DNA of 64,000 nt from Actinomycetales bacterium (GTDB lineage: Bacteria; Actinomycetota; Actinomycetes; S36-B12), in assembly GCA_018970765.1 (NCBI GenBank), contig JAGWVT010000004.1, forward strand, positions 1-64,000. The letters are read 5' to 3'. The first letter of the stretch is position 1; each line of letters starts with the position of its first letter. This document shows, one piece after another, positions 1-64,000 of this stretch. The position numbers and the translations under genes are program-made. Below the pieces are notes generated by a model. It worked only from the letters and a program-made list of their open reading frames with translations. It did not search any database and was not told the DNA's origin.

Positions 1-402
1 GATCGTTGAGGCGAGCATGCGTAGGTGGCCGCGCCGCGCGACCTCAACCGTCGGGGCGCGGTCACCCATTCCTGCGGCACCCACCGTGCCCGCCATGCCT
101 GACATATCGGCCATGTCGTGTTGGTGGAATCGGGGACGAGCTGCTTCGCGCACGGCGTCGGCCAACGCCTCTAGGTCATCGCTGGTGGGTCGAAGGGAGT
201 CCGGATCGGGAGTGATCCGCACAACTTCCCACCCCCGGGGAGCGGTCAGGCGCTCGCTGTGGATGTCGCACAGGTCATAGCAGTGCGGTTCGGCATAGGT
301 GGCCAACGGGCCCAGGACTGCGGTGGAGTCGGCGTAGACATAGGTCAGGGTCGCCATGGCCGGGCGCGCGCAGGACGGCCTGGAGCAGCGACGGCGTGGC
401 AC
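1..402 (-). CDS. DUF3499 family protein (3' end cut by window edge)
   Basis: Reverse-strand reading from GTG at 402 gives MPRRRCSRPSCARPAMATLTYVYADSTAVLGPLATYAEPHCYDLCDIHSERLTAPRGWEVVRITPD, with the typical CSRPxCxRPA...TYVYADST signature. Open to base 1. Not in the ORF track because of the edge. Confidence 0.85.
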   Translation of the reverse strand, partial: MPRRRCSRPSCARPAMATLTYVYADSTAVLGPLATYAEPHCYDLCDIHSERLTAPRGWEVVRITPDPDSLRPTSDDLEALADAVREAARPRFHQHDMADMSGMAGTVGAAGMGDRAPTVEVARRGHLRMLASTI

Positions 403-459
403 TATCGCACGCTAACGGTGAAAGCGGGGCGAACCTTCGATTGACGCGCCGCGACACGA

Positions 460-2118
460 TCAACGGACGGTAACGCCGGGGTCCTGCTCGGTCGTCGGCA
501 CGCCAACCTCGGTCCGCAAGGGTGCCCACGGATACCCGGTTACCAGGTCGCCGTAGGAGGAACGCTCCAGAACCCGGTGAGCCACGAGCACCGGGCCCGA
601 ACCCGGGTCGGTTGTCACCACCGCGGTGTACCAACTCGCGCCGTCGGGCGGTGACAGACGAATGTTCTGCACATAGCCTGCCTTGACTTGGACCGTGACC
701 GGCTGGGTCGGGCTGGCCGGCTTCTTGCTGCCGGTGTAGGGCAGCAGGCTGACTTGCACGGTGGCGTCTTCGGCGGGAGCCGTGATGAACACCCGTGTGT
801 CAGTCGAGGGTCGGATCGGCAGCCCAGTGACCGCCGCGGTGCCGGTGAACTGCACGGCACCGGCGGTGTACGAGGTCTCATTCTGCTCACTGCGCGTGCC
901 GAAGAACTGCCGGACGCCTGCAGCGATCGGTACGTCGGAGGTCAGTTCGAGGGTGACCGGCTGTTCGTCGGTCACCGGGGCCATATCCAAGGAAACAACG
1001 GTGCCGGCTGGGACCTCGACGGTTTCCCGCTCACTTGGCGCGAAGGCGCCGATCGGGGACAGCAGCCGGATACGCACGATGGCGTCGTCGTCACCGGGGG
1101 CAACCATGGACAGCACGCGAGCTCCGAATCCGGGGAGGACACCGGGTAGGTACACGGTCGTCGACGGTGGTGTCGCCGCCGGGATCCAGTCCGCTCCCAC
1201 AGCGTTCAAGCCCGACATCTGGTCGTCATCGACCGACGCACCGATTCGGCCGGTGCGCACGATCACGTGCAAAGCGGTGGACTTGACCCCGGGTGCCAGT
1301 GCGTCTAGGCGTGTGACCAACCGCTCAAGCGGCGGGACGATGAGTCCACGACCACCCGGGGCGTCGATGATGCCGTCCGGTCCGTAGATCACGAGGTCGA
1401 CCGTCGCCGGATTCTCATCCGGGTTGACCAGCACGATGCGAGTCTGACGCCCGGCAATCGCACCACCGCCAACGAACCAGAATTCGGCACCCGCCGGTGC
1501 ACATGCGGTACTCGCCAGGCCGCGGCCCGCCCCACGTGGATCGCGACCCCACTGATCGGCGACCAACCCGGGCGCCATCGCGTCCTTGCCCGAGGCTCTG
1601 ATCGGTGGCAACTTGCGGCCGAATGCATCAATCGACACCTGGCTGCCCGGCGCGCGGAGCACTTCCCGCGCTGACGTCTTGCCGGGGAGAGTCTCCAGCA
1701 CGGCTCGGCCCTGACCATCTTGACCGGGTTGGTTGGGGACCACGGCCGCCGTAACGCGTACACCCAGTTCGGCGTTTGCGCCGGGTTCCGGGCAGAGCAG
1801 CACGCTGGATCGAATGGGCTCGATACTGACGCCGGACGTCGGCTCAGGGCTGGCCAGCAGACTCAGTCCGGCACCTATGCCAACGATGAGCGCTGCAGCG
1901 ATGGCGACGACAGCAACCACGCGCAGGCGACCCAGTTCTACTCGAGCCGGTCTACGCGGCGCACGTCCACGCAGCCGCGCTTCGGTGCGGACACGCTCAG
2001 TACTCGGACGCTCTGAGCGCGGCTTGCGCTGTCGGCGGCGAATGCGCAGTTCCGACCGTGCCCGACCCTCAGCCGATCGTCTCGGTCGTCGCAGTCGACC
2101 TCCGCCTCCCTGACTCAC
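460..2118 (-). CDS. DUF5719 family secreted/membrane-anchored protein
   Basis: 552 aa; basic N-terminus then a single TM (VVAVVAIAAALIVGIGAGLSLL) and beta-rich repeats. Position between the giant GT2 and DUF3499 matches actinobacterial DUF5719 context. Confidence 0.7.
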   Translation of the reverse strand: MSQGGGGRLRRPRRSAEGRARSELRIRRRQRKPRSERPSTERVRTEARLRGRAPRRPARVELGRLRVVAVVAIAAALIVGIGAGLSLLASPEPTSGVSIEPIRSSVLLCPEPGANAELGVRVTAAVVPNQPGQDGQGRAVLETLPGKTSAREVLRAPGSQVSIDAFGRKLPPIRASGKDAMAPGLVADQWGRDPRGAGRGLASTACAPAGAEFWFVGGGAIAGRQTRIVLVNPDENPATVDLVIYGPDGIIDAPGGRGLIVPPLERLVTRLDALAPGVKSTALHVIVRTGRIGASVDDDQMSGLNAVGADWIPAATPPSTTVYLPGVLPGFGARVLSMVAPGDDDAIVRIRLLSPIGAFAPSERETVEVPAGTVVSLDMAPVTDEQPVTLELTSDVPIAAGVRQFFGTRSEQNETSYTAGAVQFTGTAAVTGLPIRPSTDTRVFITAPAEDATVQVSLLPYTGSKKPASPTQPVTVQVKAGYVQNIRLSPPDGASWYTAVVTTDPGSGPVLVAHRVLERSSYGDLVTGYPWAPLRTEVGVPTTEQDPGVTVR

Positions 2119-5100
2119 ATCCGCTCCTGAGTATCAGGGTCGCCTAGACCGGGGTCCTGCTCGCGAACTTGCGCTCGATGATCTGCTACGTCGTCGATGA
2201 TCACTGCGTCTTCCATCGTTACTGCGTCGTGCAAGACCTCATCGAATGACTCTTGGTCGGCGGGTTCGTCAGCCACCGGGGGCCGCGCAACAACGCGGAC
2301 CGACCCGGTGTCGTCCATGGACTGTCCCGCCACCGGCGCAGCGACTGTGGTGGGCAGTCCTTGGCCAGGTGCTAGGACGTCAGGCATGACGGCACGTTCC
2401 GGGTCAAGGTCCCCGGTACGTCGCGTAGGCAGAGCGAGAATCACCAACGCGATCAACACGAGGAATTGCAGGAAGATCCAGCGACCACGCGCGGGGTCGT
2501 CGAACCAGACCGTGATCCGCGGCGCGCCACTGGGTACCGCAAATGTCTGCGACCACTCATAGGGGCCAACTCCGGTCACACTGGGAAGTGCCGACAATGC
2601 ACCGTCGTTGCCCACCACGGCCGCACGCCATCCGTCATCGGCAAGCTCGCCGATGACGAGTTGGCGCGCACCTTCGTAGTTCGGAAGAGTCTGGGTGAGG
2701 TAGGGATCCGTGCCAAAGCCGGCCGACTCACCTGCGGCCAAGCCCTCCGCTCCCTCAACGGTGACCTGACGCGCACGCGCGGTGACTCCCTCGATCGTCC
2801 ACAGCACCTCCCCCTTTGAACTGGAGAGGCGACGCAGGCCGGGTTCGCCATCAAGCAGGGGAATGACCTCGGCTGCCGAACCCGCAGCCAGCAAGACGTA
2901 GCGAACTCCGTAGCCCGCGAGGACGCTGACCTCATCACCGCCGCGGCCGGATGCCAATGCCGCGACATATGGATCCAGCGCACTCCAGACCTCGGCGCCT
3001 GGATTCACGTCTGCATCACCAAGCGTGGGACCGCTGCCATTGACCAACCAGTAGCGCACGCCACCATCGCGGTCTTGGCGTAGGACGAGTGTTCTTGGCG
3101 CCTGCGGGCTGAGTGCATCGGCGGCGACGAAGGCGGGAACCACCTCCGGTGAGGCGCGGCGAAGCAAGCCGGCGCCATCGGGGAGCCAGGCGCCGATTGA
3201 CAGCAGTGGGGCCATCACAGCGAGTGCGGCAACCAGGATGAGCGCGGGCTGACCTAGCGTGAAACTGGCGTGGCGAAGTTGATTGCGCAGGCCGTCGCCG
3301 CCGAACGCGCCAGCAGCGGCCAGGGCACCACCCAGGACAAGCGTGGCCGGACCGGGCCAACTAGGGATCGCGATGGTCGCTCCTGGGGCGGCGACCGGAA
3401 TCAGCGTCTGCATGGTGCCCAGGGCCAGTGCGAGCAGACCGATGCCCCAACAGGCCACGATCGCGGAGCGTCGGTTGCGTCGCAGCAGTGCCACCAGCGC
3501 GGCCAGCAAGATGCCTCCGCTGACCCACAGCGGCGTCATACCCGGCCCACCGGGGTGCAGGAAGAGGACATCCCAGGCGCGAAGTTGCGGATCAGTCAAC
3601 GCGGATGTGTTGACACCGGGCTGCAGGAAGAACATGCCCGGGTGTCGCAACAACTCCAAACTCCACGGTGCGGTGAGCAGCAACGGTCCGAAAACCGCAA
3701 GGGCCATGCGGCGCATGACAAAAAGGCCAAGCTTTCGCGAACGTTGCAACGTCCAGGCACTCACCGCGATTGCGCAGACCAGGGCTACCAGCCAGATCAG
3801 CGGAGCCACCGCGAGCAGCACGCTCAACAGCAGTGCCGCTCCGGCAGCGCGGCGCAGTGTTCCCGTCGGTCGCGCGATGCGCACGAATGATCGGGCAGCG
3901 AAAGGCAGAACGAATGCGGCGATGCAGGTCCCGATTCGGCCGGCAGAGATTGCTCCGGTTAAGACCGGCAAGGTCGCATAGGCGGCCGCCGCCCACAGCC
4001 GCGCCCATGAGGTGGCGATCACACCGCGCAGCCCCCACCACATGGCAAGTCCGGCCAATGGCATGGCCAGCACCATGAGCAATGTGACGGCCACGCCGGG
4101 CTTGCCCAGCAGTGGTACAGCGACCGCGGCCAACACCATGAGGTACGGCGGGGCAGGAGTCGCCGAGCCGGGTCCGACGTTGTGCCAACCCTGCTGGTAA
4201 AGCCCCCAAAGATCACCAACACCAGGCGGGCTCGGCAACAGACCGCCGCCCTGCAACACCCCATCACCGAACAACACTGCGCGTGTGGCGATCAGCGACA
4301 GCACGATCAACACCATCGTCATCAGGAACGCGGGCGCGGTGAGCGCTCGGCGAATCCAGCCTGGTCCGGAATCCAGATAGGCGGACTCGTCGTCCGTCGG
4401 ACCGGACTCCAGAGCACTCAGCGCCGGACCGGTCGGGGCGCTGCTGGTGGTGAGCACACCGGTGACGATCTCCATGACATCGCGCACCTGCGAGGCCGTA
4501 GTGGGGCGCAGTCCGGCGACTGCTGATGGTGGTTCGGTCGCGGTACGTGCGGCGCGACGTCGCGACAGACGCAGGCGGCCGAACTTGCGCACCACGGACA
4601 ACAGTGCTGACGCCTCATCCTGTGCAGCGCGTACGTCCTTGCCGAGCAGATAGACGATGGAGCGCCCGGCCGCACCGAACAGGATCCGCAGTGGCGTCAG
4701 GATCAGACCGATGCCGCTGGCCTGCGTCAGCAAGACATACGCGGCAGCCTCGCGGTCCTCGCGGTGCGGACGATGTCTGCGCAGCAACGTGCGCTGACCA
4801 TTCGCCGAGGCCTCGCGATGGTGGATCACCGCGTTAGTGGCGATGAGCACGCGTTCGCCAGCTCGTCGTGCGCGCCAACACAGGTCGAGGTCGTCACGAA
4901 AGAGCGGTACCGCCGGATCGAACCCACCTAGCCGTTCCCAGGTCGCAACCTGGATCAGCAGGCCCGCCGAACTGACACTGAGGACGTCCCGAACACCGTC
5001 GTGCTGGCCCTGATCATGCTCACCGCGTTCCAATCCGGTGTATCGAGTACCCGATGCCGTGACGCTGACGCCGACTTCCAAGAGCATGCGACGGTCATGC

Positions 5101-5774
5101 CAGCCGCGAACCTTTGGGCCCAGGACGCTCGCACTCGGGTTGGCATCCGCCGTCGCCAGCAACTCATCGAGGCAACCCGGTGTTGGCGCACTGTCGTCAT
5201 GCAGGAGCCAGAGCCACTCGATGACGGGTTCACCATGCCGAGTACCACCAAGCCGAGTACCGCCAGGCCGAGTACCGCCAACCCGCGGGCGTAGGTGCTT
5301 CAACGCCATGGCCACGGCCGATCCGAACGGAGCCACTCGCGGAACATCGAGCACCTGGTCACTGCCCAGCGCTTGCTCCAGCAGGTCCAGGCTGTTGTCC
5401 TTGGAGCCGGTGTCGACACCGAAGACGAGATCGCATGGCCGCTCCTGAGCGGCCAACGTTGCCAGTGTGACCGGCAACCAACGCGCACCATCGTGACTGA
5501 CAACGACTGCGGTTACATGGTGATGACGGCGCGGGAAGACCTCTTCGTCGGCGAATTCCTCGTCGCCGGAGAACCACTCCTGGGCACTGTCCGAGACCTC
5601 TGCAGCCTGACCTGCTTGAGATGGCGCCGCGGTTCTAGGGATCGTCCCGGTATTCGTGCCGGAGAGCAGGATCGCTTGGGTGGTCTGCCAGAGTTCTTCA
5701 GGGGATTCATCCAGATCGTCGACGTCACCGTCGTATCGGTCGTCCTCGCCTGACCTTGCGTCAGTGGGGTTCAC
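2115..5774 (-). CDS. Large glycosyltransferase family 2 / multi-TM membrane protein
   Basis: 1219 aa; GT2 fold (VVVSHDGARWLPVTLATL, LWLLHDDSAP, DDLDLCWRARRAG) followed by many TM segments. 4-nt overlap with the downstream DUF5719 gene. Confidence 0.85.
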   Translation of the reverse strand: MNPTDARSGEDDRYDGDVDDLDESPEELWQTTQAILLSGTNTGTIPRTAAPSQAGQAAEVSDSAQEWFSGDEEFADEEVFPRRHHHVTAVVVSHDGARWLPVTLATLAAQERPCDLVFGVDTGSKDNSLDLLEQALGSDQVLDVPRVAPFGSAVAMALKHLRPRVGGTRPGGTRLGGTRHGEPVIEWLWLLHDDSAPTPGCLDELLATADANPSASVLGPKVRGWHDRRMLLEVGVSVTASGTRYTGLERGEHDQGQHDGVRDVLSVSSAGLLIQVATWERLGGFDPAVPLFRDDLDLCWRARRAGERVLIATNAVIHHREASANGQRTLLRRHRPHREDREAAAYVLLTQASGIGLILTPLRILFGAAGRSIVYLLGKDVRAAQDEASALLSVVRKFGRLRLSRRRAARTATEPPSAVAGLRPTTASQVRDVMEIVTGVLTTSSAPTGPALSALESGPTDDESAYLDSGPGWIRRALTAPAFLMTMVLIVLSLIATRAVLFGDGVLQGGGLLPSPPGVGDLWGLYQQGWHNVGPGSATPAPPYLMVLAAVAVPLLGKPGVAVTLLMVLAMPLAGLAMWWGLRGVIATSWARLWAAAAYATLPVLTGAISAGRIGTCIAAFVLPFAARSFVRIARPTGTLRRAAGAALLLSVLLAVAPLIWLVALVCAIAVSAWTLQRSRKLGLFVMRRMALAVFGPLLLTAPWSLELLRHPGMFFLQPGVNTSALTDPQLRAWDVLFLHPGGPGMTPLWVSGGILLAALVALLRRNRRSAIVACWGIGLLALALGTMQTLIPVAAPGATIAIPSWPGPATLVLGGALAAAGAFGGDGLRNQLRHASFTLGQPALILVAALAVMAPLLSIGAWLPDGAGLLRRASPEVVPAFVAADALSPQAPRTLVLRQDRDGGVRYWLVNGSGPTLGDADVNPGAEVWSALDPYVAALASGRGGDEVSVLAGYGVRYVLLAAGSAAEVIPLLDGEPGLRRLSSSKGEVLWTIEGVTARARQVTVEGAEGLAAGESAGFGTDPYLTQTLPNYEGARQLVIGELADDGWRAAVVGNDGALSALPSVTGVGPYEWSQTFAVPSGAPRITVWFDDPARGRWIFLQFLVLIALVILALPTRRTGDLDPERAVMPDVLAPGQGLPTTVAAPVAGQSMDDTGSVRVVARPPVADEPADQESFDEVLHDAVTMEDAVIIDDVADHRAQVREQDPGLGDPDTQERM

Positions 5775-5867
5775 CGCATCGCCCTTCGCGACGCCCGAAC
5801 CACTGGACCGGCATTTGATGAGCCTACGTTCTGCACGAGGTGCCCTGCGTACGACGCAGCGGTGCCG

Positions 5868-6152
5868 TCAGACGACGCGCTTCTTGAGCCTTCGACGCTC
5901 CCGCTCGGACAGCCCGCCCCAGATGCCGAAACGCTCGTCCTGGGCTAACGCGTACTCCAAGCACTCAACCCGAACCTCACAGGCCTGGCAGACCTTCTTG
6001 GCCTCGCGCGTGCTGCCGCCCTTCTCGGGGAAGAAGGCCTCCGGATCGGTCTGCGCACACAGTGCGCGCTCCTGCCAACTGAGGATCTCCTGGTCGACGA
6101 GGGAGAGCTCAAGAATGTCGGCGTTTGCCGACTCCCAGCCCTGACCACTCAC
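5868..6152 (-). CDS. whiB2: WhiB family transcriptional regulator (WhiB2/WhmD-like)
   Basis: LSWQERALCAQTDPEAFFPEKGGSTREAKKVCQACEVRVECLEYALAQDERFGIWGGLSERERRRLKKR, with the four Fe-S Cys and the GIWGG turn. The ORF track extends to 6227, but a promoter-like sequence at 6231-6259 makes the GTG at 6152 more likely. Confidence 0.88.
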   Translation of the reverse strand: MSGQGWESANADILELSLVDQEILSWQERALCAQTDPEAFFPEKGGSTREAKKVCQACEVRVECLEYALAQDERFGIWGGLSERERRRLKKRVV

Positions 6153-6230
6153 GTCGCCTGCCTCCGGCTCTCCCCTGGACTGCCCGTAGGCAGACTGATC
6201 GCTTTGCGCTGTTCGTGCTGCGACCACCGT

Positions 6231-6259
6231 ATTACACCGATGTAACTTGAGTAAGTCAA
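6231..6259 (-). promoter_or_regulatory. Near-consensus vegetative promoter upstream of whiB2 with overlapping inverted repeat
   Basis: Minus strand TTGACT-17 nt-TGTAAT (-35 at 6254-6259, -10 at 6231-6236). Inverted repeat TTACA-N4-TGTAA at 6232-6245 overlaps the -10. Confidence 0.6.
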
Positions 6260-6426
6260 ACGCAGATTGTGAAGATCATGAAGATTGCGGATCGAAAGGC
6301 GCATTTTTTCTGACCACGCCGCGCGGGCTCGACACCAGTACGCGCCCAGGAGGCCCCGTCCCTGAAGCATCCATCAAGCATTGAGTAACGGATGTGTCTG
6401 GTGCGATTGATGAGGCTGAGTTGAAA

Positions 6427-8280
6427 CTATGCGCGCTGGATTGCTTGGAGAATTGCCAGGACCTGCGGCGGCACCTTGTCGGGAACTGTGAGCAATGCGG
6501 CGACCCCAGCAGCCGAAAGGCTCTGAGCCTGGGCAGCGCTGATGTCCTTGAAGGGATTTGACGCTGCTGGACGATCGACCAACCGCAGCATCTGCGCGGC
6601 AGTAAACCCCGCGAACGCTGCAACCGGCATCAACTTCACCTTCGTCGGACCCAACCCCGACAAAGCCGCCACCGGCAACGCCGCCACCTGATCGGCACTC
6701 AATTGAGCAAACGCGGCCGGTCGCAATGCCTTCGCCTGCGCTGCGCTCATTCCCGCGCACACCAGCACTGGTACCCGCGCGAACTGCTCGGGGCTCAACC
6801 GACCCAACAAGGCCGGCGACAAAGTCGCCCACTGCGCAGGCGTCACCCCTGACCATGCAGCCGCAGGAACAGCCGACTGCCAGGCCCAGCCCATCTGCGC
6901 CCACGTCTGCGCATCTATGGCCGCTACCTGCTCGGCAGTCAAACCGGCCAACTGTTGCGGGCTCAGCGCAGCCAACTGCTGCTCAGTCAGCCCCGCGAGC
7001 ACTTGGGGCGCGATCGCCCCCAACTGCTGGGGGGTCACGACCTGCAGCACGGTCTGCACCAACGCTGGAGCACACCCCGCAAGGGTCAACTGCGAGAACT
7101 CACCGACGCCCGCCACGAGGATCTGCTCGGCCGGGCGCTCGCACAATGCCACCACCGGTACGGCGGGCGTGCCCGACTGCGATGGACTCACCTGCCACGC
7201 CGGGTTCTCCGGACTATTCGCACTCTCCCAGTCATACCCATCACCGTTGGAACTTTCACCGCCACCGGAACCACCACCCCCACCGGAACCGGAGTAGGTG
7301 ATGGTCAGTTGGCCGTTACCACCAGCAGCACCGACGGCCCCGCCGTTGGTCGCCGAGGTGCAGGTCGTACCCGATCCCGGTCCGTGGCTACCGCCCGCGC
7401 CACCGCCGCCGCCACCGGCGTTAAGGGCACTGCCGTAGCCACCACCACCACCGCCACCGCCGTAGCCGCCGCCACCACCGCCGCCGCTCATATACACGGG
7501 GCCGCCGATCCCGTCGGCCGGTTCGCCATATCCGCCGATGCCGCCAATGCCACCGCCGGTGTAGGTGCCCCCGGCCGAGCCCGGACCACCGCCCAGTACG
7601 TAGGGCATTCCGTAGTCACCATATGTCAACGCATCACCGCCATTGCCGCCGTTGGCCCCACTGCCAAAAGAGGGTGCCGTGAAGCCAGCGCCGTAGCCGC
7701 CCATGGCACCCACGCCACTTCCACCGTATGCGGGACCAAATGACCCAGGGACACCTCCATCACCGCCGTTGAGCAGTCCGGGGAGCCCACAGCCAGCACC
7801 CCCGACTCCGAGGCTGCCACCGCCACCACCACCGGCAACGACCAGAGCCGTGCTGCCTCGAACCAACGTCGTACCGCCACCACCGGCACCACCGGGGGCA
7901 GCACCCGACGCCGCAGCACCACCGGCGCCGACGTAGACGGACAAGGTCTCTCCGGGAGTTACGGGCACAGCGGTCGCGGTCAATTGCGCTCCCGCACCAC
8001 CGGCGGCAGCAGGGGCAGCGGGCGTAGGGTCACCGGGAGCAGCAAAGCCGTAGCCGCCCGCACCACCGCCGCCGATCGCCACCACGCTCAACGAGGTAAC
8101 GCCTGCCGGCACAACGAATGTCGCAGCACCCGGGGTGGTCCAGGTATCGGTGGTCGCGTTGGCCGAGTTCGCGCCCACCACAGTGCCCGTGGCCAGCAGT
8201 GCCAGTGTCGTCACCAAGGTCGTCAGTGCGGCTACGCCGCGCGAGCTTGGTCGAACCTTGCCGGCATGGTTACGGGTCAT
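6427..8280 (-). CDS. Secreted glycine-rich protein with C-terminal short-repeat (xQLxxLxPxQ) domain
   Basis: 617 aa; signal peptide (VAALTTLVTTLALLATGTVVGANSANA), Gly/Ala-rich central region (GGGGGGGGYGGGGGGGGYGS...), tail with TPQQLGAIAPQVLAGLTEQQLAALSPQQLAGLTAEQVAAID repeats. Confidence 0.75.
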   Translation of the reverse strand: MTRNHAGKVRPSSRGVAALTTLVTTLALLATGTVVGANSANATTDTWTTPGAATFVVPAGVTSLSVVAIGGGGAGGYGFAAPGDPTPAAPAAAGGAGAQLTATAVPVTPGETLSVYVGAGGAAASGAAPGGAGGGGTTLVRGSTALVVAGGGGGGSLGVGGAGCGLPGLLNGGDGGVPGSFGPAYGGSGVGAMGGYGAGFTAPSFGSGANGGNGGDALTYGDYGMPYVLGGGPGSAGGTYTGGGIGGIGGYGEPADGIGGPVYMSGGGGGGGYGGGGGGGGYGSALNAGGGGGGAGGSHGPGSGTTCTSATNGGAVGAAGGNGQLTITYSGSGGGGGSGGGESSNGDGYDWESANSPENPAWQVSPSQSGTPAVPVVALCERPAEQILVAGVGEFSQLTLAGCAPALVQTVLQVVTPQQLGAIAPQVLAGLTEQQLAALSPQQLAGLTAEQVAAIDAQTWAQMGWAWQSAVPAAAWSGVTPAQWATLSPALLGRLSPEQFARVPVLVCAGMSAAQAKALRPAAFAQLSADQVAALPVAALSGLGPTKVKLMPVAAFAGFTAAQMLRLVDRPAASNPFKDISAAQAQSLSAAGVAALLTVPDKVPPQVLAILQAIQRA

Positions 8281-8322
8281 GTCGCGATGATGCAGCCGAA
8301 CGACCGCATGCGGGCAAAACCC

Positions 8323-8334
8323 CTACACGTGTAG
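8323..8334. promoter_or_regulatory. Perfect 12-bp palindrome CTACACGTGTAG in divergent intergenic region
   Basis: Sequence reads identically on both strands; lies between the starts of the glycine-rich gene (8280) and fbiA (8421). Confidence 0.4.
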
Positions 8335-8420
8335 TCCGGATCGTGGAGTTCCGCGAGCGGGACGCCATGCGACCAACATGCGTCACAAGCCTCCGCACAG
8401 CCGATGGGAGGATGCCGGGC

Positions 8421-9479
8421 ATGCCCATGGACTCACCCCGCCCGAGGAATGTCGTTGCCCTGGCCGGCGGCATTGGTGGTTCGCGATTTCTACGCGGCCT
8501 GCTCGCGTACCTGAATGACGAGCCGCACCAGGACCGTCCGCAACAGGCTGATTCCGACGCACCGGCGGTGACGGTGATCGGCAACACCGGTGACGACATC
8601 TGGATCCACGGACTCCGCGTCTGCCCCGACCTCGACACCGTGATGTACACCCTGGGCGGAGGGATCAGCGAGGAGCGCGGCTGGGGTCGCGAAGCCGAGA
8701 CCTTCACCGTCAAGGAGGAACTCGCGGAATACGGCGTCGAGCCGACCTGGTTCGGTCTTGGTGATCGCGATATCGCCACGCACCTGGTTCGCACGCAGTC
8801 GTTGGCCGCCGGCTTCGCCCTCAGTGAGGTCACCGCCGCACTGTGCGAGCGATGGCAGCCGGGAGTACGACTGCTGCCGATGAGTGATGATCGCGCCGAG
8901 ACACACGTACTGGTGGACGACCCCAGCGGTGCGACCACGGCAACCGGTGAACCCGCACGCATCGCCATGCACTTCCAGCAGTGGTGGATCCAGTACCGCG
9001 CCAGCCTGCCCGCACACGGTTTTCCGATTGTGGGTATCGATCAGGCGAAACCGGCGCCTGGTGTGGTGGAGGCCATTGCGGCGGCCGATCTCATCATCCT
9101 GCCGCCGAGCAACCCGGTGGTGTCGATCGGCACCATCCTGGCGGTGCCTGGTATTCGCGAAGCCCTCGTGGCGGCCTCAGCGCCGATCGTCGGTCTGTCG
9201 CCGATCATCGGTCAGGCACCCGTGCGAGGCATGGCGGATGCCTGCCTGACCGCCATCGGTGTGCCCACCTCGGCCAGCGGCGTCGCTGGGCACTACGGCG
9301 CTCGCAGCCGCGGCGGCCTGCTCGATGGTTGGTTAGTGGAAAGTTCCGACGCTGATCAGGTCGAGGCGATCATTGAACTGGGTATCGCCTGTCGTGCGGT
9401 GCCGCTGCTGATGTCGTCGGTTGCCGCCACCGCAGCGATGGCGCAGACCGCAATTGAACTCGTGCAGACCAATCGATGA
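8421..9479 (+). CDS. fbiA: 2-phospho-L-lactate transferase (F420 biosynthesis)
   Basis: MPMDSPRPRNVVALAGGIGGSRFLRGLLAYL...VTVIGNTGDDIWIHGLRVCPDLDTVMYTLGG...ERGWGREAETFTVKEELAEYG, CofD/FbiA hallmark. The track ORF start (8118) is an over-extension. Confidence 0.93.
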   Translation: MPMDSPRPRNVVALAGGIGGSRFLRGLLAYLNDEPHQDRPQQADSDAPAVTVIGNTGDDIWIHGLRVCPDLDTVMYTLGGGISEERGWGREAETFTVKEELAEYGVEPTWFGLGDRDIATHLVRTQSLAAGFALSEVTAALCERWQPGVRLLPMSDDRAETHVLVDDPSGATTATGEPARIAMHFQQWWIQYRASLPAHGFPIVGIDQAKPAPGVVEAIAAADLIILPPSNPVVSIGTILAVPGIREALVAASAPIVGLSPIIGQAPVRGMADACLTAIGVPTSASGVAGHYGARSRGGLLDGWLVESSDADQVEAIIELGIACRAVPLLMSSVAATAAMAQTAIELVQTNR

Positions 9480-10846
9480 GTCCCGCACTGCAGATAGTCG
9501 GTGTCGCATTACCCCAGCGCGTGCGTGCCGCTGATGACCTCCCCGCACTCCTGGAAACACCCCTGCGTGCCGTGCAGTGGCCCGATGGTTCTACCGGGCT
9601 GGCCGATGGCGACATCGTCGTGGTCACCTCGAAAGTCGTGGCCAAGGCTGAGGGGCGCGTTCGTCAGGCAGTGATGCGCGAACAGGCGATTGACGAGGAG
9701 AGCCTGCGCGTCATCGCGGTGAAGCAGACACCTCGGGGTGCGACGAAGATCGTGCAGACGCGACATGGCCTGGTGCTAGCGGCCGCTGGCATCGATGCCA
9801 GTAACACCGATGACGGCACGATCGTCCTGCTGCCCGAGGACCCAGATTCGTCCGCAATGCAGTTGTCGGCGCATTTGCAGATGAAGCTGGGTGTGCGCCT
9901 TGGTGTGATCGTCACCGACACCATGGGTAGGCCCTGGCGACTCGGACTCACAGACGTCGCGATCGGTTCGGCAGGCGTTGCGACGCTGGATGACTACACC
10001 GATCGCGTCGATGCTTTCGGACGGCAACTGGAGACGACCGTGGTTGCCATCGCCGACGAGATCGCGGCCGCGGCAGACCTCGTGAAGGGCAAGGTGACGA
10101 ATACTCCGGTAGCGGTCGTGCGTGGATTGGGCGCCAGCCTGCTGGCGCCCGCGTCGCCCGACGCGGGCGCGCGGGCGATGGTTCGCCCCCTGGATGAGGA
10201 CCTCTTCACCCTGGGCACGCAGGAGGCGATCGCCCTTGGACGTCGCCTCGCCGTGACAGAACGTCGTACGGTTCGAAAGTTCACCGATCAGCCAGTCAGC
10301 GATGAGGTCATCAACCAAGCCATCGAGGCCGCGATCACTTCGCCAGCCCCGCATCACAGCACTGCCTGGCACTTCACCGTGCTGCGGCAGAGCGCAGCGC
10401 GCACTCAACTGCTGGATGCCATGGCAGCACGCTGGCGAACCGATCTCGCTGAGATCGACGGACTGGACGCCGCGCAGATCGACCGGCGAATACGTCGCGG
10501 TGACCTACTTCGTACCGCACCAGTTGTGCTGCTGCCCGCAATGGATCTTGCCGCCGGTGCCCATGACTACCCGGACGAGGTTCGACGTGCCGCAGAACGT
10601 GACATGTTTCTAGTCGCGGGCGGTGCCGCGGTGCAAAGTCTGCTCATCGCCCTGTCGGCGGCCGGCCTTGGTGCTGCGTGGATCTCCTCGACGATGTTTT
10701 GCGCCGATGTTGTGCGCCGCGAACTGCACTGGGGCGATGGGCTACTGCCCCTGGGAGCGATTGCGATCGGTCACCCGCTGGAAAGCCCGCCGCCTCGACC
10801 ACCGCGATCTGCTGAGCAGTTTCGCCGCGACGTCACCGATCACTAG
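9476..10846 (+). CDS. fbiB: F420-0:gamma-glutamyl ligase with C-terminal nitroreductase-like (FMN) domain
   Basis: CofE-type N-terminus (GDIVVVTSKVVAKAEGR...) fused to a nitroreductase-like domain (VRKFTDQPVSDEVINQAIEAAITSPAPHHSTAWHFTVL). ATGA overlap with fbiA. Confidence 0.93.
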   Translation: MSPALQIVGVALPQRVRAADDLPALLETPLRAVQWPDGSTGLADGDIVVVTSKVVAKAEGRVRQAVMREQAIDEESLRVIAVKQTPRGATKIVQTRHGLVLAAAGIDASNTDDGTIVLLPEDPDSSAMQLSAHLQMKLGVRLGVIVTDTMGRPWRLGLTDVAIGSAGVATLDDYTDRVDAFGRQLETTVVAIADEIAAAADLVKGKVTNTPVAVVRGLGASLLAPASPDAGARAMVRPLDEDLFTLGTQEAIALGRRLAVTERRTVRKFTDQPVSDEVINQAIEAAITSPAPHHSTAWHFTVLRQSAARTQLLDAMAARWRTDLAEIDGLDAAQIDRRIRRGDLLRTAPVVLLPAMDLAAGAHDYPDEVRRAAERDMFLVAGGAAVQSLLIALSAAGLGAAWISSTMFCADVVRRELHWGDGLLPLGAIAIGHPLESPPPRPPRSAEQFRRDVTDH

Positions 10847-11915
10847 AGAACCGCACCGAGCACTCGGCCAGTTCTGCTTCTGGCCACACCCTCACACCCG
10901 GCAGCAGTTCATTGCCCGCACCGATGCGCGCGCGGTCACCGACGACTGCGCCATCCAGCACGGTGCCGGCACCGATGCGCGCCCCAACGCCAACGATGGA
11001 GTTGCGCACCTGCGCACCCGATTCGATGACAGCGCCGTCGAACACCACGCTGGCATCTACTTGGGCACCTGACTCGATGACGGCCGCACGACCGATGGCA
11101 CTGCCGCCGGTGAGCACGGCATCAGGTGCGATCTGCGCCGAAGGCAGTGCGAGGAAGGGCCCCGGGTTGGGCACGGCCGGTGAGGGTGCATGACCAAGCA
11201 CCAGATCGGCGGAGCCGCGGGCGAAGGCCAGTGGCGTGCCCAAGTCCAGCCAGTACCCGCGATCGACCACGCCAGTGACCAGGGCACCGGAGGTCAGCAA
11301 TCCGGGAAAGGTCTCGCGTTCGACCGAGACCACCCGACCGGCAGGAATGTCGTCAATGACAGACCGACGAAAGACGTAACAGCCCGCGTTGATGGTGTCG
11401 GTGATGATCTCTTCGGGCGTCTGCGGCTTCTCCAGGAATGCGGTAACCCGGCCCGATTCATCGATCGGCACCAGGCCATAGGCGCGCGGGTCCTCCACTG
11501 GCGTGAGATAGAGCGTGACGTCAGCATCAACCTGTTGATGGTGATGCACCAGCCCGGCGATATCGACACCGGTAAGAACGTCGCCATTGAAGACTAGGAC
11601 CGGATCATTAGGACCGCTGGCCAGTTCAGACATCACATGGTTGATCGCACCGCCGGTACCGAGCGGCTCAGTCTCAGTCACCACCACGATCTCAATACCG
11701 AGATCGTTGGCGTCGAGAAACTCTCGAAACACTTCTGCTCGATAACTCGTTGCCAGCACGATGCGCGTGACGCCCGCCTGCTTTGCGCGGGCGATCTGAT
11801 GGACGGTGAAGGGAACACCAGCCACCGGGAGCATCGGCTTGGGTGTGTTGATCGTCAGTGGGCGAAGGCGGGTCCCCTGCCCGCCCACCAGCAGCACGGC
11901 CTCGGTCACTGCCAC
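10833..11915 (-). CDS. Mannose-1-phosphate guanylyltransferase / sugar nucleotidyltransferase
   Basis: MAVTEAVLLVGGQGTRLRPLTINTPKPMLPVAGVPFTVHQI, plus C-terminal hexapeptide-type repeats (IESGAQVDASVVFDGAVIESGAQV). Confidence 0.88.
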   Translation of the reverse strand: MAVTEAVLLVGGQGTRLRPLTINTPKPMLPVAGVPFTVHQIARAKQAGVTRIVLATSYRAEVFREFLDANDLGIEIVVVTETEPLGTGGAINHVMSELASGPNDPVLVFNGDVLTGVDIAGLVHHHQQVDADVTLYLTPVEDPRAYGLVPIDESGRVTAFLEKPQTPEEIITDTINAGCYVFRRSVIDDIPAGRVVSVERETFPGLLTSGALVTGVVDRGYWLDLGTPLAFARGSADLVLGHAPSPAVPNPGPFLALPSAQIAPDAVLTGGSAIGRAAVIESGAQVDASVVFDGAVIESGAQVRNSIVGVGARIGAGTVLDGAVVGDRARIGAGNELLPGVRVWPEAELAECSVRFSSDR

Positions 11916-11930
11916 AGCCTGACACAGGTC

Positions 11931-12683
11931 TCACCAGGGTGTCGCGGACTCCTGATCGGCTCGCTGACGGAGCTGTTCTTCGTTCATCGATTCGCTCACG
12001 ACTATGGAGGTCCCCGGCAGCACTGGAGCGATGGCTAGCACCAACGCCGCGAGTACGCCATCGGCAGGTTCCCCTGCAATCAGCAGTCGCGTTGCCGGGC
12101 TGCGTTGCGTGACTTCATGCTGCACGCGTGCGACGGCCTCCTGCTGGGTAATGAAGGGGCGAGTTTGATCAGCGAGTGCCGGACCGACCACTTCCGGAGC
12201 GAAGAAATCGTCGCCACCCGCCCGCGCCATGAGCGCGGCATCCTCGACGCCCGCCGGCAGCTCGGCCAGCGGCATGCCCAGTGGGTGCAATGAGACAGCC
12301 CAAGTATTGGTGCTTTGGCTCACCGGCGCCTCGATCGACGGACCGACCAGTTGCAGTCGTGCCTGCTCGGGATCGCGGCCAAGGTGCACGGTGGCACCGG
12401 CCGACCAGCAAGCCAGCAGCCATACACAGCGTTGCCAGTGCCAGGGCAGGTCGACGGCCACCAGATCCCCCGGTTCGATGTCGGCCTCATCTACCAGCGC
12501 ATTGGCGGCCTTGGCTACCGCGTTGGCAAGGGTGAGCGCTGAGAGTTCGGTACGGGCACCCTGGTCATAGGCCGTGAGCACCGGCGCACCCGCATTTGCG
12601 TGGCCACGAGCCTTGGCGACGACCATCGGCCAAATCACCGCACTAGATAGCGACTGCGTGCCTGGTTGGAGTACCTGGCTCAT
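11931..12683 (-). CDS. TIGR03089 family protein (AMP-ligase-like)
   Basis: 250 aa; PVLTAYDQGARTELSALTLANAVAKAANALVDEADIEPGDLVAVDLPWHWQRCVWLLACWSAGATV resembles the actinobacterial TIGR03089 family. Confidence 0.75.
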   Translation of the reverse strand: MSQVLQPGTQSLSSAVIWPMVVAKARGHANAGAPVLTAYDQGARTELSALTLANAVAKAANALVDEADIEPGDLVAVDLPWHWQRCVWLLACWSAGATVHLGRDPEQARLQLVGPSIEAPVSQSTNTWAVSLHPLGMPLAELPAGVEDAALMARAGGDDFFAPEVVGPALADQTRPFITQQEAVARVQHEVTQRSPATRLLIAGEPADGVLAALVLAIAPVLPGTSIVVSESMNEEQLRQRADQESATPW

Positions 12684-15600
12684 GTGCGCGCGGTCTTGCG
12701 CTTGCGAATCTCGACCGTCACTTCTTCACTGACAGCGATGACCTGGCCCTTGCGCACGACGACGATGCGGTATTGGTACACGGACCCCGCTGGTACGGCG
12801 CTCTTGACGCGGAATCGAAAGCGTCCCTTCGCATTCGTTCGCGTCTTGTCCACGGTGGTCCAGACGCCGTCGATTAGGCGTTGCCGTTCGACGCGGACCC
12901 CCTTGCTATCCGCCTTCGGTCGAACCTTGCCGCGGAAGATCAACCGGCTACCTGCCTTGGGCGTTGTCGTGGGCCCTATACGCAGTGTCACCCGCAGCGC
13001 GCTTGCGCCGGCGGTGTCGCCTTCGGGTTGCGCGGCTGTGCTGTCACCGGACGTCGCACCACCAACACTGTTGCTCTGCGGCGCCCCAACGCCGGTTGCA
13101 CCGTCGATACTCGTCACGTATGCCGACTTCAACCCAAGGGCAGTCCGGAACTGTTCGCCGGTCAACGCACGAGTGGTCCCGTCACTCAAAGTGGCGCGAA
13201 CCTCGCCCACCGCTCCGGAGGTGAGTCGCTTGGTCACCTCGACCTTCCACACCGCCGGTGCTTGGAAGGCTTTCGCCATTTGCGCCTGACTTGCCGTGAC
13301 CGTCCAAGAGCGGTGCGGATTGTCTGCATGCAGTGACGAGGGGTCGGGCACGCTCACCAGGTAGGGCAGGTCACCACCCCAGACCTCTTTGACCGAGTTC
13401 GTCGCACCGCCCGATGATGAGGAGTAGAAGGCACTGATGGGCTCGCCGTTGTACAGCACGGCAAGGCCCGTGGTGGGTGATGCGGCAGTTGCGTCCACGG
13501 CTTCCACCCATTTGCCGCCCTTGGGGCCGGACTGCTTGGCGTAGCCGGTGAAGGTCTGGTCGATGTATGGACCGGTGCCGTCATCGACATGGCAGTCACA
13601 GGCCTTGCGCACACCACTCTTAGCGATCTTGGCTAGCGCGTAGGTTCGCGCTGCGATGGCCTGCGTCTGCAGCGCAGCAGCCGGCCAAGAGCTGGTCACC
13701 TCGGAGATTCCGTAGAGGTACTCATCATGCAAGCGGACCACGTTGACCACGTTCAAGCGCACTCCACCACTGGTGGTCACAGCGGAGACTTCCATCGACC
13801 CATAGCGGTACCGATGCCCAGGTGAATCGAAGGTGCCTTGGCCGCTGATCAGATTCAGCATCGTCGTGCCTCCGGCCGCACCACCGGGATTGCGCGTACC
13901 GGCCCAGCGCACGCTGACATTGGGGGCAGAGCCCAGGTCGGTGGTCTGGCCCTGCGCGATGCGCTGGACGGCCACCGATGCACCTGAGACGCCGAAGGTG
14001 AAGACATCCTGCGGACCACCCACGACCACATTGCCGCCGACCGTGACTTCAATGGCACCCCCGTCACCGGCGATAGCTTCACTGCGCATCTGTGCGTTAG
14101 CGATCTGATAGCGGACGTTGACTCGCACGTCTGCTTCATCCGGCACCGGTGAAACGGTTGTTCCCGTGTAGTAATAGGTGAGGATGCTGCTGGCGTCCCG
14201 GCCCTCTTTGGCCATGGCGTACGCCCCCCACTGCGATAGGCCAATGCCATGCCCGTAGCCACTACCAACGAGCGTGAACGCTTCCGGTGGGCCACAGGGA
14301 TCCTGCGGAGAACCTGCAGCGGGTGTGATGACACCGCTGCCTGTCCAGGGGTACATCGCATCGCCGTTGGCATCACCGGTGAGCGTGAAGGTGTACGTAC
14401 CCGGTGGCACCGGAGCACCATTGCCGTCGCGCTTATCCCAGCTGATCGTCAAGGGGCCAGCAGCATCTTGGCGCCCACTGATGGTCCGCACCACGGACCC
14501 GCATCTCGATGCGATGGCAAGGTTCCAGGAGATCGGCGCCGTACTGCGGGTGGTGACGGTGAGCGGGTCTGCGGAACCCCATGGCACCGGCCCGCTGACC
14601 GCCGGGTCATAAACCGTTGCGCCCATCATCGACGTCGCCAGTGCACGAACGGTGGGCAACTGGGCCTCGAGGAATTGACCCGGGCACTTGGTGGCACCGA
14701 TGTCCCTATGGCCACCGACCACAAGTGCAGTCGCCTGCGTACCGGGGGCGTACTTACTGGTGCCTGAACCGGAGTCCGAGACGAGGATCTGCGTACCATT
14801 GGGATCGCGATGGTTGATGGCAAGTTTCCAGGCAAGCAGCGATGCGATCGAGCTCGTCATCGCGGACATCTGCTCCGGCGGTGGATTGACCTTTTCAAAG
14901 TTGCCGATCGCTGAGATCGCAAAGGTCTCGTTGTTGAAGCCGGCAGTGTGTGCTCCGACGACGGCCTGGTCCATGCCGCCGGCGCGACCCTCATAAAGAC
15001 GCCCGTAGCGATCGACGAGGAAGTTGTACGCCATATCCGAGTAGCGCAGCCCCTTGATGTACCACCCGTACAGATTGCGAACCTGCTGCGCCGCCTCCTC
15101 TGGGGTGTACTCAGACTTCGACGTGGTGTGGTGCACGAACGCGGCCTTGATGGTGGGTGAGTATCGGGGCGCATCCACCCGCAGTGTTTCGTCCGCTCCC
15201 CACTGGTCTCGCGTGATGATTGCGGGAGCAGGCGCAGTCACAGTGCCGGCCCGAGCCAGCGCACCGCTGCCAGCCGCCTGTTCATCGACGCTAACCTGCG
15301 TGTCTGCCAACTGCGCATCCGCCTGGGTCACCGGGTTGTCCAAGAGCATCACCTGCGGATTCACCGGCTCTTCACCCTCCGGCGCATCGATGCGCACCTG
15401 AACGCCGTCAGCGGCATCGACCAGAAGCGGATCGGTGCCGTAGCGCGCCCCCTCAGCCTCCGGTGAATCGGGATCCGGCCCGTGCTCGGTGACCCGGAGC
15501 GGGTACCAGGCGCCCCAGTCATCGTCCTCGCGCACGCGCACCAGTACTCGCGTACTCGGGTCCAACGGGGCATCCGACGTCACACCCACCAGTCCAAACT

Positions 15601-16060
15601 CGCCAGTGTTCAGCGGGGCCGTCGCGACGGCCGGCGCGACCGGGTCATCCGTCAGGTCTGCCGACACTGTGCTGGGACCTTGCAGCGGGGCCAGCCCTAG
15701 CGGCGTGACGAGATCTCCTGAGCCACCGTGCTCGTGAGTGAGGTCTTCCCAGGACGCCATGGCCACGGCGGATTCGCGAACCGCAACGGGGTCGATGCCG
15801 GTCAGTGGCAGCACGACAAGTGTGGGGTCAATGGGGGCATTGCGTGGCTGCTTGGGCATCACATCGGGGGTGACTACCGGCATGGCCAGGCCCGTCACCA
15901 CCACCACAGGAGCCAGCAGCAGCGGCACAAGCGGGCGTACCCGTCGGCGCAGGCCGCAGACGGACGCCACGGCATGACCCAGCAACCCTTGAGCCTTCGG
16001 CTTTAGGGCGTTCACCAAGCCCGCGGCGCTCGTGGCGCCTTGGGCAGACTTCTGGCACAT
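12680..16060 (-). CDS. Secreted PGRP/amidase_2-type N-acetylmuramoyl-L-alanine amidase fused to SpoIID/LytB-like domain
   Basis: PGRP domain (ITRDQWGADE...AFVHHTT...GGHRDIGATKCPGQFLEAQL), FlgD-like Ig segment (ISWDKRDGNGAPVPPGTYTFTLTG), SpoIID region (GSGYGHGIGLSQWGAYAMAKEG...YLYGISEVTSSWPAAALQTQAIAARTYAL). Track start 16144; ATG at 16060 preferred. Confidence 0.88.
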   Translation of the reverse strand: MCQKSAQGATSAAGLVNALKPKAQGLLGHAVASVCGLRRRVRPLVPLLLAPVVVVTGLAMPVVTPDVMPKQPRNAPIDPTLVVLPLTGIDPVAVRESAVAMASWEDLTHEHGGSGDLVTPLGLAPLQGPSTVSADLTDDPVAPAVATAPLNTGEFGLVGVTSDAPLDPSTRVLVRVREDDDWGAWYPLRVTEHGPDPDSPEAEGARYGTDPLLVDAADGVQVRIDAPEGEEPVNPQVMLLDNPVTQADAQLADTQVSVDEQAAGSGALARAGTVTAPAPAIITRDQWGADETLRVDAPRYSPTIKAAFVHHTTSKSEYTPEEAAQQVRNLYGWYIKGLRYSDMAYNFLVDRYGRLYEGRAGGMDQAVVGAHTAGFNNETFAISAIGNFEKVNPPPEQMSAMTSSIASLLAWKLAINHRDPNGTQILVSDSGSGTSKYAPGTQATALVVGGHRDIGATKCPGQFLEAQLPTVRALATSMMGATVYDPAVSGPVPWGSADPLTVTTRSTAPISWNLAIASRCGSVVRTISGRQDAAGPLTISWDKRDGNGAPVPPGTYTFTLTGDANGDAMYPWTGSGVITPAAGSPQDPCGPPEAFTLVGSGYGHGIGLSQWGAYAMAKEGRDASSILTYYYTGTTVSPVPDEADVRVNVRYQIANAQMRSEAIAGDGGAIEVTVGGNVVVGGPQDVFTFGVSGASVAVQRIAQGQTTDLGSAPNVSVRWAGTRNPGGAAGGTTMLNLISGQGTFDSPGHRYRYGSMEVSAVTTSGGVRLNVVNVVRLHDEYLYGISEVTSSWPAAALQTQAIAARTYALAKIAKSGVRKACDCHVDDGTGPYIDQTFTGYAKQSGPKGGKWVEAVDATAASPTTGLAVLYNGEPISAFYSSSSGGATNSVKEVWGGDLPYLVSVPDPSSLHADNPHRSWTVTASQAQMAKAFQAPAVWKVEVTKRLTSGAVGEVRATLSDGTTRALTGEQFRTALGLKSAYVTSIDGATGVGAPQSNSVGGATSGDSTAAQPEGDTAGASALRVTLRIGPTTTPKAGSRLIFRGKVRPKADSKGVRVERQRLIDGVWTTVDKTRTNAKGRFRFRVKSAVPAGSVYQYRIVVVRKGQVIAVSEEVTVEIRKRKTART

Positions 16061-16303
16061 GGCGGGATCTCCGATTGATGTCAGTCCTACGGTGACATAT
16101 GACGCGCGTCGCACCGTGTTTCCCACGCCTACCGCCTGTAACATTTTTCACACCCGCGTCGGCAGCATGGAACGCGGCACCCGGCACTTTCGTCTAACTG
16201 ACACGACTCCGGGGTTACGTAAGCCAAGGGCTGGCTGTCGCGCGGTTTACGCTGCAGTGGCTGATCCGCCTGCGCTGATGTACCGCTGACTGAAGGAGAA
16301 CCG

Positions 16304-17698
16304 ATGGGTTCCTGGCGATGGACCAGGATCTTGGCTGCGATTTTGGCTGGCGCGGTGCTCCTGCTTGCGGCCATCGGCGGGTTCGTATCCCTGACGATGA
16401 ATCAGATGCAGGGGAACATCACCGCGCTGGATGTCTCTGAGCAGATCGGGAGCCCGACCGCATCGGCACCTGCCGTAGTCGACGAAGCAGGCAGTTATGA
16501 ACCCTTCACGGTGCTGCTGATGGGCTCGGACACCCGACAGGGCAAGGAGAACCGCGGGTACGGCAAGGCCAATGAAATCGGCGGAGAGCGATCCGACACC
16601 ACAATTTTGCTGCACGTCAGCGCGGATCGATCCCATGCGGTCGCGGTGAGCATTCCGCGTGACACCCTGATCACGCTGCCGACCTGCAAGAGAGACGGCA
16701 AACAGGTTGGTGGTTATCAGGGACGATTCAACGAGGCGATCGAACTCGCGGGGCCGGGCTGCACACTCAAGGCTGTCCAGGAGATGACCGGCCTGCCCAT
16801 TGAACACTTCATGGTGGTGGACTTCGGCGGATTCAAGCGCATTGTGGATTCCATCGGTGGCGTGGAGATCTGCGTGGCCGAGGACGTCAATGACTCACAG
16901 AGCGGCCTTCGGTTGACGAAGGGTACGCACGTCGTCAAGGGCGAAGAGGCACTTGCCTTCGTGCGTGCTCGCAAGACCCTGGGCGATGGTTCGGATACCT
17001 CGCGCATTCGGCGCCAGCAGGCATTCCTGTCGTCGACGATTCGTCAGGTGCTCTCCAGCGACACACTGCTCAACCCAGTCAAACTCGTCAACGTGCTCAA
17101 TGCCGCAACTGAATCACTGACAGCGGATCCATTCCTTGCTGACCTACAGAACTTGCAGGATCTCGCCCTGAGCATGCGGCAACTCAAGCCCAAAGACATC
17201 ACCTTCACCACCATGCCGTGGTACCCATCCGGTGACGGGGCAACGGTGCTGCAGAACAAGAAGCGCGCCAAAGCGCTCTGGCAAGCCATTGCCGATGACA
17301 CCGCGTGGCCGCCCAAGGGCGAAAGCGACCAGCCGGTCCTGCGGGTTGAGCCCAACACGATTCGCGTCGACGTGCTGAATGGGACGAGTACCAAGGGCCT
17401 GGCCAAGAAGGTGGCCAAGCAACTTCGCAAAGAGGGCTATCGCGTCATGGAGGTCGGCAATACCAAGACCCCCGCCGCCCAGACGACCGTCATCTACGAC
17501 CCTGATTGGGACAACTCCGCAAAGACCCTCATCTACGCCACCACCGCAGAGGCGAAGTCCGAGCCCGGTCACGGCCAGCGGATGACGCTGGTTATCGGAG
17601 ACGACTTCACCGCAGTGCAACCAGTGAAGATCAGCGATCAGTTGAAGGACAAGACGGCGAACCTGAACACGGCCGACGAGTCCTTCTGCGCTGCCTAG
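16304..17698 (+). CDS. LCP (LytR-CpsA-Psr) family protein with LytR_C domain
   Basis: LMGSDTRQGKENRGYGKANEIGGERSDTTILLHVSADRSHAVAVSIPRDTLITLP...LAFVRARKTLGDGSDTSRIRRQQAFL; C-terminal IRVDVLNGTSTKGLAKKVAKQLRKEGYRV. Confidence 0.95.
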   Translation: MGSWRWTRILAAILAGAVLLLAAIGGFVSLTMNQMQGNITALDVSEQIGSPTASAPAVVDEAGSYEPFTVLLMGSDTRQGKENRGYGKANEIGGERSDTTILLHVSADRSHAVAVSIPRDTLITLPTCKRDGKQVGGYQGRFNEAIELAGPGCTLKAVQEMTGLPIEHFMVVDFGGFKRIVDSIGGVEICVAEDVNDSQSGLRLTKGTHVVKGEEALAFVRARKTLGDGSDTSRIRRQQAFLSSTIRQVLSSDTLLNPVKLVNVLNAATESLTADPFLADLQNLQDLALSMRQLKPKDITFTTMPWYPSGDGATVLQNKKRAKALWQAIADDTAWPPKGESDQPVLRVEPNTIRVDVLNGTSTKGLAKKVAKQLRKEGYRVMEVGNTKTPAAQTTVIYDPDWDNSAKTLIYATTAEAKSEPGHGQRMTLVIGDDFTAVQPVKISDQLKDKTANLNTADESFCAA

Positions 17699-17717
17699 CA
17701 GCGTGCCGTAGCTCGCT

Positions 17718-18584
17718 TCAAATCACCGGCGGTCGTCCGGCCTTGGTCATCCGCCAAACCGTGCGCCAACGCATCGCCCGACGCCCCGTCGGACGCACGC
17801 GTATTCCTTCACCCAGGCCAGCAAACCAGGCACGTAGTGCGGCCGGCTTGCGCACGCGCAGCACTGTGAGCGTGATCCAACTGCCGACATAGCAGGGCTG
17901 CAAGACCATCGGCAGGTTACGTCGGGCCAGCCAGACCCGATTGCGCGCATTCATACGCCAGAACTCGGCATGCCGCGTGGGATTGATGACAGGGTGCCAG
18001 ACCGGCACATCCCCGGCGTACCACGGTGTTGCCGGCGAATCCCACACTCGCCACACCAGGTCGATGCCCTCGTGGGCGTAGAAGAACTCATCGGGCCAGC
18101 CACCGGCGGCATCGAAGACATCCCGCCGAATCAAGGTTGCCCCTTCCCACAGTGAGGTAGCCGGGCCGGGCTGCGCCGGATCTCCCGCACGAAGCCGCGG
18201 CACCCAACGTCCGGGAGCGGGCTTACCGGTCGGGTCGACCACGCGCGGCTGAATCAACGCGCGATCCCCCGTCATCCGATCGGCTAGCGCACGCAATGTC
18301 GTCTGTGTCGGCAGCTGCGCGTCGTCATCGAGAAAGAACAGCAGCGGAGTGTCGAGCAGGGCCGCACCTGCGTTGCGCCCGGCCGGAATGCCGAGGTTTT
18401 CCGCCAATCCAAGTGTGCGCACTGATTCGGGGAACCCGACCGGGTCCCAGCCATTGCCGACCACGACAACCGACGTCGAGACATCAACCTGCGCAAGGAC
18501 CGATTGGACTGCCTGCTGCAGTTCGGCCGGTCGGCGACCCATGGTGAGCACAACCACGCCGATCCTTGGTACCTCGACAGTCAC
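17718..18584 (-). CDS. Glycosyltransferase family 2
   Basis: VTVEVPRIGVVVLTMGRRPAELQQAVQSVLAQ...GNLGIPAGRNAGAAL-type motif, FFLDDDAQL. GTG start at 18584 preferred over the track start 18671. Confidence 0.88.
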   Translation of the reverse strand: MTVEVPRIGVVVLTMGRRPAELQQAVQSVLAQVDVSTSVVVVGNGWDPVGFPESVRTLGLAENLGIPAGRNAGAALLDTPLLFFLDDDAQLPTQTTLRALADRMTGDRALIQPRVVDPTGKPAPGRWVPRLRAGDPAQPGPATSLWEGATLIRRDVFDAAGGWPDEFFYAHEGIDLVWRVWDSPATPWYAGDVPVWHPVINPTRHAEFWRMNARNRVWLARRNLPMVLQPCYVGSWITLTVLRVRKPAALRAWFAGLGEGIRVRPTGRRAMRWRTVWRMTKAGRPPVI

Positions 18585-18594
18585 GCGCGGCGCC

Positions 18595-19416
18595 TCACGT
18601 TCGACGGAGTTTGCTCGATGCAAGGATCGCGGCAAGGTGCCCCAGCACAGTGACCACCCCGAGGGCCGCAAGGGCGATCAGCAGCACACGGGTGGCCAAC
18701 AGATCGCCGAGGAATGCATCGATAACCGCGGCCACCCCAGCCAACAACGTCAACTCCACAGAGTGGTACGCGCGGTAGAACGGGAAGAACCGAACCAGGG
18801 ACCGCACTTTACGAAGCAGACCACCACGTGGTTGGGCAATGCTCACTGTCTGACTGGTGTCGGCCAACAGGGGCATGGCGTTGTAAGCACGTGCGACATG
18901 GACGGTGTCGTTCAGCACCTTGTTCCACAACACCAGCACGGCCAGCAGAGCGCCCAGGAACGGCCAGCCTGAGGCGAGCCATCCGGCCTCGGGGAAGCCA
19001 GCCGCACGCATGCCCAGGGCAATCGGGATCAGACCCTCGGCCGCATAGTGACCGACGCGGTCCAGGAAGACCCCGGCCGGCGAGGAGGTCTGGCGCCAGC
19101 GGGCAACCTCACCGTCACAGCAATCCCAGAGCATCTGCAACTGCCCCAGGAAGACCGCAAGCAGGCCGCCGGGTAGTCCCGGAATCAACAGGGCGAGAGC
19201 GGCGCCGATGCCGGTGCCGATCATCAGGAGCGTGACCTGGTTAGCGCTAGCACCAATGCGCAGCAGCACCAGGGTCAGGTAGGGCGAGATCGCCCGCTGG
19301 TAGGCGTCAGCAACCCAGTGCTCGGAGTTGCGTCGGCCCCGGATGCTAGGCGGCTGTCCAACGGCGCGGATCTCGGCAACCGTCGGGCGAGTCGGTCGAT
19401 CAACTGCCTCGCTCAT
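18595..19416 (-). CDS. CDP-alcohol phosphatidyltransferase family protein (variant active site)
   Basis: DCCDGEVARWRQTSSPAGVFLDRVGHYAAEG matches D-x2-DG-x2-AR-x8-G-x3-D-x3-[D] except that the last Asp is His; multiple TM segments. Confidence 0.85.
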   Translation of the reverse strand: MSEAVDRPTRPTVAEIRAVGQPPSIRGRRNSEHWVADAYQRAISPYLTLVLLRIGASANQVTLLMIGTGIGAALALLIPGLPGGLLAVFLGQLQMLWDCCDGEVARWRQTSSPAGVFLDRVGHYAAEGLIPIALGMRAAGFPEAGWLASGWPFLGALLAVLVLWNKVLNDTVHVARAYNAMPLLADTSQTVSIAQPRGGLLRKVRSLVRFFPFYRAYHSVELTLLAGVAAVIDAFLGDLLATRVLLIALAALGVVTVLGHLAAILASSKLRRT

Positions 19417-19428
19417 GGCCTCATGCTG

Positions 19429-21234
19429 TCATTCGCCGTGGGTCCGCGTGGCGGACGTGTTCTGCCGCAGCCATTGCACGGAGGCAAGGACCATGCCGAC
19501 ACCCACCAGGATCACCAGGCCAACACTGAACACAGTGGTCATGAGCGGCGAGGACTGGCCTTGACCGAGACTGAGTGCGACCACAGTTGTGACCAGCAGT
19601 AGCAGACTGCGAATCTCCCAACCACCTAAGGACCAGGTCAACCAGCGTGGCATGGCAGTGCCACCGATAGCGCGATAGAGCACGTCGTAGTGGTGGAAGG
19701 CGACGACGGCGGCCCAGGCAAAACCCAGCACAATGAGCGACGGAAAGAACGCGAGTGACACGATCGCGACAAGGCCAAGTTCCCAGAGCCGTAGCAGCAC
19801 TGGGATCAACCAACCTGCGGGTGCCGGCCAGCAGCGAGATCCGATAGGCACGATCCGACCGACCACCCAGGCCAATGGACCGTCATCGCTTTGACGTTGC
19901 AGCAGGAGCGCTGACTCCGCAGGAGATGGCCCACGCCAGGTGATGGTGCGCAGCAGGCGACCACTCAGCACATAGGCACCGGCGATGATTCCGGCGATGA
20001 GCAGTACTCGTAAGGCCCAGGCTTCACCGGCGACGATGGCAACGACACTGATGATGAGCCACCGTTCTCCGATGGGTAGGTGCAGTGCGCGCTTGGCCCA
20101 TCTGACCGCATCGCGGCGGTTGGCCCGGGTAGACGCCTCCATGGCTCGGCCAATGTTTGGCAGCCCAGTTGACCAGGTGGCCGTGTCAGCGCCGTCGCCT
20201 GACTGCAGCACATCGCGGACTTCTAGGCGCAGTTCCCGCGCCCATTGAACGCGGGAAAAGTCGTAGTCGCTAACATGGCGAACCGTCTGCAGGACGACGA
20301 GAACAATTGCCAGCGGCCAGACGTTTTCGGCACCCCCGACCCAGGCACCCACGGCAAGGCCGGCGTAGGCCGCGTACTCCTTGACACGATCGGTCGAGGC
20401 ATCCAGCCAGGCACCCAGTGCACTGAAGCGGCGCGTGGCGCGGGCCACCTCGCCATCGACGCAATCGACGATCAGGCTCAACTGCAGCAGCAGGGCACCA
20501 AGGACCCTCATCGGCAGCGACCCTTGCGCGAAGGCGAGGGCAGCCAGGAGTCCGATCGCGAACGAGGCCAAGGTGATGCTGTTCGGACTCCACCCTAGGC
20601 GCAGGGCGAGTGCCGTGATGGGCTTTGACAGGCGTCGCACAATAAAGGTGGAGTAGAAGCCGTCATCGATGCGATTGGCCTGCAGGCGAGCAATGCGCTC
20701 CGGTGGAATTCCGTCGACAACTGCCTGAGCCTGCTCACGATCCGGTGGCGCAAGGAACCACGGCACGTCGACGATGTCTACGGCACGCACCTTTCGCCCT
20801 GATCGTGTTGCCGCCACGACAACCAGCGGTAACCCGCGCTGAGTACCGCTACCGAGATCCCCCGCATCGAGGGCATCGGCAATGCGATGGAGCCCGGGTA
20901 CCAAGGCCGATGTGTCGGTAGCAGCAATGCGCAGTGCGCCAACGCTGGTGTGGTCGGGCGCGGTCACCAGATGGAATGCACTACCGGCACTGACTGCGAC
21001 ATGATGGCGCACACGCACATCGGCCGAACTGCCGCCAGGAGCTACCAGCAGTGTCGTGGCCGCAAGTGGGTCATCCAAGATCGGTGCGAGGGCGGCACGT
21101 GGCACCACCAGGTCGACGTCGACGATGGCAACGGGCCCACCGGCCGAACTCAGCAGGTCAGCCAGTTGCCGCAGTTCGCGACCGTTCGCCTGCTCTCCAA
21201 GCCGAACGACCTGCACGTCCGTGTTCGTCATCAT
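19429..21234 (-). CDS. CDP-alcohol phosphatidyltransferase with degenerate N-terminal nucleotidyltransferase-like region and C-terminal multi-TM (DUF5941-like) domain
   Basis: 601 aa; DCVDGEVARATRRFSALGAWLDASTDRVKEY, a complete CDP-AP motif; N-terminal ~180 aa lacks the LAAGxGxRL motif. Confidence 0.82.
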   Translation of the reverse strand: MMTNTDVQVVRLGEQANGRELRQLADLLSSAGGPVAIVDVDLVVPRAALAPILDDPLAATTLLVAPGGSSADVRVRHHVAVSAGSAFHLVTAPDHTSVGALRIAATDTSALVPGLHRIADALDAGDLGSGTQRGLPLVVVAATRSGRKVRAVDIVDVPWFLAPPDREQAQAVVDGIPPERIARLQANRIDDGFYSTFIVRRLSKPITALALRLGWSPNSITLASFAIGLLAALAFAQGSLPMRVLGALLLQLSLIVDCVDGEVARATRRFSALGAWLDASTDRVKEYAAYAGLAVGAWVGGAENVWPLAIVLVVLQTVRHVSDYDFSRVQWARELRLEVRDVLQSGDGADTATWSTGLPNIGRAMEASTRANRRDAVRWAKRALHLPIGERWLIISVVAIVAGEAWALRVLLIAGIIAGAYVLSGRLLRTITWRGPSPAESALLLQRQSDDGPLAWVVGRIVPIGSRCWPAPAGWLIPVLLRLWELGLVAIVSLAFFPSLIVLGFAWAAVVAFHHYDVLYRAIGGTAMPRWLTWSLGGWEIRSLLLLVTTVVALSLGQGQSSPLMTTVFSVGLVILVGVGMVLASVQWLRQNTSATRTHGE

Positions 21235-22388
21235 CAGGAAGGCGCCGAGCGCCGGAACTTGGCGCGTAGGTCGTTGCGCAACTGGCGCAGGAGTTGACGG
21301 GCCAACCCTCGACTCGACGTCTGCTGAGCTGACTCATTGATCACCGCGACCACCGCCTCCAATGCCGCCTGCAGGGGGATCAGATCAGGGGTCTGCTCCG
21401 TTCCTTGTGATGGCAGTCGCCGGGCAAGTTGGTCGACCGGCCCCGCAACGCGCGCACCCGATTGGCGCAGCTGCTCGACGATCTGGTTGCCGTGTTCGGC
21501 GGCAGCAGCTAAGGCCCAGTCTGGTGTGGCCATACGCGCTTCCGTTGCCGCAGGCTGACGCTGCTCCACCATGGCCAAGGCCATGCCCCGGCGAACCAGA
21601 CGCACGTAGTCGGGCCACTGAAGATTTCGCTTGACGCGCCGATTGACGTCGAGGAGGAGCTCGGCCTCTGCGGCGGTCATTGAGCGGTTCGAGGTGAGGT
21701 CCATGCGACTGGTCAGCATCTGATCTGGAATATCGAGGAGCTGCGCAAATGCGACGAAGAGCGCGGCACGGTCGACGTTTTCCAGAACCAGCACCGTGAC
21801 TTGCTCCGGGCCTGCCGCATCCGCCCACCGTTGCACGACGGCACCGTGATCGTGCCGGCGCCAGAACGTGGGTGATTTGCGCGAGCTTCCGCGAACCGCA
21901 AAGACGTCCTCTAGCCAGGGTTCGTATTCGGTCTCTAACCCGTACTTGAGGTATTGCTGCCAGGAACTCGGCAGGAGACTGCCAAGGTTGCGCAGCGTCA
22001 CGACGACATGAACGCGCGAGCCACCCAGTCGTTGCACGACACGTTGCGCGGTTTCGGCGTCGGCCTCGCAGAAGAACTCGCTGCTGATCACTGTCCGACC
22101 GCGATGTCCAGCAACTTCCTTGGCCACGGCGTCTAGTTGATGTGGTGGCACCACTGATCCACCGCGCTGGTTCCATCCCCAGGTGCGGCCAAGAGCGGCG
22201 AGGGCGGCTCGATGCTGCGCCTGAAGTCGGCCCGGGTAGAGCACCCCGGCAGCACGCAATTCCTCGCGCGCATCGGAAAGGGCCGCCTGAATGGCCGTGG
22301 TGCCGGTCTTATGCACCCCGATGTGCAGCAGCACTGCATCCGGTGCCAGAGCCGGCAGTGAACCCAGGCCCAGGTCAGCGGCGGGCAT
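21234..22388 (-). CDS. Sulfotransferase-like protein
   Basis: Near the N-terminus VLLHIGVHKTGTTAIQAALSDAREELRAAGVLYPG (PAPS 5'-phosphosulfate binding-loop-like HKTGTT). ATGA overlap with the next gene. Confidence 0.72.
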   Translation of the reverse strand: MPAADLGLGSLPALAPDAVLLHIGVHKTGTTAIQAALSDAREELRAAGVLYPGRLQAQHRAALAALGRTWGWNQRGGSVVPPHQLDAVAKEVAGHRGRTVISSEFFCEADAETAQRVVQRLGGSRVHVVVTLRNLGSLLPSSWQQYLKYGLETEYEPWLEDVFAVRGSSRKSPTFWRRHDHGAVVQRWADAAGPEQVTVLVLENVDRAALFVAFAQLLDIPDQMLTSRMDLTSNRSMTAAEAELLLDVNRRVKRNLQWPDYVRLVRRGMALAMVEQRQPAATEARMATPDWALAAAAEHGNQIVEQLRQSGARVAGPVDQLARRLPSQGTEQTPDLIPLQAALEAVVAVINESAQQTSSRGLARQLLRQLRNDLRAKFRRSAPS

Positions 22389-22390
22389 GT

Positions 22391-23206
22391 TTAGTCCTCA
22401 TCGTCCTCAAACTCCTCGTAGTCCCGCCTCGTGGAGCGTCGTGTTGACTTGCGCCGTGCCTTGCGCAGCAACTCCAGCGCCTGGTCGGCGGTGCAGGCCT
22501 GCACAGTGCCATCACCCACGAACAGGGCCCGATCACAAACCTCGCGCAGACGCACCAGATCATCCGAAACGATCATGAACGCTATGCCCTCGTCGCGAAG
22601 CCGAGCGATCTGCTCCCAGCAGGCCTGCACGGCAGCAGGCTCGCCGGCGGCAAGCACCTGATCGATGGCATAGATCTGCGCCTGCGTCGCCATGCCGATT
22701 GACCATGCCAGCCGCTGACGAATCGGCGTGGGAGTTGGGCCGAGATGACGATCCAAGCCACCACGCACGCCGGCCTGGTCGACGATCGACTCGAATGATG
22801 CCGTCACCTGCTGCGGGCTCATGCCGAGCAGCCCACCAAGGACATAGATGTTCTGGCGAATGGTCATGCGTCGATTGAGTGTTCGGGCAATGCTGATCAG
22901 GGGTACCACTGTCGAACGTTGGGTGACTCGGCCCTGATCGGGAAGTAGCGTGCCCGCCGCGAGGCGCAGCAGTTCTTCTCGGCCACCATCCTTCACACCA
23001 ATGACCGCCACTACTTCGCCGGCATCCAGCCAGGCGTTCACATCACGGAGCATCCAACTCTGGCTTCGCGCTACCTCACCGGCGAGCCGACGCAGTCGGT
23101 GGCGCCGTCCGCTGCCACCACGACGCTGCTCCTTGGGCATCGAGATTCCGACACCCTCAAAGGTGATTGCATGCGCGAGATCGCTCTGGATTCGTTGACG
23201 TGCCAT
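22391..23206 (-). CDS. Wzt/TagH-like ABC transporter ATP-binding subunit with degenerate catalytic motifs
   Basis: Overall ABC layout (WMLRDVNAWLDAGEVVAVIG...MTIRQNIYVLGGLLGM...IYAIDQVLAAGE...FMIVSDDLVRLREVCDRALFVGDG), but Walker A = GVKDGGREEL, Walker B = IYAIDQ, switch His = Asp, signature = PTPIRQRL. Confidence 0.85.
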   Translation of the reverse strand: MARQRIQSDLAHAITFEGVGISMPKEQRRGGSGRRHRLRRLAGEVARSQSWMLRDVNAWLDAGEVVAVIGVKDGGREELLRLAAGTLLPDQGRVTQRSTVVPLISIARTLNRRMTIRQNIYVLGGLLGMSPQQVTASFESIVDQAGVRGGLDRHLGPTPTPIRQRLAWSIGMATQAQIYAIDQVLAAGEPAAVQACWEQIARLRDEGIAFMIVSDDLVRLREVCDRALFVGDGTVQACTADQALELLRKARRKSTRRSTRRDYEEFEDDED

Positions 23207-24015
23207 TAGGCCTCCTTCAGGATCCGGCCTTCGAGCCGGTAGAAGGTGATGGCGCCAATCCCGCTGATCACGAGGCCGGAGACCAACGAGATGAGGAAGA
23301 GTCGAAGTTCCTCGGTCTCATTGGGCCAAAAACCAATGCGGTACAGACCAAAGATGCCCACCAGCGGGTTGAGGGCGGCCAGTGCTTGCACGCGCTCGGG
23401 AATATTGGCAATCGAGTAAAGCACCGGCGACAGGTAGAAGGCCGTGCGCAGCAGAATTCGAATCATCCGCTCAAGATCGGGAAAGACCGATGCCACCGAG
23501 GAAACGAGCAGGCCCACTCCGTACATAAACAGGAACTGCAGAGCGATACCTACCGGAAAGAGAATGAAGAGCGGCCCAGGTGGCGTCCCTGTCACCAGCA
23601 TGGCAACCACGATCACCGGTAGCGACATCAAAAACTCGACCATTGAGGCGAGGATCACGCGCAGCACCCATAGACGCGTCGGCAGCAGGCTCATCCGAAG
23701 GCCGATGGTGTCCTTGCGGAAGACCTTGGTGGCGGCGGTGATGCCCTTGGTGAACCACCACCAGGGCAGGATCGCCAATGCGAGGAAGAGGAAGTACGGC
23801 TGCTGACCCAACTGACGAGCGCCAAGCAGGACCGAGAAGACAAACCACAGGACCATCGACATGCCCAGGGGCTCTAACAGTGACCACAGATAGCCCAACC
23901 GGAAGTTCGAGTACTTACGCTGCAGGTCCCGCAACACGAGCATCCGCAGCACCTGACGGTGCTCCCACACCGAGCGCACGCCGTTACCATAGGCCAATGC
24001 GCGATCGTGGGGCAT
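23206..24015 (-). CDS. Wzm/TagG-like polysaccharide ABC transporter permease
   Basis: MPHDRALAYGNGVRSVWEHRQVLRMLVLRDLQRKYSNFRLGYLWSLLEPLGMSMVLWFVFSVLLG, ABC2-type permease with six TM-like stretches. Track start 24153; ATG at 24015 preferred. Confidence 0.88.
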   Translation of the reverse strand: MPHDRALAYGNGVRSVWEHRQVLRMLVLRDLQRKYSNFRLGYLWSLLEPLGMSMVLWFVFSVLLGARQLGQQPYFLFLALAILPWWWFTKGITAATKVFRKDTIGLRMSLLPTRLWVLRVILASMVEFLMSLPVIVVAMLVTGTPPGPLFILFPVGIALQFLFMYGVGLLVSSVASVFPDLERMIRILLRTAFYLSPVLYSIANIPERVQALAALNPLVGIFGLYRIGFWPNETEELRLFLISLVSGLVISGIGAITFYRLEGRILKEA

Positions 24016-25285
24016 GCTCAGCATGGCGGACACGATGAGCCGCGCCGCGGCCAGCACGCGCTCGCTCGTGAGGCGCGCAGCTCGTTCGGCAGCGCGACGC
24101 ATTCGGGATTTCGTCGAGCCCGAACCCGTCGGCATTGATCTTGCCGCCGTCACCGAGGCGGATATCGCCCTGCACTTCGCCGACGGTCCGCATAAGTTCT
24201 ACCAACTCATGCCATGGCTCGCCGTCTTGCGGCAACGACCGGAATTACGCGTCATCATCGTGGCCCGCCAACCTGAGTCCTACGAGCCGTTGACGAAACT
24301 CACCGACGTCCCAATCGCGCTGGTCCCCAAGTTCGACGCGCTGATGGCGCTTTACGATCGCGCCAATTTCCGTGCCGTGCTGTACGTCAACAACTCGTAC
24401 ACCAACTTCCAGTCCTTGGCTTTCCAGCAGGCAGTGCACATCCATGTCAACCACGGTGAGAGCGACAAGATTTGCATGGTCAGCAACCAGGCCAAGGCCT
24501 ATGACCGCGTCTTCGTGGCCGGACAGGCTGCAGTCGATCGCCATGCCGCAGCGCTAGCTTGGTTCGACACCACGCACCTAACCCGGGTGGGTCGGCCACA
24601 GTTGGATCTCGTCGTCGACAATCCACTGACCCAATGGGACGGACCCACCATCACCTATGCACCGACCTGGGAAGGTGAGGACGAAGCCAACAACTACACC
24701 TCGATCGATCACTATGGCCTCGCCATCATCGAGGCAGCACTGGCCCAACCAGGCGCCCGCGTCATCTATAAGCCGCATCCGCGAATCCCGGAGTCAGACA
24801 CCGCGGCTGTGCGGTCGGCGCACCAAGCGATCGTGGCCGCGCTCAAGGGCGCGTCGAGTGAAGCCGGGCATCGCGTCTGCCTGAATGAGGACATCCTCGG
24901 CGTGATCCGCGGGACCGACCTGTTCATCGGTGACGTGTCGAGTGTGACGTTGGATCACCTCTACCTGCGGCCCCAGGCACCGATCATGCTCACCGATCGT
25001 CGGTCAGATCGCGAGCGGCTGCGGGCCGATACGCCAGTTGCCTCGGCAGCCTCCGTCATTGACGCAAACACGCTTAGTTCACTGGCGCCCGACATGGGCC
25101 GTCTCCTGACCCAGGACCCGTTAGCGGCAGCTCGCCGCAGCGTGCGGGACTACTACTTCGACGGCCTTGGACCGGGCGAGAGTACACAGCGCTTCTGGAC
25201 TGCACTCGAAGCGGCTATGAGCGAACATGATCGCGCCGTAGCCAACCTCAAGCGAGTGCGCATCACAGCCGCCGAGGTCGCATAG
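24014..25285 (+). CDS. CDP-glycerol glycerophosphotransferase (TagF/TagB)-like protein
   Basis: HIHVNHGESDK (WHG-like His), VIYKPHPRIPES, LFIGDVSSVTLDHLYLRPQAPIMLTDR. Alternative ATG starts at 24023 and 24035. Confidence 0.82.
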   Translation: MLSMADTMSRAAASTRSLVRRAARSAARRIRDFVEPEPVGIDLAAVTEADIALHFADGPHKFYQLMPWLAVLRQRPELRVIIVARQPESYEPLTKLTDVPIALVPKFDALMALYDRANFRAVLYVNNSYTNFQSLAFQQAVHIHVNHGESDKICMVSNQAKAYDRVFVAGQAAVDRHAAALAWFDTTHLTRVGRPQLDLVVDNPLTQWDGPTITYAPTWEGEDEANNYTSIDHYGLAIIEAALAQPGARVIYKPHPRIPESDTAAVRSAHQAIVAALKGASSEAGHRVCLNEDILGVIRGTDLFIGDVSSVTLDHLYLRPQAPIMLTDRRSDRERLRADTPVASAASVIDANTLSSLAPDMGRLLTQDPLAAARRSVRDYYFDGLGPGESTQRFWTALEAAMSEHDRAVANLKRVRITAAEVA

Positions 25286-25287
25286 GC

Positions 25288-25980
25288 ATGCAGGCAGTCA
25301 TTCTCGCGGCCGGTATGGGGACGCGCCTTGGTCGGCCATGGCCTAAGCCGCTCACCCGCCTAGATGACGGGCGCACGATCATGCAACAGCAGTTGGAGAA
25401 TTTGCAGCAGGCCTTTGGTGATGACCTCCACGTCCTCACGGTTGTTGGGTTCAAACTCGAACTCATCCTCGAGGCGTTCCCGGACGTCGCCTACGCCTAT
25501 AACGAGTCCTACGACCAGACGAACACGAACCGGAGCCTGCTCAAGGCACTGCGCCTGACATCCCCCGGCGGAGTGCTGTGGATGAACGGCGACGTCGTCT
25601 TTGATCCGGGTGTGCTGGAGCGGGCCAAGGAGATGATGGCCCAGGAGCGGTCCTTCATCTGCGTGAACACCGCAGCAGTTGGTGACGAGGAAGTGAAGTA
25701 CACCGTCGATGACGCCGGTCACGTGGCGCTGTTGTCCAAGTCCGTCACCGCGCCACTTGGGGAAGCCGTCGGCATCAACTACGTCTCAGCCGGCGATCGA
25801 GCGAGCCTGATCGCAGGCCTTGCCGCATGCGGTGACCAGGACTACTTCGAACGCGGAATCGAACTTGCCATCGAACGCGATGGCATGCAGGTCTTTCCCT
25901 TGGACATCACGGAGTACTTCGCCGTCGAGGTGGATTTCGAGGAAGATCTCAGCAGGGCCAATGCGCACCTTGGGCGCTAG
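25288..25980 (+). CDS. Sugar/alcohol-phosphate nucleotidyltransferase (LicC/IPCT-like)
   Basis: MQAVILAAGMGTRLGRPWPKPLTRLDDGRTIMQQQLENL...WMNGDVVFD. Confidence 0.85.
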   Translation: MQAVILAAGMGTRLGRPWPKPLTRLDDGRTIMQQQLENLQQAFGDDLHVLTVVGFKLELILEAFPDVAYAYNESYDQTNTNRSLLKALRLTSPGGVLWMNGDVVFDPGVLERAKEMMAQERSFICVNTAAVGDEEVKYTVDDAGHVALLSKSVTAPLGEAVGINYVSAGDRASLIAGLAACGDQDYFERGIELAIERDGMQVFPLDITEYFAVEVDFEEDLSRANAHLGR

Positions 25981-27137
25981 CGCCAAACTTCCGCGAGCAA
26001 TCGCTCCCAGCGATCCAATGTCACTTCGAGCTTTCGGTCTTCGACGGATCGTCGCGCCGCATCACCGAGTCCATTGCGCAGCTGCGTATCGCGCAGCACG
26101 ACATCAAGTGCTTCAGCGAGCCGAACCGGATCACCGGCTCGTACCAGCACTCCATTGACATCGGGTTTCACGAGGTCCCGCACACCCGCCGAGCAGTCCG
26201 TCGCAACGCAGGCAAGCCCCGTAGCCATCGCTTCCACCAATGCCAGCGGTGAACCTTCACTCAACGACGGCAGTACATGAACAGCCGCTGCCTGCAGCGC
26301 CGCCTCTGGGTCGGCAACGGGGTCCATCACGCGCACACGGGTCAGCTCCGCTACTCGCCCGGCCACTTGCTCGGCCTGCGGGCCAGTGCCGTAGATGATC
26401 AGCTCCCACTCAGGGTGCTTGGTAGCGATACGCGACCAGGCGTCTAACAACACCAAGGGTCCCTTTTCCACAGCAAGGCGACCAAGGAACACGACCTTTT
26501 GTGAATTACCTGCTGCCTGCACGGCTGGCCAATGAGCAATGGGGTTGGTCATCGTGATGGTGTGTGGCAGCCCTGCTGCGATAAAGGCCCGACGGTCTTC
26601 GTCGCAAAGCGCGGTCACCACATCGACCTCGGCGTACGAGCGCTGCAGGCGAATCAGATCACGTCCGGTGGCAGCGGCCCGGTAGGAGGCGTGGTACTGG
26701 CCGATGGTGCGCCAGGCACGTGGATCGAACTGCCGCTTGGGAACCTCGCGCAGGTGCTCCATTGCCCACACCTGTGCGGTGACAACGATACCCGGGGGTC
26801 CATCGGTGAGCAGCTCGCCGAGTTTCGCCACTGCGTCATCACGCATCCGTTGCCGGTCAGCCTGCCTAGCGCGAAACGCTCGACCGAGCCGCGTGCGCAT
26901 ACCCGACCCGGGAATCGGCGGTGGCAGTGGCTGATCCAGCAGCGTCACCTGGCGATAGGACGCTGCACCCTCATGGGATTGACCCAGGAAGCCATCCTGG
27001 ACTGGGACGATGCCGACTGCCGTCACATCATGACCGCGTTCGGCCAGTCCCTGCGCCAGCGTGTCGACCACTCGCTGCGCGCCACCTAACTCCTGAATGT
27101 TGTTCGCCATGAACACCACGCGACGGCGCTGCGACAT
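25977..27137 (-). CDS. Glycosyltransferase family 4 (GT-B)
   Basis: MSQRRRVVFMANNIQELGGAQRVVDTLAQGLAERGHDV...VVFLGRLAVEKGPLVLLDAW...LPSLSEGSPLALVEAMATGLACVATD. Track start 27356 is over-extended. Confidence 0.88.
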   Translation of the reverse strand: MSQRRRVVFMANNIQELGGAQRVVDTLAQGLAERGHDVTAVGIVPVQDGFLGQSHEGAASYRQVTLLDQPLPPPIPGSGMRTRLGRAFRARQADRQRMRDDAVAKLGELLTDGPPGIVVTAQVWAMEHLREVPKRQFDPRAWRTIGQYHASYRAAATGRDLIRLQRSYAEVDVVTALCDEDRRAFIAAGLPHTITMTNPIAHWPAVQAAGNSQKVVFLGRLAVEKGPLVLLDAWSRIATKHPEWELIIYGTGPQAEQVAGRVAELTRVRVMDPVADPEAALQAAAVHVLPSLSEGSPLALVEAMATGLACVATDCSAGVRDLVKPDVNGVLVRAGDPVRLAEALDVVLRDTQLRNGLGDAARRSVEDRKLEVTLDRWERLLAEVWR

Positions 27138-27150
27138 CAGGTGCTCGATC

Positions 27151-29988
27151 TCATGGGAGAGGCCGCTGCAGGGCCGCGAGCGCAGTCCTGGCAATAGTGG
27201 CGTCGATTGGCCCGGCGAGCATGGCAAGTGACCTGCGCCCTGCGCGCAATTCGTCGGCCCACGCAGCGCTGCGTGCTGGAAGCCACTGACGCACCAGCTC
27301 GACGAGTGCTTCAGGCGACCGGGCAATAGGAGCGGCTTGCGCGAGGTCCCAGGCATAGCCGGGTGTGCGACTCAAGGGTTCGATGCCTGCAGGCAGGTCG
27401 GCCGGATCCACGACTACTAGCGGTCGGTCGGCAACCGCGGCGTCGACGATCCAGTTCGAGGCATCTGTGATGAACAGGTCGCAGCCGGCAATCAGGCCTG
27501 CAACATCGTCGTAGGCACCGAGGTCCAGTGCGGTGTGGCGCAATGCTGGCGGCACCCGTACCGGCCGGCCGTCGGTGCGTCGAATGAGCACGCTGGCCTC
27601 ACCCGCCACCGCCTCGGCAAGCAGTTCCACTCCGATGCCGCCGTCCGGTAAGTCGGGGTGACTTGGAACCACGAGGATGACTGGACGTCCGTCAGGAATC
27701 ACAAATTCGGGTGGTAGCCCGGTGCCTGTTCGCGCGGCAACCTGCTGGGCGAACGGCGAACCTGGGCCAACGCGAGAGCCGGTGAAGTTCAGCGCATCCG
27801 CCAGGTCATGTTCGGCCTGCCCGGATGGCACCAGCAGTGCATCCCATCGACGCACCGAGGCTGGGGCCGGGTCACGTACCGCCTTCGGTGCGCAGACCCA
27901 GGACGGATCATCGCGACCGACGCGCAGCACGGGTGCACCCGTCCACGCTTGCAGGTAGCGCTGACCGCGACCCTTGCGCACACTCAGTGCGATCCCGTGA
28001 TCATCAACCCACCAGCGGGATCGCGCCATCACCCAGTGGTAGGCCAAGGAACGTCGGTCCACGAGTTTCGCCCAGGCCGGGAAGCGCTCCGGCTCACCAC
28101 TATGGATCCAAACTTGACGCAGACTTGGTTCCTGCTGGTGCCAGGCCTCACTGAGCGCCCGGGGTTGTCCGACGAATCGACGACCGTCGCCGGCCGCGAG
28201 CACCACAGTTCCAGCGGTGGGCAGCAATGCGCCCACACGCTGCAGGGCCCACTTCGTGGCCCCCCGGAGCACACCGGGTCCAAGGCGCAGACGTAACCAG
28301 AGTGCGCCGAGCCTTGCCTTCCGCTGACGGATCGCCTGCCAGGTGATTGTGCCTGCGCCTCCCGGCGAAACTCGGATCGCATCAGGGGGCTCCGGCGGCA
28401 ACTGCGGCCAGCGATTGCGTGGAATCACGAATTGAGGTGTCAGCAGGATCGGTGCATGCACTGGTTCGGCAATCTCATACTCCGCAGCGCCCGAAGATTC
28501 CGGCGGTCGAAAGCGCAGCGAGAGAGCGATCGACCCAGTCGCACTCAGCGGCAGCACGGTCCCATCGGTTGCCGCCACAGGTGCACGCCCATGCCAGCGG
28601 TAGGCAGGACCATCCGCAGTCACTGGAGCGTCTACACCTGCTACCCGTTCCCAGGTCAGCGGCACCTGCAGCATGGCGCGATTGGCTGGGCCAAGGAACA
28701 CCAAACGTGCCGAGACCACGCGGTCCAGGTCAGCAAAGGCGTCGACCGTGCCGCCGGTGATCTGCAGGTTGACACCGTCGAAAGCCAACGCACTGACCAA
28801 GTGGCACCAGGGTCGCTGGATCGGGGCGATCGCCGCGACATTGAGCTCCGACGCATCGAGCCACCATCGCGCCGGGAAGCCGCCGAACATCGGGCCCTCG
28901 GCGAGGTGCTCGCAGGCCCACACATCACCCTGATCATCCGTTCGGATTGGCCCATCAATGGCACCAGACCAAGCGAGGTACCGCATGGCACTTCGCACAC
29001 CCTCGAGATCGCCGAGCAGGAGGTGGTAGACGGCAATACGCAATGGGGCCTGCACGTCTTCGACACTTGTTAGATCCATGTCGCTGACGTAGTCGGCCAA
29101 CTCGCGCATGATCGCCCGGGACTGCAACTCGTCTGCTTCGATCAACGACGCCAGGTGTAGTGACAGGTCGTGGCGAAGGAACTTCGCGTCCTTCACTCGA
29201 CGTAAGTCGGGTCGGTCCAGTGAGCGAAGGCGGGCATCGATGAGTCGATTCACCGCGATGCGGTTGGCAGCATTGCGAGCTTCGGTTCGACGCTGGGTGA
29301 TGGATGGCGCATCGCTGAGGCGTTCCACGTACCAGCGATACACACTCTGCTCAAGCACGACGATGCGCTGCGCGAGCGCATAGGCCTCCATGGTGAAGAG
29401 TTGGTCTTCGTAGAGCACGCCTTCCGGAAAGCGCAGCCCGTGGCGCTGAAGGAATTCCCGGCGGTAGATCTTGTTGACGCTGATTGTGTCGGCGATGAGT
29501 TCCGGACGTTCCATGATCGTGTCGAGAACCGCAGGCTCATGAAGGTCGGCATGCCACCTGCGCACCTTGCCGGTTCGCACGTCGACTCGGTCTGCAACAC
29601 CGCAGCCAAGGTCAGCGTCCGCCTCCTCCACCGCCCAGAGCAGGTTCTTGGCAGCATGCCGTTCAAAGACATCATCGGAGTCGCAGAACATCACCCAGGT
29701 ACCGCGAGCCTCTTCGATTCCACGGTTGCGCGGCGCACTGCACCCACCTGAGTTCTCCTGCAGGCATACGTACCTGATGCGGGAGTCCTTGGCCATTGCA
29801 GCGGCAACGACCGATGCAGTGTCATCCGTCGAGGCGTCGTCCACGACGATAATCTCGAGATTCCGCAATGTCTGAGCCGCCAAAGAACGCAGGGCGCGCG
29901 GCAGGCGCTTGGCGTCGTTGTAAGAGATCAGCACAACCGAAACGTCGGGGTGCTGGTCCTGCTCGCTTTGGCTCGCCGCACCGACCAT
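27151..29988 (-). CDS. Bidomain protein: GT2 glycosyltransferase fused to a degenerate CDP-glycerol glycerophosphotransferase-like domain
   Basis: 945 aa; N-term DVSVVLISYNDAKRLPRALRSLAAQTLRNLEIIVVDDASTDDT; C-term YLQAWTGAPVLRVGRD...GLIAGCDLFITDASNWIVDAAVADRPLVVVDP. Confidence 0.82.
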   Translation of the reverse strand: MVGAASQSEQDQHPDVSVVLISYNDAKRLPRALRSLAAQTLRNLEIIVVDDASTDDTASVVAAAMAKDSRIRYVCLQENSGGCSAPRNRGIEEARGTWVMFCDSDDVFERHAAKNLLWAVEEADADLGCGVADRVDVRTGKVRRWHADLHEPAVLDTIMERPELIADTISVNKIYRREFLQRHGLRFPEGVLYEDQLFTMEAYALAQRIVVLEQSVYRWYVERLSDAPSITQRRTEARNAANRIAVNRLIDARLRSLDRPDLRRVKDAKFLRHDLSLHLASLIEADELQSRAIMRELADYVSDMDLTSVEDVQAPLRIAVYHLLLGDLEGVRSAMRYLAWSGAIDGPIRTDDQGDVWACEHLAEGPMFGGFPARWWLDASELNVAAIAPIQRPWCHLVSALAFDGVNLQITGGTVDAFADLDRVVSARLVFLGPANRAMLQVPLTWERVAGVDAPVTADGPAYRWHGRAPVAATDGTVLPLSATGSIALSLRFRPPESSGAAEYEIAEPVHAPILLTPQFVIPRNRWPQLPPEPPDAIRVSPGGAGTITWQAIRQRKARLGALWLRLRLGPGVLRGATKWALQRVGALLPTAGTVVLAAGDGRRFVGQPRALSEAWHQQEPSLRQVWIHSGEPERFPAWAKLVDRRSLAYHWVMARSRWWVDDHGIALSVRKGRGQRYLQAWTGAPVLRVGRDDPSWVCAPKAVRDPAPASVRRWDALLVPSGQAEHDLADALNFTGSRVGPGSPFAQQVAARTGTGLPPEFVIPDGRPVILVVPSHPDLPDGGIGVELLAEAVAGEASVLIRRTDGRPVRVPPALRHTALDLGAYDDVAGLIAGCDLFITDASNWIVDAAVADRPLVVVDPADLPAGIEPLSRTPGYAWDLAQAAPIARSPEALVELVRQWLPARSAAWADELRAGRRSLAMLAGPIDATIARTALAALQRPLP

Positions 29989-30000
29989 GGCCCCATCCTG

Positions 30001-30030
30001 CCGGGCCCGGACTTGCCGGGCCCGGACTTG
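30001..30030. repeat. Tandem duplication of a 15-bp unit (CCGGGCCCGGACTTG x2)
   Basis: Exact direct repeat read at 30001-30015 and 30016-30030, each containing the 10-bp palindrome CCGGGCCCGG; in the leader just upstream of the gene starting at 29988. Confidence 0.9.
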
Positions 30031-30034
30031 CGGC

Positions 30035-30991
30035 CTAAAGCTCCCGCACCACGTCGATCAGGACGTCGACCCGGGCCAGGAAGCTGTGGTCGGCGGCTAT
30101 GCGGGCCGCCAACGCCAATCGGTCCGCTCGTTCGGGGAAGTGGCCACGGAAGTCACCACTTACTAGGGGTCGCAGGTCATTGACTGGATTGTCACTGCTG
30201 TAGGTGCGCACGCCGGTTCCGAAGACCTCCGCGAGACCAACGGCTTGGTCGGAGACCACCCGCGCACCACAGGCGACGGCATCGAAAAGGCGATTCGACA
30301 GGAACCCTTGGGCCGCCATATCCGGCCAGTGATCGTTGAGGACCACACCGGCAGCGGCGTAGGCAGCGGGCAGGTCCGGATTGGGCAGGAACTGTCCTTG
30401 GTAGCACTGCTGGGGGATGAGGTCCTGCCAGCCAACGCCGAACACGCTCAAGGAAGCACCGCAGGAAATCGCATCGCGCACGATGGGTCGAAACTGTCCG
30501 CGAGTCGATCCGACGAACAGCACCGAGGCACCGGTGTCCGGGGCGGCCGCATCTGGTCGGAAGCGGTGCGGATTCGTGGCCTGCAGTAGCGGCATTACCG
30601 GTCGACCGAGTGAGGCCGCTCGGGACCAGTGCGCGCTGGCGGCAAAGACTGCGTCGTAGGGCTCGACCTCCGCCTCCTGCACGTCATCCGGGTGGGAGAT
30701 GACCCACAGCAGCCACTTGGTCCGCGCACCTGGCGTCGTACGTGGGACAACAGCTTTGAGTCCGCGCAGGACCAGCACCACATCATCCTGATCGCGTGCC
30801 GGACTGGTTGCCGCCGCGTGATGCACCAGGCGCGCCTGCTGTCCACGTTCCTGCAGCGCGGCGACCAGATCGCGACCGAACCAGGTGTCACCCCATTGCT
30901 CACCCGCCGCACCCTTGGGTGAACTCACCACCACCGACCAGCGCAAACTCCGACTACCGCGACGACGCAGCTGCGCTACCCAACGGCTCAA
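30035..30991 (-). CDS. CgeB-like glycosyltransferase (GT-B)
   Basis: LWVISHPDDVQEAEVEPYDAVFAASAHWSRAASLGRPVMPLLQATNPHRF...GVVLNDHWPDMAAQGFLSNRLFDAVACGARVVSD. Confidence 0.8.
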   Translation of the reverse strand: MSRWVAQLRRRGSRSLRWSVVVSSPKGAAGEQWGDTWFGRDLVAALQERGQQARLVHHAAATSPARDQDDVVLVLRGLKAVVPRTTPGARTKWLLWVISHPDDVQEAEVEPYDAVFAASAHWSRAASLGRPVMPLLQATNPHRFRPDAAAPDTGASVLFVGSTRGQFRPIVRDAISCGASLSVFGVGWQDLIPQQCYQGQFLPNPDLPAAYAAAGVVLNDHWPDMAAQGFLSNRLFDAVACGARVVSDQAVGLAEVFGTGVRTYSSDNPVNDLRPLVSGDFRGHFPERADRLALAARIAADHSFLARVDVLIDVVREL

Positions 30992-32010
30992 CGCGGTCCT
31001 CGCAGAAAACCCAACCCCCAGGGGATGTGCATCGCTGGGAACACCAGGGGAAGCCAGGCGGCCTGGAGCACACGAGCACGCGGTGCCTTACCGGCAGCAA
31101 CAACACTGGCCAGGAGGTCGCCAACCAGATACGCGGCGGCCGGCAATAGTCCCAGCCAGGCCCAACGCGACCCGAGCAGCCAGGCGATGCCGGTCGTCAG
31201 CAGTCCGAGCGTCATCACCACCACAGCAATCGGCGCAGCCAGATAGCGAAGCGACAGCGTCGATGGATGGCGGTTGGCCACCTCACGCCGCCAGCGGCCG
31301 TAGTCGTGGTACTGCCGCGCAAGTGCCCGAAGCGAACCGCGCGGCCGGTAGGTCACCTGCAGTTCTGGGGTGAACCACACGACGCCACCGCTGGCCCGGA
31401 TGCGCAGGTTCAGTTCCCAATCCTGCGCCCGTACCATGCGCTCGTCGAATCCCCCGACGCGATCCAGCGCCGCACGTTGAAAGCAACCCAGGTACACGGT
31501 GAGCGCTGGTCCGGCCTGGCCACCGACATGGAAGGCGGCACCGCCGACGCCGAATCGCGAGGTCATGGCACGTGCGACCGCGCACTCGAAATTCGTGGTG
31601 CCCTCTGCAGCCATGATGCCGCCCACGTTGTCGGCGCCTGTTTGGTGCAGGATCCGCACGGCCGTGCCTACGTAGTCACGAGGGATCATCGCGTGACCAT
31701 CCACACGCACCACGACTTCTCCAGAGCTGACCGATATCGCGGCGTTGAGCCCGGCCGGGGTAGCTCCAGTCGGGTTGTTGACCACCCGCACTCGGGTATC
31801 ACGTTCCGCCAACGTCGCCGCAACCTGTGCGGTGCGGTCAGTGGACGGGCCCACGGCAATGACGACTTCCAACGCTCCGGGGTAGTCCTGGTCGAGGATC
31901 TGCGCCACGGCGGCCGGTAGGTGACGTTCTTCATTGATCACCGGCATGACAACAGAAACCTTGGGCAGCGACAAGTCGGCTGTCGAGCTGGTTGGTTTCT
32001 TGCTACTCAT
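30988..32010 (-). CDS. Glycosyltransferase family 2 (ExoA-like)
   Basis: KVSVVMPVINEERHLPAAVAQILDQDYPGALEVVIAVGPSTDRT...RAQDWELNLRIRASGG, C-terminal TM segments. Confidence 0.88.
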   Translation of the reverse strand: MSSKKPTSSTADLSLPKVSVVMPVINEERHLPAAVAQILDQDYPGALEVVIAVGPSTDRTAQVAATLAERDTRVRVVNNPTGATPAGLNAAISVSSGEVVVRVDGHAMIPRDYVGTAVRILHQTGADNVGGIMAAEGTTNFECAVARAMTSRFGVGGAAFHVGGQAGPALTVYLGCFQRAALDRVGGFDERMVRAQDWELNLRIRASGGVVWFTPELQVTYRPRGSLRALARQYHDYGRWRREVANRHPSTLSLRYLAAPIAVVVMTLGLLTTGIAWLLGSRWAWLGLLPAAAYLVGDLLASVVAAGKAPRARVLQAAWLPLVFPAMHIPWGLGFLRGPR

Positions 32011-32022
32011 CGCGTGTGCTAC

Positions 32023-33585
32023 TCATCGCGTGCCGAACGCTGGATGCCGAAGTAAGCCCGGCCAACTCGCCGCGACCTTCTTCTCGAAGTGCGCGTCAGC
32101 GACTCGCGCCGTGTGTTCGCCGCCCATCCGGGAGTAGAGGTACCCCAGACCGTGAGTGCGATAGACAAGCCCCCCGGACTGGCGCACCTGTTCCAGCAGC
32201 GCGCGATCAATAGACCGCGGTACCGGACGCCAGCCGCCGACCTGTTGCAGATCCGCGGCAGAGATGAGCATGGTGCCGCCGGCCACGAACAACGCGTACT
32301 TCTCGGCCGGGTACACCGGCCGCAGCACAGTGCGGTCCTGCAGCACTATCCAATCCAAAGCCTTGCCCACTATCTGGGCACCTGAGTAGGTGCGCGCTGT
32401 AACCAGATCCCAAATATGCGACGGGGCGTACCAGTCATCGTCATCTATTTTCGTGATGAGTTCGCCATCGGCTAGTTGACAGGCCCGCTGCATGGCAGCA
32501 CCAAAGACCAGTTCGGCGCCGACTTCCACCAAGCGGACCTGCGCACCCCCACGCCCCACGGCAGCCGTGAGTCGCCGCTGCTGGGGGCCGCTCAGCGAAA
32601 GCCCATGCAGGGCAACGACAACTTCCAGATTCGAATACTCCAGGTCACCGAGTTGGGCAGCAATGCGGTCCAGGTGATCTCGGCGATGCGTCAACATGAC
32701 CGCACTTACCGACGGCCACCGATCCAGCCAGGCCTGGGGTGAATGGGTGCGCAATGCGTTGCGTCGGTCTTGAACGGACTGCCACTGCAGTTCCAGACCA
32801 TCACTGGGAGCCTGCTGCGTCACGACGACGCCGCAGGCTGCCAACTGCTGACGAAGCGGCACTGGAACTGCGCTCGCACCAGTAGTCAGTGCATCGACAG
32901 TAAGCACATCGACATCAAGCAGTGCCCTGACATCACCGCTAGTCAATGGTGCCTGCAGACGTCGCCGACCTGTGGGCAGTGTGACGACGAGTGCGGACCC
33001 CGTCTGATCGAGCATCGCGGAGGCGATGACCGGGGGGCTCGTTCGCAGTGTTCGACCGATCGGCCGATGGACGGTCGGATCGACGAACCAGGTATCGGCC
33101 GTCACCTGGCGTTGCTGCGTCCCGTCCGACGCACTGGGTTCACCGGGAGGGGCAATGACCAGATCGGCGGAGCGCAGGTGCGGATCCGGGTCAGCAGCGT
33201 TCACCCAGGCCACGGATGCCAGCGGTGCCGCCCTAGCCGGCAACCCTGGAGCCAGGGTGACGCGCGCACCTAGACCGATTGGAGCCACGGGTTGCACCAC
33301 CGGAATCAGCGCCAGCAGCACAACACCCAGGTCCAGTGAGCGATCCAGGTCTACGACCACGCGAAGCCCATTGCCCGCGGGACGCACAACCAGGGCGCGA
33401 ACACCGGGCAACTGCGGCTGCCCGACCCAGCCGCGCACGACTACCGGCTCGGCTAGGTGCAAGCTGACCCCGCGAACCTGCTCAGTGCCAAGCGCCGCTA
33501 ACGCCAGCCGGGCGAGGTCGGCTCGAGTGCCGACGCGCAGGCGGCGTCGCCGTAGCCCACGCACCACCGCGGACACCAGCATCAC
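32023..33585 (-). CDS. Glycosyltransferase family 2-like protein
   Basis: 520 aa; WPSVSAVMLTHRRDHLDRIAAQLGDLEYSNLEVVVALHG...ELITKIDDDDWYAPSHI. Confidence 0.82.
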   Translation of the reverse strand: MMLVSAVVRGLRRRRLRVGTRADLARLALAALGTEQVRGVSLHLAEPVVVRGWVGQPQLPGVRALVVRPAGNGLRVVVDLDRSLDLGVVLLALIPVVQPVAPIGLGARVTLAPGLPARAAPLASVAWVNAADPDPHLRSADLVIAPPGEPSASDGTQQRQVTADTWFVDPTVHRPIGRTLRTSPPVIASAMLDQTGSALVVTLPTGRRRLQAPLTSGDVRALLDVDVLTVDALTTGASAVPVPLRQQLAACGVVVTQQAPSDGLELQWQSVQDRRNALRTHSPQAWLDRWPSVSAVMLTHRRDHLDRIAAQLGDLEYSNLEVVVALHGLSLSGPQQRRLTAAVGRGGAQVRLVEVGAELVFGAAMQRACQLADGELITKIDDDDWYAPSHIWDLVTARTYSGAQIVGKALDWIVLQDRTVLRPVYPAEKYALFVAGGTMLISAADLQQVGGWRPVPRSIDRALLEQVRQSGGLVYRTHGLGYLYSRMGGEHTARVADAHFEKKVAASWPGLLRHPAFGTR

Positions 33586-33640
33586 CCGTGCACCGTAGTC
33601 GTCGGAAAACCTGACCCGAGAACACCGTTACCCTTGCCCG

Positions 33641-34984
33641 GTGTCCGCTACCACTGCCACCGGCTCAGCACCACTTCGACTGTCGGTCATCGGGACCGGC
33701 TATCTGGGTGCCACCCATGCGGCCTGTATGGCCGAACTGGGCTTCGAGGTCATTGGCGTGGACGTGGACCAGGCCAAGGTGGACCGTCTGCAGTCCGGGC
33801 GGGTGCCCTTTTTCGAGCCGGAACTCGAGGAGGTCCTGCAACGCAATCTGCAGGCTGGCCGCCTGCGGTTCACCACCTCGTTCGCCGAAGCCGGTGCCGG
33901 CGCCGACGTGCACTTCATCTGCGTGGGAACCCCGCAGACTCCCGGCGCAAATGCCGCCGATCTGAGTCAGGTGCGCGGGTCGGTCGACGCACTGGCTCCC
34001 CACCTGCAACCTGGTGCCTTGGTTGTCGGCAAGTCCACCGTGCCGGTGGGTACCGCTGATGAACTGGCGAGTCGACTGGCAGCCGCAGCCGGGCCGGATG
34101 TCGAGGTTGCCTGGAATCCGGAGTTCCTGCGCGAGGGCTTCGCCGTTGCCGACACCCTGCGCCCGGATCGACTCGTGATCGGAGTACGCAGTGCGCGCGC
34201 CGAACAAATCCTGCGTGAGGTCTACCAGCCGCTGACCGATCAGGGCGTGCCGCTCCTCGTGATGGATTTTGCGACGGCTGAGCTGGTCAAGGTAGCGGCG
34301 AACTCATTCCTGGCGACGAAGATCTCCTTCATCAACGCCATGGCCGAGGTCTGCGAGGCGGCCGGTGCTGACGTCACCCTGCTGGCCCAAGCGATCGGAT
34401 ACGACCCGCGCATCGGATCCCGGTTCCTGGCAGCCGGGCTGGGCTTCGGGGGCGGCTGCCTGCCCAAGGACATCCGAGCTTTCATGGCTCGCGCCGGTGA
34501 ACTGGGCGCCGAGGAGGCCCTGACGTTCCTGCGTGAGGTGGACAGCATCAACCTGCGTCGGCGTGCCCACACGGTGGACCTCGCCAGGGCGGCACTGGGC
34601 GGATCGCTTGGCGGTCGCACCGTCACCGTGCTGGGTGCGGCATTCAAACCCGACAGTGACGACGTGCGGGACTCCCCGGCGCTCGACGTTGCCGCAACCC
34701 TGCACAACTCCGGTGCACGTGTTGTGGTGCACGATCCCAAGGCGCTGGAGAACGCGGCTCGGGTCTACCCAAATCTCATTTACCAACAGGATCTGATCGC
34801 CGCGTTATCGGACGCCGAACTTGTGCTGCACCTCACCGAATGGCGCGAGTACCGCGACCTGGACCCAGCAACCATCCCCGGCAGCGGCACACGACACTGC
34901 ATCGATGGCCGGAACACCTTGGATCCCCAGCGCTGGCGAGCAGCGGGATGGACCTACCGAGCACTCGGGCGCCCCCTTGCCTGA
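33641..34984 (+). CDS. ugd: UDP-glucose 6-dehydrogenase
   Basis: RLSVIGTGYLGATHAACMAELGFEVIGVDVDQAKVDRLQSGRVPFFEPELEEVL; catalytic GFGGGCLPKDIRAF. GTG start. Confidence 0.93.
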   Translation: MSATTATGSAPLRLSVIGTGYLGATHAACMAELGFEVIGVDVDQAKVDRLQSGRVPFFEPELEEVLQRNLQAGRLRFTTSFAEAGAGADVHFICVGTPQTPGANAADLSQVRGSVDALAPHLQPGALVVGKSTVPVGTADELASRLAAAAGPDVEVAWNPEFLREGFAVADTLRPDRLVIGVRSARAEQILREVYQPLTDQGVPLLVMDFATAELVKVAANSFLATKISFINAMAEVCEAAGADVTLLAQAIGYDPRIGSRFLAAGLGFGGGCLPKDIRAFMARAGELGAEEALTFLREVDSINLRRRAHTVDLARAALGGSLGGRTVTVLGAAFKPDSDDVRDSPALDVAATLHNSGARVVVHDPKALENAARVYPNLIYQQDLIAALSDAELVLHLTEWREYRDLDPATIPGSGTRHCIDGRNTLDPQRWRAAGWTYRALGRPLA

Positions 34985-35405
34985 TCGCAGTACCGACCTG
35001 TTCGGCGATGAAGCTCGCATCGACGACATCCTGCAGCGATCGCACCTGTGGTTCATCGTTGGCCTAAGCAACAATGCCGAGCGAGCCGCCTACCGCGTCG
35101 CGGCAGTGCTGGCCGGAATAGGCAAGCAGATCGTGCCGATCCATCCCTCGGCACCGACGGTGCACGGCAGCACTGGGTACGCCAGCGTCGCCGAGGCCAC
35201 CGAGGCGCTCGGCCCACCGGACGTCGTGGACGTCTTCGTTCGATCCGATCTAGCTGGCGCAGTCGCCGATCAAGCCATAGCGGCAGGTGCTGGTGCCGTG
35301 TGGTTCCAACTCGAGGTGATCGATGAGGATGCCGCTCGCCGCGTGCGTGCGGCCGGCATTGACATGGTGATGGACCGCTGCCCCGCGATCGAGCTACGTC
35401 GGTAA
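34977..35405 (+). CDS. CoA-binding (YccU-like) protein
   Basis: HLWFIVGLSNNAERAAYRVAAVLAGIGKQIVPIHPSAPTVHGSTGYASVAEATEALGPPDVVDVFVRSD. Likely TTG start at 34977 overlapping the ugd stop; track start 34821 is over-extended. Confidence 0.8.
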   Translation: MPDRSTDLFGDEARIDDILQRSHLWFIVGLSNNAERAAYRVAAVLAGIGKQIVPIHPSAPTVHGSTGYASVAEATEALGPPDVVDVFVRSDLAGAVADQAIAAGAGAVWFQLEVIDEDAARRVRAAGIDMVMDRCPAIELRR

Positions 35406-35415
35406 GGCCCGCTCC

Positions 35416-35931
35416 TCAGGCTCCGTTACTCAGCAGTCGCTCGCCCTTGGCTTTCGCCTCGGCGTTCAACCGTTGCTGAAATGCCAGCATGGCATCGCGA
35501 AGACTTTCATCGCCCGTGGCCAAGATCCGTACGGCAAGCAGACCCGCATTGCGCGCATTGCCGATCGCAACTGTGGCAACTGGCACACCGGCGGGCATCT
35601 GCACGATGGACAGCAAGCTGTCCATCCCGTCCAGCGTGCCCACGGCAACCGGAACACCGATAACCGGCAGCGGAGTCAACGAGGCCAACATGCCCGGCAG
35701 GTGAGCAGCACCGCCAGCGCCGGCGATGATCACCTGGAATCCCCGTTCGAGCGCACTGCTGCCGAACTGCACCATCTCGTGTGGCATGCGATGCGCGGAC
35801 AGCACTTGAACCTGGTAACCGACGTGGAACTCATCCAGCACCTGTGCGGCCGCCTGCATGGTGGGCCAATCAGAATCGGAACCCATACAAATTGCGACGC
35901 GACTGGTTTCCACTCGGCTCGGGTCCGTCAC
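35416..35931 (-). CDS. purE: 5-(carboxyamino)imidazole ribonucleotide mutase
   Basis: [42 protein letters not shown]...[28 protein letters not shown]. Confidence 0.95.
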
Positions 35932-37130
35932 TCGTCAATGATGCCGGATAGGTAGTGCGCAGCATGCTGGGCACGGGTTAGGAGTTCCTGCGGGTCGTTG
36001 CCGACCAACGTTACGTGCCCCAACTTGCGACCGGGTCGCACGCTCTTGCCGTAAAGGTGCACCTTGACCTGCGGGTCACGGGCCAGCACGTGGCGGTATC
36101 CGGAGTAGAGATCCCGGGCGTCGGTCCCGATGATGTTCACCATCACCGCTACTGGTGAACGCGGAGCAGGATCGCCCAGGGGCAGGTCAAGTACCGCACG
36201 AAGGTGATTCTCGAACTGACTGGTCACGGCCCCTTCGATGCTCCAGTGGCCGGAGTTATGTGGACGCATTGCCAGTTCGTTGACGGCGAGCTGATTGCCA
36301 GCTTGGAACAACTCGACTGCAAGCATGCCGACCACGTCGAGATCCCCAGCGATGCGAAGTGCGATCTGCTGCGCCTGCATAGCCAGCGACTCATCCAATT
36401 GGGGGGCCGGCGCGATAACCTCCGCGCACATGCCGTCAATCTGTCGCGTGCGCACCACCGGGTAAGCCACCGCCTGCCCGGATGGACTTCGGGCGACCTG
36501 CGCACAGAGCTCCTGCTCGAAGGGGACACACTCCTCCAGTAACCAGCAGGCTCCGTCAGGCAGTTCCTGCGTCAGCAAAGCACTCAGCGCATCGACATCC
36601 TCGATGCGCCAAACGCCGCGCCCGTCATAGCCGCCGCGCGAGGTCTTCACGATGATGGGCCAGCCGACTTGGGCAATGAACGAATCGGCCTGCGACGGAC
36701 CTTCCCGGGCTTGCGCACGATCCAGGACCGCCCAGCGCGGACACGGATGGCCAAGTTCGGTCAAACGCTGGCGCATCAAGGCCTTGTCCTGAGCCAAGGC
36801 CAGGGCAGCCGAGCCCGGTCTCACCTGAGCACCCGTGGCAGTTACGGCGGCTAGGCAGTCGGCGGGCACATGCTCATGGTCGAACGTCACCACGGCACAG
36901 CCGGCGCTGAATGCGCCCACGACTGCCGCATCCAGGTGGCTGCCAATCCAGGTGTCACGCACCACCTGAGCGGCGGGATCGTCAACGGAACTCGCCAGCA
37001 CGCGAAAGCCAACACCGAGTGCCTCAGCCGCCGCCGCAGTCATGCGCGCGAGCTGTCCGCCACCGATCATGCCCACGATGGGGGCACCGTCCGGTGGTGC
37101 GGCGGTTCGCGGCTCAGGTGTGATCAGCAT
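35928..37130 (-). CDS. purK: 5-(carboxyamino)imidazole ribonucleotide synthase
   Basis: [37 protein letters not shown]...[18 protein letters not shown]...[36 protein letters not shown]. Track start 37340 is over-extended. Confidence 0.94.
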
Positions 37131-37170
37131 GCCGGTCCGAAGACCCGTGTGCAGGCCCGAGAGCGCGAAC

Positions 37171-37668
37171 CTAGTCGTTGCCGGTGCGACGAGCGTCGTT
37201 GTTCTCCATGAGCACGTAGATCTCGCGCTGAATCTCCTCGACGTTCGGCACATCCGCGATGTACACGGCGCCGTCTTCGTTCGCCGACTCGATCTGCAAG
37301 GCGCCATAGTTAAGAATCCGGCCGAGGAACGGCGTCTCATGCGACACGCCGTTCACCTTGGCCAGCGGGATGTCGCGACCCTTCTTGGTCAACAGACCTT
37401 CGCGCAGGATGATGCGGCGCGAGGTGAACACGTACTGGGTGGTGACCCAACGCATGAAGGGGAACAGCACGAACCAGACCAGGATGACCAGTGCAACCGC
37501 GCCCTCGATTGCCCACACGATCGGATTCGCGGTGAACACAGCAACCACGACTCCGACAATGATGACGAGGATCAGAATGAACAGCGGGACGAAGAGTGCT
37601 CGCCAGTGTGGCTTGAGCTCAATGGCAATGGTCTCGCCCTCAATGAGGAGGTTCTTTGGGTATCCCAT
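37171..37668 (-). CDS. PH domain-containing membrane protein (bPH2-like)
   Basis: 165 aa; LIEGETIAIELKPHWRALFVPLFILILVIIVGVVV...TTQYVFTSRRIILREGLLTKKGRDIPLAKVNGV. Confidence 0.82.
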   Translation of the reverse strand: MGYPKNLLIEGETIAIELKPHWRALFVPLFILILVIIVGVVVAVFTANPIVWAIEGAVALVILVWFVLFPFMRWVTTQYVFTSRRIILREGLLTKKGRDIPLAKVNGVSHETPFLGRILNYGALQIESANEDGAVYIADVPNVEEIQREIYVLMENNDARRTGND

Positions 37669-37670
37669 GG

Positions 37671-38525
37671 TCAGATCGTTGCATGGATGACATCCCCGGC
37701 GGTCACCAATTCCCGATTTCCATCCATTTCCTCCACAATTAGACCTCCGGTGACGTCAATTGCCACGGCCCGACCACAAAGTTGTCGCCCGCCGGGCAGC
37801 GTGACTTCGACGGTGCGGCCCAAGGTTGCGCTGTGCGACCGATATTCGGCCAGCAGGGCCTGCGGGCTGCGGCGAACTCGAGTGAGGTGATCCCGAAAGG
37901 CTACGAGGAGGTCGACCAGCACCCTCTCTCGCGCAGTGACGCTTCCCTGGCTGAGCAACAGCGAGGTGGCCAGCACGCCGGTCGGCAGTTCTGAGTGGGT
38001 CAGGCTGATGTTCAAGCCCATCCCGACTAGGCAGCGCTCCTCGCGCACCTCGACGAGGACACCAGCGATTTTTCCCCGCAGTTGCGTCGCCTCGTGGGTT
38101 GGCGCAACCGGCCCATGAGCCACGACCACATCGTTTGGCCACTTGACGAGGGCCAAGGCGTCCTCTGGCAACACCTGCTGCACCACCTGACGCACGGCCA
38201 GGCCTGCGGCAAGTGGCAGCAGGGTGCGCTGCGCCGGCACAAGATCGACGATGACCGTGAGCCACAGCCCGGCACCGAGTGGGCTCGCCCAGGAACGTCC
38301 CTGGCGGCCTCGACCCGCGGTCTGTTCCTCCGCTACCACGGCACTGCCTTCGGCAGCACCGGCGGCCGCAAGTTCGGTTGCTACCTGAAACGTCGATGGC
38401 ACGCTCAGCAACAACACAGGCGCTGGCCAATTCAGTCCACGCTGTCGCATGGCCAGCGCAACAAGCTGAGGGTCCAGGGCCGCACGGGACCAGGTGGCTG
38501 GCGAGCCAGACCCGTCATCGCGCAC
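37671..38525 (-). CDS. birA: Biotin--[acetyl-CoA-carboxylase] ligase
   Basis: SAVVAEEQTAGRGRQGRSWASPLGAGLWLTVIV...LALVKWPNDVVV...LRGKIAGVLVEVREERCLVGMGLNI. Confidence 0.92.
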   Translation of the reverse strand: MRDDGSGSPATWSRAALDPQLVALAMRQRGLNWPAPVLLLSVPSTFQVATELAAAGAAEGSAVVAEEQTAGRGRQGRSWASPLGAGLWLTVIVDLVPAQRTLLPLAAGLAVRQVVQQVLPEDALALVKWPNDVVVAHGPVAPTHEATQLRGKIAGVLVEVREERCLVGMGLNISLTHSELPTGVLATSLLLSQGSVTARERVLVDLLVAFRDHLTRVRRSPQALLAEYRSHSATLGRTVEVTLPGGRQLCGRAVAIDVTGGLIVEEMDGNRELVTAGDVIHATI

Positions 38526-38583
38526 GCGGCTAAAGTACGCGCAACGAGTCGTGACGATCGGTCATGGACCGCGGGCCATGTGA

Positions 38584-40185
38584 GTGGAGTACCAGGTGAC
38601 CCAGAACGACGCACAGGATGCAACCCAGCGACGCACCACCGCTGGCAAGGCACGGGTCCTGGCAGAGCACTTGGCCGACAGTCACCACCGCAATGCCGCA
38701 GCGGTGGACAAGCAGCACGCCAAGGGCAAGCAGACCGCACTCGAGCGCATCGAAGCTCTCCTCGACGAGGGATCGTTCCAGGAGCTCGACGGTTTGGTTC
38801 GACATCGTTCGACGAACTTCGGTTTGGACCAGAACCGTCCCTACGGCGATGGCGTGGTGACCGGTTACGGAACGATCGATGGCCGCGCCGTCTGCGTGTT
38901 CGCCCAGGACTTCACGGTCTTTGGCGGCTCCCTCGGCGAGGTCTTCGGCGAAAAGATCGTCAAGGTGATGGACCTGGCCATGAAGATCGGTTGCCCGGTC
39001 ATCGGCCTCAACGATTCAGGTGGGGCGCGCATCCAGGAAGGTGTCGTGTCGCTTGGCATGTACGGCGAGATCTTCTACCGCAATGTGCAGGCCTCTGGCG
39101 TAATCCCGCAGATTTCGGTGATTGTGGGGCCCTGTGCCGGCGGTGCCGTCTACTCGCCAGCTATTACGGACTTCATTGTTATGGTTGACAAGACCTCGCA
39201 TATGTTCATCACGGGCCCAGATGTCATCAAAACCGTCACGGGCGAGGACGTCGAGTTCGAAGAACTCGGTGGCGCGCACACCCACAACTCCCGCTCAGGC
39301 GTGGCGCACTACATGGCCAACGATGAGTCGGACGCAATGGATTACATCCGCGCCTTACTCTCCTACCTCCCCAGCAACAATCTGGAGGACGCACCGAGTT
39401 TTGATGCAGTAGTCGACATGGAAATCACCGACGAAGACCGAGAACTCGACACACTGATTCCCGACTCACCCAATCAGCCCTATGACATGCACACGGTCCT
39501 CGAGCACGTACTCGACGACGGAGCGTTCCTAGAAACCCAACCCCTTTTCGCACCGAACATCATCTGCGGTTTCGGACGCGTCGAAGGCCGCTCCGTAGGC
39601 ATTGTTGCCAACCAGCCCATGCAGTTCGCTGGCACCTTGGATATTGCCGCCTCAGAGAAGGCGGCTCGATTCGTGCGCACCTGCGATGCCTTCAATATCC
39701 CGGTGCTGACGTTCGTCGACGTACCTGGCTTCCTGCCTGGCACCGGACAGGAGTGGGAGGGCATCATCCGCCGCGGGGCCAAGCTCATCTACGCCTACGC
39801 CGAAGCGACCGTGCCAATGGTTACCGTCATCACCCGCAAGGCTTATGGCGGTGCGTACGACGTCATGGGGTCCAAGCACCTGGGTGCCGACATCAACCTC
39901 GCCTGGCCCACCGCGGAGATCGCCGTCATGGGTGCCCAGGGCGCTGTCAACATCCTGTACCGCAAAGAGATTGCGGCTGCCGCCGATGCTGAAGCAGAAC
40001 GCAAGGCACGCATCGACGAATACCAGGACACGCTGGCGAATCCCTACATCGCCGCCGAACGCGGCTACGTCGACCGCGTGATTTTCCCGCATGAAACACG
40101 CACCATGATGATTCGTGCCCTGCGCACCCTGCGCAACAAGCGTGCCAGCAGGCCTCCGCGCAAGCACGGAAATATTCCGCTATGA
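38584..40185 (+). CDS. Acyl-CoA carboxylase subunit beta (carboxyltransferase)
   Basis: 533 aa; [32 protein letters not shown]...[53 protein letters not shown]. Confidence 0.95.
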
Positions 40186-40382
40186 ACATCCGAGTTGTGC
40201 ACGGCTCGCCGACTCCGGAGGAACTTGCCGTGGTCATTGCCCTACTTACCAGCGCAGGACCACGCGCAACCGCAAAGCCCGCAACAGGTCCGCTGAACCT
40301 CTGGTCGCGGCGCTCGCGGATGATTCGTCCGCCACAGCGACCCGGGCCTGATGCTTGGCGCGCGTCCATGTTGCCCCGCTGA
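40182..40382 (+). CDS. Acyl-CoA carboxylase subunit epsilon
   Basis: 66 aa; [24 protein letters not shown]...[12 protein letters not shown], typical AccE; ATGA overlap with the beta-subunit gene. Confidence 0.85.
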
Positions 40383-40415
40383 TCAGGCTGACCACACCGA
40401 TCACGCGACACCTCC

Positions 40416-41057
40416 ATGACGCCCCAACTCGTTCTCGCCTCGCAGTCCCCGGCGCGGCTGCAGGTATTGCGAAACGCCGGAATCGATCCGATAGTTCTGG
40501 TCAGCGGAGTCGATGAAGATGCCATTGAGGCGGCAATGCCCGGTGCAACACCCGCGGAGCTCTGCCTGGCACTGGCTCGCGCGAAGGCCGAGCAGGTTGC
40601 TCGCGAACACTCGGCGGGGCCTGATCAGATCATCGTTGGCTGCGACTCGGTCCTCGACGTGGATGGGCAGGCATTCAGCAAACCGTCGTCACCGCAGCAG
40701 GCACGGCAGCGCTGGCAGCAGATGTTCGATCGCAGTCCGATACTGCGCACCGGTCACTGGGTCATCTACGGCGACCAGGCGGTTGGCGCGGTTGCCAGCA
40801 CCGTGGTCCACATGAGTCGCCTCACCGACGACGAGATGGATGCCTACTTGGCTACCGGTGAACCGATGCAGGTCGCCGGTGGGTTCACCCTGGACGCACT
40901 CGGTGGTGCCTTCGTCACCGGTATCGAGGGGGACGCATCGAACGTCATCGGCATCTCATTGCCGACCCTACGGCGCCTCCTGGCTGGACTTGGCATCAGT
41001 TGGACCTCACTGTGGTCACCCGCGACGGCTCAGCACCCCTCCACTGCCGCCGGTTAG
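40416..41057 (+). CDS. Maf family nucleotide pyrophosphatase
   Basis: [36 protein letters not shown]...[28 protein letters not shown]. Confidence 0.92.
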
Positions 41058-41068
41058 GCTCAGGCCCC

Positions 41069-42832
41069 ATGCAGCGGATCCTCATCGCCAATCGCGGAGA
41101 GATCGCCATTCGAGTGATTCGAGCCTGTCGGGATGCCGGCAAAGAATCGGTGGCGATCTACGCCGACCCGGACCGAGACGCCCTGCACGTGACCCTGGCG
41201 GACCAGGCGTTCGCGCTCGGCGGCACCACCGCCGCCGAGTCCTACCTGGACATCGCCAAGGTCCTCAAGGCCGCTGCAGATAGTGGTGCCGATGCTGTCC
41301 ACCCGGGCTACGGATTCCTCTCGGAGAATGCGGACTTCGCGCAGGCAGTCATCGATGCTGGTCTGACCTGGATCGGCCCCCCACCAGCGGCGATCAGATC
41401 ACTCGGCGACAAGGTTTCCGCTCGTCACATTGCTCAGCGCGCCGGGGCACCCCAGGTGGCTGGCACCCCGGACCCGGTCAGTGGCGCCGACGAGGTCGTG
41501 GCGTTTGCAACTGAGTACGGACTTCCCGTCGCCATCAAGGCAGCCTTCGGCGGCGGCGGCCGCGGGCTCAAGGTCGCCCGCACTCTGGACGAGATTCCCG
41601 AGCTGTACGAGTCGGCAGTTCGCGAGGCGGTAGCCGCCTTCGGTCGTGGCGAGTGTTTCGTCGAGCGTTACCTGGATCGGCCACGACATGTGGAGACCCA
41701 GTGCCTAGCCGACAGCGCCGGCAATGTGGTCGTCGTGTCCACACGGGACTGTTCACTGCAACGCCGCCATCAAAAACTCGTCGAAGAGGCGCCCGCGCCT
41801 TTCCTTTCCCAGGCGCAGATCGAGGAGCTGTACCGCTCGTCGAAGGCGATCATGCGTGAAGCGGGCTACGTCAATGCTGGGACCTGCGAGTTCCTCGTTG
41901 GCACGGATGGGACTATCTCGTTCCTCGAGGTGAACACTCGACTTCAGGTGGAGCATCCGGTCAGCGAGGAGGTCGCCGGCCTGGACCTCGTACGGGAGCA
42001 GTTCCGCATCGCCGAAGGCGGCCTGATCGACTATCCGGACCCCGTGCTGCGGGGACACTCCATTGAATTCCGTATCAATGGTGAGGATCCGGGCCGAGGC
42101 TTCCTACCCGCGCCGGGTCTGATCACCGTCTGGAAGCCGCCCAGTGGACCAGGCGTGCGCATCGACTCCGGGTTCCAGGCTGGGGACGCTATCGGCGGCA
42201 ACTTCGACTCCCTGCTGGCCAAGTTGATCGTTACCGGACGCGATCGTCGAGAGGCATTGGAGCGGTCTCGGCGAGCACTGGATGAATTCGTGGTGGAAGG
42301 TTTGGCCACGGCACTGCCCTTCCACCGAGCAGTGGTGCGTGATACCGCCTTCGCCCCAGAGCAGGACGCCCAGTCGTTCAGCGTGCACACCCGCTGGATC
42401 GAAACCGAATTCCAGAACACCATTCCGGCTTACGCCGACGCCGCCACCGCAGGTGATCCGGCACCACGACACAGCATCGTGGTCGAGGTTGCCGGCAAGC
42501 GGGTGGAGGTCAGCGTGCCCGCCGGATTCGGTGCAGCATCGGTAGCGCCTACCGGCACTGCTCAACCTGGACGCCAGCGTGCTGGCAAGAAGGCCGGCGC
42601 AGTCGCCTCAGGTAACTCGGTGACGGCGCCCATGCAGGGCACCATCGTCAAGGTCGAAGTGACTGAAGGTCAGGACGTTCAAGCCGGTGACCTCATCGTC
42701 GTGCTCGAGGCTATGAAAATGGAGCAGCCGATCACGGCCCACAAGGCCGGTGTCATCACCGGCTTGCAGGCGCAGGCAGGCACCACGGTCACCAGTGGCA
42801 CCGTGCTGTGCGAGATTGCCGACCAAGGCTGA
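41069..42832 (+). CDS. Acetyl-/propionyl-CoA carboxylase alpha subunit (biotin carboxylase + BCCP)
   Basis: [41 protein letters not shown]...C-terminal [17 protein letters not shown] biotinylation motif. Confidence 0.95.
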
Positions 42833-44133
42833 TGACGTTGCGCGCCGCAGGTCTGCGCCGGCTCTTGGCTGCGCTGCTGACTGGCTGGGCGCTTATTGCT
42901 TTTGCAAGCCCGGCACAAGCGAACACCGATGTCGATCGCGCTGCGGCCGAACTGCTGGCAGGTGCGAGTGTCACGAGCAGTCCGAAGGCCGAATTCGCAC
43001 TATCGGCAACTGAAGTCCGGCAACTCACGGACAAGATCGCGGCGAGCAAGACGCCGATCTTCGTAGCAGTACTGCCAGCAAGGGCGGGGTCTGCAGATGA
43101 CGTCCTTGTCGAATTGCGGGCCGCTGTCGGCCTCAGCGGCACCTATGCGGTGCTCGTGGGGGATGAGTTCCGTGCGGCCTCCGATGCAGGTGGCGCAGCA
43201 GATGCTGCCACCCAGGCCTTCCGGGCGCATCAGTCCGAGGGCATTGCTGCCGTCCTGAGTGGTTTCATCGACCTCGTCGCAGCCCCCACGCCTGCCGTAC
43301 AGGCCGTCGAAAGTCCAACCCCAACTGATGACGAGGGCAACCTGCTCTCCCGCCTGTTGTTTTGGTTGCTCGGACTCGGGGTGATTGGCGGCATCGTGGC
43401 ACTCGTGATCGCCGGGCGCCGCCGCCGGGGCAGCGACCTCGCTTCGGTACGCGCTGCCCTCGATGAGGAACTCACCGAGTTAGGCAATCAAATAGCAGCA
43501 TTGGACACGAGTAGTTCCGAGACCGCACGTGAAGCGGCCGATCGCGCCCTGAATGCCTACGAGCGGGCACGCAGCGCCGTCGACCAGATGAACTCAACCG
43601 CAGCAGCTGCGCAGGTTACGACCGCACTCGACGAAGGTCGATATGCATTGGCCTGCGCGAGTTCATCCCGGGCACCAGCACGCAAGCCCCCCTGCTTCAT
43701 CGATCCGCGACACGGCGGTAGCGCGGGCACAGCATCGTGGTCGCCGCCTGGGCTCGCGGCACGCACCATTCCAGCCTGCGCTACTTGCCTACCCGACGTG
43801 AAGTCCGGTGCGGCACCGCGACCGCGCGAGGTGCGCGCCAAGGGAGGGCCGCAGGCCTACTGGCAGGCCGGGCCGGCCTTCCATGGCTATGCCCAGGGCT
43901 ACTTTCCGAGCACCTTCGATGCGCTCTTCGTCGGCACCACCCTCATCGCCGTTCCGCCGGTGGCATCGACGGCCACCGCAACCAGACCAAGTTCGGCGAG
44001 ATCCACGACGGCCAGCAAACCCACGGGTGACTTCGCCAGCGGCAAGGTCGGCGGTGGCAACTTCAGTGGTGGCGAACCAAGCCGGAGCCCCGGCAAGGCA
44101 CGGCGAACCGGTCGTGGAAAGTCAGTTGAGTGA
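42832..44133 (+). CDS. Secreted/single-TM actinobacterial hypothetical protein
   Basis: Signal peptide (LLAALLTGWALIAFASPAQA), internal TM (LLFWLLGLGVIGGIVALVIAGRRRRG), C-terminal CFIDPRHGGSAGTASWSPPGLAARTIPACATC segment. ATG overlaps the stop of the carboxylase gene. Confidence 0.65.
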   Translation: MTLRAAGLRRLLAALLTGWALIAFASPAQANTDVDRAAAELLAGASVTSSPKAEFALSATEVRQLTDKIAASKTPIFVAVLPARAGSADDVLVELRAAVGLSGTYAVLVGDEFRAASDAGGAADAATQAFRAHQSEGIAAVLSGFIDLVAAPTPAVQAVESPTPTDDEGNLLSRLLFWLLGLGVIGGIVALVIAGRRRRGSDLASVRAALDEELTELGNQIAALDTSSSETAREAADRALNAYERARSAVDQMNSTAAAAQVTTALDEGRYALACASSSRAPARKPPCFIDPRHGGSAGTASWSPPGLAARTIPACATCLPDVKSGAAPRPREVRAKGGPQAYWQAGPAFHGYAQGYFPSTFDALFVGTTLIAVPPVASTATATRPSSARSTTASKPTGDFASGKVGGGNFSGGEPSRSPGKARRTGRGKSVE

Positions 44134-44145
44134 GCACACGACTGA

Positions 44146-44586
44146 TCACAGGGTTGTGTGACGCAGGATGCGACGCACGTAGTCGTCCGGCGCTCCCCCC
44201 GCCCGGGCTGCATCAGCCAGATCGCTGAGGTACATCGCGGAGGGCAGGCCGCCCTCGTAGGCGTCAAGCACGTAAAGCCAGGCCAAGTGATCGCGATCCA
44301 TGGCCTGTATGCGGACGCGAATCTTTCGCCACAGTCCCGACTCGATGCCCTCCCAAACGTCGAGCGCGGATTCATCGATCTCCGGTACGTCATAGAGCAC
44401 CACGAACACCTGCTCCAAAGGGTCCTCAACGACAGTCGCCAGCGCACCGTCGAAACCCAGGTCCGGGCCACCGAAGGTCAACCGCCAACCCACCAGCCAG
44501 CCGCTTGAGAACACTGGGGATGCCGGGGCGCGTTGCGCCATGCGATGGGGATCCAGATTGGTCCCATAGGCGGCATACAGGGCCAT
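44146..44586 (-). CDS. Gamma-glutamylcyclotransferase-like protein
   Basis: MALYAAYGTNLDPHRMAQRAPASPVFSSGWLVGWRLTFGGPDLGFDGALATVVEDPLEQVFVVLYDV. Track start 44871 is over-extended. Confidence 0.82.
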   Translation of the reverse strand: MALYAAYGTNLDPHRMAQRAPASPVFSSGWLVGWRLTFGGPDLGFDGALATVVEDPLEQVFVVLYDVPEIDESALDVWEGIESGLWRKIRVRIQAMDRDHLAWLYVLDAYEGGLPSAMYLSDLADAARAGGAPDDYVRRILRHTTL

Positions 44587-44629
44587 AGCCGTCAGCGTAG
44601 GCACATCCGGGTCGATAAGGGCGGCAGCA

Positions 44630-45991
44630 ATGCGGAACAATCTTGCTGTGGTCCGGACCAATGATCCGGTAGTCATCATTGGTGGTGGCCCCGGCGGGTA
44701 TGAAGCAGCCCTGGTCGCCCGCCAGATGGGGGCCGAGGTCGTTCTGGTGCACCGAGCCCCGCTCGGTGGTGCTGCCGTACTCACCGATTGCGTGCCCAGC
44801 AAGGCGCTCATCGCCGTGGCCAACCAGCGTCGACAACCCTTCGATCTGGCTACCACCAACCGGCGGATCACCGATCTGGCGCAGGCTCAGAGCCAGGACA
44901 TCCGCGCCAATCTGGAACGGGAAGGGATCACGCTGCTCGCGGGCGTCGGGCGCCTGGGAGCGCCCGGCCAGGTTGAGGTCATCGCGCCAACTGGCGAACG
45001 GACCCTGCTGGGTGCCAGTTCAATTCTCATCGCGACGGGCGCGCGTCCACGGGCTCTCGACCAGGCCCGGCCCGATGGCGAACGGATCCTCAGCTGGCCG
45101 CAGTTGTGGTCGCTACAAGATCTGCCAGCAAAGCTCATCGTGATCGGATCCGGGGTCACTGGAGCGGAGTTCGCGGGTGCGTACCACGCCCTGGGCAGCG
45201 AGGTCGTGTTGGTGTCTTCACGTGATCGAGTACTCCCCAGCGAAGATGCCGATGCCGCGCAGGTCATCGAAGACGTGTTCCAACGGGCAGGTGTGCAGGT
45301 CATGGGTCGTTCACGCGCCGCGAGTGCTTGCGCAACCGACGATGGCGTACTGGTCACCTTGATCGACGGGCGGCAGATCGAAGGCACGCACGTGCTTATG
45401 GCTGTGGGCTCGGAGCCCAACACTGAGGATCTCGGCCTGCAACAAGCGGGTGTCGAAGTCGATGAACGGGGTTTCATCACGGTAGATCGCGTATCTCGGA
45501 CAAGTGCTCCTGGCGTCTATGCGGCAGGTGACTGCACGGGGGTGCTGATGCTGGCGTCAGTCGCCGCCATGCAGGGGCGTATTTCCATGCGACATGCACT
45601 TGGCGGAGCGGTCACGCCTCTTGAATTGGATTTCGTGAGCAGCACGGTCTTCACTGAGCCGGAGATCGCCACCGTCGGCGTGACGCAACAGGATCTTGAT
45701 AACGGCACCTTCGTCGGTGAATGCGTGATGCTCCCGCTGGACTCCAATGCCCGAGCGAAGATGGAAGGCATCGAGGACGGCTTCGTGAAGCTCTTCTGCC
45801 GAGCGCAGACACGCATCATCGCCGGAGCCGTCGTGGTGAGTCCGCACGCCAGCGAACTCATTCACCCGCTCACCATCGCCGTACAGCAGCGGCTGACAGC
45901 TGACCAGTTGGCCGCCACATTCACCGTCTATCCGAGCCTTTCCGGCTCCCTGGCTGAGGCGGCTCGGCGCCTGCACGTCACCGATGGGTAG
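44630..45991 (+). CDS. NAD(P)H-quinone dehydrogenase (LpdA-like flavoprotein)
   Basis: PVVIIGGGPGGYEAALVARQMGAEVVLVHRAPLGGAAVLTDCVPSKALIAVA; C-terminal dimerisation domain. Confidence 0.9.
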   Translation: MRNNLAVVRTNDPVVIIGGGPGGYEAALVARQMGAEVVLVHRAPLGGAAVLTDCVPSKALIAVANQRRQPFDLATTNRRITDLAQAQSQDIRANLEREGITLLAGVGRLGAPGQVEVIAPTGERTLLGASSILIATGARPRALDQARPDGERILSWPQLWSLQDLPAKLIVIGSGVTGAEFAGAYHALGSEVVLVSSRDRVLPSEDADAAQVIEDVFQRAGVQVMGRSRAASACATDDGVLVTLIDGRQIEGTHVLMAVGSEPNTEDLGLQQAGVEVDERGFITVDRVSRTSAPGVYAAGDCTGVLMLASVAAMQGRISMRHALGGAVTPLELDFVSSTVFTEPEIATVGVTQQDLDNGTFVGECVMLPLDSNARAKMEGIEDGFVKLFCRAQTRIIAGAVVVSPHASELIHPLTIAVQQRLTADQLAATFTVYPSLSGSLAEAARRLHVTDG

Positions 45992-46042
45992 CAGTCCAGC
46001 GATTTCGACCAAGGGACACGGCCGGATCAGTAGATTCATCGA

Positions 46043-46873
46043 GTGCACGCAAGTGAACTTCAGGCCCGGGAGCATGCTCAGCAGGCCGCAGCAGTCCTGG
46101 CCGACCTCAGTGGAGTAGCCCAACATCAAGTTGCGGTAGTCCTGGGATCCGGTTGGGTCCCAGCCGCTGATCTGATCGGCACCACGGTGAGCGACCTGAG
46201 CGTCACAGACCTTCCGCACTTCAGTCCGCCGGTGGTCGAGGGACATGCCGGTCGAGTTCGCAGTGTCGATGCTGACGGACTACCTGTGCTGGTCTTCCTG
46301 GGTCGCACGCACTTGTATGAGGAGCGCGGTGTTGATGCCGTCACCCATGCGGTGCGCACCAGTGCAGCCGCGGGCTGTCACACGGTGATTCTGACGAATG
46401 GGTGCGGGGGCCTTGACCCGCAGTGGTTGCCTGGCACCGCGGTGCTCATTCGTGACCACATCAATTTCACCGGCGCCTCCCCACTGCACGGAGCTCACTT
46501 CGTCGATATCACCGATCTATACTCCCCGCGGTTGCGGGCACTGTGCCACGAGATCGACCCGAACCTGCCTGAAGGCGTCTACGTGCAGTTCCGCGGGCCG
46601 ATGTTCGAAACCCCCGCCGAGATCGCCATGGTGCGTGCGATTGGCGGCAGCCTGGTCGGCATGAGCACTGCCATGGAAGCGATCGTGGCCCGATCGTTGG
46701 GCATGGAGGTGCTCGGTATGTCGTTGGTGACGAACCTCGCCGCCGGCATGACCGGAGAGCCGCTTAATCACGAGGAAGTGTTGGCTGCCGGTCAGGCCGC
46801 TGCCACCCGAATGGGCGCGCTCTTGGCCGCCGTGATTCGTGCGCTGCCTGATCAGCCCAGCACGAGCGCCTGA
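46043..46873 (+). CDS. Purine-nucleoside phosphorylase
   Basis: VAVVLGSGWVPAADLIGTTVSDLSVTDLPHFSPPVVEGHAGRVRSVDADGLPVLVFLGRTHLYE...CGGLDPQWLPGTAVLIRDHINFTGASPL. GTG start. Confidence 0.93.
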   Translation: MHASELQAREHAQQAAAVLADLSGVAQHQVAVVLGSGWVPAADLIGTTVSDLSVTDLPHFSPPVVEGHAGRVRSVDADGLPVLVFLGRTHLYEERGVDAVTHAVRTSAAAGCHTVILTNGCGGLDPQWLPGTAVLIRDHINFTGASPLHGAHFVDITDLYSPRLRALCHEIDPNLPEGVYVQFRGPMFETPAEIAMVRAIGGSLVGMSTAMEAIVARSLGMEVLGMSLVTNLAAGMTGEPLNHEEVLAAGQAAATRMGALLAAVIRALPDQPSTSA

Positions 46874-46885
46874 TACGCAGGCTCT

Positions 46886-48574
46886 ATGTCTGACAGTGAC
46901 CTGTTCGCGCGTGCGCGGGCATGGGCTGCGGACGACCCAGATCTGCGCACCCAACAAGCCTTACTGCAAAACATCGCGTTGGCTAGCAGTGGTGATGACA
47001 ACGCGCTTGATGAACTCGCCAGTGCATTTGCTGGTCCACTAACCTTCGGCACGGCCGGGCTCCGGGCGCCGTTGGGCGCCGGTCCTGCGCGGATGAACCG
47101 CGTTGTCGTGATGCAGGCGGCCGCCGGGTTAGCCAACTACCTGCTGACCAACCATGCAGACGGGTGTGCAGTGGTGATCGGCTTTGATGCCCGCCATCAG
47201 TCGGATGAGTTCGCCGCGGCCACCGCACAGGTGCTCACCGGATACGGGATAGACGCGATGGTGCTGCCTCGGCCGCTGCCAACACCGGTCCTAGCGTTCG
47301 CAGTGCGCCACTTGGGTTGCGCCGCCGGCGTGATGGTCACAGCAAGTCACAATCCGGCTCAGGACAACGGCTACAAGGTCTACCTCGGTGACGGATGTCA
47401 GATTATTCCACCAGTTGATGCGCAGATCGCTGCAGGAATGCAGGCGGCCAGTCGGCGACCGGTACGAGAGATTCCCCTCGGCGGCAACTGGGTAACGCTC
47501 TCCGACCAGGTCGAACAGGCGTACCTAGATGCGGTGACCGGCGCATTGGTTCGCACCTCAGCAAGTGGCGTGCGCTGCGTGTACACCCCACTGCACGGAG
47601 TCGGCGGAACCGTTTTTGAGGCAGCCACCCAGCAGCTGGGTTGGCCCGCGCCTGAGCCAGTCGACGCGCAGTTCGTTCCCGATTCAGACTTCCCCACCGT
47701 CGCCTTTCCCAATCCCGAAGAGCCGGGCGCACTTGACCTTGCAGTTGCGCAGGCCCGCGCAACGAATCCTGATCTGGTGATTGCACATGATCCGGACGCC
47801 GATCGCTGCGCAGTTGCCGTACGCGACGAACATCGCGCTACTGACCCCACGGCATCGGGTCAGTGGCGCATGCTCACCGGCGATGAACTCGGTGCCATTC
47901 TGGCCTGGTGGTTGGCGAAGAGCTCAACCGCTCCCGGATCAGTGCTCGCCCAATCCCTGGTCAGTTGCACGCTGATGGAATCAATCGCTAGGTCGGCGGG
48001 CTTGGGCTACGAACGAACACTGACCGGCTTCAAATGGATCGGACGAGTACCGGACCTGCGATTCGGGTACGAGGAGGCGCTCGGCTACTGCACGCAACCG
48101 ACCGTGGTACGTGACAAGGATGGCATCGCTGCCGCACTGGCAGTCCTCGCCTGCACCGCGGCGCTACGGGATCAGGGTCGCACCCTGCTCGATGTCCTGG
48201 ACGAGATTGCCTATCAGCATGGCCTTTACCGAACAGCGCAGGTTTCCATCCGGGTTCGCCAGATCAATCAGATTCCCCAGATCATGCGAACCCTGCGCAC
48301 CGCGCCCCCGGAGCGCATCGCCGAACTCCCCGTGCAGCAGGTGATCGACCTCGCGAACGGCTGGCAGGGCTTGCCTCCCACCGACGGCTTGATCCTGGAC
48401 CTTGGCGACGCAAATCGGGTGATCATCCGACCGTCCGGGACCGAACCCAAGGTGAAGTGCTACCTGCAGGTGGTCGAACCGGTGACCACAGATCTGGCAC
48501 ACGCGCGCCAGGTGGCCAACCAGCGCATCGAAGCCCTGCAATCCGCGATGCGAGCTCGACTGGAATCGTGGTGA
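46886..48574 (+). CDS. Phospho-sugar mutase (phosphomannomutase/phosphoglucomutase; possibly phosphopentomutase role)
   Basis: LTFGTAGLRAPLGAGPARMNRVVV...GVMVTASHNPAQDNGYKVYLGDG...VIAHDPDADRCAVAV. Confidence 0.92.
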   Translation: MSDSDLFARARAWAADDPDLRTQQALLQNIALASSGDDNALDELASAFAGPLTFGTAGLRAPLGAGPARMNRVVVMQAAAGLANYLLTNHADGCAVVIGFDARHQSDEFAAATAQVLTGYGIDAMVLPRPLPTPVLAFAVRHLGCAAGVMVTASHNPAQDNGYKVYLGDGCQIIPPVDAQIAAGMQAASRRPVREIPLGGNWVTLSDQVEQAYLDAVTGALVRTSASGVRCVYTPLHGVGGTVFEAATQQLGWPAPEPVDAQFVPDSDFPTVAFPNPEEPGALDLAVAQARATNPDLVIAHDPDADRCAVAVRDEHRATDPTASGQWRMLTGDELGAILAWWLAKSSTAPGSVLAQSLVSCTLMESIARSAGLGYERTLTGFKWIGRVPDLRFGYEEALGYCTQPTVVRDKDGIAAALAVLACTAALRDQGRTLLDVLDEIAYQHGLYRTAQVSIRVRQINQIPQIMRTLRTAPPERIAELPVQQVIDLANGWQGLPPTDGLILDLGDANRVIIRPSGTEPKVKCYLQVVEPVTTDLAHARQVANQRIEALQSAMRARLESW

Positions 48575-49551
48575 ACGATTCGCCTGGCTACAGTGGCGGC
48601 GTGACCCTGCAGCAGGCCGGCGCATCGATGGTGCCTGACACCATGGCTAGCCGGGAGATTGCGCAATTCCTGAATGGACTTCCCGGCGTTGATCAGGTTG
48701 GCGCCGAGGCGCGGGCTGCCAGCCTGGGCACCCGCTCGATTAAAGCCGGTTCCAAACTGTGGGCGCTGGATCTCGCGATTCGCATGGTTGACCTGACCAC
48801 ATTAGAGGGCATGGACACTCCGGGGAAGGTGCGTGCGCTGTGCGCCAAGGCACTTCGCCCCGATCCCACGGATCCGACCACCCCGAGCGTTGCCGCCGTG
48901 TGCGTCTATCCGGACCTCGTGAGCACCGCTCGTGCTGCCGTCGGCACCGCGGTGCACGTAGCTTCGGTGGCGACAGCCTTTCCCAGCGGTCGGGCGCGCT
49001 TAGACGTCAAACTCCTTGACACGGCCCAGGCGGTAGCCGACGGAGCCGACGAGATCGACATGGTGATCGACCGTGGAGCGTTCTTGTCCGGCAACATCAC
49101 GAAGGCGTACGAGGAAATCATCGCTGTGAAGCAGGCCTGCGGCCCGGCGCACCTGAAGGTCATTCTGGAGACGGGCGAGTTGAAGACGCTCGATAACGTG
49201 CGCAGAGCAAGTTGGATGGCCATGCTGGCCGGCGCAGACATGATCAAGACGTCGACCGGCAAGGTCAATCCGGCTGCTACCCCACCGGTGACTCTGGTGA
49301 TGTTGGAGGCAGTGCGAGATTTCTGGCTGACTTCAGGCCGTCGCATCGGCGTCAAGGCCGCCGGAGGAATCCGCACCGCCAAGGACGCCATCAAGTACCT
49401 CGTCCTGGTGAACGAAACCGCAGGCCCGGACTGGCTGGACCCGGATTACTTCAGATTCGGTGCCAGCACGCTCCTCAACGATCTGTTGCTGCAGCGTCAG
49501 CGAATGGCATCCGGGCATTACTCCGGCCCCGACTACGTGACGATCGATTGA
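48571..49551 (+). CDS. deoC: Deoxyribose-phosphate aldolase
   Basis: SVAAVCVYPDLVSTARAAVG...VHVASVATAFPSGRARLDVKLLDTAQAVADGADEIDMVIDRGAFLSG...LKVILETGEL...DMIKTSTGKVNPAATPP. GTG at 48571 (overlapping upstream stop) or at 48601. Confidence 0.93.
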   Translation: MNDSPGYSGGVTLQQAGASMVPDTMASREIAQFLNGLPGVDQVGAEARAASLGTRSIKAGSKLWALDLAIRMVDLTTLEGMDTPGKVRALCAKALRPDPTDPTTPSVAAVCVYPDLVSTARAAVGTAVHVASVATAFPSGRARLDVKLLDTAQAVADGADEIDMVIDRGAFLSGNITKAYEEIIAVKQACGPAHLKVILETGELKTLDNVRRASWMAMLAGADMIKTSTGKVNPAATPPVTLVMLEAVRDFWLTSGRRIGVKAAGGIRTAKDAIKYLVLVNETAGPDWLDPDYFRFGASTLLNDLLLQRQRMASGHYSGPDYVTID

Positions 49552-49562
49552 GGGACATATCC

Positions 49563-51002
49563 ATGGTCTTCGAGTACGCACCCGCACCGGAATCCCGTGC
49601 CCTAGCGACGATTGCCAGTTCCTATGGACTGTTCATCGACGGCAACTTCGTTGACCCGATCGACGGGTCGCAGTTCAAGACCGTCAACCCGGCCACCGAA
49701 GAGGTCCTCAGCGAGATCAGTCAGGCAGGTCCGGCCGATGTCGACCGCGCCGTAGTCGCCGCGCGCCGCGCCTACGAGCAGGTATGGGGTCCGATGACGG
49801 GCCGGGAGCGTGCCAAGTATCTGTTCCGCATTGCACGCATCATTCAGGAGCGATCGCGGGAACTCGCTGTGCTGGAGACACTGGACAATGGCAAGCCCAT
49901 TCGCGAATCACGCGATGTGGACCTGCCGCTGGTGGCTGCTCATTTCTTCTATCACGCAGGGTGGGCGGACAAACTCGAGTACGCCGGCCTCGGCAGTGCG
50001 CCGCGGCCGCTCGGAGTTGCCGCGCAGGTGATTCCATGGAACTTTCCGCTGCTGATGCTGGCCTGGAAGATTGCGCCGGCACTGGCCTGCGGCAACACCG
50101 TGGTGCTCAAGCCTGCCGAGACCACGCCGCTGACGGCACTGGCTTTCGCCGAAATCTGCCAGCAGGCCGAACTGCCGGCAGGCGTGGTAAACATCATCAC
50201 CGGTGATGGTTCAACGGGTCGCGCACTTGTCGAGCACAGCGGTATCGACAAGGTAGCGTTTACTGGATCCACCGACGTGGGCAAGGCCATTCAGCGCGCA
50301 GTTGCCGGAACAAGCAAGCGGCTGACTCTTGAGTTGGGTGGCAAGGCCGCAAACATCGTGTTCGACGACGCACCGATCGATCAGGCAGTCGAAGGCATCG
50401 TCAACGGCATCTTCTTCAACCAGGGACATGTCTGCTGCGCTGGCTCCCGCCTGCTGCTCCAAGAATCCGTTGCCGACTCGGTGATCGAGGCGCTCAAGCG
50501 GCGTCTTTGCACGCTGCGCCTAGGCGACCCGATGGACAAGAACACCGATATTGGCGCCATCAACTCTGCTGAACAATGGTCACGCATCGATGCACTCGTG
50601 CGGTCTGGTGAGGATGAGGGTGCCGAGCGTTGGTCGATGCCCTGCCAGATCCCCGAACGCGGCTGGTGGTTCCCGCCCACGCTGTTCACCTCAGTGACCC
50701 AGGCCCACCGGATCGCCCGCGAAGAGATCTTTGGTCCGGTGCTTTCAGTTCTCACCTTCCGCACGCCAGATGAAGCCATCGAGAAGGCCAACAACACCCC
50801 GTACGGACTCAGTGCAGGGATCTGGACGGAGAAAGGCAGTCGGATTCTCTGGATGGCGAATCGACTGCGTGCGGGTGTGGTCTGGGCGAACACGTTCAAT
50901 CGCTTCGATCCCGCGAGCCCCTTTGGTGGGTTCAAGGAATCCGGCTTCGGTCGCGAGGGCGGACGACAAGGCCTGGCTGCGTATCTGGAGCGTGCATCAT
51001 GA
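49563..51002 (+). CDS. Aldehyde dehydrogenase (full length)
   Basis: 480 aa; catalytic LTLELGGKAANIVF (Glu) and FFNQGHVCCAGSRLL (Cys). Track start 49212 overlaps deoC; ATG at 49563 preferred. Confidence 0.93.
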   Translation: MVFEYAPAPESRALATIASSYGLFIDGNFVDPIDGSQFKTVNPATEEVLSEISQAGPADVDRAVVAARRAYEQVWGPMTGRERAKYLFRIARIIQERSRELAVLETLDNGKPIRESRDVDLPLVAAHFFYHAGWADKLEYAGLGSAPRPLGVAAQVIPWNFPLLMLAWKIAPALACGNTVVLKPAETTPLTALAFAEICQQAELPAGVVNIITGDGSTGRALVEHSGIDKVAFTGSTDVGKAIQRAVAGTSKRLTLELGGKAANIVFDDAPIDQAVEGIVNGIFFNQGHVCCAGSRLLLQESVADSVIEALKRRLCTLRLGDPMDKNTDIGAINSAEQWSRIDALVRSGEDEGAERWSMPCQIPERGWWFPPTLFTSVTQAHRIAREEIFGPVLSVLTFRTPDEAIEKANNTPYGLSAGIWTEKGSRILWMANRLRAGVVWANTFNRFDPASPFGGFKESGFGREGGRQGLAAYLERAS

Positions 51003-51865
51003 CCGAGGACCGGATCGGCGTCCGCAAGACCCTGAAACTTTTCGTCGGTGGCGCGTTTCCGCGCAGTGAATCGGGGCGCAGTTACCCCGTCACCACCAAC
51101 GAGGGTGCCTTCCTTGCCAATGCATCCCAGGCCTCGCGCAAGGATGCCCGCGATGCAGTCCTCGCGGCGCGCGCCGCGGTGGGACCCTGGACGAAGGCCA
51201 CGGCCTACAACCGCGGTCAGGTGCTGTACCGAGTGGCCGAGGTCATGGAAGGTCGTCGCAGCCAATTCATCGAGGAGGTCAGTCAGGCCGAGGGAGTTAA
51301 CACCGCATCAACGCAGGTCGACGCGGCGATTGACCGCATGGTTTGGTACGCCGGATGGGCAGACAAGTACGCGCAAGTCCTCGGCTCCAGCAATCCGGTG
51401 GCCGGGCCCTACTTTGACTTCTCCCTACCCGAACCCACCGGCGTGGTCGTGGCGGTGGCACCGAGTTCCTCAAGTCTGCTCGGGTTGGTGAGCATGGTGG
51501 CACCCATCATCGTCACCGGAAACACGGTGATCGCCATCGCCAGCCAACCGCATCCGGCCCCCGCGATCGCTCTGGCCGAAGTCCTGGCCACTTCGGACCT
51601 GCCCGGTGGCGTCGTCAACATCCTGACCGGTGACCCTGCAGAAATCACCCCCTGGCTGGCATCACATGCGGATGTCAACGCGCTCGACCTCAGTGGTGTT
51701 GCCTCCGAAGACCTCGTTCGGGAGTTACAAATCGCAGCGGCGGATACCGTCAAGCGCGTACATCGCTGGCCTGCGCAGCCTGCCGATCTGGTTGCACCGC
51801 CCGGCATCGACCGACTCAGTGCATTCGTGGAGACCAAGACGGTCTGGCACCCCATGGGTGTCTAG
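50999..51865 (+). CDS. Aldehyde dehydrogenase-like protein lacking the catalytic half
   Basis: 288 aa with ALDH N-terminal cofactor domain only (TLKLFVGGAFPRSESGRSYPV...PTGVVVAVAPSSSSLLGLVSMVAPIIVTGNTVIAIAS...LPGGVVNILTG); no FxNxGQxC Cys motif. ATGA overlap with the full-length ALDH. Confidence 0.88.
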   Translation: MTEDRIGVRKTLKLFVGGAFPRSESGRSYPVTTNEGAFLANASQASRKDARDAVLAARAAVGPWTKATAYNRGQVLYRVAEVMEGRRSQFIEEVSQAEGVNTASTQVDAAIDRMVWYAGWADKYAQVLGSSNPVAGPYFDFSLPEPTGVVVAVAPSSSSLLGLVSMVAPIIVTGNTVIAIASQPHPAPAIALAEVLATSDLPGGVVNILTGDPAEITPWLASHADVNALDLSGVASEDLVRELQIAAADTVKRVHRWPAQPADLVAPPGIDRLSAFVETKTVWHPMGV

Positions 51866-52641
51866 GCGAGCAAGCGCCGAGCGATCGACCCGGCGGTCGC
51901 TCCGTAACTGCCCCCGAAGAGTGTTGCATGCACCAGCAGCGGGTAGAGCTGGTGCACGACGACGCGCTGCTGCCAGCCAGCAGCCAGCGGCCGCGACTCT
52001 TGGTAGACCTCAAGCACCACGTCGAGAAATGGCAGGCCGAAGAGGGCCAGCATCGCCAGATCAGATTCCCGGTGACCACCGTGCGCTGACGGATCGACGA
52101 GGACGACATCACGGTTACGCCACAGGACATTGCCGCTCCACAAATCGCCGTGGAGCCGCGCCGGGTCCTCACTGGGACCGCAAAGCAACGGATCGTCGTC
52201 GGCGAGTCGTGCGGCAAGTTCCTCGATGACAGTGAGGTCGGCCTCCGCCAGCTGCTGCTGACGAAAGGCTAGGTTCGCAAACGGCCTCAGGCGCGCGTGC
52301 GCGTAGAACTGACCGAAGTGGTGCCAGTGTCCACCAGGCAGTGTCAGTTCGGCGATGAATCCGCGTTCACATCCGGGTGGCAGATCTCCATAGGTGTCCG
52401 CACCGGCTGCGTGTGTGCGGGCCAAAGCCGCGCCAAAGCTCGCCGCCGCGCGCGCGGATGGTGCCGTGGTGATGATCTGCTCAAGCAGCAGCCGATCGAG
52501 CCCAACCTCGAAGACTCGTGGTGTCTTACACCCGTCCTCAACCTCGCCCAACCACCGCAGCCCGGCGGCCTCATAGGCATAGCCGGCTGCCGAGGTGCCA
52601 TGGTGTGTCTTGACGAAGACTGCTGCCTTCTGGCGCCTCAG
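51862..52641 (-). CDS. Fructosamine kinase family protein (start uncertain)
   Basis: VFVKTHHGTSAAGYAYEAAGLRWLGEV...PARLHGDLWSGNVLWRNRDVVLVDPSAHGGHRESDLAML. Track ORF starts at 52731 with a low-complexity extension; the homologous region begins at about 52620; in-frame CTG at 52641 overlaps the upstream stop. Confidence 0.82.
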   Translation of the reverse strand: MRRQKAAVFVKTHHGTSAAGYAYEAAGLRWLGEVEDGCKTPRVFEVGLDRLLLEQIITTAPSARAAASFGAALARTHAAGADTYGDLPPGCERGFIAELTLPGGHWHHFGQFYAHARLRPFANLAFRQQQLAEADLTVIEELAARLADDDPLLCGPSEDPARLHGDLWSGNVLWRNRDVVLVDPSAHGGHRESDLAMLALFGLPFLDVVLEVYQESRPLAAGWQQRVVVHQLYPLLVHATLFGGSYGATAGSIARRLLA

Positions 52642-52901
52642 GACTCCTCGTCCTGCTGACGACGTCGACGGATGACGAGTACGGCCACCGTGACACCCAC
52701 AACGGCTGCTCCGCCCGCCAACAGGATCCATGGAGCCCAGCGGCGACTGGCCTCCAACGCCTGCTCTGCACGCTCAAGAGTGGTGTCAGCAACACCCAGT
52801 ACCGAGTCCGCCCGGTCGAGGGCTTGGCGAATCCGATCGAGTTCCTCGCGGACGTCCTCAACCCGTTCCTGACCCGTCTCGACAACATCAAGTAGCGCCA
52901 T
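52638..52901 (-). CDS. Small single-TM coiled-coil protein
   Basis: 87 aa; ERVEDVREELDRIRQALDRADSVLGVADTTLERAEQALEASRRWAPWILLAGGAAVVGVTVAVLVIRRRRQQ. Confidence 0.6.
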   Translation of the reverse strand: MALLDVVETGQERVEDVREELDRIRQALDRADSVLGVADTTLERAEQALEASRRWAPWILLAGGAAVVGVTVAVLVIRRRRQQDEES

Positions 52902-52931
52902 AACTTGCCTCCCTCGAACGACGCTGCAAGG

Positions 52932-54098
52932 TTATCCAGCGCCCGCGCCGGTGGCTATTCGGGTCGCCAACTCCTCACGTAATGACGCGAACCCCGGCTT
53001 GATTTGCGTGTTGATGATGCCCAGACGCTCATCGAAGGGAATGAATGAGCTCTTCATGGCATTCACTGTGAACCACTGCAGGTCGTCAAGGCCGTAGCCG
53101 AACGCCTCGCTCAGGAGTGTCATTTCACGAGTCATGGATGTACCGGACATCAGGCGGTTGTCGGTATTCACTGTGACGCGGAAGCCGAGTTTGCGCAGCA
53201 GGCCGATGGGGTGCGTCGCGATCGACGTCGCCGCCCCCGTCTGGACATTCGAGGAGGGACACATCTCTAGTGGAATACGCCGATCCCGAACGTACGAGGC
53301 AAGTGGGCCGAGGGTCACCCTGCCGTCCGCGTCGACCTGAATATCGTCAACGATCCGCACACCATGGCCGAGCCGGTCCGCACCACACCACTGGATCGCC
53401 TCCCAGATACTTGGCAGCCCGAATGCCTCGCCCGCATGTATGGTGAAGTGCGCGTTCTCCCGTCGCAAGTACTCGAAAGCATCCAGATGACGCGTTGGCG
53501 GAAATCCCGCCTCGGCACCAGCGATATCGAAACCCACCACTCCACGATCGCGGTACGCCACCACGAGTTCGGCAATGTTTCGGGCATGCGTCGCGGTCCG
53601 CATGGCGGTCAGCAGAAGGCCAATTCGGATCTGCCGGCCCTGCTCGCGCATCAGCACGACCCCTTCATCCACACCAGCTAGGACCGCCTCGACAATCTGC
53701 GCCTCGGTGAGTCCTCGCTCCACGTGTAGCTCGGGTGCATAGCGCAATTCGGCGTAGACCACGCCGTCTGCGGCCAGATCCTCGACGCACTCACGGGCAA
53801 CGCGCTGCAGGGCCTGTGCGGTCTGGGTGACACCAACAGTGTGCTTGAACGTTTCCAGGTAACGCTCCAAGGAGCCTGAGTAGGCCGCATCGGCGAACCA
53901 GCGGGCGAGTGCACTCGCATCCGTACTGGGCAGATCCTGATAGCCGGACTCCAGCGCCAGGTCAATCACCGTCTGTGGTCGTAGGCCACCATCAAGATGA
54001 TCGTGGAGCAGCACCTTTGGTGCGCGGCGAACTATGTCTTCTGGTACCGGCGCAAATTGTCCAGCTGCGGCAACTGCCATCGGGTCTGTGGAGATCAT
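52932..54098 (-). CDS. add: Adenosine deaminase
   Basis: [29 protein letters not shown]...[36 protein letters not shown]...[12 protein letters not shown]. Confidence 0.94.
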
Positions 54099-54123
54099 GA
54101 CAGGAACCTAGCGTGCCCCCGCG

Positions 54124-55029
54124 GTGGGTGACCTGCTTGGATTATGTGTGATCAGCATCGTCTTCGGCCTTGCCACGGCAACACTCTTCTCGGTGAGTTC
54201 ACTGGCAGCCTCTCGGGCGGTCCGATCCATCTCAAGCCCGGCCACCGTCGCCTGGGCGATGACCTTTGGCGGCCTGATACTGCTCCCGTGGCTCATCATC
54301 AGTGGCCCTCCCCCGCAATTTGCCCTCGTTGATTTTGCTTGGTGGTGTGCCGCTGGTGCAGGCAACATCATCGGACTTCTGCTGGCCTATGTGGCATTTC
54401 GTCACGGCAAGGTCGGGCTGATTACCGCCATCGTTTCGACCGAGGGAGCCATCGCCGCGGTGATCGCCGTGGCTTTCGGTGAAGGCCTGTTGCCGATCGC
54501 GGGAATCATCCTGCTGATCATCATGGTGGGCATCGTGTTGGCCGCACTTGCACCGGATCCAGCACCAATTGCCCACGAACGGCCCGCTCTTGCCGTCGGA
54601 TTAGGGGTACTTGCCTCGGGCGCCTTCGGGGTGAGCCTGTTCGCCTTCGGTCACCTCAGTGACAGCATGCCCATGCCTTGGCTCCTGATGTCAACACGGG
54701 TCATCGGAGTGGTCATCATCGCCCTGCCCATGCTGGTGTTGTTTTTGGTGCGGCGCGAGCGCTCCGAGCGAAGCGATGCCCCTGCGCGATTCCGCAAGGC
54801 CCTGCCATACGTCCTCACGATCAGTGTTGCGGAGGTCGTGGGGTTCGTCTGCTTCACCCTTGGTACGAGGGATGCTATTGCGGTTACCTCGGTCCTAGCA
54901 TCCATGTACGCGCCCTTGACCGCGGTCGCTGCGTACCTGTTGTTCAAGGAGCGACTTGGTCGCTGGCAGATCGTGGGAGTCGTGATTGTGGTCACCGGTG
55001 TCATCGGGCTGTCACTGGCGCGTGGTTGA
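54124..55029 (+). CDS. EamA/DMT-family transporter
   Basis: 301 aa; ~10 hydrophobic segments in two repeats; ending DAIAVTSVLASMYAPLTAVAAYLLFKERLGRWQIVGVVIVVTGVIGLSLARG. Confidence 0.85.
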   Translation: MGDLLGLCVISIVFGLATATLFSVSSLAASRAVRSISSPATVAWAMTFGGLILLPWLIISGPPPQFALVDFAWWCAAGAGNIIGLLLAYVAFRHGKVGLITAIVSTEGAIAAVIAVAFGEGLLPIAGIILLIIMVGIVLAALAPDPAPIAHERPALAVGLGVLASGAFGVSLFAFGHLSDSMPMPWLLMSTRVIGVVIIALPMLVLFLVRRERSERSDAPARFRKALPYVLTISVAEVVGFVCFTLGTRDAIAVTSVLASMYAPLTAVAAYLLFKERLGRWQIVGVVIVVTGVIGLSLARG

Positions 55030-55031
55030 GC

Positions 55032-55460
55032 TCACGCCTGAAAACTGCGTTCCTCTGCCCGATCGACAAGGTCTTGTGGGCCGAATGCCTGAGGTAGAAC
55101 CGTGCTCATTGGCAGGATTCCCTCCGGAGTAGCCAGCAGGGTCGTAGGTGTGCCATGTTCCCAGAGCAACTGTCGGCAACGTCCACAAGGCATTAACGCT
55201 TGCCCATGCTGATCAACGCAGGCTACGGCAACAAGATGCCCGCCTCCCGTGGCATGGATATTGGAGACCATGCCACACTCCGCGCACAGGCCTAGGCCGT
55301 AGCAGGCGTTCTCCACATTGCAGCCGACCACGATTCGTCCATCGTCCATCAGGCCCGCGACACCTACCTTGAAGCGCGAATAGGGCGCATAGGCCTTGGC
55401 CATGATTGCGATGGCCTCGGCGGTCAACAGATCCCAATCAACTTCAGGCGTGGACATCAC
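55032..55460 (-). CDS. cdd: Cytidine deaminase
   Basis: AYAPYSRFKVGVAGLMDDGRIVVGCNVENACYGLGLCAECGMVSNIHATGGG...LMPCGRCRQLLWEHG. Confidence 0.95.
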   Translation of the reverse strand: MMSTPEVDWDLLTAEAIAIMAKAYAPYSRFKVGVAGLMDDGRIVVGCNVENACYGLGLCAECGMVSNIHATGGGHLVAVACVDQHGQALMPCGRCRQLLWEHGTPTTLLATPEGILPMSTVLPQAFGPQDLVDRAEERSFQA

Positions 55461-56752
55461 TGCTTCTCGTACGGCTGACCGTCAGCAGCTGGTGGTCGTA
55501 CCCGCCCAACCAGGCCGGCGACCACGATGATCGTGACCAGGTAGGGCGCCATGGCAAGGAATTCGCTGGGGATGGGCACTTCAATGACGGCGAATTTCTG
55601 CTGCAGGGAATCGGAGAATCCGAAGATCAGCGCGGCAAAGAAGGCACCGATGGGGTTCCAGCCGCCGAAGATCATGGCCGCCAATCCGATGAAGCCGCGA
55701 CCACCAGTCATACCCTCGTCGAATCGGCCGACCGTTCCCAGCGTGAACCAGGCACCCGCAAACCCACCTACCATGCCGCCGTAGATCACGGCGAGGTATC
55801 GCACGCGAGCAACGTGTACGCCCAGGGTGTCTGCTGCCTTGGGATTCTCACCGACGGACCGCGTCCTAAGGCCCCACCTGGTGCGGAAGAGCAGGAAGAA
55901 CACGCCAATAACCAGCACGTACATGATGTAGACGATGATCGTCTGGTCAAAGAGCATCGGACCGATGATCGGCAAATCACCAAGGACTGGGATCTTGATG
56001 GCCGGGAAGATCGGCGCATCGTTGAGTTCGGGCTTCTTGACCAGGACCTGCGCGGTCAGGAAGGAGGTGAGTCCGAGTAGCAGGATGTTGATCACGACGC
56101 CGATGATGATCTGGTCGACGCGGAACGTCACGGCCAGCCATGCCAATAGCAGGGCGAGTACCCCACCACTAAGCGTGGCCGCCAACAAGCCAACCCACCC
56201 ACCGAACATTGATCCGATGATCACACCGGTGAAGGCACCACCAAGCAGCATTCCTTCGATGCCGATGTTCACCACGCCCGAACGTTCGCAAAGAATGCCG
56301 GAGAGCGCACCGAGCGCGATCGGTGTTGACCGAGCGATGGTGGAGACCAGCATGCTGATCAGGGAGAACTCTTGGCCGGCGGTAGCCCAGACCATAATCG
56401 CGATGACCACGACTCCGAAACCAAGGCCGAGAATGAGCGTGGTCCGTTGCTGGAATCCCTTCAGGAACTGGGTTGCCCCGAGGAAGCCAAGCACCGCTGC
56501 CAGCACCCACAGGGCACCCTGCGCCGGAAGGACCAGTGGGCTGAGCTGCACGGCGTCGTCGGGCAGGCTGAGACCGAACGTTGAGACTCCCTCCGCGCGC
56601 GGCACCATCACGAAGGCGACCAAAGCGGCAAGAAGCAACAGCACGATGCCGGATATGCGTGCCCGCCGAATCTGCCGCTTGGTGACCTCGCGAGTTCGCT
56701 TGCCCGTGAGCTCGTAGCTCTCCTGCGGGGTGGGCGCCGCTGCCTGTTCCAT
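55457..56752 (-). CDS. BMP-type nucleoside ABC transporter permease
   Basis: STIARSTPIALGALSGILCERSGVVNIGIEGMLLGGAFTGVIIG...GENPKAADTLGVHVARVRYLAVIYGG. ATGA overlap with upstream permease; track start 56962 is over-extended. Confidence 0.92.
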   Translation of the reverse strand: MEQAAAPTPQESYELTGKRTREVTKRQIRRARISGIVLLLLAALVAFVMVPRAEGVSTFGLSLPDDAVQLSPLVLPAQGALWVLAAVLGFLGATQFLKGFQQRTTLILGLGFGVVVIAIMVWATAGQEFSLISMLVSTIARSTPIALGALSGILCERSGVVNIGIEGMLLGGAFTGVIIGSMFGGWVGLLAATLSGGVLALLLAWLAVTFRVDQIIIGVVINILLLGLTSFLTAQVLVKKPELNDAPIFPAIKIPVLGDLPIIGPMLFDQTIIVYIMYVLVIGVFFLLFRTRWGLRTRSVGENPKAADTLGVHVARVRYLAVIYGGMVGGFAGAWFTLGTVGRFDEGMTGGRGFIGLAAMIFGGWNPIGAFFAALIFGFSDSLQQKFAVIEVPIPSEFLAMAPYLVTIIVVAGLVGRVRPPAADGQPYEKQ

Positions 56753-57897
56753 CAGGATGCCCATCCCTTGCTGATCTGCGTGGAAGCCACGGGAGTCTTC
56801 AACCGGAAGATGGCGGCGATAAGGGCCGGTGCTGCGACGAAGATGATGATCAATGCCTGGATGACCGAGATGAGATCGATACCCACATTTGCCGAGGCCT
56901 GCATTTCCTGGCCTCCAGCGCGTAGGCCACCGAAGAGCAGCGCCGCAAGTACGACACCCCATGGATTCGAACGGCCCAAGAGGGCCACCGCAATACCGTC
57001 AAAGCCAATGCGTGCCGAGAACCCTGGTGTCGCGCGATCCAGCACCCCGAGGACTTGTCCGGTACCGGCAAGCCCAGCCAGCGCGCCAGAAATCACCATC
57101 ACCAACACATAAGTCTTGGTGATTGACATACCCGCGTACCTTGCGGCACTCGGATTGGCACCGACAGCACGAAATTCGAATCCTGTCGTCGTGCGAAAGA
57201 GTAGCCAGTTGATGAACGCGGCGGCAATCAGCGCGACAATGAGACCAAGATGAACCCGAAGTGACGGGTCGAGCCAGCCGAGAAGTTGGGGTAGCGCCGC
57301 TGAGTCCTCGACGGTCTTGGAAACCGGATCGTTGCGCCCCTCCCGCTGGAATATGTCCGTCTTGAGAAAGAAGTCCACCAGTCGCAGCGCGATGAAGTTC
57401 AGCATGATGGTGGTGATCACCTCATGCGCGCCGGTCTTCGCCTTCAAGATGCCGGGGATGAATCCCCAGATAGCGCCGCCGACGATTCCGGCCGCAAGTG
57501 CCAAGGGCAGGTGAATGTAGAACGGGAGCCCGGTAATGCTGAAACCAATGAACACCGCGAACATGCCACCGATGAGCATCTGTCCTTCGCCGCCGATGTT
57601 GAACAGGCCAGCGCGAAAAGCGAGGGCTACCGACAGACCGGCCAAGATCAATGGGGTTGCTGCGGTCAGAGTTTCCGAAATGGCTTTGACAGATCCGACT
57701 GAGCCGCGCAGTAATGCGAGGTAGGCGTTCATTGTTTCACTGAAGCTGGCGCCAGTGGCCATAATGATGACGCCGCCGAGAACCAAGGCGGTTATGACCG
57801 CAAGCACGGGTATCAGGACGCTAGAACGCCAGTCCGTGCCCGTGGAGATCCGTAGGAGTAGGGGACGCTCATCAACCTTCGGTGTTGTCTCGCTCAT
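56752..57897 (-). CDS. BMP-type nucleoside ABC transporter permease
   Basis: AISETLTAATPLILAGLSVALAFRAGLFNIGGEGQMLIGGMFAVFIG...RAVGANPSAARYAGMSITKTYVLVMVISGALAGLAG. Confidence 0.92.
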   Translation of the reverse strand: MSETTPKVDERPLLLRISTGTDWRSSVLIPVLAVITALVLGGVIIMATGASFSETMNAYLALLRGSVGSVKAISETLTAATPLILAGLSVALAFRAGLFNIGGEGQMLIGGMFAVFIGFSITGLPFYIHLPLALAAGIVGGAIWGFIPGILKAKTGAHEVITTIMLNFIALRLVDFFLKTDIFQREGRNDPVSKTVEDSAALPQLLGWLDPSLRVHLGLIVALIAAAFINWLLFRTTTGFEFRAVGANPSAARYAGMSITKTYVLVMVISGALAGLAGTGQVLGVLDRATPGFSARIGFDGIAVALLGRSNPWGVVLAALLFGGLRAGGQEMQASANVGIDLISVIQALIIIFVAAPALIAAIFRLKTPVASTQISKGWAS

Positions 57898-59399
57898 GCG
57901 GCCTTCCCTGCCATGAAGAGGCCGATCTCAGCTGGCGTGGTCTGCGAGGTCTGCCGTTCAGCAACTATCCGGCCGTCGTACATCACCAAAATGCGGTCAG
58001 CTAGTGCGAATATCTCGTCAAGTTCAGTCGACACGATGAGGATTGCTTTGCCTTCATCTCGCTTGCGCACGATCTGCTGATGGATGTACTCAATCGAACC
58101 AACGTCGATTCCGCGCGTGGGCTGGGCACACACGACAAGTGGCACATCACGGCTGAACTCGCGGGCGACGATCATCTTCTGAGCATTACCTCCCGATAGT
58201 GCGCCAGCACGGTTTTGAATCAGGGGCGGTCGCACGTCATAGCGCTGGACGAGTTCCTCGGCCGTCTCCTTCATCGCAGTTCGGTTGATAACGCCGCGCT
58301 TCGAAAACGGTTCGGCGTAGTACGAATCGAGCATAAGGTTTTCGGCGATGGTGAAATCCCGGACCATACCCATCACCTGACGATCTTCGGGGACATGTGC
58401 GAGACCAGCAGCGTGCCGACGCCGTGGACTGTCCGACGTGATGTCGTCCCCGAGCATGGTGACGGTTCCCGCCGCGAGCGGTAGGAGTCCCGTGATTGCG
58501 CTGACCAACTCCGTTTGACCATTGCCTTGAATACCCGCTATCCCTACGATCTCCCCAGCACGCACCTGCAGGGAGACATCGCTGAGAAGTTGGCGCCCAA
58601 CATCGTCCACGGCGGTCGCGCCATCAACGGAAAGCACTACGTCAGTCGGTTTCGCTGACTCCTTGTCTACGACGAGGTCAATCGGACGGCCGACCATCAT
58701 GCTGGCTAGGTCCTCAGGGGAGGCCGTCTTTGGGTCCGCAGTGCCCGCGACCTTGCCGTCACGGAGAACCACGATGGCGTCGGCAACCGCCAATGCCTCC
58801 TTGAGTTTGTGCGTGATGAAAATAATGGTGGCGCCGCGGGCCTTTAACTCAGCGAGGATTCCGAAAAATTCCTCAACCTCCTGCGGAGTCAGCACAGCGG
58901 TAGGTTCATCGAAGACCAAGATCTGCGCGCCACGCAAGAGGACCTTGATGATCTCCACCCGCTGCTGAAGCCCAACTGGCAAGGTCTCGACGAGTGCGTC
59001 CGGATCTACGGCAAGGCCGTAGCGCTCAGAGATGTCACGCACCTCCGTGCGAGCCCTTTTTCGATTCAGCAATCCAGGGCCGGTCGTCGGCTCCACGCCC
59101 AGCACCACGTTTTCGTAGACCGAAAACACCGGAATCAGCATGAAGTGCTGGTGGACCATGCCAATGCCGGCAGCGATGGCATCACCCGGCCCACTGAACT
59201 CCTGGACCTGGCCGTCGATAAGGATCGTGCCCGAGTCAGGGCGGTAAAGACCGGAGAGCACATTCATCAGGGTGCTCTTTCCGGCACCGTTTTCACCGAT
59301 GAGAGCGAGGATTTGGCCCGACTTTGCGGTCAGTGAGACATCGTCGTTGGCCAAGACGCCTGGAAAGCGCTTGGTGATCCCGCGCAGTTCCAGGTCCAT
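57894..59399 (-). CDS. Nucleoside/sugar ABC transporter ATP-binding protein (tandem domains)
   Basis: MDLELRGITKRFPGVLANDDVSLTAKSGQILALIGENGAGKSTLMNVLSGLYRPDSGTILIDGQ; second domain GIAGIQGNGQTELVSAITG as usual for this class. Confidence 0.94.
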   Translation of the reverse strand: MDLELRGITKRFPGVLANDDVSLTAKSGQILALIGENGAGKSTLMNVLSGLYRPDSGTILIDGQVQEFSGPGDAIAAGIGMVHQHFMLIPVFSVYENVVLGVEPTTGPGLLNRKRARTEVRDISERYGLAVDPDALVETLPVGLQQRVEIIKVLLRGAQILVFDEPTAVLTPQEVEEFFGILAELKARGATIIFITHKLKEALAVADAIVVLRDGKVAGTADPKTASPEDLASMMVGRPIDLVVDKESAKPTDVVLSVDGATAVDDVGRQLLSDVSLQVRAGEIVGIAGIQGNGQTELVSAITGLLPLAAGTVTMLGDDITSDSPRRRHAAGLAHVPEDRQVMGMVRDFTIAENLMLDSYYAEPFSKRGVINRTAMKETAEELVQRYDVRPPLIQNRAGALSGGNAQKMIVAREFSRDVPLVVCAQPTRGIDVGSIEYIHQQIVRKRDEGKAILIVSTELDEIFALADRILVMYDGRIVAERQTSQTTPAEIGLFMAGKAA

Positions 59400-59462
59400 G
59401 ATCTTCGATCCTTCCCTAGCCAGCCTGCGCTGTCCCCGAAATCTACAAAATCACCTCAATGA

Positions 59463-59496
59463 AAGTGGGGAGGGGCCAACTGGCCCCTCCCCACTT
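59463..59496 (-). terminator. Strong intra-operon hairpin (attenuator-like)
   Basis: AAGTGGGGAGGGGCCA-AC-TGGCCCCTCCCCACTT, perfect ~15-16 bp inverted repeat, between the BMP lipoprotein stop (59513) and ATPase start (59399); followed on the minus strand by TTTCATT. Confidence 0.75.
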
Positions 59497-59512
59497 GTTG
59501 AGCGATGTTCAA

Positions 59513-60640
59513 CTAGCCCTTGACGCTCACCGAGCCGTCAATGATCCCGGCCTTGATGGTCTCAATCTGATCCTTGAGCTCCTGCGGGACCGTGCCGTCA
59601 AAATCGTGGTACGGAGCCAGGCCCACACCACCATTGGCCAAGGTGCCAACCGTGACGCCACCTTCGAAGGTGCCATCAACAACCGCCTGAATGGCGTTGA
59701 ACGTGGTCACGTCCATGTTCTTCAGGACAGAGGTCAGGTAGACACTCTGGTTCGCGCCATCCAGGTTGTACTGGTCAGCGTCCACGCCGATGATCATCAG
59801 CTTGTCCGTACCCAGCTCAGAAGCCAGGGCGGCTGAGCCCAGGCCAACCGGACCGGCAACGGGCATAACGATGTCGGCGCCCTCGTCCACCAGGTTCTGC
59901 GCGAAGGTGCGACCGTCATCGAGCGACTCGAAGTTCTCGGTGAACAGGCCCTTCTGATCGGCCGGATTCCAGCCGAGTACCTCAACGTTGGTGCCGTTAT
60001 CGGCGTTGTACTTCTGGACGCCGTAGTAGAAGCCGTCCATGAAGATGGTCACCGGAGGAATATTGACGCCACCGAAGGTGCCGACCTTGCCGGTCTTGGT
60101 CATACCGGCAGCCAGGTAACCAGCCAAGAACGCCGCCTCATCGGTGTTGAACACCTGACCCAGCACGTTGTTGTTGGTGATCATCGGGGTGCCGTCCTCG
60201 TTCTCACCATACGCGTAGTCCACGATGCTGAACGGGATGTCGGGGTTGGCGTTGGCTGCTTCCATCGTGGCATCACCAAGCAGGAAGCCAACGGTAATGA
60301 TGATGCTGCAGCCCTGGTCCACGAAGGACTGGATGTTCGGCGCGTAGTCGGTCTCAGCCTGCGACTCGAGCACAGCGGCTTCAATGCCGAACTCCGTGGC
60401 CGCATCGGTCACGCCCTTGTAGGCGGTCTGATTGAAGCCCTTGTCGTCGACGCCACCCACGTCAGTGACCTCACAGGCCTTGAATGGGTACGACTCAGCG
60501 CTCGGCGAAGCAGCTGCTGCCGTGGCGGCCGCAGAAGCCGCAGCGCTGGTCTCCGAGCTTGTGCTGCTACCACCACAAGCAGCCAGACCGAGTGCGGCGA
60601 CGGCGAAGGCCGCTGCCGCAACCTTGATGTTGATCCTCAA
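59513..60640 (-). CDS. BMP family ABC transporter substrate-binding lipoprotein
   Basis: LRINIKVAAAAFAVAALGLAACGGSSTSSE lipobox; ACEVTDVGGVDDKGFNQTAYKGVTDAATEFGIEAAVLES. TTG start at 60640 preferred over track start 60763. Confidence 0.92.
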   Translation of the reverse strand: MRINIKVAAAAFAVAALGLAACGGSSTSSETSAAASAAATAAAASPSAESYPFKACEVTDVGGVDDKGFNQTAYKGVTDAATEFGIEAAVLESQAETDYAPNIQSFVDQGCSIIITVGFLLGDATMEAANANPDIPFSIVDYAYGENEDGTPMITNNNVLGQVFNTDEAAFLAGYLAAGMTKTGKVGTFGGVNIPPVTIFMDGFYYGVQKYNADNGTNVEVLGWNPADQKGLFTENFESLDDGRTFAQNLVDEGADIVMPVAGPVGLGSAALASELGTDKLMIIGVDADQYNLDGANQSVYLTSVLKNMDVTTFNAIQAVVDGTFEGGVTVGTLANGGVGLAPYHDFDGTVPQELKDQIETIKAGIIDGSVSVKG

Positions 60641-60766
60641 TGTCTCTCCCTTGATAAGCGGCACGCACCTGACGCGGCCGCTCACAGCGTACTCAGCGAA
60701 CGTGGGGCACAACGTCACGAAATGATTACAGCCCTCGAGTGAACGATGGGGCGGAAGTGTCAAAAG

Positions 60767-61714
60767 TCAGGGTAAGAGCCGCTTCATCAGCAGTTCGATG
60801 AACCGCGGCCGGTCGATGCCCAGCCCAACAAAGGCGTTTGGTTCCAGGCCGGTAACGTTCCAGCGGTCTGCCACTGTCCGACCGACACACAGTGGCGAGT
60901 CGACCTCGATTTGGACATTCATGGCCAGGGTCTGTACCAGGGTCGGGTCAATCAGGTGCGCGATGGTCACCGCGTCATGGATGGGTGCACCCTCCCAGCC
61001 AAACCGTTCCTGGTGGAAGCCCACGAAATGATCAAGCAGTTCAGCAACGAACGTGCCCGACGCGCTTCGCCCACGCAACAGCTCTGCATGCTCGTCGGTC
61101 AACCATGCCTGGTGCGTGACCTCCAAACCGATCATGGTGAGCGGCACCCGGCCCGGGATTCGATCCGCTGCGCAGCCGTGGCGAAACACGATGTCCGCCG
61201 CATGTGGATCGACCCAGATGTTGAATTCAGCGGCCGGGGTCCAGTTTCCCAGGTCAACTGCTCCGCCCATGATGACGATTTGCGCGAGTTGGTCGACAAG
61301 CAGCGGATGCTGGGTCAGGAGGTCGGCCACGTTGCTCAGTGGACCGGTAGCGACCAGGGTGACGGGTTCAGTTGCGGCCGTGATCGTGTGCGCCATGAGA
61401 TCAACGGCGGCGACGTCCAGGGCTGGTCGGCTCGGCTCCTGCGGCAACGGTCCAGCTAGCCCGGTTTCCCCATGCATGACGGCCGCAGTGGACAGGTCGC
61501 GAACCAGCGGCGCCGGTCGGCCGGCGGCCACCGGAATATCTGGCCGCCCCACCATGTCGAGGACTCGTAGGGCATTGCGCGTGGTGTGGTTCAAGGTGAC
61601 ATTGCCCGCAACAGTCGTGACTGCCAACAGCTCGATGGCGGGATCGGCTACCGCCAACATAATGGCGATCGCATCGTCGTGACCGGGATCGCAGTCCAGG
61701 ATGATGGGAGTCAC
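60767..61714 (-). CDS. Nucleoside hydrolase
   Basis: MTPIILDCDPGHDDAIAIMLAVADPAIELLAVTTVAGNVTLNHTTRNALRVLDMVGRPDIPVAAG. Confidence 0.95.
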   Translation of the reverse strand: MTPIILDCDPGHDDAIAIMLAVADPAIELLAVTTVAGNVTLNHTTRNALRVLDMVGRPDIPVAAGRPAPLVRDLSTAAVMHGETGLAGPLPQEPSRPALDVAAVDLMAHTITAATEPVTLVATGPLSNVADLLTQHPLLVDQLAQIVIMGGAVDLGNWTPAAEFNIWVDPHAADIVFRHGCAADRIPGRVPLTMIGLEVTHQAWLTDEHAELLRGRSASGTFVAELLDHFVGFHQERFGWEGAPIHDAVTIAHLIDPTLVQTLAMNVQIEVDSPLCVGRTVADRWNVTGLEPNAFVGLGIDRPRFIELLMKRLLP

Positions 61715-63006
61715 GCTGTGACGCTCCGTGCTTGCTCAATGACCTCGGCCAGGTCTACGCGCGTCGGGATTCGATTAGCAACCACAACCTCTCCGGCCAC
61801 GATGACGTGGCGAACATCCGATCGTCCCGCGCTGAACACAACTGCCGTAGCCGGATCTCGCATTGGCGTCAGGTGCGGTGCAGCAAGGTCCAGCAGGACC
61901 AGGTCGGCCTCCTTGCCGATCTCCACCGACCCAATGCGATCCGCCATGCCGAGTGCCTGTGCACCACCGCGGGTTGCCGCCTGGAGAACTCGTGCAGCCG
62001 AAATTGCCGCCGGATCCTGGCGCACGAGTCTGGCGAGGTTGGCGGCCAGTCGCATTGCGGCGAACATATCCAGGTCATTGCTCGATGCGCAGCCATCGGT
62101 TCCGATGCCCACACATAGGCCCGCGTTGTAGTAGTTGACGATGTCAGCGGCACCGCTAGCAAGCTTGAGATTGGAGCCGGGGCAGTGAGCGATGCTGCTC
62201 GCACCCGCGGCCAAGGTGGCGATGTCAGCCTCGTCCAAGTGCACACCATGGGCAATAACCGTGCCGGACCCAACGAGGCCTGCGGCCTGCAATAGGGCAA
62301 TGGGGCGGGCGCCGAACTTCTCCTGCGTCTGCAGATTCTCAGTGTGATTCTCAGATGCGTGCGTGTGCAGCACACCCCCCATGTCACGCGCCAACTGCGC
62401 GACGTCACGGAGTCGATCCGGGCCTACCGTCAACGGACTATGCGGCATCAGGGCAGGAGGAACCCAGGGGCCACCAAGGTCGGCAAGCACCTGAGGCCAG
62501 GCACGCGCGTAGGCCATCCGCTGTGGCCATTCCATACCATCCGGACCTGGAAAGTCGAAGAAAAGCGGACCAGTCACATGCCGTAGCCCCACATCGACGG
62601 CACCACGATGTGCTGCATCGGGGTGGAAATACATGTCAAGTGTCGTGGTGGTCCCACTCAGGAGTGCCTCGACGGCACCAAGGCGTGTACCGACCTCAAC
62701 ACCGCCCTCGTTCATGACGCGGGCCTCTTCAGCCCACACCAACGCCAAGAAGCCCTGGAGATCGACATTCTCAGCGATGCCACGCAGCAAGGTCATGGCC
62801 AGATGAGTGTGGAGATTGACTAGGCCCGGCATCAGGAGATGTCCCCGTGCCTGCAGAACCCGATCGGCGGGCAACACATCACCGATATGCGCTATCCGGC
62901 CATCTCGAATCCCAATCGAGACGTTGGTCAAGACCTGCTCCTGCTCATTGCAGGTCAGGACCACTGATGCTTCGGCGATGAGCAGGTCTAGGTTCACGGC
63001 GGTCAT
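61711..63006 (-). CDS. Amidohydrolase (TRZ/ATZ-type nucleobase/nucleoside deaminase)
   Basis: GHLLMPGLVNLHTHLAMTLLRGIAENVDLQGFLALVWAEEARVMNEGG...VLHTHASENHTE...VIAHGVHLDEADIATLAAGASSIAHCPGSNLKLASG. Confidence 0.88.
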   Translation of the reverse strand: MTAVNLDLLIAEASVVLTCNEQEQVLTNVSIGIRDGRIAHIGDVLPADRVLQARGHLLMPGLVNLHTHLAMTLLRGIAENVDLQGFLALVWAEEARVMNEGGVEVGTRLGAVEALLSGTTTTLDMYFHPDAAHRGAVDVGLRHVTGPLFFDFPGPDGMEWPQRMAYARAWPQVLADLGGPWVPPALMPHSPLTVGPDRLRDVAQLARDMGGVLHTHASENHTENLQTQEKFGARPIALLQAAGLVGSGTVIAHGVHLDEADIATLAAGASSIAHCPGSNLKLASGAADIVNYYNAGLCVGIGTDGCASSNDLDMFAAMRLAANLARLVRQDPAAISAARVLQAATRGGAQALGMADRIGSVEIGKEADLVLLDLAAPHLTPMRDPATAVVFSAGRSDVRHVIVAGEVVVANRIPTRVDLAEVIEQARSVTA

Positions 63007-64000
63007 CGGGGAAATGCCCCGGCCACCCCACCGTCGATGGGGAGCACCGCTCCGGTCGTACGTGAGGACTGCTCGCTCAACAAGAACTCCACGGACACCG
63101 CTACATCTGAGGTCGTCACTTGACGATGCAGCAGATTGCGAGCCGCATAGAACTCCTGCAGTTGCTCAGGTGCAATGCCGTGGGCAGCAGCACGCTCCTC
63201 ACGAATTCCGCCCTCCCACAGTCGCGAGTTATCGAAGACTGCATCGGGGTTGACCGCATTGGCTCGAATGCCATCCGCACCACCCTCCAATGCCGCGATA
63301 CGCATGAGTTGAATCATGCCCGCCTTGGAAACCGAGTAGGCCCCGAAACCGGCACCCGGGCCGAAGGCATTCTTACTCGCAACATAGACGAGGCTGCCAC
63401 CGCAACCTTGCTGACGCATGCGCTGCAGGGCCTGTTGGGTGAGCAGGAATGCACTAGTGAGATTGATGCGCTGGGCGCGCTCCCAGTCCTGCAGGGACAA
63501 ATCCGCCAATCGACCGGCCGCGGCGATCCCGGCGTTGAGCACCGCGCCGTCAATGCCGCCGAAGTTGTCGATCGCAGCGCTCATGGTCTCGCGCACGACC
63601 TCGGCAGATGATTGATCACCCCTCACCAATTCAGGTGTTGGCCCACCCGATGCCGTGATGGCCCCGCCCACTTCTTCAAGGCGTTCGCCATCAAGATCTG
63701 CAAGCACCAAACTGGCACCCTGCGCGGCGAGATGCTCAGCGATGCCCCTGCCGATGCCGGACGCTGCACCCGTGACGATGCAGACAAACCCAGCAAGCGA
63801 ACTCGCGGCCGGCTGCAGGCCGAGTTTGTACAACTCCAATGGCCAGTAGTCGAAGGCAAACTCTTGCTCCGGAGTCATCGGTTCTGGGTTACCAAAGCGT
63901 TGCACGATGTCGCGAGCTACCGCATGGGTATGCCCAGCTACCAGTGAAACTTGCGCGGCCTCGTAACGATCGCGGCCGGTCGTAATAACGCCGAGTCCAG
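63003..64000 (-). CDS. Bifunctional aldolase/short-chain dehydrogenase, C-terminal part (5' portion beyond window edge)
   Basis: Frame is open to base 64000; upstream of the track start it reads GLGVITTGRDRYEAAQVSLVAGHTHAVARDIVQRFGNPEPMTPEQEFAFDYWPLELYKL, then the SDR domain LAGFVCIVTGAASGIGRGIAEHLAAQGASLVLADLDG...VYVASKNAFGPGAGFGAYSVSKAG. Confidence 0.8.
   Translation of the reverse strand, partial: GLGVITTGRDRYEAAQVSLVAGHTHAVARDIVQRFGNPEPMTPEQEFAFDYWPLELYKLGLQPAASSLAGFVCIVTGAASGIGRGIAEHLAAQGASLVLADLDGERLEEVGGAITASGGPTPELVRGDQSSAEVVRETMSAAIDNFGGIDGAVLNAGIAAAGRLADLSLQDWERAQRINLTSAFLLTQQALQRMRQQGCGGSLVYVASKNAFGPGAGFGAYSVSKAGMIQLMRIAALEGGADGIRANAVNPDAVFDNSRLWEGGIREERAAAHGIAPEQLQEFYAARNLLHRQVTTSDVAVSVEFLLSEQSSRTTGAVLPIDGGVAGAFPR

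Follow-up and report, generated by a model that had tools for sequence, protein, structure and literature searches.

Within the window, i.e., the whole stretch of 64,000 nucleotides analysed here, the gene at 22391..23206 (minus strand) encodes a putatively non-catalytic ABC nucleotide-binding-domain (NBD) protein of 271 amino acids, termed pseudo-Wzt in the following, which adjoins an intact Wzm-like permease. The analysis supports the view, raised by the first-pass annotation, that pseudo-Wzt is kept by selection as a non-hydrolysing subunit and is not decaying: the state is found family-wide, the gene is under purifying selection and adjoins its permease, the fold is predicted to be intact and the catalytic motifs were probably lost in one old event. 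Where the ATPase is called dead, this means that the residues known for ATP binding and hydrolysis are absent, as read from sequence.

ABC exporters are defined by ATP-coupled transport, and degenerate sites are known among them which, according to PMC7756269, are normally paired with a live site. A lineage whose sole encoded NBD has lost all motifs and has long been kept with a permease whose polymer-handling residues are retained represents a natural experiment on NBD roles beyond hydrolysis and on the question whether a Wzm channel needs ATP at all, and intact sister loci of the same order allow for matched comparisons. The options for an exporter with a motif-less ATPase are another power source, a borrowed engine or a new job, and the matter bears on the chemistry of the cell surface in aquatic actinobacteria that are widespread and, for the most part, uncultured.

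The pseudo-Wzt protein and its partner permease

The gene was assigned from its open reading frame, Wzt homology, a motif table, AlphaFold and Foldseek, and both the list of open reading frames and the sequence itself document an uninterrupted frame of 271 codons, as first reported. Among solved structures, phmmer identified Aquifex aeolicus Wzt as the closest relative (6m96, E 3e-27), followed by TarH (E 3e-20) and TagH; the relation to Wzt is thus strong, while the Pfam ABC_tran profile (PF00005) scores 17.2 bits, under its gathering score of 25. The phmmer alignment to 6m96 set the motif register, and together with the motif table it located four degenerate motifs on the minus strand. Walker A (residues 70-78; 22973..22999) has changed from GPNGAGKST to GVKDGGREE, whereby the P-loop Lys is replaced by Arg and the Ser/Thr pair by two Glu residues, and the signature motif (residues 158-162; 22721..22735) has changed from YSSGM to TPTPI. 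Walker B (IYAIDQ, residues 178-183; 22658..22675) retains its Asp, the catalytic Glu being replaced by Gln (IDE to IDQ), and in the switch region (VSD, residues 213-215; 22562..22570) SHD has become SDD with Asp in place of His. The loss of all catalytic motifs as read in the first-pass annotation was hence confirmed; the signature was rightly reported as lost, but its slot had been given as PTPIRQRL, which begins one residue late. The Glu-to-Gln exchange found in Walker B is, according to PMC6379404, the mutation giving a hydrolysis-dead A. aeolicus mutant.

An AlphaFold model of pseudo-Wzt, calculated from a 51-sequence alignment, reached a pLDDT of 92.4 and a pTM of 0.87, and its best Foldseek matches in the PDB were the A. 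aeolicus Wzt structures (E 4.5e-23, TM-score 0.78); the corresponding f4 protein (L147) was modelled with a pLDDT of 92.1. As the alignments contained intact relatives, these models indicate that the sequences are compatible with an NBD fold but do not prove it. In the window protein, residues 34-41 (RRHRLRRL; 23084..23107, minus strand) are modelled as a helix inserted after the first and before the second long strand and constitute a very basic gate-helix segment, which was located by predicted secondary structure and by the column table; in the f4 model the segment is of low confidence and not helical. According to the column table no other basic stretch of pseudo-Wzt is as conserved as this segment in family f1, the family of the window, and all 35 aligned f1 orthologues carry R28, R29, G31 and R40. 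At the C-terminus (22391-22450, minus strand), a basic stretch is followed by an acidic tail; such tails, e.g., RRKSTRRSTRRDYEEFEDDED and KRLLQEEDDDDDDTTFM, occur in many pseudo-Wzt proteins of both pseudo groups and are much weaker in intact Wzt relatives.

The partner gene (23206..24024, minus strand) encodes a Wzm/TarG-like ABC-2 permease, as identified by PF01061 (E 1.9e-13), by similarity to A. aeolicus Wzm (E 2e-19) and by its conserved columns, and it matches TarG as well as A. aeolicus Wzm. Its start was taken as the ATG at 24024, from which its residues are numbered; a start at 24015 is also possible. The adjacency of the two genes stated in the first-pass annotation was corroborated in detail, and they are very probably translationally coupled, since the permease stop TAA overlaps the pseudo-Wzt ATG by one base (TAATG) and an AAGGAGG precedes this ATG by four bases. 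The window permease keeps the equivalents of the A. aeolicus LG-loop, Trp27, Pro32 and Asp167, and Leu23/Gly24, Trp27, Pro32 and Asp167 are kept across 42 f1 and nine f3/f4 permeases with the exception of one Leu-to-Phe exchange (f3/f4) and one unreadable position (f1). The A. aeolicus report (PMC6379404) describes the LG-loop and Trp27 as thought to push the polymer, Pro32 as a kink and Asp167 as a contact, the basic gate helix of Wzt as thought to recruit the polymer, and the nucleotide-free complex as already forming a continuous transmembrane channel. Judged from the conserved columns, it is the nucleotide site that is lost in the pseudo clades and the substrate side that is retained.

Distribution, selection and origin of the motif-less state

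For comparison, the ATPase adjoining each permease was gathered from families f1, f3, f4, f6 and f7 and from 40 loci of other families in the class, f1, f3 and f4 being Nanopelagicales families; the motif table counts distinct sequences (f1, n=42; f3/f4, n=9; others with the same permease, n=48). The P-loop Lys and the signature Gly are kept in none of the 51 pseudo-Wzt sequences but in all 48 ATPases encoded next to this permease by actinobacteria of other families, and as a consequence chance is excluded as the cause of the motif loss. The intact ATPases retain all five key residues and pseudo-Wzt at most two, with no intermediates among these 51 and 48 sequences. The catalytic Glu is retained in eight of 42 f1 and none of nine f3/f4 sequences (8/51 overall), the switch His in one f1 sequence and again in none of f3/f4 (1/51 overall), and Walker A of f3/f4 is still more altered than that of f1 (DPEGNRSAI, DSSTHRRQT). 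The orthologue search thereby revealed the motif loss to be common to the whole family and not to one strain, while the exact replacement residues vary; no intact orthologue was found in f1, and all intact ones belong to different families within the order and class.

An orthologue profile search identified pseudo-Wzt in 54 of 85 f1 genomes, distributed over 10 of 14 f1 genera, and an order-wide permease search found the permease in 52 f1 genomes and in members of f3, f4, f6 and f7. About 52 f1 genomes have both genes, which are adjacent wherever loci were examined; in the f1 genera g7, g8, g12 and g14 neither of them was found. The named orthologue records are mostly Candidatus Nanopelagicales or Actinomycetota MAGs, and isolate names point to lakes, estuaries and inland seas. 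Two records titled Bifidobacterium breve MAG (L116, CAMDKJ010000004.1; L120, CAMBQX010000091.1) hold a Nanopelagicales pseudo-Wzt with 43-47% identity, hence their titles look mislabelled. A viral origin of pseudo-Wzt was rejected, as no relative was found among viral contigs.

The dN/dS comparison across orthologues proposed at the outset gave 0.03-0.15 for pseudo-Wzt in pairs with dS < 0.65, documenting strong purifying selection, and within the same limit the permease value was below that of pseudo-Wzt in nearly all pairs; values of up to ~0.77 from distant pairs were set aside, as these pairs join distant genera within a GC-rich set, in which dS is saturated and unreliable. Open frames were found in nearly all copies, so that neither a broken frame nor relaxed selection marks pseudo-Wzt as a pseudogene.

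The ancestor of the pseudo-Wzt locus was probably a working exporter, since the same locus in the f7 genome G056 (L102) has the same gene order and an intact Wzt in the pseudo-Wzt slot; the f6 loci (L139-L145) likewise possess intact Wzt. Matched controls with canonical Wzt in the same order are thus available in L101 (G048), L102 (G056) and L139-L145 (f6). In a Wzm tree, built without the ATPase, f1, f3 and f4 form one clade (support 98/97), equivalent to one change of state. The pseudo-Wzt proteins share the exchange of D/E118 for Gln (34 of 35 f1 and nine of nine f3/f4), and the permeases of both pseudo clades share the exchange of Y59 (TM1) for Leu or Met (or Ile) and of R116 for other residues, both positions being invariant elsewhere. 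We take R116 to lie in the loop near the coupling helix, as generally known for ABC-2 exporters, and its exchange would fit an altered NBD contact. The permease stems of both pseudo clades are long; when f1 is removed from the Wzm tree, the f3/f4 permeases shift beside a long intact branch, and AU tests did not reject f1 with f6/f7 (p 0.20) or f3/f4 with f30 (p 0.16). A single ancient loss of the catalytic motifs is on these grounds favoured without being firm, and two losses are possible. In an RpoB species tree the exclusive grouping of f1, f3 and f4 had a p-AU of 0.03, with f5 adjoining f1; this says little on the locus, as the permease is absent from the one f5 genome tested. The f3 permease L149 (G057) is nested inside f4 (97/86), which suggests that the locus was transferred between families f4 and f3.

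The probable wall-polymer locus and its relation to known exporters

On the minus strand, pseudo-Wzt is followed after two bases by a sulfotransferase-like gene (21234..22388), which was recognised from an N-terminal HKTGTT motif by our own reading and has no Pfam match; it was dropped as a marker of the pseudo state, as it is absent from several pseudo loci. Further on, the same strand carries a CDP-alcohol phosphatidyltransferase with a DUF5941 domain (19429..21234; Pfam), syntenic in most f1 loci, f4 and f7, a second CDP-alcohol phosphatidyltransferase (18595..19416; Pfam) and a GT2 glycosyltransferase (17718..18671; domain search), beyond which a LytR-CpsA-Psr (LCP) wall-polymer ligase family protein is encoded on the plus strand (16304..17698; PF03816, 154.8 bits). 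On the other side of the permease, the plus strand encodes a CDP-glycerol glycerophosphotransferase-like protein (24014..25285; PF04464, E 1.9e-6), whose start is uncertain as it overlaps the divergent permease frame, and a sugar/alcohol-phosphate nucleotidyltransferase (25288..25980; PF12804, E 3e-15). The minus strand there holds a GT4 glycosyltransferase (25977..27356; domain search) and a 945-aa protein, in which a GT2 domain is fused to a TagF/TarF-like glycerophosphotransferase domain (27151..29988; PF00535 and PF04464, the latter with 74.3 bits). The genes point to a wall-polymer locus with a presumably phosphodiester-linked product. A 1154-aa protein encoded at 12680-16144 (minus strand) combines Amidase_2, FlgD Ig-like and SpoIID domains, a mix unusual for a wall enzyme.

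The core of LCP, GT2, CDP-alcohol phosphatidyltransferase and nucleotidyltransferase genes is present without the Wzm/pseudo-Wzt pair in G020 (L226), G094 (L227) and G008 (L228) and is located away from it in G016, G025 and G034. The pair is hence not essential to the core, and what it serves may be an attached branch and not the core itself.

Amongst characterised systems, the A. aeolicus Wzm-Wzt O-antigen exporter (6m96, 8dl0, 8dne) is similar in its permease family with LG-loop, Trp27, Pro32 and Asp167, in an NBD fold whose gate helix separates the first long strand from the second and in its adjacent two-gene arrangement; unlike its Wzt, pseudo-Wzt lacks the P-loop Lys, the signature, the catalytic Glu and the switch His as well as the C-terminal carbohydrate-binding domain, having a short basic/acidic tail instead. 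The wall teichoic acid exporter TarGH/TagGH (S. aureus 9cfl, TarGH 6jbh, B. subtilis TagH 7dd0) handles an anionic wall polymer, which is matched by the LCP ligase and glycerophosphotransferase-like genes near the window pair, and TarH is the second-best sequence relative of pseudo-Wzt; it is, however, an active ATPase, whereas pseudo-Wzt is without any catalytic motif. The mycobacterial galactan exporter Wzm/Wzt (RfbD/RfbE) is likewise an actinobacterial ABC-2 polymer exporter, but its NCBIfam models NF050108 and NF050109 match far under their equivalog cut-offs (65 of 400 and 43 of 380 bits). In heterodimeric ABC exporters (TM287/288, TmrAB, TAP, CFTR, Pdr5; PMC7756269), a degenerate NBD is retained for a structural role; these exporters keep one active site and lose some motifs only, whereas in the present case the only encoded NBD has lost all, and as a consequence a pseudo-Wzt homodimer would have no active site. 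In an open-access literature search of titles and abstract openings, neither a fully degenerate Wzt/TarH nor an ABC-2 exporter with both sites dead was found, which is not proof of absence. The closest counterpart by gene order is the f7 locus L102 (G056), arranged as nucleotidyltransferase, Wzm, Wzt, DUF5941, CDP-alcohol phosphatidyltransferase, GT2 and LCP, with an ATPase which is fully canonical.

Proposed mode of action and rival explanations

For the first-pass annotation, one option was that the exporter is energised differently, and this is now the leading one. The model suggested assumes an ABC-2 'type V' anionic wall glycopolymer exporter of the Wzm-Wzt/TarGH type, whose ATPase would, in some of the Nanopelagicales, long since have turned into a pseudo-enzyme. 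Here, pseudo-Wzt most likely still dimerises beneath the Wzm channel, and its very basic gate helix would serve as the docking site for the lipid-linked polymer at the mouth of the channel; ATP would not be hydrolysed and canonical ATP binding is unlikely, so that the polymer would be driven otherwise, e.g., by a push from cytoplasmic chain growth or a pull from outer-face capture by the LCP ligase. Assembly of the complex, continued carriage of polymer and the energy source are what we infer here. This model, in which a non-hydrolysing Wzt platform at the Wzm channel receives an anionic, lipid-linked wall polymer and a force other than its own ATPase moves it, is given a chance approaching but not reaching even. 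The proposition that an ABC-architecture polymer exporter operates entirely without ATP hydrolysis, with a permanently non-hydrolysing Wzt and with chain synthesis or outside capture as driving force, kept since at least two families diverged, is put forward tentatively, as possible rather than probable. In favour of the channel model are the motif counts (0/51 versus 48/48), the constant pairing with the permease, purifying selection, the kept polymer-translocation residues, the conserved gate-helix segment in f1, the intact Wzt at the same locus of G056, the continuous channel of nucleotide-free A. aeolicus WzmWzt, the wall-polymer neighbours and the lack of an intact Wzt in at least 11 genomes of >=90% completeness. 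Against it stand the long permease stems and the Y59/R116 exchanges in both pseudo clades, which could mean that transport was lost, and the presence of the core cluster without the pair in three genomes, with Wzx-like matches allowing for another exporter. A further point against this model is that, to our knowledge, no Wzm/Wzt, TarGH or KpsMT system functions in the absence of ATP hydrolysis.

The same observations make a serious rival of a non-transport role, although we consider it rather unlikely: Wzm and pseudo-Wzt would form a membrane platform that organises glycosyltransferases via the basic gate-helix segment and the acidic C-terminal tail, as a scaffold or regulator, with transport of the polymer left to a Wzx-type flippase or to another exporter. 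The changed coupling-loop Arg and the long permease stems are consistent with this, as are the basic-then-acidic tails carried by many sequences in the two pseudo groups, the survival of the core cluster without the pair in G008, G020 and G094, and the PF01943 Wzx-like matches, mostly weak, in most genomes without intact Wzt. No PF01943 match was found, however, in G100 and G046, and the tested polymer-translocation residues of the permease are kept in 51 sequences (apart from the two exceptions given above), and the permease moreover evolves slower than pseudo-Wzt; these last two features fit a working channel. Alternatively, pseudo-Wzt might pair with a live ABC ATPase from another locus, giving the exporter a degenerate and an active subunit in the manner of heterodimeric ABC exporters. 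Such pairs are common in other ABC exporters, as stated in PMC7756269, the window's genome (G000) does possess an intact Wzt on contig C191, and the partner could come from another ABC family. The first-pass annotation had likewise considered a second active Wzt and a genome search for an orphan one, but the sole intact Wzt of G000 adjoins its own permease, and a search with an intact Wzt as query across genomes of >=90% completeness detected none in at least eight f1 genomes (G003, G009, G013, G023, G025, G029, G034, G100) and at least three f4 genomes (G037, G046, G050). The next-best ABC ATPases of these 11 reached at most ~76 bits as compared to 181 for the true Wzt of G000; in G024 an intact Wzt is present as a fragment, and G021 has one that is more distant. 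A Wzt acting in trans is therefore not the general answer, and a universal intact partner Wzt was rejected. In addition, a composite site joins the P-loop of one partner with the signature of the other, and as pseudo-Wzt lacks both, a mixed dimer would be defective at its two sites. Overall, this pairing is regarded as unlikely.

Very improbable is a hidden enzyme, i.e., that pseudo-Wzt binds or hydrolyses nucleotide via new residues. Arg replaces the P-loop Lys in 27 of 35 aligned f1 sequences and a Walker-B-like Asp-Glu is seen in eight of 42, but a conserved set of replacements was not found: the f1 genera disagree at positions 71-78, in the signature and at the catalytic base, with yet other residues in f3/f4. 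Finally, strain-specific decay, sequencing error or contamination might be suspected from the fragmented assembly with its 238 contigs and 5% estimated contamination; the probability of this is negligible, as it is refuted by orthologue conservation, the same state recurring in more than 50 genomes with uninterrupted frames, purifying selection and conserved synteny.
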